This document shows positions 1 through 34,602 of a stretch of DNA of 34,602 nt, one piece after another. A program made the position numbers and the translations under genes. The notes under the pieces were generated by a model that was not told where the DNA came from, searched no databases, and worked only from the letters and a program-made list of their open reading frames with translations. Position 1 is the first letter of the stretch. Every line of letters begins with the position of its first letter. Source of the DNA: a virus. The stretch spans positions 1-34,602 of the IMG/VR virus record IMGVR_UViG_3300008221_000016, one strand, 5' to 3'.

Positions 1-406
1 AAGGAAGAAAATAAACATAAAAAACTAATTCTTCACCGCTTGACTCGTGAGATGAAAGACTAAATGTATTTTTAAATGAAGAATTATAAACATAAGTTTG
101 TAAGTCTACATTAAGTAAAGCTAAGTTATTTAAATAAGTAAAAGAATTCCAATCTTTATATTGTGGGTTTAAAGTGTTGGAGTAGTCTTGTTGTTCAGAA
201 AACATATAAAACGGAAGATGTAAAGAACCATCACTTTGACCTGATTGATTATAAGGTAAGTTGCTATTAATTAACTCTCCCGAATTTACAGTTAAAAAAC
301 CTGAATTACTTTTATTTTTAACCACCAGACGAATGCCCTTACCTGGAGAGGTGAAGGGCATTCCATAGTCTGATGAGTCTACATCAAAAACAGTAGTGTA
401 AGGCAT
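1..406 (-). CDS. Partial tail-tip or appendage protein, unknown (3' end outside window)
   Basis: A reading frame opens at the ATG whose first base is 406 and stays open for 135 codons to the left edge, so the gene is cut by the window. It starts MPYTTVFDVDSSDYGMPFTS. The ATG overlaps the stop of the 1088-aa gene by one base (TAATG), the same coupling used between the 176- and 232-aa genes, which supports the start. The visible part is rich in Ser, Asn, Tyr, Phe and Leu with few charges, like the beta-structured appendage proteins beside it. I see no signal peptide, membrane segment or known motif. Its place at the end of the tail-tip cluster suggests another virion appendage component, perhaps a fibre or receptor-binding subunit. 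That role is inference only. Confidence 0.8.
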   Translation of the reverse strand, partial: MPYTTVFDVDSSDYGMPFTSPGKGIRLVVKNKSNSGFLTVNSGELINSNLPYNQSGQSDGSLHLPFYMFSEQQDYSNTLNPQYKDWNSFTYLNNLALLNVDLQTYVYNSSFKNTFSLSSHESSGEELVFYVYFLP

Positions 407-3400
407 TAACCTATATTTACGTTACCTAAGTTTATATTAGAACTATTTGTAAATTCTTCACCTTCAGAATCTGCTATAGATAATAAAGGAGTAAGTTCAA
501 CATCCATCTTCACGATAATTCTCATTTCGTGTATTCTAAAGTCAGATGCTCCTGTTACTACAGTTGTTCCTTCTCCACCAGCCTTTTTTTCTGAAAAGTA
601 GTCGTGCTTGAAGTATCTTATTTTAAGTGTTGCATAGTAAGAACCAAAATCAACAGCACTTCCCTTAGCCGCTACTTCCATTCTTAAGTGTATTGGAAGA
701 TTACCTTTAGGTCCAGTAGCACCAGAAGTTCCATTTGAAGCTTCAGGATAAGCTTGCTCAGAGTTACCAATCCATTTGGATATTTTATTGCAATCCATTT
801 GGTTTTCTATACCTGTTTCATTTACAGTAAACAAATAATCAGTAACATCAGAGTCAGTATTATTATACCCTTGCATAAATTTAGGTGGATAATAAGCTGA
901 ACCACCATTAAAACCTCTATAAAACTTAGCAGGATCGCTTGTTGTAAGTTCAGGATTGACTATTCGATGGTATCTTTTTTCGCTAGTATTAAATACAGTG
1001 TCCATGCCATCGACTAAGAAAGAAAGAACAGGATCATTACTTGAGCCAGCATTAGCGTTATTTGTGTTATGCGCTGGCTTGTAACCATAAATAGCTGTTC
1101 CATTCTCGTTGTTTCCAGCGCTACCTGCATTAAAGTCTAATAATTGTTCATTTCCTACACCTTCTGCTCCAGTTAGTACATCTATACTATGTAAGTATAT
1201 ATTACTATCTCCTTCGTTAAATGGAATAAAGCTTTGGAATGCTATAAACTTATCAGAAGAAGCATGTTTTTGAGGTACAGGAAACTTTAAAATTTTGTTA
1301 AACGGAAAGAATTCGTTTATTGAGGCACCATTCTTATCTACACGACTTTTCTTGGTTGTATTGTAAGTAGCATCACCTACTAAGCATTGTATGTTGGTAG
1401 CAAAAGTGTTATGCTCAAACACAGCTCCACCAAACCCGCTATACATTTTATTAGCTGGCTGGTTAGTATCAAAGTTAGACGTAGTGTTGCTTATAACCGC
1501 ACTACTACTGTTGAACCAAGTAGAAACATCGTTTAATTCTGTAGTAGATATAGAGTCTTTTAAAAGACCAGTACCATTAACGTAGCCTGGAGACGCACTA
1601 TTTTTATCAAACTTACTAGATTCAGTAAGCATTCCTATTTTTAAGTAAGGATCTCTAGGGTAAAACCTTGCTTTATATGCTATGGTATGTTCAGAATGAA
1701 GACCAGGATATACAGCAGAATCATTAAAATTCCATACATTATCTTCTGCATCAGGTACAAGTTTTGATTCTATTGTTCCTCCTGAATCAGCCACAGGATT
1801 CATTAAAAAGCTATCTCCTTCTGTAGAATCTAATGCTAAAATAAATTGAGAACCGAAGTAAACAGCTGGCGTAAGCTTAAACTTAATAGGAGAACTTATA
1901 GTTACATCTCTATATTTAATAGAAGGGTCATCCCATTTAAAATAAGAGAACGAGCCACTAGTTGATGTAGTACTTCCAATAGTAAAGCTAGTAGGTACAC
2001 AGTCATTAGTGTTTGTTCCTAGGTATTTAAAGTTGTTTGAGTTTGGACCAAAAGCAAAAGGTTCTAAACTAGTTTTACCATTAACGTCTGTTCCTCTATA
2101 GTTGTTCCATCTAACAGAGTGAGAAAAATTGTAAGTTCCCCCCGTTTGAGCTATAAGTCCATTAGGAGCACTAATACCACTAGTATCATATTTTCTGTTA
2201 AAGCTAGTTGTGAATTCAGTTGAAGCATCTATTTCGTTTTTAATACCAGAAATTTGATTGGAAGGTATTGTAACTTTTTGATATACACCATAAGTTAATA
2301 CATACTTAAAGAATTGATTATTAAACCCAGTTCCATCATCGAGAAAATCATCATTTGCAACATTGGTGTTATTGTATTGTTCAGACAAATAATTAACTCT
2401 AAACAATAAAGCTCTAGCAAAATCATTTAACGCATAATTTGTAATGTATCCACCAGAACCATTAGTACCGTCTATTATGCTAGTAGTAGCATTTATAACT
2501 GTAAAGAATTGACATAAAGATGAGTTTCCAGGAACATCAAATAATGTTGCACCATCGTCTACAGAGGTAGTACCGCTAAGAGCTAACGTATTGTAATACA
2601 CTTCATCAGTATAGTAGTCTTTTATACTAGAATTTGTTTCGTTCAGAAAATGATCAAAAACACCTGCTGTATGGTTGGCTGGTATATTAAGTGTTGCTCC
2701 ATCACCATCTATAAAAGTGCCGCTTGAAGCGGTACTATTAACAAACCTATAAGAAGCGTCAACAGCAGCAGGAGATACATCTAAAATCTTTATTCCGTCA
2801 GCAAGAAGATCATCTTGAAGTTTAGTTTCATTATTTGTTCTAGGGTGATAACCTAAATTAACAGTTCCATTGTCATAAATGTTGCTAGATCCTATAGTTA
2901 AATTAAGATCTGGATTTGTATCACCATATTGAGACGTTCCTTTTCTAGCTACCATTATTATTTCGTTAAACGAATTAACAACTAAAGGATATACTACATT
3001 ACCTACACTAGTATTTATTTTTAAATAACATTCAGTGTGATTGTTAACTATATTCTCAGTAGGGTGAAAAGCAACAGTAAAAGCTGCGTAAGAATCTGAA
3101 GGTATAGGATTGTTTTGTCCTGATGCCGCAGTTATGGTCTCTGGATTATGTAATAGTATTGACCTAAAATTTGAATTTAATTCTGGGTTTATATCTTCAA
3201 CTGAAATGGGGCCACCAGTATTAGGAATATTATTAGTGAAAGTTGCTGATACTTTTATTTGACCTATTTCTAAACCAGCAGTTGTATCTGATGCAAGACC
3301 AGGTTTATTGCCAGTATCCTTAGCTACTACTTTATTGCCTGACTGAGCGGAAAAACCTTCTTGAGCTCCCATAAAAGGAACATTACTGACCATAGGGTTT

Positions 3401-3672
3401 AGACTTACGTTAGTACCTGTATACGCATCAGAACCAGTTGCATTTTCCTTTAAACTAATGCTAGTAATTCTAAGATTTGTAACTGTTCCAGCAACTTGTT
3501 CGTTCTTAATTATAACTACAGCAGTAGACCTTTGGGTATTGTCATCATCACCTGCGTTGGTGTAGATGTAGGTATCAAAAACAGAATCAGACTCTGCTAA
3601 AGCAACTCCTGAAGAGTTATGTATATTGTAACGCTGAACTGAATTTCCGAATAATCTTGGATACTTTGCCAT
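406..3672 (-). CDS. Large tail appendage protein with HYDIN/choice-of-anchor-D-like N-terminus
   Basis: This 1088-residue protein is rich in Asn, Ser, Thr and Gly and looks beta-structured throughout. Residues of about 45-235 have the rhythm of the Ig-like HYDIN/ASPM-SPD-2 (choice-of-anchor D) family: a strand STAVVIIKNEQ, then TNLRITSISL, later FTVAFHPTE, and CYLKINTSVGNVVYPLVV. In that family the order is 'tftltNtG..pLtitsi....ftvtFtPt..g...a.l.I'. The last residues, NINLGNVNIG, look like the first strand of such a domain (family pattern 'fGnv.vG'), cut short by the stop. The middle 600 residues show no motif I recognise. The start lies one base after the stop of the 232-aa gene. Position and composition fit a tail fibre or other cell-contacting appendage. 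The family link rests on pattern reading, not on an alignment. Confidence 0.7.
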   Translation of the reverse strand: MAKYPRLFGNSVQRYNIHNSSGVALAESDSVFDTYIYTNAGDDDNTQRSTAVVIIKNEQVAGTVTNLRITSISLKENATGSDAYTGTNVSLNPMVSNVPFMGAQEGFSAQSGNKVVAKDTGNKPGLASDTTAGLEIGQIKVSATFTNNIPNTGGPISVEDINPELNSNFRSILLHNPETITAASGQNNPIPSDSYAAFTVAFHPTENIVNNHTECYLKINTSVGNVVYPLVVNSFNEIIMVARKGTSQYGDTNPDLNLTIGSSNIYDNGTVNLGYHPRTNNETKLQDDLLADGIKILDVSPAAVDASYRFVNSTASSGTFIDGDGATLNIPANHTAGVFDHFLNETNSSIKDYYTDEVYYNTLALSGTTSVDDGATLFDVPGNSSLCQFFTVINATTSIIDGTNGSGGYITNYALNDFARALLFRVNYLSEQYNNTNVANDDFLDDGTGFNNQFFKYVLTYGVYQKVTIPSNQISGIKNEIDASTEFTTSFNRKYDTSGISAPNGLIAQTGGTYNFSHSVRWNNYRGTDVNGKTSLEPFAFGPNSNNFKYLGTNTNDCVPTSFTIGSTTSTSGSFSYFKWDDPSIKYRDVTISSPIKFKLTPAVYFGSQFILALDSTEGDSFLMNPVADSGGTIESKLVPDAEDNVWNFNDSAVYPGLHSEHTIAYKARFYPRDPYLKIGMLTESSKFDKNSASPGYVNGTGLLKDSISTTELNDVSTWFNSSSAVISNTTSNFDTNQPANKMYSGFGGAVFEHNTFATNIQCLVGDATYNTTKKSRVDKNGASINEFFPFNKILKFPVPQKHASSDKFIAFQSFIPFNEGDSNIYLHSIDVLTGAEGVGNEQLLDFNAGSAGNNENGTAIYGYKPAHNTNNANAGSSNDPVLSFLVDGMDTVFNTSEKRYHRIVNPELTTSDPAKFYRGFNGGSAYYPPKFMQGYNNTDSDVTDYLFTVNETGIENQMDCNKISKWIGNSEQAYPEASNGTSGATGPKGNLPIHLRMEVAAKGSAVDFGSYYATLKIRYFKHDYFSEKKAGGEGTTVVTGASDFRIHEMRIIVKMDVELTPLLSIADSEGEEFTNSSNINLGNVNIG

Positions 3673-3673
3673 T

Positions 3674-4372
3674 TTATCTTATTTTTAAGTATGTTGAATC
3701 AGGATCAAACCAAATTCTGTTTTTATTGTCTGTGTTAGGTATGCATGTTCCTATAGATTTAACCCAGTAATTACTTAAAGTAGATGGTGTTACATCAATA
3801 TTGCTTAAGTTGTTTAGGTATATAGTCCTTCCAGAAGACCAGTTAACACACCTATTGTCTGACTGTTCGTAATCAAAGTATCCTTTAGACATCACCATAA
3901 GCGTATTGTCAGAAGAGTAACCTAAAAATATTAACAAACCAGACTTAGCTCCATCCATGTTAGATGTTTGAGCTTTCTTTAGCTTTGTGTTGTATGTATT
4001 GTATCCACTTTGGCTTTTAAAATAAACTATATCACCAACAGAAAATAAAGCTTGATCACTTGATGTCATAACAAAGTTATCAAACTTGTACTTAAACCCA
4101 TCAAGCTCTTTAGCTAACTGACTGTAAGGTAAAGTTCCTAGCGTAACATTTACAGCACTAGATATATCAAATTCACCAACATTAAAACTTGAAACACTAT
4201 TAGTTATGTTTAAAATTTCAGGAGACGTAGTTGAAAAAGCATGGCTGTTGCTTGGCTCTGGGTTAAAAAAAGTAGTGTGCCCTGCAGTTGGTATTATTGC
4301 AAACCCGTCAGGATAACCATTAATGGTCATCGATTCGGGTTGAGATATTGATATGCTTATATTTTCAGCCAT
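3674..4372 (-). CDS. Beta-rich tail-tip or fibre protein
   Basis: This protein has 232 residues. The second half reads like a recurrent phage fibre or decoration fold: FSVGDIVYFKS, then a Tyr/Lys/Ala stretch, GLLIFLGYSSDNTLMVMSKGYF, GRTIYLNN, a Pro-containing turn, and YWVKSIGTC followed by RIWFDPD. Many phage fibres show the same series 'GdvvYl...y..A...G..lG........G......G..lYl......P.....v..iG......i.f.p'. The first half is Ser/Thr/Ile-rich without a recognised motif. Its ATG overlaps the stop of the 176-aa gene by one base, and its stop is one base from the next start, so the three are probably translated together. It likely belongs to the tail tip or a fibre. The exact role is unknown. 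Confidence 0.65.
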   Translation of the reverse strand: MAENISISISQPESMTINGYPDGFAIIPTAGHTTFFNPEPSNSHAFSTTSPEILNITNSVSSFNVGEFDISSAVNVTLGTLPYSQLAKELDGFKYKFDNFVMTSSDQALFSVGDIVYFKSQSGYNTYNTKLKKAQTSNMDGAKSGLLIFLGYSSDNTLMVMSKGYFDYEQSDNRCVNWSSGRTIYLNNLSNIDVTPSTLSNYWVKSIGTCIPNTDNKNRIWFDPDSTYLKIR

Positions 4373-4902
4373 TAAGATTGAGTAATATCAGCCTTTAAAG
4401 TAAACGTTCCGTATAACCAAGTTATGTACTCTAAAATGTTAGTTGCTGTAGGGTTGTATCTTATTTGTAAGTCGTACTTATAAGCACCAGACTGAAAAGC
4501 CATATAATTGTAAGGGACATTAATGATAACTTTTTGTCCACTAGTACCAGTCTGAGCAGATAAATTTATACCTGCTAGTGCTATATTGTCAGCTCCTGTA
4601 TAAAACCCTGGAGCTGTGGGAGATGCAACTCTATCTTTAGGATGATCAACTGTATATGACGATGAATGCTCTCCAGTATCATTCCATGTATGACTAAAGA
4701 TGCTAAGTACTTCTTCACCACCTTGAGACATTATAGTCATCTTAGCTTGGTACTCAGGCTTATTTACTGTTGAGTTAGTGTTATTTAAGTCCATAGTATC
4801 ACCATCAGAATCCTTAACTTCTAATAATAATTTAAAAGTATCGTTCCTTCTAGCTGTAATATTAACCTCTGCTGCAACGTCTGTATTTAGTGTGCTTGCC
4901 AT
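4372..4902 (-). CDS. Tail-tip adaptor candidate (BppU-N-like beta domain)
   Basis: This 176-residue protein opens with RRNDTFKLLLEVKDSDGDTM (residues 18-37), then a strand YQAKMTI, later KVIINVPYNYMAF and GAYKYDLQIRYN, and closes with LYGTFTLKADITQS. This is the pattern of the N-terminal domain of BppU-like baseplate proteins and similar small phage proteins: 'GDtf.l.l...d.dG.piDL....a..qi....... l.lp...t..l..G.YvYDL......g.v..ll.G.v.v..dIT'. Such domains connect receptor-binding proteins to the tail. It begins the tail-tip cluster, after a 31-nt gap with a promoter-like element, which is longer than the gaps around it. The family resemblance is read by eye, so I regard it as likely but unproven. 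Confidence 0.65.
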   Translation of the reverse strand: MASTLNTDVAAEVNITARRNDTFKLLLEVKDSDGDTMDLNNTNSTVNKPEYQAKMTIMSQGGEEVLSIFSHTWNDTGEHSSSYTVDHPKDRVASPTAPGFYTGADNIALAGINLSAQTGTSGQKVIINVPYNYMAFQSGAYKYDLQIRYNPTATNILEYITWLYGTFTLKADITQS

Positions 4903-4919
4903 TTTAGTTTAGTTTAATA

Positions 4920-4927
4920 CAAATATA
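4920..4927 (-). promoter_or_regulatory. Promoter-like TATATTTG element before the tail-tip genes
   Basis: In the 31-nt gap after the giant gene, the minus strand carries TATATTTGTA. The first eight bases fit the Bacteroidota housekeeping -7 box TAnnTTTG. No matching TTTG -33 box is visible at the usual 19-21-nt distance, so this is at best half a host promoter. Transcription from here would give the 176-aa gene a leader shorter than 20 nt. The same ten bases sit at the same kind of place before the scaffold gene (32690-32699). Confidence 0.35.
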
Positions 4928-4933
4928 CATTAA

Positions 4934-7900
4934 TTATCGTATAGATCTTTTCTTACTTTTCTTTCCATTCTCCTCTAGAATAAATCTAGATGAAGAAGGC
5001 ATTAGTTGAGCAAAGTTAGATACAAACCTTTTGTCTCCTTTATTTCCGTACTTACTTTTACGTTTGTATTCAGTCTGCATTACAAAATGATACATAGTTT
5101 GAGCTAAGTTATCTGCAGTGCTTAAAGCTGGAACATTAGCCATGTAAGTAAGTTTAGGAACGTTAAAGACTAATAACATATCACCAAGTAATTTCTCCAT
5201 TAACTTTAAAGTTTCATCCTCTGGAGCGTCCTCGTCTCTATTGTGAGAGATAGCTAATAAAATCATAGACAACATAGCAATACCTTGAGTACCTCTCCAT
5301 AATCTATTAACTCCTTTTTGAATATGATCAGGGGTTTCTTCGCTTTTAAATATAGCTCTCCATTCTGTTATAGGAATGTCATTAGCTTTCATTCTGTTAA
5401 TAAAGTCAGAAGCAGCTTTTACTGAACCTATCCTCATAGTACCTAAATCATCTATGTGTTCTGATTTAAATCTGTCAGCTAAGAACGTAGGGAACCATCT
5501 CTTAAATTGCATAAATGAATTACTAAGAGCGTATATCTGAATAAACCTTTGATCTGTTTCTGAGTAACCTCTACCTTGAAGATTAATTACATCTCTTTCT
5601 AGTTTTGCTATTTCAATTTTAGAAAGCCTAGAACCATATTTTGATATAGGATACTTATCAGTACCGTCTTCATTCTTAATATCACTCTTGTGCTTAAGCT
5701 CGCCTTCGTTAACCTCATAGCTATCCCATTGCTCTTGAGTTAAAGAACCTAAGAACGCTGCTTGTTGTATCCAGTTCTCTGCCATTACCATAGGAGAAAA
5801 TATTAAAGCATCTACAGCAGAACCACTAGTCCCTTCAGCAATCTCCTCAGCTCGGTAAGTTAATATACCAAACTCTTCAATCATTAGTCTAGACTTCTTC
5901 ATGATGTTTTTGTCAAACATACCATTAGAGTTTATACCTAAATATCTTTTCTCTCCAGTTATAACCTTAGAACCACCTTGAGCTCTGTAAGTGTTGTACT
6001 TACCTATTAATACGTTACCTATAGCTGCTGGAAAATTAAATCCTAAAGCTATATACATAGTCCAGTTAGTAAAGAACTTAATTATACTAGCTTCGTTTTT
6101 TGAATCACTAAAAGATAAACCTCTTTTCTTACTAATTAATCCTCCTTTAATAACTTTGTCCATATACTTTAAAGCATTTACACTACCACTCAACTCAAGC
6201 TGAGACATAGCAGCATCAACCATAAGGTTCTTGCTTTCAAATCCTTTAAATATATTCTTATTGATAGAGCCAGCTTCAATAGACATAGACTCAACTCCGA
6301 ACTCATCTTTATTGTCATCTATATTCCAAGACAATTTCTTAATCTTATTCTCTTTAACGTCTAAGTAAGCGTTACCATGCTGGAACATAAACGTTTGTAT
6401 ATAAGACCTAAGTGATTGATGAAGATTGTGCGTTGCTAAGTACCCAGCTTTTGATGATCTGTGAGATGTAAATCTATTTACAAACTCTTCATTACCTAAG
6501 ACATCGTTAACAGGGGAAGATACGCTTATTGCGTTATTGTCATCGTCCTTACCTTTAGTCATTAGCTTTTTAGCTTTGGCTGTAATATCTCTGAATGCTT
6601 TAATTCTTTGAGTTCCAGATAATTTATTACCGTGACTTAATTCAACTCTTAAGTTGTCTGAGTCTGTAGTAAATAAAGCGTCTTCAGGAGAATGCATATA
6701 TAAAGCTTTCCAACTAAAGTAGTCTAACTTTTCAAGGTCTCCAGTTAAAGGGTTTACTGCCTCAATAACTACATCGTAAAGAGTTTCATCTCCTCTATGC
6801 ATTTGATAGTACAGTCCAAACAAACCTCTTCTACTCATCGTCTCAAACTTAGATGAAGTAGATGCAGGGATGTAGCTAGTACCTCTATCAGCACCACCTT
6901 TAAGCAATCCTTTAGCGTGTATTAAATTTCTATAGAAAGAAGTATACTTAACATACATTTTTAAATACTCTTGCTCTGCTACTGATAAATCTTTAAACGC
7001 TTGTGAGTCTTTGTCAATAACACTTTCATCACCTACAATGCTAGAGCTTTTGAAAAATAAAGGATTAAGTCGTAGTGAACTAGCATCCTTGTAAGATATT
7101 TTATTTGTTTTTTTGTCTATGTTTCTTCTTGTTGCGTGCTCGCTTACAAATAAGTTTTCATATAGTATTTCAGAAACTTTTCTATTACCTACGGCAAAGT
7201 ACTGATTAAATATACGACCAGCTGAAGTTCCTAAGAACCCAGTTTCAGTTGCCTTACTTTTATATAAAGCATCTAACCTCTTATTCATTTCCTTGGTTAC
7301 AAGATGAAGGTTTCTAGTAAAGTCCATGTGCTCCATCTTCATTTCTTTATTAATGAAAGCCATGGTTGGTTTGTTTCTACCATAATCTCCTGGAGACATC
7401 CATAAGTCTAATGTAGATATATCTTTATTTAATCCTTTAAGCGTAATCTCTTCTACAAAACTTTTACCTTGATCTAATTCCCAATCTTTTATTTGCTTAT
7501 TAGATATATGCAAACCATAGTTGTATTCTACATACCTTCTAAGGGGTATTGTAGCTAAGCTATCTAAGTGTTCGTTAGTTAACCCTACAGTCTCGTAAGA
7601 CAATTCATTTTGAATGTTGTTAAATAAATTAGATACGTATTCAAATCTTTTGTTAGACTTAGACCTGTTCATTGAATAGTCGTGGTCTTCTATGTTGGCT
7701 TCGTTTAAATGATCTAGTTTCTCGTTAACTATGTCTAAAGACTTTAAATAATTAGCATAACTATCAGCCCACTTAGATTTAGTTTCATCGTCCAGAGAAT
7801 CTATCGATACTCCAGATGGAAGTTTCTCGTTAAAATACTCCTCTGAACTTAATGTAACTCTAAGTCCTTGAGTCATATCTATACCGTTTCCGTATATAGC

Positions 7901-10900
7901 TAAGTATTTAACTTCTCCTTCAGAGTACTCAGAGTGTTGATTAGACATCTTAGAAAGAACAGATAACATACCCACCTCTCTGAATTGTTCATCAAATATC
8001 ATAGGAATACCATCCATCATATCAGCACGAGACGTAAATGAATAAACACCTTCATGTTCTTGTTCAGTAACATTCATACCTTCAGCTCCGTGAAGAGCAG
8101 CGTAAGCTAATTTAGCTACATTAAAAGATGAATCATAAGGTCCCGCAATATCTTCAACACCCATAAGTTCGCTTATACTTAAAGTACCAGCACCATTAGA
8201 TGTAGCTTCGTTTGTTTGTTCTATAAAGTTTTTACCATTTACGAAGGCCGACTCAAAGTGATTATTTACTTTTGATATAGTAGAGCTACCCATGTAAGGT
8301 ACTAGTGATTGCTTCTCGTTAGAACCCCAACCAGAAACTATAAAGTCATTAGCTACAAACCAATCTTTAAGCCATGAAGGTAACTTATCAAAGTCTTTAC
8401 CTAAAGCTTCTACTTGCTCAACCTCTTGTAATTCAAACAACATTGCTCTATCTATCCCGAACTCAACAACAGATGAATCTTGTATATTATCAGTACCTCC
8501 AGTAAAGAACCTTGTAGATTTCCTCATATTTAAGTGCTGTATAAATAAGTTGTCATCAAAGTCTTCATTACTATCAATGTAGTTAGATATTAACTGAGTA
8601 ACGCCAGAATAAGCTTCTTCATTAGTTAAAGATGTCAATGACGAAAGAAAGTTTTTAGCTTCTGCATTATTTGATTTAACAATCACTCCAGCTATTGCTT
8701 TATGAAATAACATATCACGAATACTAATAGGCATGTGTGCAGCAACCCTAGTTAAGTTAAGGGCTTTAAGCAATTTAGCTGCGTCATAAAATTGAGCAGT
8801 ATCAGAATCATTATTATCTTCAGGAACCATAAACTCACCTACAGTATCACCATAACCATTAGATATTGTAACGTCTTCAGACTTTAGTTTTAATGCATAA
8901 TCTGATAAAAACAAAACCTTACTTAATATTAGTGGGTTCTTTGAAAATGCATTCTTAGCTATATCAGGTTGGTTAGCTAAAGCTTTCTTACCTTTATTTA
9001 TTCTATCATATACTTCTACTAAAGACTCTGGAAGATTGCTATCTAGACCAACATAAGAACCTAAGCTATACATGTCACTAGAGATTTTCTTTAACACAAC
9101 AGCTAAAGCTATTGCAGACTTTCTGTCTCCTTTTATAATAGATTCTATATCTATTCCTCTATTTACATAGTTGTTTTTTATATAGCCAGATAAGTTTTTC
9201 TTTACACCAAGTTGCTCTTTAGCGTATTCTTGTAACTTATCCATGCTAAGTAAGTCACCTAACTTACCTTTCGTCATTAATAATGCAATATCTTTTGGGT
9301 TGACACCCATCTTTATAAGTAAACCAAAAGAAGCACCACTACCTTTATTAAAACCAAACTTAGCTCTGTTACCGTACTTCCCATCATCTAAGATAAGGTT
9401 CAAGTAGTTAGCGTATTCGTAGTAAGTACCTCCTCCATTTTTAGATATTTTAGAGTCTAACTTGTCATATCGTTCAGCCTTCTCGTCTCTTCCTTTAACT
9501 AATACTAAAGGTAGTCCTCCATAATTAACAGAAGGACTTCCTTGAGCTAAATAGTTAAATTGATTAGAGGTGGAAGCTATAAGACCAATCATAGGAGCGT
9601 TACCCTTAGTTTGCTCGTACATCTCAGCAGTATCAAATACATTAAAGTCATTGTAGACTGCAGTAGAACCTTTTTCGTTACCGTATAAAGCTAAGTTAGT
9701 GGCTTTAGTTACTGTCTTAAATTCAAGCTCTTTAATTAATGTCTTAAACACCTCTGGGTGTTCGTGCATCTTTTTAAGCTTGCTAAGCATTTTATTCTTA
9801 ATCAAATCAAGAGATCCAGCTTCAGGGTTTTCAGTCCAAGCGTTAAGGTGAAGCATATCACCGTCTAAATCAGCTCCCATTATAGCAGACATTTTAGCGT
9901 TTATAGCTATAGTGTTACCTTGAGTGGATGATATTTTAGCAACCTTTAATAATATAGTAGAACCTACAGATGAAGCTGGTATTCTAGTAGCAAAGAAGAA
10001 AACTTCTTTACCTTTTTTAAGGTCATTCTCTGTAATGTTGAGCGTCTTAGCCATATGACTAGATATAGCAACCTCAGCAGGAAGTACTTTACCGTTCTCT
10101 ATTCTAATAGGTTTTAAAGATTTATCAGTCTCTATTACATTATCTCCATCAAACTCATAACCATATAAGGCATCTGATATTTGTAGAGATAAAGATCCTG
10201 TAGTTCTAAGTCTGTGAGCGTCTTTCTTAATTTTAGCTGTAGCAGTCTTACTTAAAGAGTCTGTAACGAATGGAAGAGAGGTTGCTAACTTATCCATAGC
10301 TCTAGTCATCGTAGGAAATGTAGATCCCGATTTAGCACTTTCTAAACCAGACTCTTCTATAGTCTTTCCTCCAGAACCTTCTTTGTATTGCTGATCTAAA
10401 GCTTCAGCATATAAAGATAAGAAGTCTTGAGACATTGCAGCAAGTTCAGCATTCTCATGGTCAGCAAATATATTAGTTGCGGATACAGCTTGTTTAGCTA
10501 CAGTCGCACTAGTAGCATTCTTATCTAATTCATTTTGAACACCGAAGTATTTACCATCATATCCATAGGTATCTTTATCTAAGTCGTAAGACCAGCTATC
10601 TTGAAACTCATTGATAGCAGCGTCATCGTCTTTCATAGCATTCCATTGAGCAAGACTCTGAGAGTTAACCCCCTTAATGTGACCTTTCTTAACACCAGAA
10701 TCAGCATAAGCTATAACCTTAGCTTTAATCCCTTTAGACTTAAATAACTTTTCTCTTGCTAGTAAGGCTTTGTATATTCCTTCTAGTGGAGTTCCTATAG
10801 AGGCTTCATCTAACACTACAGTATGACCTTTAAAGTAGAACTTACTTCGTTCAGATCCGAATGAAGATGATATAGCAGAGTTGTCTGTGTTCTGTCCTGC

Positions 10901-13900
10901 ACCAACAAACTTAAACGATCCCGTTACATCTACAGTATTCCCGTATGCGTTAGTTATCTCGTCAGCCATATCTTGCGTAACGTAAGAAGCTGAATCTAGT
11001 AAATCAGCTTTAACCTTTACAACTTTGTTGTCTATAGTTTTTATAGTAGAAAGACCATCTAGAGTTAGTAACTCTACATCGTTAAACATAATAACATCCA
11101 TTCTGTGTTCTGGAAATGCAGACACTTGAGGTGCTATCAGTAATGTAGCTCTCTTGTTCTTCATAGTAAATGAAACATCTTGAGATACTACACCCGTAAG
11201 GTCTTGTAGGTAATACTTGTTTACTGCATAGTTAAGACCAGCAACAACAACATTAGCCATATTAGACTCTAATCCTTTGTGCGTTCTTTCAGCTCCTTTC
11301 ATCATAGATTCAACAGTAAAAGAACCCTTAAGTACTTCATCTCCAGCTAAATCTAATTCTCCTTCACCCTCTCTTACAGCTCCTTCGTTGTCTGTAGTTT
11401 TTATCTTTTTTCCAGAGTCTCTAAGTTTCTTAATCATACTAGGAGACATAACTAAATGAAGATCGAAATTATCAACTTCATCATTGTGCTTATTGATTAG
11501 AGACTTCATCTCTGCAGCTTGCTTAGCTTTTATAGCCTTAAGCTCTTCATTAAGTTTTGGAGCGTAATCCTTGATATACTCCTCTAATGCTTCAACAGTA
11601 ACATCACTATGGTTAGTCTTTTCCAAGAACTCATTAAAAGAAATACTAGCACCAAAAGCATCTACATCGGAATAATACCTTCTTGTTTTATCAGAATGGT
11701 CTCCTATGTTTTGCTTGTATGAATCTGATTTAGATTCTAAAGCTGAAAGAATCATTCTAAGATCAGAATACATTACCTGAGCTCCTGTCATGTTCTTTGA
11801 ATCTATAGAGTTCTCTCCTTCAAATCCAGCAAGTATGTGATAATTAGGCCTCCAAGTACCATTAGACATTTTTTGAGCATATCGGTTAGTTTCATAAAGT
11901 TTTAAGAAACCAACAGGGTTATCTTTATTAAACTTCTCTAACGACTCTATATTATAATCAAGAGCTGACTTCTTTACGAGTACAGACACTTGATCGCCTT
12001 CAGGCATTCTAACTTGTCCAGCAGGGTTTTGTTGAGATGAAACTATGTAAGAAGTAACAACAGCCTTAAAGATGTCGTTAACACCTTGCATGTTATTCAT
12101 AGTACCAGATACACCTTCTATAGTCCTACCCCTGCTTTCTGTTGATGTTTTATAAACATCTAGAGAGCCTCTAGCTGGATCTTCTGAACCATGAGAAATC
12201 TTCCATCTTTTTATTAATTCTTTAACTACATTTTTATCAAGGTTTCCTGTAATCTTTTTCATAGGATTGATTACGTACTCTACAATAACATCTTGAGCTG
12301 CTTCATAGCCAAACTGAACTTGATTTTCCTTATCTCTACTAGTCCTTAAAGATAAAGAGTCGTAGAACATTTCACTAATACGTTCTTGATTAAAGTAAAC
12401 ATCAATGCTTAAACTTTGTCCAGATTCTTCATCAAAGATCATAAGAGATTCAATCTCATTTAAAGACACATCAACACCAGTACCTGTAGGTAGTATATGT
12501 CTTTTAATAAACCCAGCTACATCTTTTTTGGTTATATTAGTTTTTGACATTAACCCATATAGAGCTGCAGAGAATTCTATTCTTTTATTGAACGCCTCAA
12601 CTGCAGAGAACTGAGACACATCAGCGTTATCAAAATTATCTAATACATATTGCCTCTTATTAATTTGATTATTTATAGCAAACAAAGACAGAGGCTTACC
12701 TCCAGTGATTCCAATTAAATCATTCTTATCAAATTTAATAAAGTCTAGAGCATTCTTTTGATAGTTTCTATCAGAGTTAGATAATAAGTCTTTAGAGCCT
12801 CCAGTCACAAACACAAAAGGCTTGTCTATCTTAAATCCAGAAAGCTCATGATAAGCACTCTTAATAGATTCTCCTGGTACTATATCTTGTGTGTCTTTTA
12901 AGTATGAATAAAACTCCGAAGCTATAGATTCGTTGAATGTTAAGCTATCAGGGTTTCCTTCTAATAAAGCAATTCTAGCCTCTACTAGTGTTTGCATTTC
13001 TTCAGGGTTAGACACAGAATTTATGTCCATTATAATCTGCTTCAATACGTTATTCTTAGTAGCCCCTAACTCTCCATTTACAGCTCTACCTGAAGCAAGG
13101 AAGTTCTTTATAATACCCCCAAACTTATTAGATAGTCGTAAACTACCACCATCTATAACGGCAGCGAATGATCCGTCTTCAGATTCTACATCTACATCTT
13201 CGGTTGATTCCTCGCCCTTTAAATCTTTCTGTTCTTGGACATTTAAACCAGACAAGAACATAGTCTTTATAGTGCTCATTATTCCATTTTTGTTGGAATT
13301 TAATATCTTAAATGTTTTATCGTACTTCTCAGAGTTCTTTCCGTGAGCAGGATCTTTAGCTATCTGTAACAAAACAGCTCTAGCGAATGCAATAAATGCC
13401 TCTTGAGTTTCGTCTTGAAAAATTCTTCTTTCTTTTACGGCTTGGATAAGTTCTTTAGTATCCAATTCCTCAGAAGACTTCTTAGACTCTCCAAGTATTT
13501 TATCATGGAAATCTACCGCCATTTCGTAAGCTACGTTAAGTTTACTATCTAAAGTAACTCTTATACTATCGTTGATTGCCTTTCTTTCGGCAGTCATATA
13601 CTTAGACTGAGACGGAGAGTTTTTACTAAGCCCAGAATAATCAGCTGGATTATTTTCTATAATTTCTTTTACCTTAGAGAATTTCTCAAAGAAAGAGAAA
13701 TCATTAGTCTTCTTATAAAGACCTTCAGTAGCTTCTTCAAATAAAGCTTCAGACTCTTCTATTGTAGAGCTCTCTTTAATAAATCCTAACCACTTACCAA
13801 AAGTTTCCTTATGAGTGTCGGCTTTCTTCTTATCACTAAAGAATAGATCAGAATTCATAGCACCATACTTACCAGCTAACTGAGTAAGTGCTTCATCTTG

Positions 13901-16900
13901 AATTCCTGTTTGGTCTTTAGAGTCTAGGGCTTTGTACCCAATAGCTTCTAATTCTTTCATAGCATACGCTAAGAAATCTTTCATAGTCTGCTCAGACTCT
14001 ACAGTACCTCCTTTCTTTGCTGCGAAGTCTCTAATGTTTGTAATAACACCAGAGCTTAATCTAGACGCATGTTTTAACGCTAGGGTAAGGTTAATAGCAT
14101 CACCGCTAGATTGTACTAATAATAAGTAAGAGTACTTAAGTTTTATTTCATCATATATTGGCTGGTCTATGATGTTTTTCATCATCTCCATTACTTCAGG
14201 ACGGTGTCCATAAAGCATTCTAAATATGTGGAAGTTCTCGTGGAATACAGCTTCCTCGTTGTATAGTTCCGTGTTTAAAAATATACCTAAACCAGATGCC
14301 ATACCTGCAGCCCTAACTCCAGCGGCAGTAAATATCTCAGGCATAAATCCAATAGAGACAACCCCATCAACAAGCTTACGTCTATAGTAATCAGACAGTA
14401 CCATGTGAGAGTTTGAATCTAAAGCGTGAGCTCTTCTCAACTCTCTATCGTTAAGGTATTTTGTTGCTATATCAAATAAGTCAGAAGCAGTATCTCCTGC
14501 GATTCTTTTAGCAGCGTCACGAGCCAATCCAGCCATAACCTTAGCACTGTCAATCCTCATGAATAGCTTTGACTGACCATCAGGGTTCTTTAATTTATAA
14601 GCCCTAACATCACCAACAAGAATTCTTCCTCCAACTCCAGTACCAACAACCTTAGATAAGTCAACACCCTCCTCCTCAGCTACCTCAGTAGCTCTAGGGG
14701 TTGCGTTAACTTTAGGTTTCTCAGGAATAGGATCTTTGTCGTCAACCTTGTCGGTATCTTTATCATTAGCGTCTTTAGTATCTGCTTTATCACCAACAAC
14801 ATCAGCAGCAGGATCAACATCAACGTCCTGAATATCTTTATCTATATCATTTAAAGCATCTCCTAGGTCGTTGTTTATTATTTCGGTAGTCTTATCTGCC
14901 TTAAACTTAAACACCTTTCCAGACTCTCCTTTCTCTACAGCCTCTTCGTATATAAGAGTACCATCTTCAAGAGTTTCGCTATAAACAAATCCTTTTGGAG
15001 CTTTACTATTAGCCTCTAACCTTCTTAATCTAGAAGACTCTTTTTTAATATGGCCACTAAAGTCTTTATTGCTAGCAACATATTCATTCTCTTCTTTTGT
15101 TAGCTCTTCGTTGTTGTTTACCTTTTCAGCAAGCTTGTTAAGTTTTGGTCTGTCGGTTTTATTAAACTTTTCAGCAGCAATCCTTTTCTTACTAAACTCA
15201 TAGATACTGTTTACTGTATCCTTCATTACTTTAGCTGCAGCCTTTTTTGCTTTAGCTCCTTCATTGTATGACTCATTTAAAGCTTCGATCTGAGACTTTT
15301 TACTTTCATCACTTAAAATTTCATTAAGGTTTATCTTCTCAATCTCAGCGTTCTTAGCGTCCTCACCTATCTTAAGCGATCTGTCTACAGAAGTCTTCGC
15401 CCATACAGCAGTAACTAAATTAGCTTTCTCCATTCTATTAAGCGAACCATCAGGGTACTTTGACATTTGAGATTCAACCTCAGCTATAGTGCTAACATAA
15501 GAATCGTATCTGTCTTGAGTCATGTTACCATCTTCTAGCTCCATAGCTAAAGCCTCCATAACCAAATCTTTTTGTCCGTTGGTTACGGCTTGCATTGCTA
15601 ACTTTCTAGCAGCAGAATCTTGAAGTTCATTTTGCATGTCCTCACCAGATATTTCAATAATCTCATCTTCTGTAATAGCATTGTTATCTTTATCAAGACC
15701 TTTAAATACCGTCTTCTTTGCCTTGTAAATTCTTTCTTTATCTATCGGATCTGAAAACACCTCTATAAGATCAGATACATCTTGGTTTTCTTGATTAGTC
15801 TTGTTTTGTTTTCTCTTGTTCTCTGTAGCTGTTTGCATGAAGTTACTACCACCAGACATAAGTAAACTAGTAGCGAACGACATAACCCTTGTAGGTCTCT
15901 GTTCGTCAGCCATAAAGAATTCCATATAACTAGGGAAGTCTTCTCCTTTAGCTTCAGCTATATTCTTTTTCACAGACCAATCTTGATAAACCTCTTGGAA
16001 TTGTTCAACAACACCATCAGTTATACCATTGGCAGCACCCATACCTACAGCCTTAAAAGCTTGCTTAACTACAGGACCAATACCTGCAGCTTTCATAGCT
16101 TTTAAACCAGCACTCTTTGCTGCTCCAGGAACAGACTTCATAAGAGCAGAACCAATCTTTGCTTGACCTGTAAACAATCCATACTGAACAATATCAGCAC
16201 CCATTGAAGCTAAGTTATCTACAAAAACTCTACGACCAACTGCATGAGCTAATCTAGGGTCTACACCTTCTTCTATAGCTTGATTCATAGCTCCACCTGC
16301 TAGGGCAGCACCCTCAAGCATGTTTGCTGTAGAACCTGCAGCTATAGTAGAAATACCTTTTTTAATTAAACCTTGAGCACTTGATTGAGATAATCTAATA
16401 CCGACAGAAGACGCACCTTTAGCAATAGCTGCAGATGACTTAAGGAAGTTCATACTACCCATAGCAGCTTGAGCTCCTTTGGCAGCTAAAGTAGAGGGTA
16501 TCATTAACGATAAAGCAAACGGTAGCATACGAGCAACTCCAGTCTCCCAAAACTTAGGGTCAGACATATCGTCCCACGTAATCTCGCCCATATCCTTTAA
16601 TCCAGGAACAGTGTCACCATAAGAATCTAAGTAGTCACCAAAATTATGAAACGCGTCAGAAATAGGCTTAGTTGTATCTATACCAAGAACGTGTTTAGAT
16701 ACCATAGATGATGGAGTAAAACTTAAGAAGTCAACCATATCACCCATACTATTAAACATGTCTCCAAACCCAGCCATAACACTCCTACCTATAGTCTCGA
16801 CATGACCCATGTCATAATCTATACCTGGAGTACCAACTTCAGGTATGTCAGGAAGGTTCTGTTGTTGTTCAGCTAAATCTACAGCACCACCCCAATCATC

Positions 16901-17080
16901 CATCTTCTCCATTGGAGCTTGTTGTTGGTTGATGTTTGCTAAACTAAAAGAGCTCCTCTGTTGAGGAACCTCTAAGTTAGATTGTATATCTGGTTGACTT
17001 GCTGAATTATCTAAAGAAGAATCGTAGTTTTCAATATCTTCTCCTGGTGTATTTACTCCGTTACCTAAACCGTTTGACAT
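4934..17080 (-). CDS. Giant virion protein with DPBB RNA polymerase, zincin-like and E3-binding-like domains
   Basis: This is a 4048-residue protein, about 445 kDa by rule of thumb. Visible parts, in order: hydrophobic MLPFALSLMIPSTL (from residue 185) and Ala/Gly-rich amphipathic segments to about 370; a charged helical region of about 415-740; an Asp/Lys/Pro linker of about 742-792; a domain at 793-829 that closely follows the E3-binding domain pattern; HENFH at 947-951 with a candidate third zinc ligand E1063; ATRIPASS (2364-2371) followed by GADLDGDML with D2404, D2406 and D2408, the metal-binding signature of double-psi beta-barrel RNA polymerases; hydrophobic segments near 3665-3695 and 3925-3945. 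crAss-like phages such as phi14:2 carry a single-chain virion polymerase with this signature. The gene starts two bases after the 576-aa gene, inside the ejection block. I infer that it is packaged and ejected to transcribe early genes, perhaps after cleavage. Confidence 0.88.
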   Translation of the reverse strand: MSNGLGNGVNTPGEDIENYDSSLDNSASQPDIQSNLEVPQQRSSFSLANINQQQAPMEKMDDWGGAVDLAEQQQNLPDIPEVGTPGIDYDMGHVETIGRSVMAGFGDMFNSMGDMVDFLSFTPSSMVSKHVLGIDTTKPISDAFHNFGDYLDSYGDTVPGLKDMGEITWDDMSDPKFWETGVARMLPFALSLMIPSTLAAKGAQAAMGSMNFLKSSAAIAKGASSVGIRLSQSSAQGLIKKGISTIAAGSTANMLEGAALAGGAMNQAIEEGVDPRLAHAVGRRVFVDNLASMGADIVQYGLFTGQAKIGSALMKSVPGAAKSAGLKAMKAAGIGPVVKQAFKAVGMGAANGITDGVVEQFQEVYQDWSVKKNIAEAKGEDFPSYMEFFMADEQRPTRVMSFATSLLMSGGSNFMQTATENKRKQNKTNQENQDVSDLIEVFSDPIDKERIYKAKKTVFKGLDKDNNAITEDEIIEISGEDMQNELQDSAARKLAMQAVTNGQKDLVMEALAMELEDGNMTQDRYDSYVSTIAEVESQMSKYPDGSLNRMEKANLVTAVWAKTSVDRSLKIGEDAKNAEIEKINLNEILSDESKKSQIEALNESYNEGAKAKKAAAKVMKDTVNSIYEFSKKRIAAEKFNKTDRPKLNKLAEKVNNNEELTKEENEYVASNKDFSGHIKKESSRLRRLEANSKAPKGFVYSETLEDGTLIYEEAVEKGESGKVFKFKADKTTEIINNDLGDALNDIDKDIQDVDVDPAADVVGDKADTKDANDKDTDKVDDKDPIPEKPKVNATPRATEVAEEEGVDLSKVVGTGVGGRILVGDVRAYKLKNPDGQSKLFMRIDSAKVMAGLARDAAKRIAGDTASDLFDIATKYLNDRELRRAHALDSNSHMVLSDYYRRKLVDGVVSIGFMPEIFTAAGVRAAGMASGLGIFLNTELYNEEAVFHENFHIFRMLYGHRPEVMEMMKNIIDQPIYDEIKLKYSYLLLVQSSGDAINLTLALKHASRLSSGVITNIRDFAAKKGGTVESEQTMKDFLAYAMKELEAIGYKALDSKDQTGIQDEALTQLAGKYGAMNSDLFFSDKKKADTHKETFGKWLGFIKESSTIEESEALFEEATEGLYKKTNDFSFFEKFSKVKEIIENNPADYSGLSKNSPSQSKYMTAERKAINDSIRVTLDSKLNVAYEMAVDFHDKILGESKKSSEELDTKELIQAVKERRIFQDETQEAFIAFARAVLLQIAKDPAHGKNSEKYDKTFKILNSNKNGIMSTIKTMFLSGLNVQEQKDLKGEESTEDVDVESEDGSFAAVIDGGSLRLSNKFGGIIKNFLASGRAVNGELGATKNNVLKQIIMDINSVSNPEEMQTLVEARIALLEGNPDSLTFNESIASEFYSYLKDTQDIVPGESIKSAYHELSGFKIDKPFVFVTGGSKDLLSNSDRNYQKNALDFIKFDKNDLIGITGGKPLSLFAINNQINKRQYVLDNFDNADVSQFSAVEAFNKRIEFSAALYGLMSKTNITKKDVAGFIKRHILPTGTGVDVSLNEIESLMIFDEESGQSLSIDVYFNQERISEMFYDSLSLRTSRDKENQVQFGYEAAQDVIVEYVINPMKKITGNLDKNVVKELIKRWKISHGSEDPARGSLDVYKTSTESRGRTIEGVSGTMNNMQGVNDIFKAVVTSYIVSSQQNPAGQVRMPEGDQVSVLVKKSALDYNIESLEKFNKDNPVGFLKLYETNRYAQKMSNGTWRPNYHILAGFEGENSIDSKNMTGAQVMYSDLRMILSALESKSDSYKQNIGDHSDKTRRYYSDVDAFGASISFNEFLEKTNHSDVTVEALEEYIKDYAPKLNEELKAIKAKQAAEMKSLINKHNDEVDNFDLHLVMSPSMIKKLRDSGKKIKTTDNEGAVREGEGELDLAGDEVLKGSFTVESMMKGAERTHKGLESNMANVVVAGLNYAVNKYYLQDLTGVVSQDVSFTMKNKRATLLIAPQVSAFPEHRMDVIMFNDVELLTLDGLSTIKTIDNKVVKVKADLLDSASYVTQDMADEITNAYGNTVDVTGSFKFVGAGQNTDNSAISSSFGSERSKFYFKGHTVVLDEASIGTPLEGIYKALLAREKLFKSKGIKAKVIAYADSGVKKGHIKGVNSQSLAQWNAMKDDDAAINEFQDSWSYDLDKDTYGYDGKYFGVQNELDKNATSATVAKQAVSATNIFADHENAELAAMSQDFLSLYAEALDQQYKEGSGGKTIEESGLESAKSGSTFPTMTRAMDKLATSLPFVTDSLSKTATAKIKKDAHRLRTTGSLSLQISDALYGYEFDGDNVIETDKSLKPIRIENGKVLPAEVAISSHMAKTLNITENDLKKGKEVFFFATRIPASSVGSTILLKVAKISSTQGNTIAINAKMSAIMGADLDGDMLHLNAWTENPEAGSLDLIKNKMLSKLKKMHEHPEVFKTLIKELEFKTVTKATNLALYGNEKGSTAVYNDFNVFDTAEMYEQTKGNAPMIGLIASTSNQFNYLAQGSPSVNYGGLPLVLVKGRDEKAERYDKLDSKISKNGGGTYYEYANYLNLILDDGKYGNRAKFGFNKGSGASFGLLIKMGVNPKDIALLMTKGKLGDLLSMDKLQEYAKEQLGVKKNLSGYIKNNYVNRGIDIESIIKGDRKSAIALAVVLKKISSDMYSLGSYVGLDSNLPESLVEVYDRINKGKKALANQPDIAKNAFSKNPLILSKVLFLSDYALKLKSEDVTISNGYGDTVGEFMVPEDNNDSDTAQFYDAAKLLKALNLTRVAAHMPISIRDMLFHKAIAGVIVKSNNAEAKNFLSSLTSLTNEEAYSGVTQLISNYIDSNEDFDDNLFIQHLNMRKSTRFFTGGTDNIQDSSVVEFGIDRAMLFELQEVEQVEALGKDFDKLPSWLKDWFVANDFIVSGWGSNEKQSLVPYMGSSTISKVNNHFESAFVNGKNFIEQTNEATSNGAGTLSISELMGVEDIAGPYDSSFNVAKLAYAALHGAEGMNVTEQEHEGVYSFTSRADMMDGIPMIFDEQFREVGMLSVLSKMSNQHSEYSEGEVKYLAIYGNGIDMTQGLRVTLSSEEYFNEKLPSGVSIDSLDDETKSKWADSYANYLKSLDIVNEKLDHLNEANIEDHDYSMNRSKSNKRFEYVSNLFNNIQNELSYETVGLTNEHLDSLATIPLRRYVEYNYGLHISNKQIKDWELDQGKSFVEEITLKGLNKDISTLDLWMSPGDYGRNKPTMAFINKEMKMEHMDFTRNLHLVTKEMNKRLDALYKSKATETGFLGTSAGRIFNQYFAVGNRKVSEILYENLFVSEHATRRNIDKKTNKISYKDASSLRLNPLFFKSSSIVGDESVIDKDSQAFKDLSVAEQEYLKMYVKYTSFYRNLIHAKGLLKGGADRGTSYIPASTSSKFETMSRRGLFGLYYQMHRGDETLYDVVIEAVNPLTGDLEKLDYFSWKALYMHSPEDALFTTDSDNLRVELSHGNKLSGTQRIKAFRDITAKAKKLMTKGKDDDNNAISVSSPVNDVLGNEEFVNRFTSHRSSKAGYLATHNLHQSLRSYIQTFMFQHGNAYLDVKENKIKKLSWNIDDNKDEFGVESMSIEAGSINKNIFKGFESKNLMVDAAMSQLELSGSVNALKYMDKVIKGGLISKKRGLSFSDSKNEASIIKFFTNWTMYIALGFNFPAAIGNVLIGKYNTYRAQGGSKVITGEKRYLGINSNGMFDKNIMKKSRLMIEEFGILTYRAEEIAEGTSGSAVDALIFSPMVMAENWIQQAAFLGSLTQEQWDSYEVNEGELKHKSDIKNEDGTDKYPISKYGSRLSKIEIAKLERDVINLQGRGYSETDQRFIQIYALSNSFMQFKRWFPTFLADRFKSEHIDDLGTMRIGSVKAASDFINRMKANDIPITEWRAIFKSEETPDHIQKGVNRLWRGTQGIAMLSMILLAISHNRDEDAPEDETLKLMEKLLGDMLLVFNVPKLTYMANVPALSTADNLAQTMYHFVMQTEYKRKSKYGNKGDKRFVSNFAQLMPSSSRFILEENGKKSKKRSIR
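9857..9871 (-). other. DLDGD catalytic motif of the virion RNA polymerase
   Basis: These codons encode D2404-L-D-G-D2408 of the giant protein. The three Asp residues are the expected ligands of the catalytic magnesium in two-barrel RNA polymerases. The context, R2366 and P2368 upstream and GADLDGDMLHLNAW around the site, is closer to cellular RNA-dependent RNA polymerases of the QDE-1 type (GGDLDGD followed by aromatic residues) than to the bacterial beta-prime NADFDGD. A possible partner barrel lies upstream, near YFGVQNELDKN (from residue 2178). Confidence 0.85.
14228..14242 (-). other. HExxH zinc-metalloprotease-like motif in the giant protein
   Basis: These codons encode H947-E-N-F-H951 within EEAVFHENFHIFRMLYG, a hydrophobic helix of the zincin type. 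About 112 residues later, QDEALTQLAGKYG (E1063) looks like the third-ligand helix of gluzincins. Metalloprotease-like domains have been noted in large virion proteins of crAss-like phages. The enzyme could cut the giant chain or host proteins; the target is unknown. Confidence 0.6.
14594..14704 (-). other. Peripheral-subunit-binding (E3-binding)-like domain in the giant protein
   Basis: Residues 793-829 begin ATPRATEVAEEEGVDLSKV and continue VGTGVGGRILVGDVRAYK. The family pattern in dihydrolipoyl acyltransferases is 'A.P..R.lA.e.gvdl..v.GtG..GrI...DV..y', which matches at nearly every conserved place and at the usual length of about 35 residues. As in those enzymes, a flexible linker (about 742-792) precedes it. 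No lipoyl or acyltransferase domain is present. The closest alternative is the related small fold of the Lsr2 DNA-binding domain. Confidence 0.75.
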
Positions 17081-17082
17081 AA

Positions 17083-18813
17083 CTATCTATTAAGTGTTGA
17101 GAGAATGTGTTCACTTTCTCTAAAAATTAATGTTGCTTCTTTGCTAGCTTCTTCTTTCGTCTTACCTTGCTCTATCATGATCTCTGTATACCTATCGAAG
17201 AACATGTTAGTGTTACCCGACATTAAAGCTTGTTGAAGTATTGGAGTGTTCTTTGTATTTATAAACTCAGACAACGTCCCTACTTCGGCATTTTGAATTC
17301 TTGATAAAGATAGCAAAATACTACGAGCCTTCAAGCTACCAGCAGGTAGTTCCATTTTAGTCATTTCTTGACTTAGTGGAGCACTAGATATATTAAGGAA
17401 ACTACTTAACTCATTATTAGCTGGAGTGTTTTTAGGTCCAGAGATACTGCCTTGAACTTCTTTGGTATGTCTTCCCAAGTTTCCATCAACATTCTTAAGC
17501 TTACCTAGTCTGACAGCCTCAGAAGAACTTCCTTTTGTTTCTATCTCTCTATAATAGTAATCGCTAGTAAAGACTCCGTCATCTTCAAATTCCTGCATAA
17601 GAACAGCTTCTGCATTCCTAGGGTCTCCTTTTAAGTCTTCTGCTTTAACTAATCTAGTTGTTCCGTTTTCTTTAACTTTATAACCAAGCCAAACTCCACC
17701 AATAGTTAAGTCGGGAGCATCTCCAGCACCATGATCAAACGAAGTACCATCTTCACTAAACCAGTTACCATTCCATTGTCTACCTTCTATATTATCACCT
17801 TCTTCAATGTCATCTCCAAATATAGTTTTAGCATACATAAACTCACTACCCTCATCTACTCTATGACCAAATACATCCGTATTGGCAGGAGCTGAACCAG
17901 CGCTAGAGTTAACATTAAATGAATCAAAATCACTTAAACTTCTAGCGTAAGACTCATTATCTGAACCTATAACAGCAGTACTAACACCACCCGCACTATT
18001 TAAGTGTCTCATTTGGTTAACCATTCTACCACTCCAAGACTTAGATTGTTTACCAACCATAGAAGTTCCTCCATCTGAGGCAGCACCAGGAGAACGAGTG
18101 TTTGTATTTCCTTTGTATTGACCTATGTAGTTAATTAAAACCTCTTGACTAACTTGAGCGTCTTCTGGTAGGTCGTATTCTATTCTATAATTTTGTTCAG
18201 AAATCATTGCATTATCTCCGCTAAAGAAATAAACTTCAGCCTTATCGCTAGAAAATTCAAACTCCTTAGCATCTGGCTCTTGCAAGTCTATCATCTGCTT
18301 CATTCTAAATACATCAGCGTCTCCATCCATAAAGTTCTGAAACTCTCTTCTTGTAGAGTGTGGAATAAGTTTAGAAAACTTACCGCCTTCTCTTTCACTT
18401 GTATCAAAGTACTCTTGTATAGCTTGAGTGTTGCTAGATATTCTTCCAGCTTCATCAGACTGTAACACGCTAGAAGCGAAGTCCTTTAATATTCTACGAC
18501 CACCTGAGTTCATAAACCTAGATGGATCGTTTCCGTGTTTCTCTAATTCAGAAAGAAATATACCTTTTTGTTCGTCATACAACCCTTGGATAACTTCTCT
18601 ATCTTCATTCCTTACAGCAAGCTCACTAGCTCTACTTTTTATAGAATCAAGATAGTTCTCCATTTGCTCTTCACTTTGCTGCTTCTCTGCATTGAGTTGC
18701 TGCTGAGCTTGATGTAGTTGCATAACTTCCCCAAGTTGTGCTTGTGCTTTTGCTCTTCTGTCTCCTGAACCTACCCAACCAGATAGGACGTTGTTAGCTT
18801 TACTATAATCCAT
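17083..18813 (-). CDS. Internal (ejection) virion protein, unknown family
   Basis: This 576-residue protein has no motif I can name. Residues of about 20-70 are Gln/Glu-rich and probably coiled coil (LHQAQQQLNAEKQQSEEQ), followed by charged helices to about 190 and a mixed Asp/Gly/Ser-rich part. The C-terminus (FFDRYTEIMIEQGKTKEEAS) is helical again. There is no signal peptide or membrane segment. It sits between the transglycosylase protein and the polymerase giant, 11 nt after the first and 2 nt before the second, so its expression is tied to both. By position it matches the cargo or ejection proteins of crAss-like phages and the inner-core proteins of T7-like phages. That comparison is about gene order only. 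Confidence 0.7.
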   Translation of the reverse strand: MDYSKANNVLSGWVGSGDRRAKAQAQLGEVMQLHQAQQQLNAEKQQSEEQMENYLDSIKSRASELAVRNEDREVIQGLYDEQKGIFLSELEKHGNDPSRFMNSGGRRILKDFASSVLQSDEAGRISSNTQAIQEYFDTSEREGGKFSKLIPHSTRREFQNFMDGDADVFRMKQMIDLQEPDAKEFEFSSDKAEVYFFSGDNAMISEQNYRIEYDLPEDAQVSQEVLINYIGQYKGNTNTRSPGAASDGGTSMVGKQSKSWSGRMVNQMRHLNSAGGVSTAVIGSDNESYARSLSDFDSFNVNSSAGSAPANTDVFGHRVDEGSEFMYAKTIFGDDIEEGDNIEGRQWNGNWFSEDGTSFDHGAGDAPDLTIGGVWLGYKVKENGTTRLVKAEDLKGDPRNAEAVLMQEFEDDGVFTSDYYYREIETKGSSSEAVRLGKLKNVDGNLGRHTKEVQGSISGPKNTPANNELSSFLNISSAPLSQEMTKMELPAGSLKARSILLSLSRIQNAEVGTLSEFINTKNTPILQQALMSGNTNMFFDRYTEIMIEQGKTKEEASKEATLIFRESEHILSTLNR

Positions 18814-18824
18814 GTTGTTGTCTT

Positions 18825-20969
18825 TTATATTGTATTGTTCTTCTTTTCTAAAGCAAGCCTAGCTACTTCTGCTTTCCTTTCCTTATCCGTCATTGACGGG
18901 TTATTCGTTCCTATAACGTCAGTCTCTGTAGGTGGTGTGTAACTATTATTGCTTGTAGTGGATTCCATGTATTGCTTCATCATCTCATCCATGTGTTCTC
19001 TGTTAGGATTAAGATAGTAAGTTGCATCACTAATAGCGTCAGATAATAAGTTAGTACCAATACCTCCAAGCATTTGCTTATTCTGTGCTATAGCTTGTTG
19101 CTTCATTTGTTCAGCAGACATATCTGCAGATAGCTGCATTTGACCAACCGAAGAAGCTAATTGATTGTACTGACCTACGTTTTGTCTTCTAACTGCAGCG
19201 TCTTGTGCCGACAACTGTAATAAACCTTTAACTCTGTTAGCGTCCGCTACACCTTGATTAGCTAAGAAAGAACCTCTCTGCCCTCCTGAAGCACCAAGAA
19301 CATTCTTGATAGCTCCAGAATAAGCTTCGTTAATTCCTTGCATTGCACTAGCTTTCTCTGCAGCGTTTAAGCCCATAGTAGATAATTTCTTCTGCTTACC
19401 TAAAGCTTCTAACATTAAGCTAGAAACTTGAGGAGTTTTTATGTCAGGCTCTTGAAGAGCTTTAGATAATGAAGTTAAACCAGCAGCAGCCTTCAAGCCT
19501 GTAAGAGCTTTCTCTGCCATCGCCATTTGACGAGAGCGTTTATCCTTTAATTCATTAACTGCATCAACCTCGGTGGTATCTTCTACAACTTCTTCTACAA
19601 CTTCTTCTGGAGTATATTCAGATATAGCATCAGCTAATCTAGTTTCATGACGAGTGACAGCCTCTTCTTTCTCTTCTTGAGTTGCAGAGTTACTAGCTTT
19701 ATCTGCCGATTCGACTCCATCAACTAGTGTGTCAGCAAACTCTTCTGGAGTCAAGCCACTACTAACCATTTTAGAGTTTAGATCTGGGTCGTCATTTATT
19801 AGCTGTAATATATTATTTCTTGTCTCTAATTTCTCTGTTATCCCAACGGGACGAATCGCCTTACCACCCTCAATACCTTCTTGACGCAATATATCTAAAG
19901 GTGTTTTTTCCTCAATTAAGTAAGTACCTTTTGAAGGAATACCTAAAGATAATAGATTATTCTTGGCATTGTTAGCGTTATCTTCAAATACATCCTCTAT
20001 TTTGGAATCGAAAACACCGCCTCTTATAGATTCACCTAAATCTTCATTAGCAGTTTTAGTAACAAAGTCAATAATACCTCTAGCTTTACCAACCTCTTCT
20101 GCATTAGTAATATCTATACCCTCGAACCCAGCTTCTTTCTGGATCCTTTTCATGAATTCTTTTAGAATTGCATCATCATCACCTTTAAGGGTTCCTGCGT
20201 CAACATCAGATTGTATCTGACTACCTATAGATATTACTGACTTCTTAAGCTTTTCCTTTTCATCATCACTAGGTTCGGTAAAGGCATTAGAAATGTTTAT
20301 GTTATTACGCTTTGAGGTTTGTAAATCAATTACCTCTTGCTCATTCTTAGAAAGTTTATTTTCTGGCTGCTTAATATCTTGAGAAACACCAGCAACTTGA
20401 GGGGTATATGTAAAGAACTCTGGACTACCTCCAAAATTAGCCATACTGTCCGTGGTAACAGAGCCGTCATCGTTTTGCCATCCTGGGTTCTGTTCAGCAG
20501 CGTCACTTCCTGCTGCGTATATAACTTTATCTCCAGCCTTACCTACACTTGAAGGTGCTGCTATAGAGTTGTATATCTGACCTGGTTTACCACCTTTATT
20601 TTTGAAATTCTCAGTAAAGTAACCTTCAACTACGTCTAATTGCTCAAGGGTAGTCATAGCCTCTAAGTCTGAAGACTTATAGAAAGTACCATTTACAGTT
20701 TTACCCCCCTTACCTTTATCAGTTCCAGTCCCAACGAACTGTATTAAGCCAACAGCACTACCTCCAGCTAGATTCTTCTGAGCAGGAGAGTAACTACCAG
20801 CAGTCTCTTTTTCAATAGCATGAAGTATCTCGTCAGGGCTAACACCCATAGATTCAGCTATACTATTAATCTTATCGTTAACCCCTTCCTCTTTCAGGAA
20901 TGCAGCTCTGTTTTTTGCTTTTTGTGATTTTGTAAGGTTTGTCCCTTTAACTATAGCTTTATTACTCAT
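18825..20969 (-). CDS. Internal virion protein with N-terminal lytic transglycosylase domain
   Basis: This 714-residue protein should cut peptidoglycan during DNA entry. Residues 40-120 follow the SLT lytic transglycosylase pattern: ILHAIEKETAGSYSPAQKN, where E55 (E-T, in place of the usual E-S) is the candidate catalytic acid, then AVGLIQF (72-78), then LEAMTTLEQLDVVEGYF, equivalent to 'l..mt..eQldyv..yf'. The middle (about 200-480) is acidic. From about 500 on it is Ala/Gln/Met-rich and helical (SADMSAEQMKQQAIAQNKQM), typical of internal virion proteins. No signal peptide is seen, which fits delivery from the particle rather than secretion. T7 gp16 also joins a transglycosylase domain to an ejection protein. 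It lies between the 420- and 576-aa ejection candidates, with gaps of 2 and 11 nt. Confidence 0.85.
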   Translation of the reverse strand: MSNKAIVKGTNLTKSQKAKNRAAFLKEEGVNDKINSIAESMGVSPDEILHAIEKETAGSYSPAQKNLAGGSAVGLIQFVGTGTDKGKGGKTVNGTFYKSSDLEAMTTLEQLDVVEGYFTENFKNKGGKPGQIYNSIAAPSSVGKAGDKVIYAAGSDAAEQNPGWQNDDGSVTTDSMANFGGSPEFFTYTPQVAGVSQDIKQPENKLSKNEQEVIDLQTSKRNNINISNAFTEPSDDEKEKLKKSVISIGSQIQSDVDAGTLKGDDDAILKEFMKRIQKEAGFEGIDITNAEEVGKARGIIDFVTKTANEDLGESIRGGVFDSKIEDVFEDNANNAKNNLLSLGIPSKGTYLIEEKTPLDILRQEGIEGGKAIRPVGITEKLETRNNILQLINDDPDLNSKMVSSGLTPEEFADTLVDGVESADKASNSATQEEKEEAVTRHETRLADAISEYTPEEVVEEVVEDTTEVDAVNELKDKRSRQMAMAEKALTGLKAAAGLTSLSKALQEPDIKTPQVSSLMLEALGKQKKLSTMGLNAAEKASAMQGINEAYSGAIKNVLGASGGQRGSFLANQGVADANRVKGLLQLSAQDAAVRRQNVGQYNQLASSVGQMQLSADMSAEQMKQQAIAQNKQMLGGIGTNLLSDAISDATYYLNPNREHMDEMMKQYMESTTSNNSYTPPTETDVIGTNNPSMTDKERKAEVARLALEKKNNTI

Positions 20970-20971
20970 AT

Positions 20972-22234
20972 CTATTTATGTTTCCAAGTATTCATTTCTT
21001 TTTCAACGTACTGACCTAACTTAGCGTAATCACCAGTCATAGCCATTTTCTTTATGCGATTCATTGCAGGTTTATCAAACACTCCTTCGCCTCCTGTAAG
21101 TTCCATACCTACAGGTTTACCTTTCTTATCTACAACAGTTAAAGGGTTTTTAGAGTGGCTATAACTACCTTTAGTTTCTCCTCCGTTCTTAAACTTATTT
21201 CCAGTTACAAAGCTATAAGGATTTTTAGCATTTTTAGTATTAGCTGCTAACTGACTAGATACGCCAGATCCACTTACTACAGTATCTGCAGCCATAGCTA
21301 TATTTACACTATCTTTTACATTATCAGCAGCTTGAAATATTTTAGTTGCTCCTTTAACGTTTTTTGCATACTTAGCTCCAGAAAGTCCAAGCTTAGCAAG
21401 AGCCAGTCCTTGACCTGTAACAGGTATCATCATTGCAGCATTCAAGGCTGTATTAGATGAGTGTGTTTTAACTCCTTCCTTATCTCCAGTAGCATAAGCA
21501 TATCCTGCTCTACCTGCAGATATTGCGGTATTAACTCCGTCAGCTATATTTCCATAAGCAGGAGCCATACCTAAAGCAGTTAACCCTACTTGGGTATTAT
21601 TTAAAGTTCTTTCTCCGTTAGCTATATAGCTATTCATTTTGCTAGAAACGCCATCAAGAAAGTCGTTATCCCCATACCAAGGTTCTTTTGTTTGGGATAT
21701 TGTGTCATTTGGTTTGTAAGGGTCTATAACACCACCTTTTGCAAACATAGCAGAACGCTCTCCCTTAGCCATGGATGTAGATTCTAAATCTTCCTCTGCA
21801 GCTTCAAGTCTATCAGCTTTCTCTTCTGCTTTCTCAGCTCTCCCTTTCTGCACTAAACCAACACCAAGTCCAACAGCGGCTCCAACGGCAGCTCCAACAG
21901 GACCAGCGGCAGCTCCCATAGATGCATATTTTAAAGCAGAACCAGCAACATCAGCTCCATCATATTTATCAGGCGTTTTATCTAGTTCACTAACAACAGA
22001 AGACGCAGCACCTAAACCAGCTCCCATTAAAGCATTCTGACCGCCTTTTCTATCTGCCTTTTCTCCAGCAGTTTCATTAGCTCTCATGTCTTGCCTTGCA
22101 GTTCTTCTATCTTGCCTAGCAGTACTTCCAGCTATAGCGTCGTCAATATTACCTCCGTCATTATACTTAGCCATTTGTCTGTTGCCATAGAACTTCTGCA
22201 GCTCAGACCTTTTTTCTTCTTCAAAGTTTAACAT
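20972..22234 (-). CDS. Gly/Ala-rich membrane-active ejection protein candidate
   Basis: This protein has 420 residues. Residues 106-128 (GAAAGPVGAAVGAAVGLGVG within) form a Gly/Ala zipper long enough to span a membrane, followed by a charged helix EKAEEKADRLEAAEEDLEST. A second small-residue region of about 255-345 (MMIPVTGQGLALAKLGLSGA) could also insert. An aromatic-K/N-x-GG motif recurs three times (KYNDGG at 23-28, FAKGG at 164-168, FKNGG at 348-352). The C-terminus GMELTGGEGVFDKPAMNRI (376-394) is a compact pattern that I have the impression recurs in large virion proteins of Bacteroidota phages. The gene stands between the tail nozzle and the transglycosylase, where podoviruses keep the small membrane-penetrating ejection protein (T7 gp14, P22 gp7 by analogy). 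Role inferred. Confidence 0.7.
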   Translation of the reverse strand: MLNFEEEKRSELQKFYGNRQMAKYNDGGNIDDAIAGSTARQDRRTARQDMRANETAGEKADRKGGQNALMGAGLGAASSVVSELDKTPDKYDGADVAGSALKYASMGAAAGPVGAAVGAAVGLGVGLVQKGRAEKAEEKADRLEAAEEDLESTSMAKGERSAMFAKGGVIDPYKPNDTISQTKEPWYGDNDFLDGVSSKMNSYIANGERTLNNTQVGLTALGMAPAYGNIADGVNTAISAGRAGYAYATGDKEGVKTHSSNTALNAAMMIPVTGQGLALAKLGLSGAKYAKNVKGATKIFQAADNVKDSVNIAMAADTVVSGSGVSSQLAANTKNAKNPYSFVTGNKFKNGGETKGSYSHSKNPLTVVDKKGKPVGMELTGGEGVFDKPAMNRIKKMAMTGDYAKLGQYVEKEMNTWKHK

Positions 22235-22235
22235 A

Positions 22236-25200
22236 CTATATATTTGTAGTTCTATGGTGAACTAATGCTGAGAAAAGTTCAACCTCTTCAGTGGCACTAG
22301 ATTTAATTGTAACTATTAAATAGTTACCTTTCATTTTTGTAGTAGATGCTGGACTTCCAGTTAAATCTCTTATTGGTAGTATGTGCTTTCCAGCCCTCAT
22401 CTTACCTAAATTAGTTCCAGTATTTGATATTGTATTACCTAGCGAGTCTACAAATTCAAAGGTAGTGAATTTATGTGCGTTTCCATTTCCTGATAAATAC
22501 AATACCAATTTATCAAACACCTTAGATGTGTAAACGTTTTCGTTTATCACAAAGGTAACTTCCATTGCTGATGTATTAGCGTCTTCATAGAAAGCGTTTT
22601 GATTGACAGACTCACCATCGTGTTTAAAAACTTTAGAGTCATTTAAGTTTGATAAAACTTTGTAGCCTACTGAATAAGTTTCTCCTGCTAAGTTTACAGA
22701 CATACAAGAAGACTCATCTCTAGTTCCTACTATAATATCCATAAGCTCACTATAAACTATACTAGTTTTTGTAGAGCTATGGATACAGCAAACAACTTCG
22801 TCGTGTCTTTGATTCCAATGAAAAGATACACCATCACCTGTTAATGGACTATCTGCTATTGCCGTGTCTTTATAAACATCTAAAAGACTAGAGTTTTGAG
22901 TAGTCAAACCTAAATCTTGTACAACAACACCCTGACCAAAAACAAGCTTACATAAAGATGAATTAGCATCGTCATACCAATAAGCTGAAGTATTTGTAGA
23001 TATAGAGTTGTTAAAGTGTTGACTACCATACTTAGTATCTACATAATCAGCCCTCTCTATTACAGATCCAGTACCCGTAGCTATAGTTACTGCAGCAACA
23101 TCGTCATTAGAAACAACAACTCTAGGGTTTATAGATAACTTAGAAACACCTGTAGTTTGAATTGTAAACAATTCATTTCTTAGTTTTATTAAATTATATA
23201 TAGGACCATAAGAATTATCTAACTCATAAAACTCATTAGCATCGAATTTAGTATAAGCATCTGATGAAGAGCCGTTTATCTTTAAGTTTGATGCTGCTAC
23301 CATGTTTTCATACTTAGACACCTCTAAAAAGTTTGTAGGTTTTTCTAAAAACAGTTTAGAATTATTTACAGCAGAATAGCTATTATTGTACAAGTAATCA
23401 TCTTGAAATCCTGGTTGAATTTCTCCTTTACCAAAATAAACCCCAGACCTTAAATCTAAATTTATTGTAGACTCTATAGGGACTATAATAGCTTGATGAG
23501 GCATTTCAAAAGAGTCAGAAGATAAATAGCTCTTAAAAGGCGTATTCATCTTTTTTAAACTAAACATATTTACAAAAGTATCTCCACCAAAAACATCTAC
23601 TGTTGTTGTTGCTTGATTTACATTATTTACAAAACTACCTGTAGATATATATCTAGTATTCTTAAACGCTCCTACGCTATTACCACCATAAGCTGATCCT
23701 GATACATCTCTTATCATCTGAGCCATATGCTTTATAGATCGATGCTTACCAGATTTAAGCAATGCTCCTTTGTTATTAACTATTGAATTAGTGAAAACTA
23801 AAGTATTATTAGCAGCAAGATTTATAAATGTAGTATCATTAGCAGCAAAAGTAAAAGCTGCATCACTACCAGGTTCTGAGTTCCACCCGCTACTACCAGA
23901 AGGAAATACATATTCATAATTTGCATCTATATTAGTTCTTCCTCCATTTTTAAATATCAAACCAGAGGTTGTCTCGTTATTACTTATAGTACCAAAAGAG
24001 TTTACGTTTGTACCAAAATGTATTAACTTTTCTGAAGCAGCAAAACTTCCGTGATCAGCAACTTGAAATAATTTAGTAAACGCAGAATTGTACCATGATG
24101 AAAACACGTTATTAGTATTAGGGTCAAATCTTAATGCATAACCTTTGTTATGCGGAGATGCGTTAGATCTAAAAGTTATAGGGCTATAGTAACCATTTCC
24201 AGCTCCAGAATTTGTAGTGTCATTTTCCCAGGCTGCTACAATATAAGACCTAGCTAATTTATCACCACTAACGTTATTATATTGATCGCCATTAACTACA
24301 CACTCTGGTGAGTCTATTGTAAACATATCAGGATAAGCAATTCCATCTATGGGATGGAATACAGACACAGGATTAACTCCAAGCTTATTCCTCATGCTCC
24401 TATTCTCTACATTGTCAGAGTACCGAATAACGCTACTTAATAAACCGTTAAATAAAACCATTTTATCTTTCTCTTCTCTTTCTGCCCTAACTATAGAGTA
24501 TCCAGAAATATTAGACCTTAAGTCTGCTGAAAGATTAACCTCAAAACGAGGGTGCATTATATAGCCCCTATATTTACCAAGAACCTCGTCAGGCGAAGAT
24601 GTCACACACTTAGTAGGTACATAGTCAGTTAATCCGTGTGCCTGTATAGGGCTATAAACATCAGTTGCTTTAGGGAATCGAATATCACCTATAGGATAAG
24701 AAAATGTAGCTTGACCTGACAAGTCGTAAAACAATATAGCAAATCTATAAACCTCATTTCTCTGGTATCCTACGTGCTTATTGGCGAATACAGGGTTTTT
24801 GTAATTATCATAAAACCCATCATCTCCAGTCTTAGATTCTAACCCGTAAAAAGGAGGCTCAACAAGCAAATAAGGATTATTTGAACTTTCTTTTTCTACC
24901 CCCGCTTGATCATTTATACCTTTAGAGTCTAATGTAAATGCTTTCAATCTAAATGAAACCCTAACACCATTCTTAGTAGTGTCTGAAAAGTCTGCAGAAG
25001 ATGCCCCAAATTTATTAGCATTAGAATCAGAAAATTTATATTTATTATTTCCTTCAGTTCCTGCATAGTATAAATTAGCATCTCTTAAATCTGGGTTATT
25101 ATAATTTGTAGTTGTACTAAAAGCAGCCCCACTAGAGTTATAAGAAACAACCCTAAAGTCTGCGTCTATAGAATTAGATGCGTTGGTTAAATTAGACACA

Positions 25201-26549
25201 AACAACCTATTGTCTTTTGTTTTTAAATCCTTACCTGTAGTCCAAGATACTGAATTTGATAAAATCTGACTAATTGATATTGCTGTTTTAGTCTCACCTC
25301 CAGTGTGTTGACCATTAAATGTAGTTCCGTATAGCTTATCATCAATTATTATATGAGCATCAATAGCTCCTTCATTAGAAATAGTTCTTAGTGCTATTAC
25401 TTGTATGCTTTCATAAGTAGTGTCTGTTATTGCAATACTAAAAGAAACATACTTACCAGAAGGTTCTGATTCACCACCACCTTCTATATTGTGGTATGAA
25501 GCTGACTTTGATGTTTTATAAACAGATACTGGATTAGTAATAGGGGAAATTAAAGAGCTATTACCCCCTTTAGTCGTTAATCTATAGCAATACCTATATG
25601 AACCACAGTCTAGAACACCTCCAGAATTAACTCCAGTAATCACAGCAGGATTTAAAGGTGATGCTTTAAAGACATCTAAATCTGTTGATTGAAGACTTAT
25701 GTAATAAAACATAGACTCTTTAAGATTTATAGACCTTAAAGGTGAGTCTCCGTCTATCCAATATACTCTATGATAATGCTCATTTTCTTCTGATGATTCT
25801 ATCTTAACCAACCTTCCAGCTGTAAATCCAAAATTACCAACTATTTTTAAAATTGCACTAGAAAAATTTCCATTAACAGAAACTTGAGCTTTCCACACAT
25901 AACTATAACTTGAAGTAGTTGTAAATATACAGATATAATCACTAAAAGAAACAAGTCCTACAATATCATGAGATGCACTAGTTACACTTGGATTCCATGT
26001 ATAAACATTTTTTACAACTGGATTATAATTGTCATCACCAGAGTTATACGCTGCCGTAGTAGTAGTAGCAAAAAATTCTATAGTAATATCGGAAACAGAA
26101 TCAAATGATATAATAACCAATTTAAGTGTATCTCCATCAACAATAGGTTGAACATAAAAATTATTAGCCTCTGTAACTTGACTAAACAGCTGTAACATTG
26201 CTGAGTTTAATGCCCTTGTATTATTTATAGTTGTGGGAAGACTTGTAAAAGTGTATAGTGTAGTGCTACCATTTTTTATTTTTACAGTGTAACTAACACT
26301 GTCTACTGCTAATGGAGGTGCACAATAGCTATTTAAATTAGCTGTGGTAATTGTGTACTCAGATGAGTTTACTGATATATTAGTAGCAAGTTTATGTCCT
26401 GTTACATTTTTTAACGTAAAAGAATTATCAGATTTAGACATAGACCTTACGTTATGACCTTTTCTATACGAATCACTAAGTAGTAAGTTTGCATCTACAT
26501 CAGCCTGCATACCTTTAGTAAAGGTATTTGGTTTCTTTTGCTCAGCCAT
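22236..26549 (-). CDS. Tail nozzle/muzzle-like (tail stabilisation) protein
   Basis: This protein has 1437 residues, beta-rich and full of Asn, Ser, Thr, Tyr and Asp. The N-terminus NTFTKGMQADVDANLLLSDS, then YRKGHNVR and later LKNVTGHKLA, matches the opening of many podoviral nozzle or tail-stabilisation proteins ('F.kGmn.D.d....p.g.Y.dA.NvR.......l.N..Gn'), the group that includes T7 gp12 and P22 gp10. In crAss-like phages a protein of similar size, the muzzle, closes the tail below the ring proteins and precedes the cargo genes. That is exactly the order here: ring candidates upstream and ejection proteins downstream, with 2-nt and 1-nt gaps. No enzymatic motif is visible. The function is strongly suggested by the N-terminal motif, size and context together. 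Confidence 0.78.
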   Translation of the reverse strand: MAEQKKPNTFTKGMQADVDANLLLSDSYRKGHNVRSMSKSDNSFTLKNVTGHKLATNISVNSSEYTITTANLNSYCAPPLAVDSVSYTVKIKNGSTTLYTFTSLPTTINNTRALNSAMLQLFSQVTEANNFYVQPIVDGDTLKLVIISFDSVSDITIEFFATTTTAAYNSGDDNYNPVVKNVYTWNPSVTSASHDIVGLVSFSDYICIFTTTSSYSYVWKAQVSVNGNFSSAILKIVGNFGFTAGRLVKIESSEENEHYHRVYWIDGDSPLRSINLKESMFYYISLQSTDLDVFKASPLNPAVITGVNSGGVLDCGSYRYCYRLTTKGGNSSLISPITNPVSVYKTSKSASYHNIEGGGESEPSGKYVSFSIAITDTTYESIQVIALRTISNEGAIDAHIIIDDKLYGTTFNGQHTGGETKTAISISQILSNSVSWTTGKDLKTKDNRLFVSNLTNASNSIDADFRVVSYNSSGAAFSTTTNYNNPDLRDANLYYAGTEGNNKYKFSDSNANKFGASSADFSDTTKNGVRVSFRLKAFTLDSKGINDQAGVEKESSNNPYLLVEPPFYGLESKTGDDGFYDNYKNPVFANKHVGYQRNEVYRFAILFYDLSGQATFSYPIGDIRFPKATDVYSPIQAHGLTDYVPTKCVTSSPDEVLGKYRGYIMHPRFEVNLSADLRSNISGYSIVRAEREEKDKMVLFNGLLSSVIRYSDNVENRSMRNKLGVNPVSVFHPIDGIAYPDMFTIDSPECVVNGDQYNNVSGDKLARSYIVAAWENDTTNSGAGNGYYSPITFRSNASPHNKGYALRFDPNTNNVFSSWYNSAFTKLFQVADHGSFAASEKLIHFGTNVNSFGTISNNETTSGLIFKNGGRTNIDANYEYVFPSGSSGWNSEPGSDAAFTFAANDTTFINLAANNTLVFTNSIVNNKGALLKSGKHRSIKHMAQMIRDVSGSAYGGNSVGAFKNTRYISTGSFVNNVNQATTTVDVFGGDTFVNMFSLKKMNTPFKSYLSSDSFEMPHQAIIVPIESTINLDLRSGVYFGKGEIQPGFQDDYLYNNSYSAVNNSKLFLEKPTNFLEVSKYENMVAASNLKINGSSSDAYTKFDANEFYELDNSYGPIYNLIKLRNELFTIQTTGVSKLSINPRVVVSNDDVAAVTIATGTGSVIERADYVDTKYGSQHFNNSISTNTSAYWYDDANSSLCKLVFGQGVVVQDLGLTTQNSSLLDVYKDTAIADSPLTGDGVSFHWNQRHDEVVCCIHSSTKTSIVYSELMDIIVGTRDESSCMSVNLAGETYSVGYKVLSNLNDSKVFKHDGESVNQNAFYEDANTSAMEVTFVINENVYTSKVFDKLVLYLSGNGNAHKFTTFEFVDSLGNTISNTGTNLGKMRAGKHILPIRDLTGSPASTTKMKGNYLIVTIKSSATEEVELFSALVHHRTTNI

Positions 26550-26551
26550 TT

Positions 26552-27133
26552 TTAAAATAAGTTACGTTGATTCTTAGTCGGAGTAAGAGTGTTCCAGTAT
26601 TTAGAAATATTACTCCACTGTTGTTTTGTTGGCATGTTATCATTACCCCTAGCTTGACCACACAATCTACCCCACTCATTTTTCATGTCTTTATATATAT
26701 ATCTAGGGATTTTACCGTTATAGTAATCCTTAGCTTTATATTTATACATAAGATAATGAGATACAGCATCTTCATGACTAGAAGCTATAGTAGGATAACC
26801 TTCGTCATCTATTGATATAGCCTCGTACTCTAAATCTAATTCTTTGTCTGCTATGTCTGCGTTAATATAACCTCCTGAAGAGTAGGTGTTTATATCGTCT
26901 AAACCCTTAACTCGTATCATATTAATAAAATCATCTGGCAGTAAAGCTCTCTTATCTTTAAAAGATAATTTAACAATTTTTTTATCAAAGGTTACATATG
27001 AACCTATTTTTCTTTCTGCTTCAAAAGCCCATTCAACAAAGTCGTGAAACCTCATTGCTGCATCCTGTATACCTAAATTACGTATAACAGAAGACACGAC
27101 TTGCTTAACACTTATCCTTAATTGACCTTTCAT
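26552..27133 (-). CDS. Head-to-tail connector / ring protein candidate
   Basis: This 193-residue, mainly helical protein begins KGQLRISVKQVVSSVIRNLG and has an internal LPDDFINMIRV (about residues 76-86), like the 'LP.df..i..v' strand in tail-tube and ring proteins of the T7 gp11 / P22 gp4 adaptor group. A later helical part, SHEDAVSHYLMYKYKAKDYY, is also typical. Its gene directly precedes the nozzle gene (2 nt) and follows the 144-aa gene (1 nt). Ring proteins occupy this place in podoviruses. The assignment is by pattern and gene order. Confidence 0.65.
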   Translation of the reverse strand: MKGQLRISVKQVVSSVIRNLGIQDAAMRFHDFVEWAFEAERKIGSYVTFDKKIVKLSFKDKRALLPDDFINMIRVKGLDDINTYSSGGYINADIADKELDLEYEAISIDDEGYPTIASSHEDAVSHYLMYKYKAKDYYNGKIPRYIYKDMKNEWGRLCGQARGNDNMPTKQQWSNISKYWNTLTPTKNQRNLF

Positions 27134-27134
27134 T

Positions 27135-27569
27135 CTAATACTCTTTAGTTTCGTTTATAAGCTCTTTAAGCCTACTCAAAGGTAAGGCTTTATACTTTTT
27201 GTATTTCTTAGGCCTTTCCCAAAGAAGCTTATTGTAATAGTCATCTAGTATAGGGACTTTGTAGTAAACTCTATCTCCTGTTCTTTCTGATTCTATTATG
27301 TCTAACCTAACATGAAATGGTCTTATGTGCTTTTCTTTTTTAACGTATAACTTTCCCATTTTCCTAGGAAGCTTGTATATTTCTTTTTCTTCAGCAACTA
27401 CTTTAGAAACTTCAATTAAGTACGCTTCAATAATAGAGTAATATTCTGTGTATTCCAACATCCTACTTCCTCTTTCGCTTTTAATCCTTACTGACCTTTT
27501 TATAGATTGAAATATATCTTTTATACTTGTGTACTTATGTTTATACTTCCTTAGATTTAGTTTGCTCAT
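27135..27569 (-). CDS. Small basic virion protein of the connector block, unknown
   Basis: This protein has 144 residues and is strongly basic (many Lys, Arg and Tyr). The N-terminal half is helical (SIIEAYLIEVSKVVAEEKEI), followed by a short beta part YKLPRKMGKLYVKKEKHIRP, and it ends in a Lys/Tyr-rich stretch. I have the impression that the 'LPr.mGkl.v.k' turn recurs in small proteins beside phage tail genes, but I cannot name a function. The start lies inside the upstream gene, a 29-nt overlap in another frame, so its translation is probably coupled. A later ATG (M37 in GSRMLEY) exists, but the reading before it looks coding. It could bind DNA or RNA or be a ring component. Confidence 0.6.
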   Translation of the reverse strand: MSKLNLRKYKHKYTSIKDIFQSIKRSVRIKSERGSRMLEYTEYYSIIEAYLIEVSKVVAEEKEIYKLPRKMGKLYVKKEKHIRPFHVRLDIIESERTGDRVYYKVPILDDYYNKLLWERPKKYKKYKALPLSRLKELINETKEY

Positions 27570-28182
27570 CTGTTTGGTTATTAGGTCTTGCTCCTTGAGA
27601 TCCTATTATTATAGTAAACTCTAACTCAGCTATTTGTTTAACTAATACGCTAATTAATTCTTCTGGAATAGGGTAAGTAGAGGTTTCCTCGTTGAACCCA
27701 TAAATTTCTGTTGGATTTGAGTAAACTGCTTTTACTGAAAGCTGTCCATCTGAAACAATAGATTCCCCTTCCCAAACATACATCTTGTCATTCTCTCTAG
27801 TGGCTATTTTTCTACTAGACTTTTTTACAAACCTTGCTTGACTTATAAACGATCTATCTGCATGTTTAACCAACTGAAGTATTTCATAGTCAGAGTCAAC
27901 AGCAGTATTATCCTTTAAAGAGATTTCTCGTATAGCCCTGTCTTCATTAAAACCTAAAACAGACTTTAGGACTACCCCACTAGAACTATTGCTTAAAACG
28001 TCTGTTTGGTAAATGATGTCAGAAGTCTTTCTTCCGTTGTCAGTATACTGCATTAAAAGATTAGCTCTATGATAATGTATCATAAATTTTATCTGTCGTA
28101 AGTCTATATCCGAATCATCAGATCCAACCCCTCCAGATACTAAATTTTTAATGTTGTAAGCTATTTCTTTTAATGTTGCCAT
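27541..28182 (-). CDS. Head-to-tail connector / ring protein candidate
   Basis: This protein has 213 residues. Its opening MATLKEIAYNIKNLV, then SDDSDIDLRQIKFMIHYHRA, fits a widespread phage virion family with the start 'm.t..eia..i...l.gg..sdD..i....i...i..yRa.li'. Members lie between capsid and tail genes and form head-to-tail rings. The middle is beta-structured (DKMYVWEGESIVSDGQLSVK) and the end is helical (IPEELISVLVKQIAELEF) with a polar tail of Gln, Asn, Thr and Lys. The gene follows a terminator-like hairpin (28188-28232) whose U-tract ends only a few bases before the ATG, so its expression may depend on read-through or on RNA processing. Family resemblance is by eye. Confidence 0.68.
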   Translation of the reverse strand: MATLKEIAYNIKNLVSGGVGSDDSDIDLRQIKFMIHYHRANLLMQYTDNGRKTSDIIYQTDVLSNSSSGVVLKSVLGFNEDRAIREISLKDNTAVDSDYEILQLVKHADRSFISQARFVKKSSRKIATRENDKMYVWEGESIVSDGQLSVKAVYSNPTEIYGFNEETSTYPIPEELISVLVKQIAELEFTIIIGSQGARPNNQTDEQTKSKEV

Positions 28183-28187
28183 TGTGT

Positions 28188-28232
28188 AAATTTAAAAGAG
28201 GGACGAAGTAAGCATAAGCTACATCGCCCCTC
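28188..28232 (-). terminator. Rho-independent terminator-like hairpin after the 198-aa gene
   Basis: On the minus strand, GAGGGGCGA at 28232-28224 pairs with UCGUCCCUC at 28206-28198, using one G-U pair. After a U-U mismatch the stem continues with GUA/UAC and a small GC-closed loop. TTTTAAATTT follows at once (28197-28188). This is a strong stem with a short U-tract, as in intrinsic terminators. The next ATG comes 5 nt later, so it may act as an attenuator inside a long operon. Confidence 0.7.
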
Positions 28233-28262
28233 GGTTAAGAAAGCAGGGAGCAAAAAGCATCT

Positions 28263-28859
28263 TTAAACTCGTCTTTCAGCAATCTCAGATTGGATTGCTT
28301 GGTATCTAACATCTCCCAAAGTTGCTAGAATCTTACGAGCTGCAATCTGACACACTTCTTCGTGTGTATGATTACTTAAATTTGTTATTAAAGTTGTATC
28401 ACTTAAATACTTAACATCAATAGACGTTGTAGAAGACAATCCTTTAGTGTATATCTTATCTCCTGATAAGTATGCTACTGGATTGTTTACATCAGCCTTA
28501 TTAAAAGGATCGTCTAAGTATGAAGACAAGTCTGACAACTCTATAATTTTAATTCTTTTAAATGGAGCTATCGACATTACAATAGAAAGCATTTTAGAAT
28601 AATTTGCTACTGATGACGAGTCAACTAAAGAAGTAACAGTATATGGAGCTGTGTCAGACGCAGAAATAGTACTAGAGAATACAATCTTTTGTAACTTATC
28701 TCTAGAGTTTTGATCAACCTCAAATGAGTTATAGTATTGACTAACAAACTCATCAACAGCCATAGCTAAAAAGCCATTTATCTCAGCGTCGGTAAAGTAC
28801 GCAACATCCTCTCTATCGGTAATTAACCTTACCCTATTTCTTGCCGTACTTTCAGTCAT
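28263..28859 (-). CDS. Head-to-tail adaptor / ring protein candidate
   Basis: This protein has 198 residues. The N-terminal helices read RLITDREDVAYFTDAEINGF and LAMAVDEFVSQYYNSFEVDQ. The 'yfTdaeIn.fL..A..ef...yy..fe..q.sr.kl' pattern is usual in gp6/gp4-like head-completion adaptors. The centre is beta-structured (YLSGDKIYTKG, SIDVKYLSDT) and the last helix is THEEVCQIAARKILATLGDV, then RYQ. This helix-beta-helix order is that of podoviral ring proteins. It lies two bases after the 222-aa gene and is followed by a terminator-like hairpin, so these two genes may share a transcript end. Family membership is inferred from pattern and position. Confidence 0.65.
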   Translation of the reverse strand: MTESTARNRVRLITDREDVAYFTDAEINGFLAMAVDEFVSQYYNSFEVDQNSRDKLQKIVFSSTISASDTAPYTVTSLVDSSSVANYSKMLSIVMSIAPFKRIKIIELSDLSSYLDDPFNKADVNNPVAYLSGDKIYTKGLSSTTSIDVKYLSDTTLITNLSNHTHEEVCQIAARKILATLGDVRYQAIQSEIAERRV

Positions 28860-28861
28860 TT

Positions 28862-29530
28862 CTAAGCTTTACTTGTTTTTTTAGTAGACTCTTTATCGCC
28901 TCTCAATTCATGCTTCAAGATAGCTAAAATATCTTTGTTATCTTTTAACCAAACTAGTACCTGTTCCTCATTAGTTCCGATTGCCTCTTTACGATAGTAG
29001 TAAGTACTATTAGTGTAGTTTAACTTTTTTTCTCTTATAGCTTCTATAATAAACACACGTAAATCTTTTTCTGGATCAAAGAATGTTTCCATAAACCCAT
29101 CTGCATTATTTTGTGCTATAGTTATAATCCTAGCTCTTAATACGTCAAAGTCAGAATTTAAATTCATTCGCTTTAATGTAGCAAATTGAGTAACTTCCTT
29201 ATCAGTCATCTTAGCAGCTTGAATTATAGCCCTTGCTGAATCTAAAGTGTCTTTTGTTTGTTTCTTTTCTATTGCATTTAAATCCTTTCTAATCCATCTA
29301 CCACCTATGACATCTGGATTGTTCTTTAAAAAGTTATCAATAAGTACATGACTTTCATTTTCCATGTCAAGCAATACTGAAGCTCCTTTGAAAGTTATTT
29401 GGTCAGGATGACCATTAATATCTTTGTATTCAATAATTCGACCATCTTTTCCTTTGTAGTCTCCAAAAGAATACGACGCAACCCCTTTAGGGTTTCTGTA
29501 ATTGTATTCTACTAATTTTTTTGCTTTCAT
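28862..29530 (-). CDS. Virion protein of the head/connector block, unknown
   Basis: This protein has 222 residues. The first 60 form beta strands (ASYSFGDYKGKDGRIIEYKD), and the rest is charged helix (LDSARAIIQAAKMTDKEVTQ and ETFFDPEKDLRVFIIEAIRE). It ends in a Lys/Ser/Thr-rich tail (GDKESTKKTSKA). I recognise no family. The last helix, LVWLKDNKDILAILKHEL, is a motif I have the impression often ends small phage structural proteins. Placed between the decoration protein and the first adaptor, it could be an auxiliary capsid, vertex or connector protein. It follows the UUCG terminator (29557-29592), which may separate its expression from that of the capsid genes. Confidence 0.6.
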   Translation of the reverse strand: MKAKKLVEYNYRNPKGVASYSFGDYKGKDGRIIEYKDINGHPDQITFKGASVLLDMENESHVLIDNFLKNNPDVIGGRWIRKDLNAIEKKQTKDTLDSARAIIQAAKMTDKEVTQFATLKRMNLNSDFDVLRARIITIAQNNADGFMETFFDPEKDLRVFIIEAIREKKLNYTNSTYYYRKEAIGTNEEQVLVWLKDNKDILAILKHELRGDKESTKKTSKA

Positions 29531-29556
29531 CTGTGCTTTGCTTTTTGTTAATTAAT

Positions 29557-29592
29557 TAAGAAAAATAAGTACACCCCCGAAGAGGTGCACTT
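29557..29592 (-). terminator. UUCG-loop rho-independent terminator after the decoration gene
   Basis: On the minus strand, AAGTGCACCTC, a TTCG loop and GGGGTGTACTT form an 11-bp stem (12 with the outer T-A) closed by the very stable C(UUCG)G tetraloop. ATTTTTCTT follows directly. The stem lies at 29567-29592 and the U-tract at 29558-29566. It stands 10 nt after the stop of the decoration gene and 36 nt before the next start. This is the clearest terminator in the window. Confidence 0.85.
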
Positions 29593-29602
29593 AAATAATT
29601 TA

Positions 29603-30091
29603 TTACAATCCTATTACTCCAGAAGCTATTTCAATAACTGCCTGAACGTACCATTTTACACCATCACTAGTTAATGTGATATGGTCTCCTGTACTAATCT
29701 TTTCAGATACAAGGGTTAAACCTACGTCACTATCTATAGATACACCAGTAGCACCACCTTGACAGATTCCTCTGAATTTGGTATTACCAATTATTCTAGT
29801 AGCTGCGTGAGTCCAAGACTTAACAGTTACTGCATGAGCTGAATTTTCATCAGTTGCAATCAATACATATTGAAGCCCTTTTTGAGGCATAGGTAATTTA
29901 ATATCACCTGCAGCAGTGATGTCACCTAAAAGAATAGTACTTCCAGATTCATAATCGTGCAATTCAATAACGTTTGAAATCCATGGCTTATCAATTACAT
30001 TACATGCTACACGACCATGTTCTCGTGTCATATAGTTTTTGTCTTCTACTGATTTAAAGAAGCTCTTATTTCCGTCTAATTCTCTTGACAT
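29603..30091 (-). CDS. Capsid decoration or head-fibre protein
   Basis: This 162-residue protein is directly downstream of the capsid gene, separated by a hairpin. The core reads IKLPMPQKGLQYVLIATDEN, then AVTVKSW, RIIGNTKFRG, and DHITLTSDGVKWYVQA near the end. This is the usual pattern of small beta-structured phage decoration and fibre proteins: 'i.LP....G..y.fi.......vti.......i.G.........l.sdG..Wyv'. These coat the outside of the head. In crAss-like phages a head-fibre gene also lies near the capsid gene. There is no signal peptide or membrane segment. It is bounded by two hairpins, so its mRNA level is probably set apart from its neighbours. Head-fibre versus decoration cannot be decided from sequence. 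Confidence 0.7.
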   Translation of the reverse strand: MSRELDGNKSFFKSVEDKNYMTREHGRVACNVIDKPWISNVIELHDYESGSTILLGDITAAGDIKLPMPQKGLQYVLIATDENSAHAVTVKSWTHAATRIIGNTKFRGICQGGATGVSIDSDVGLTLVSEKISTGDHITLTSDGVKWYVQAVIEIASGVIGL

Positions 30092-30120
30092 TTTGTTTTT
30101 TTTAAAATTAATTACTAATT

Positions 30121-30151
30121 AGCGTCTCCATACATGAAGTATGGAAACGCT
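30121..30151 (-). terminator. Intergenic hairpin after the capsid gene, possible weak terminator
   Basis: AGCGTTTCCATAC and GTATGGAGACGCT, around a TTCAT loop, pair over 13 bp with one G-U on the minus-strand transcript. It starts 6 nt after the capsid stop. The next bases (AATTAGTAATTAATTTT) hold only a late, broken U-run, so it may be a weak terminator or a 3' structure that stabilises the capsid mRNA. Confidence 0.5.
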
Positions 30152-30157
30152 TATTTA

Positions 30158-31597
30158 TTATAGTACTAAACCAGTAGGCTTAAGAATACCACAAGATAAT
30201 GGATTACGAACAATAATACCTGATTGAGTTAACCAGTGACATTCGAATCTATCATCTCCCGAAGCAGCTAACATAGACGCAGAGTCATAAGGGTTAATCA
30301 TACCTGGTACATATTTTTTAATCCAGTTACGGTTAGTACCTTCAGCACCTTTAGCAATCAATTCGATGTTAGCAACACCTTGTTGAGTTGACATGTCTAA
30401 GAATACCATCATACCACCTAATGTTGTAGTTTTAAAACCACTACCATCAAGAGCAGTGTTGTTAGCTAGTTGTGCACTAGCAGCTAAATTAGGGTCATCA
30501 AATACTGGGCAGTGTACCAAAGTAATTTTGTTACCTAATGCTGTATAAGTACTAAATTGAGCACCTACATTTACATCTTGTCCAAATTTATCAACCATTA
30601 CAGTAGAAGCGTTTGTTCCAGAAGAGAATAATAAATCTTTCATTGCTCTATGGAACTGTACACGACCTTGTGTTCCTGTGAATACTACATATTCATTTCC
30701 AACAGGAGCAGCAGCATTAAGAGATAATTGACCGATATACTCAGTGATAATCTCTTCAGTTAAATTTGAACTAGCAGCGTAAGTCATTACGTTTGAATCT
30801 TCAATTTGAGCTAATAAACCATCACCAATAATTGGCATGTTTCCAGCTGCAGAAGCGTTAGAACCTACTGAAGTAGCTTCATAATCAGCAACAGAAGAAC
30901 GTCCAAACCAACGCATAACCTCAAGGTCATACATAAATTGAGCTTCAGTTTGTTGCTCTTTAGTAAAGAACCATAGACGGTGTCCATTGTGCTCCACCCA
31001 AGTAACGTCTGTTAAATCACGAGCATCAATAACTAATTTCTTACGAGAAGTTGTTAACCAGTTTTTGCGAGTTTCAGGGTAAGCATAACCTTCACCTACT
31101 TCAGCTCCTAAAGAACCTTCACCAAATGCGTTACCAATTACACCTACAACTGAATCTGCAGCTGCAGCAGCTGTAATTACGTTTAATGCTTTACCTGATA
31201 AAGTTTTTACATTAGTTCCATCTACAATAGACTCTACGTGTACTTGTAGACCTGAAGCTAAACGAACAATATCGCTTGTGTTAATTAAACAAGGCAATGC
31301 AGTAGTATCAGTCATTGAAAAACTAATAGAAACTCCAACAGCAGAATCAGTTGTTAACTCAGCGGCTAATTGTTGTTGACCTCTGTAACGGCCCATAGAC
31401 TTCCATTCGAAAGAATTGTCTCCTAATACTTTTTCACCAGCACCAAAGCTTAGTTTTTCAAGTAAGTAAGTTGTTGTGTATCGAGGATAAAGCTCGATTA
31501 TTTTTTTTGCAATCTCTGGGTACTTTAATAAGTTCGCTGTCAGAGAATTGTCTGCTGTGTTGTACGCAGCATCATATTTAGCGTTGTATACTCTCAT
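30158..31597 (-). CDS. Major capsid protein candidate
   Basis: This protein has 479 residues. No single motif proves it, but size, position and composition fit a HK97-fold capsid protein of a crAss-like or similar podovirus: it follows an acidic scaffold candidate and precedes a decoration protein. The N-terminal 50 residues are helical (SLTANLLKYPEIAKKIIELY), then an Ala/Gly/Val-rich mixed domain, RKNWLTTSRKKLVIDARD, and a C-terminus GIIVRNPLSCGILKPTGL. Its codon use differs from that of the neighbours I checked: 10 of 16 Arg codons are CGT, against none of 10 in the 213-aa connector gene, which mostly uses AGA or AGG. This suggests very high expression. The start is preceded by an A-rich run (CAGAAAAA). 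Confidence 0.82.
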   Translation of the reverse strand: MRVYNAKYDAAYNTADNSLTANLLKYPEIAKKIIELYPRYTTTYLLEKLSFGAGEKVLGDNSFEWKSMGRYRGQQQLAAELTTDSAVGVSISFSMTDTTALPCLINTSDIVRLASGLQVHVESIVDGTNVKTLSGKALNVITAAAAADSVVGVIGNAFGEGSLGAEVGEGYAYPETRKNWLTTSRKKLVIDARDLTDVTWVEHNGHRLWFFTKEQQTEAQFMYDLEVMRWFGRSSVADYEATSVGSNASAAGNMPIIGDGLLAQIEDSNVMTYAASSNLTEEIITEYIGQLSLNAAAPVGNEYVVFTGTQGRVQFHRAMKDLLFSSGTNASTVMVDKFGQDVNVGAQFSTYTALGNKITLVHCPVFDDPNLAASAQLANNTALDGSGFKTTTLGGMMVFLDMSTQQGVANIELIAKGAEGTNRNWIKKYVPGMINPYDSASMLAASGDDRFECHWLTQSGIIVRNPLSCGILKPTGLVL

Positions 31598-31647
31598 TTT
31601 TTCTGAGTTTAATAGTTAAAAAATTAGTTAATTAATTCATCATATTC

Positions 31648-32667
31648 CTACGACATAAACTTATTAGGATTAAATCCTTTATCGGGGGATTTAAAGCTTT
31701 TAGAGTTTCTGTTTCCACTATTGGGTGATGTTATTCCATCAAGAACTTTAGATTTTCCTTGTTCAACGCCTTGCGAACGAACCATTTTAAAAATCTTATC
31801 CTTGTTTCGCCAAAGAAATGCAGCCTCCGCAACATTGGCATGAGATTTAAATATATCTCCAGCGAAATCACCTTTTGTGATGTAGTTATATAATGTCTTT
31901 TTTTCTAAAGTAGTGACCTTACCTCCGAAGAAGTCTTCCTTACCTTTTATGAATTGCTGTAAATCTTTTTTAGATTTAGCAGCTTCATTAGTTTCTTTTT
32001 CTTTAGTCTCTTTTTCTTCAGTTCTTATTCTGTCTTGTTCAGAATGAACGTGCTTATTAAGTTGCTGACGAATCATCGTAGCTTCTCTTTTCATTAATCC
32101 AGAGTCTTCTAACCTGTCTATAGTATCTTCAATGTAATCCTTATCGTATTTAGATGCTCGCATATCAGCGATAACTAAATCCTTGTCGGTCATTTCTAGA
32201 AACCCTTTAAGGTTTGTAATAACATCGTTATCATTTACAGCAGGCTTGACAGCTTCCTTTACTTTAGCTATAAGCTCTTCTTTCGTAGCAGCCTCAATAC
32301 CTATTTCAGTTCCTATCTCACCCCAATCGATGTCAGCAGCTGCTACTTCCGTTTCAGTTTCAGCGTTAACTTCATCCCAGTTATCATCTTCTACTACAAC
32401 TTCAGGAGCTACCTCTTCAGGTTCCTCTTCTTTAACTGTTTCGATTTGATCCCAAGAGAATCCATCATCGTCATCACCTTCCTCGGACGATCCCTCGTCA
32501 TTGTCAGTTGATGCTTCGATAACCTCCTCAGAGGTTTCTTCTACTTCTTTTTCTATCTCCGCACCATCTATAAAAGCGGAAGCGTCAAATGCTGACGTTC
32601 CAACTTCTTGTGATTCGGTAGAGGTGTTTTCAACCTCTTCAATAATACTACTTCCTTCGTTTGCCAT
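31648..32667 (-). CDS. Scaffold / capsid assembly protein candidate
   Basis: This protein has 339 residues. Residues 1-120 are extremely acidic, with many Glu, Asp, Ser and Thr (EEGDDDDGFSWDQIETVKEE), and likely disordered. Residues of about 165-250 form a charged coiled coil (REATMIRQQLNKHVHSEQDR then EEKETKEKETNEAAKSKKDL). The C-terminus is basic (GNRNSKSFKSPDKGFNPNKF). An acidic disordered start, a coiled coil and a short basic capsid-binding tail between portal and capsid genes is the usual design of scaffolding proteins in P22- and T7-like phages. No protease motif is seen. The gap before it carries a promoter-like TATATTTGTA. The assignment rests on architecture and gene order. Confidence 0.72.
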   Translation of the reverse strand: MANEGSSIIEEVENTSTESQEVGTSAFDASAFIDGAEIEKEVEETSEEVIEASTDNDEGSSEEGDDDDGFSWDQIETVKEEEPEEVAPEVVVEDDNWDEVNAETETEVAAADIDWGEIGTEIGIEAATKEELIAKVKEAVKPAVNDNDVITNLKGFLEMTDKDLVIADMRASKYDKDYIEDTIDRLEDSGLMKREATMIRQQLNKHVHSEQDRIRTEEKETKEKETNEAAKSKKDLQQFIKGKEDFFGGKVTTLEKKTLYNYITKGDFAGDIFKSHANVAEAAFLWRNKDKIFKMVRSQGVEQGKSKVLDGITSPNSGNRNSKSFKSPDKGFNPNKFMS

Positions 32668-32691
32668 AATGTTTGCTTTTATTTCCCGCTA

Positions 32692-32699
32692 CAAATATA
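32692..32699 (-). promoter_or_regulatory. Promoter-like TATATTTG element before the scaffold and capsid genes
   Basis: Directly after the portal TAA, the minus strand reads TATATTTGTA. The first eight bases fit the Bacteroidota -7 box TAnnTTTG, and the spacing would place transcription start about 20 nt before the scaffold ATG. No TTTG -33 box is seen upstream in the portal codons. The same ten bases precede the tail-tip genes (4918-4927). Confidence 0.35.
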
Positions 32700-34602
32700 T
32701 TACTTTTTAACCGTACCTTTTACTGACGCTATTTCTTTATCAGTTACAGCCTTATCTTTAGCTTGTTGAGAACTATGATCTGCCTTAACAGTCTCTAAAG
32801 AAACTTTGTTTTTCTCTCTAACATCTTCTATATCTCTGCTAGCGTCTGAAGCTATCTCTTGAGAAGTTACCCTAGCTTCTGCAGCTATTTCAGCAACTTT
32901 AATTTTCCCATCAATTTCCATTTGCATAAGATTCATCTTAGATTCTGATTCTGCTTGTTGAGCTTGAGCCTGAGCTTCTTGCATTTGCTGTTGTTGTTGT
33001 TGTTGTTCAGCTTGTTGCTTTTGCATAGCTTCCATTCCTTGTTCAAGAACGTGTTGAGCTTCAGTCATAGTATCAGCCTTTAATACTTTGATAGTATCAA
33101 GTAAGCTTATAGTACCTGATTGTAAAGCAGATTGAGACATCTGTTGAACAACTTGCTTAAGAGCGTCGTCTTTACCAGAATCACCAACAAATATACCGTA
33201 GTCATTTAAAGCAACATCAGGAAGAACTTCAAGGAATCTATACCCTTGATCTCCTAATATAAATGCAGCTTTCTTTCCACCAGCCCAAGCAACCTTCATA
33301 AGGTTAGCTACTCGCTCTAATACACGTTTTTTAACCTCACCATGGACATAGAACCAACCTTTAGTAGATAAGGATGATTGCACAACAGATCGTTGCACAT
33401 TCCCAACGTATTCATATTGACCTACAGCTCCTTCTCTTTGAGGAGACACTCCAGATATTTGACCTGCAGTTTGCTCAAGCATAACCTTTAAGTTTATTAA
33501 CTGCTGAACAGAAGCAGATAAAGTAAAGTCAACTTGACCAAATTGATTAAAGGAGTGAGCTTCGCCCTCTTCGTCTTTAGAGTTAATTGGGATTATACCA
33601 TCATTCTTTATGTGATACATAACTTCTTGCATATCCATACCAAGATTAGTAGGCATTTGAGCAACATCATATACTACAGCCTTACCACCAGCACGAGCCA
33701 TAGTAAGTTCAATATGGTACATAGTAATATTATAAAGCATTTGTATATGCTTTAATAAATCAACTAAACTAGTTGGTTTACCAGTTGTGTGATTATAAAC
33801 TACACCTACATAAGATAAAGGAGTAGAACCTGCATCATCTACAGATCTAACTTGATTAGGTCTTCTACGGCATTGAACGTAAACCTTACCTCCAATACAA
33901 GTACCTTCCCATATATCATCTACAAACCTAGTTTCAACTTTTTCGTTTTTTCTTGGCTTATATCCATCCTTAACCATTTTCTTAAAAGGGTTAGCTGGAT
34001 CGTATTTATTTTCTGAAACTTTAAAGTTTATTCCTTTAATGGATTTCCATTCAGCAGATAACACTCTAATTTTAGAAGATTTATTATCGTCAATATCAAC
34101 CCAGTCAAGACTGCTATTAAATCTACTTAAATCATCGGTAGTTGCTTGACGCATATCTTCAAGCTGTCTAACATCATCCTCAGTTAATTCATCTCTGTAT
34201 TCGTCAAGTACTTCGTTTACAGAAAGCCACCTTTCTTCACCAGCCCATTGAGCATCGTCTAAGAAGTCTGTAGATATAGATTTGTCGTATATAAAGTTTC
34301 TAGGATCGACTCTACGAACATGTGGGTCGCCATCTTTAATGTATATACGATAAAACTCTTTAGCTGAAATTAACAAGTCTCTAAAGCCTTCTTTAAATAA
34401 TCCCTTAAGTCTTTGTTTCTCAACTAGATAGTCTAACCCATCGTTTACGCATTCTTCAATAACTTCTTTATATTCATAACGCATGAATAAGTCTATGTCG
34501 TCAGGTATAGGAAAGTCCTTGTTATCCATCTCTAATTCCATACCAAACTGACCTTCTACTTCTGAATTTATTTCAGCAAGTAATTTGTTAGCTATAATAG
34601 AA
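32700..34602 (-). CDS. Portal protein (P22-like), 5' end outside window
   Basis: The frame is open to the right edge. The 20 codons before the first visible ATG pair (34541, 34529) read as protein (IIANKLLAEINSEVEGQFG), so the true start lies upstream and the gene is partial. Visible portal features: HVRRVDPRNFIYDKS and DDAQWAGEERWLSVNEVLDE, the 'v.Rvdp.nf.yD......D....g..rwl...e' part of P22-like portals; and ISGVSPQREGAVGQYEYVGN followed by VVQSSLSTKGWFYVHGEVKK, the 'isGvs.qr.G......gn.q.....S......f..h..vk.rvl' part of the stem and wing. The last 130 residues are a Gln-rich coiled coil with seven Gln in a row, and end KGTVKK. The portal forms the dodecameric DNA gate at the head vertex and docks the ring proteins encoded downstream. 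Confidence 0.85.
   Translation of the reverse strand, partial: SIIANKLLAEINSEVEGQFGMELEMDNKDFPIPDDIDLFMRYEYKEVIEECVNDGLDYLVEKQRLKGLFKEGFRDLLISAKEFYRIYIKDGDPHVRRVDPRNFIYDKSISTDFLDDAQWAGEERWLSVNEVLDEYRDELTEDDVRQLEDMRQATTDDLSRFNSSLDWVDIDDNKSSKIRVLSAEWKSIKGINFKVSENKYDPANPFKKMVKDGYKPRKNEKVETRFVDDIWEGTCIGGKVYVQCRRRPNQVRSVDDAGSTPLSYVGVVYNHTTGKPTSLVDLLKHIQMLYNITMYHIELTMARAGGKAVVYDVAQMPTNLGMDMQEVMYHIKNDGIIPINSKDEEGEAHSFNQFGQVDFTLSASVQQLINLKVMLEQTAGQISGVSPQREGAVGQYEYVGNVQRSVVQSSLSTKGWFYVHGEVKKRVLERVANLMKVAWAGGKKAAFILGDQGYRFLEVLPDVALNDYGIFVGDSGKDDALKQVVQQMSQSALQSGTISLLDTIKVLKADTMTEAQHVLEQGMEAMQKQQAEQQQQQQQMQEAQAQAQQAESESKMNLMQMEIDGKIKVAEIAAEARVTSQEIASDASRDIEDVREKNKVSLETVKADHSSQQAKDKAVTDKEIASVKGTVKK
32985..33005 (-). 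repeat. Trinucleotide repeat encoding seven Gln in the portal C-terminus
   Basis: Seven Gln codons in a row, six CAA and one CAG, lie in the Gln/Ala/Glu-rich coiled-coil tail of the portal. Such short CAA runs can change length by slippage, so repeat number may vary among related phages. Confidence 0.8.

Follow-up and report, generated by a model that had tools for sequence, protein, structure and literature searches.

The locus and its neighbours

The window, by which we mean the whole stretch of DNA analysed, is a 34,602-base IMG/VR fragment whose main genes, all of them minus-strand, make up a crAss-like structural block (Table 1). With portal, major capsid, ring and muzzle proteins predicted from this block, the phage is assigned to the order Crassvirales; neither TerL nor a primase was identified within the fragment. 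Most proteins of the window are 76-88% identical to their counterparts on the closest related contig (L002) but those encoded at 18825-20969 and 406-3672 are only 55% and 67% identical, respectively, a fast divergence as expected of host-contact proteins; the N-terminal part of the 18825-20969 product is baseplate-hub-like. Three upstream proteins, of 576, 714 and 420 aa, were considered as homologues of Cellulophaga phage phi14:2 g068-g070, but as they fit in order and size alone, and are without sequence support, this assignment was rejected. Relatives of the 4048-residue chain described below were sought in bacterial and archaeal genome contigs and none were found there, and so no host is assigned.

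Table 1. Positions of the 4048-codon gene, its modules and motifs, and neighbouring virion genes in the window
Feature	Position	Strand	Basis or remark
Whole gene: N module, E3-binding domain, zincin-1 site, polymerase, associated module	4934..17080	minus	4048 codons
N module, residues 92-696, homologous to phi14:2 gp67 / crAss001 gp47	14993..16807	minus	profile-profile E 2e-13
Weakly hydrophobic stretch ARMLPFALSLMIP..., residues 181-200	16481..16540	minus	L011 and L012 exceed hydropathy 1.5 here; window does not
E3-binding (PSBD) domain, residues 790-829, after Asp/Lys-rich linker	14594..14713	minus	Pfam PF02817; fold match
Zincin-1 site HENFH, residues 947-951	14228..14242	minus	1455 residues before core motif start (2402)
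Modelled two-barrel polymerase core, residues 1890-2690	9011..11413	minus	AlphaFold pLDDT 81, pTM 0.79
Polymerase module, residues 1976-2971, homologous to phi14:2 gp66	8168..11155	minus	profile-profile E 1.5e-20
Catalytic DxDxD motif DLDGD, residues 2404-2408	9857..9871	minus	alignment with known members
Associated module, residues 3631-4028, homologous to phi14:2 gp65 / crAss001 gp49	4997..6190	minus	profile-profile E 2.3e-17
Muzzle / stabilization-type virion protein	22236..26549	minus	PHROG 28748 E 1.5e-70; matches phi14:2 g071
crAss tail ring protein 1	26552-27133	minus	Pfam CrAss_Ring_1 E 7e-33
crAss tail ring protein 2	27541-28182	minus	Pfam CrAss_Ring_2 E 2e-15
Major capsid protein	30158..31597	minus	PHROG 11589 E 1.4e-30
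Portal protein	32700..34541	minus	PHROG 6547 E 6e-100; tblastn to 138 mainly crAss-like records

A single frame, present on independent contigs

The preliminary description of the locus reported one uninterrupted frame of 4048 residues, and this is what is present, with an ATG start and on the minus strand, a strand not given previously. The DLDGD and HENFH motifs also begin where they had been placed, at residues 2404 and 947, respectively. The hydrophobic ends ascribed to the protein are, however, a weak point, as no 19-residue stretch of the window protein has a mean Kyte-Doolittle value of 1.5 or more; values above 1.5 do occur in some relatives within the same clade, near residues 181-209 and near the C-terminus.

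The same chain is encoded on ten further contigs, L002, L008 to L013, L038, L044 and L046. On the closest, L002 (65,964 bases), the frame is intact, with 4062 codons, and the product is 87-88% identical to that of the window. Seven of the other nine, aligned over the chain, are 33-39% identical. In some of the nine the chain is cut by contig ends, and both chain ends are present in L002, L008, L011, L012, L013 and L046. Compared with L002, the window gene has an overall dN/dS of 0.17, and individual 300-codon blocks, junctions included, range from 0.05 to 0.32. As judged from these codon comparisons, the chain is a single frame under purifying selection. Since ten other contigs carry the same chain, the frame being shared by independent contigs of which these six hold both chain ends, and with dN/dS at 0.17 and below 0.33 in every block, the idea that assembly joined separate genes, raised in the preliminary description and conceivable for a metagenomic fragment, is rejected as exceedingly improbable.

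Third-position identity between the window and L002 is ~0.80-0.90 over most of residues 1-2600 and falls to 0.62-0.76 after residue ~2600, with protein identity remaining high beyond this position despite the drop. A recombination step inside the gene, between the polymerase core and the associated module, is possible.

Three virion modules in one chain

The preliminary description placed an RNA polymerase core in the middle of a much longer chain, and noted that in phi14:2 the virion polymerase is a separate protein of about 2200 residues. Both statements hold; phi14:2 g066 is a separate gene of 2180 aa, and the homologous module is internal to the chain (Table 1). A direct tblastn search with the chain against 50,697 phage records gave no match at E 0.01, and intermediates are therefore needed to link the window to known polymerases. 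Compared on its own with a profile built from separate crAss-like polymerases, the window protein reaches 32 bits (E 1e-10, in a small protein set), and a window-clade profile matches the polymerase profile over the whole of the module, with a reversed control run alongside. Within the alignment, GADLDGD of the window coincides with GSDFDID or GSDFDVD of known members, and upstream R, P, S and G residues are also shared. A clade-only profile found no match among PDB sequences, 6VR4 (phi14:2 virion polymerase) included, so the link to polymerases rests on the profile-profile comparison and on the structural model. A 6VR4 match at 4e-191 obtained with a wide alignment is due to the distant rows of that alignment and is given no weight here for the window.

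Residues 1890-2690 were modelled with AlphaFold from 68 sequences, and among solved structures the model is closest to 6VR4 (E 7e-17, TM 0.60), followed by QDE-1 and the P23-45/P74 polymerases; among predicted viral structures, the named matches are mostly crAss-like proteins. Structure prediction and fold search thus bear out the two-barrel polymerase call, which is made here from a whole-fold match of the model. Model and profile evidence are not fully independent, since distant relatives were part of the alignment used for modelling. Together they identify the module as a predicted Crassvirales virion-type RNA polymerase of the phi14:2 gp66 family. Two papers (PMC7886860, PMC10136315) document activity and an early-gene role for the phi14:2 enzyme.

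The polymerase module is flanked by two further homologies. Residues 92-696 match phi14:2 g067, residues 1976-2971 match g066 and residues 3631-4028 match g065, and the three matches are colinear, in the phi14:2 order. They score 142-215 in the true direction, the N module having the lowest score of 142, versus 40 or less for the reversed window profile, and unrelated neighbouring proteins, included as a control, score 38 or less. The C-terminal match is also obtained with the two closest sequences alone (E 4e-6). By these profile comparisons, the C-terminal end, overlooked in the preliminary description, is a homologue of the RNAP-associated proteins gp65 and gp49, and the chain therefore equals three neighbouring virion genes of phi14:2; it is a three-part fusion and not a polymerase with unknown extensions. 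A search of seven contigs of the clade for a separate associated gene elsewhere found none, but the power of this search is low, as it also misses the copy within most of these chains.

The E3-binding domain

An E3-binding-like domain had been reported at residues 793-829, and both sequence and fold bear this out. Pfam PF02817 matches residues 791-826 (E 2.3e-9; 37.8 bits versus a cut-off of 23.7), and residues 790-829 correspond to solved PSBDs, the modelled fold superimposing on the best of these with an rmsd of 0.7-1.9 Å. Seven of 32 zincin-region sequences have the domain; within the sequences scanned it is confined to the window clade, where it is missing from L011, L013 and L046. Pfam finds the E3-binding domain only, with no lipoyl or acyltransferase (E2) domain in the window protein. 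The simplest reading is that it would serve as a spacer or hinge bead beside the Asp/Lys-rich linker. PSBDs bind E1 or E3 and, given the good sequence and fold match, the injected chain might instead dock by this domain onto the 2-oxoacid dehydrogenase complex of the host, but there is very little chance of this, as the domain is missing from the three clade members just named, and the first of the two arginines that contact E3 in the Bacillus PSBD appears to be replaced in the window domain.

HExxH sites at the module junctions

The preliminary description also recognized a protease-like part around HENFH. The motif is invariant throughout the window clade and its position, at the junction of the N and polymerase modules, is that of a site, here designated zincin-1, in other crAss-like chains. 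In polymerase chains outside the window clade, 31 HExxH motifs lie 1250-1750 residues before the core motif and 13 lie 750-1000 residues after it, with a handful between the two clusters. In phages with split modules, zincin-1 is encoded late in the N gene in some (crAss001 gp47, L035, L114 and L121) and early in the polymerase gene in others (L017, L030, L031, L053, L067, L075, L120 and L126), and for cr110_1 the adjacent gene is entered in the record as 'RNAP associated protein fused to zincin protease'. The comparison thus shows a conserved HExxH site at the first junction.

The match of the window site to other zincins is local, around the motif only (E 2e-4). As to a third metal ligand, relatives have EE..AE following the HExxH and the window clade has IQDEAL or IQDESL, and the alignment does not place these together. 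The zincin region has no match among the curated protease families in Pfam, and a model of the region (pLDDT 67) gave no convincing protease match among solved structures; a literature search of open-access papers found no paper on crAss zincins. Of the protease-like part, the motif and its conserved position therefore stand, a family or fold assignment does not, and protease activity of the window zincin is putative but likely.

In relatives, a second HExxH site is positioned at the junction of the polymerase and associated modules, and this site, zincin-2, is absent from the window clade. Many associated proteins have a second HExxH, frequently HEFGH, close to their start, as in the associated genes of L025, L029, L062 and L064; phi14:2 (L003) has HEIMH at residue 245 of g065 and is without the first site. 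HEQTH at residue 3021 of L002 is absent from the window and from L008, and is treated as a chance occurrence.

Joined and split chains across crAss-like phages

Among deduplicated loci with a polymerase core, both junctions are split in 32, only the first is joined in 28, both are joined in 18 and only the second in 3, the remaining loci being cut by contig ends; the first junction was scored as joined from the length ahead of the core, so that the N-terminal extensions counted here are in part putative N modules. Joined chains have up to 5701 residues. Named records with two modules joined are cr1_1 (4551 aa), FpV4 (4287 aa) and cr110_1 (4417 aa) and, from its size and order, cr7_1 (5443 aa) is likely also joined. 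On a tree of 94 polymerase cores (IQ-TREE, quick search, with some long branches), the state of the first junction changed at least 15 times and that of the second at least 9 times which, with the 18 fully joined loci, indicates that joining is recurrent and stable. The window clade (10 rows, support of 100) is set apart in this tree from those named records that were included, and is borne by a branch with a length of 2.39 changes per column.

The exceptional length and fusion emphasized in the preliminary description are real insofar as there is one long chain, but giant fused crAss-like polymerases were already deposited and those of up to ~6000 residues already described, and several large multidomain proteins of the transcription block are described in PMC7886860. 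The fusion itself is of a known kind; what is new is the deep clade, the identity of the three-module chain and the repeated joining, with zincin sites at both junctions.

Two other arrangements were encountered in the survey. In L033 (Bohxovirus, PV686213), L036 (Dulem virus 42) and L078, the large virion and polymerase genes are present as many short ORFs when read, and so annotated, in the standard code, consistent with a reassigned stop codon. In L077 and L108, the polymerase module extends over two ORFs, split shortly before the DxDxD core by a gap of ~480 bases, possibly an intron or intein-like insertion, or a two-subunit form.

One packaged chain or a polyprotein

The gene is probably (at roughly 0.6) that of a two-barrel RNA polymerase packaged in the virion of a deep-branching crAss-like phage and made as one chain with its two usual cargo partners. 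We infer that the chain would be packaged in the head as a single cargo molecule holding all three modules, would pass through the tail partly unfolded and would refold in the host, where the polymerase module, needing no release by cutting, could transcribe early genes. The two partners would then be tethered cargo domains, with joining mainly fixing copy number and delivery order. Of the crAss001 proteins, gp47, gp49 and gp50 are carried in the virion as cargo, which has to unfold partially because of tail constrictions of <50 Å (PMC10172136).

The junction HExxH sites argue against an uncut chain, as they are where processing enzymes would sit. Alternatively, the chain may be a polyprotein from which zincin-1 of the chain itself, or some other protease, releases two or three proteins similar to those of phi14:2 by cleavage at the junctions, during either assembly or ejection. 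This is unlikely but deserves weight; throughout the group, HExxH motifs are concentrated where modules meet, at both junctions, and in relatives with split genes the zincin may be on either side of the gene boundary. Such relatives also demonstrate that the modules can function as chains of their own. The distribution of the sites does not, however, follow joining. Zincin-1 is present in 30 of 52 joined versus 12 of 32 split forms and zincin-2 in 10 of 26 joined versus 32 of 66 split forms, counts that incorporate two hand corrections (zincin-1 of crAss001 as present, gp47 being on the other strand, and zincin-2 of L002 as absent). Independent-pair tests on the tree revealed no association of either zincin with joining, with little power from 10 and 7 pairs. 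A fully joined lineage (L023, L051, L052 and L058) has no HExxH at all, and the window clade has no zincin-2 although its second junction is joined. Across the forms surveyed, the protease is thus not kept wherever the chain is joined, and of the two possibilities left by the preliminary description, a polyprotein or one huge ejected machine, a self-cut polyprotein is not favoured, although another protease could cut. That zincin presence does not follow joining, and that one fully joined lineage has no HExxH, agrees with chains for which cutting by these sites is dispensable. A more specific proposal, that the crAss-like early-transcription machine is generally a polyprotein cut by junction metallopeptidases, with the window clade keeping one protease and adding the E3-binding domain as a docking or spacer bead, is more doubtful still. 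It is very improbable that the chain is mainly a ruler of the tail or channel with the polymerase as a passenger, as in P23-45 gp96, in which a two-barrel polymerase is joined to a 5002-residue tape measure (PMC10770324), since the structural genes of the window form a block of the crAss-like podovirus type, ring and muzzle proteins among them, both flanking modules have their matches in crAss cargo proteins and not in tape measures, and the window protein has no clear transmembrane stretch.

The window clade is a deep, undescribed branch among crAss-like polymerases, for which the phage records searched gave no match, and one virion machine is encoded by one, two or three genes across the survey. 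Phages with joined and with split forms are a natural set for studying whether ejected cargo proteins need to be cut, by what means a chain of some 450 kDa gets through a narrow tail and which role the zincins at the junctions have.

Comparison with known systems

In gp96 of Thermus phage P23-45, the tape measure also has a metallopeptidase and transmembrane domains (PMC10770324). As in the window, a two-barrel virion polymerase is located inside a giant virion protein with a metallopeptidase, present in the window as the motif only, but in gp96 the polymerase is N-terminal, its partner is a tail tape measure and the match to the window is only a distant one, in fold. In cr1_1 gp76 (4551 aa), Flavobacterium phage FpV4 (4287 aa) and cr110_1 gp40 (4417 aa as annotated), the polymerase is joined to one neighbour, which in FpV4 is the N module, so that two modules are joined and not three. 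Chains with the polymerase, the associated module and an N-terminal extension, of 4642-5701 aa, are encoded by the uncultured L018, L020, L023, L051, L052, L058, L087, L088, L097 and L098; these are far from the window clade on the tree, and some have both zincins and some none. Bacteroides phage crAss001 has the same three families as gp47, gp50 and gp49, with HEAFH near the end of gp47, but encoded by three genes on two strands. Cellulophaga phage phi14:2 also has three separate genes (g067, 1797 aa; g066, 2180 aa; g065, 1421 aa), all annotated from virion MS/MS, is without the zincin-1 motif and has no direct tblastn match to the window, but with g066 between g067 and g065, its gp67, gp66 (PDB 6VR4) and gp65 represent the same three families, in the same order and with the same polymerase fold as in the window chain.
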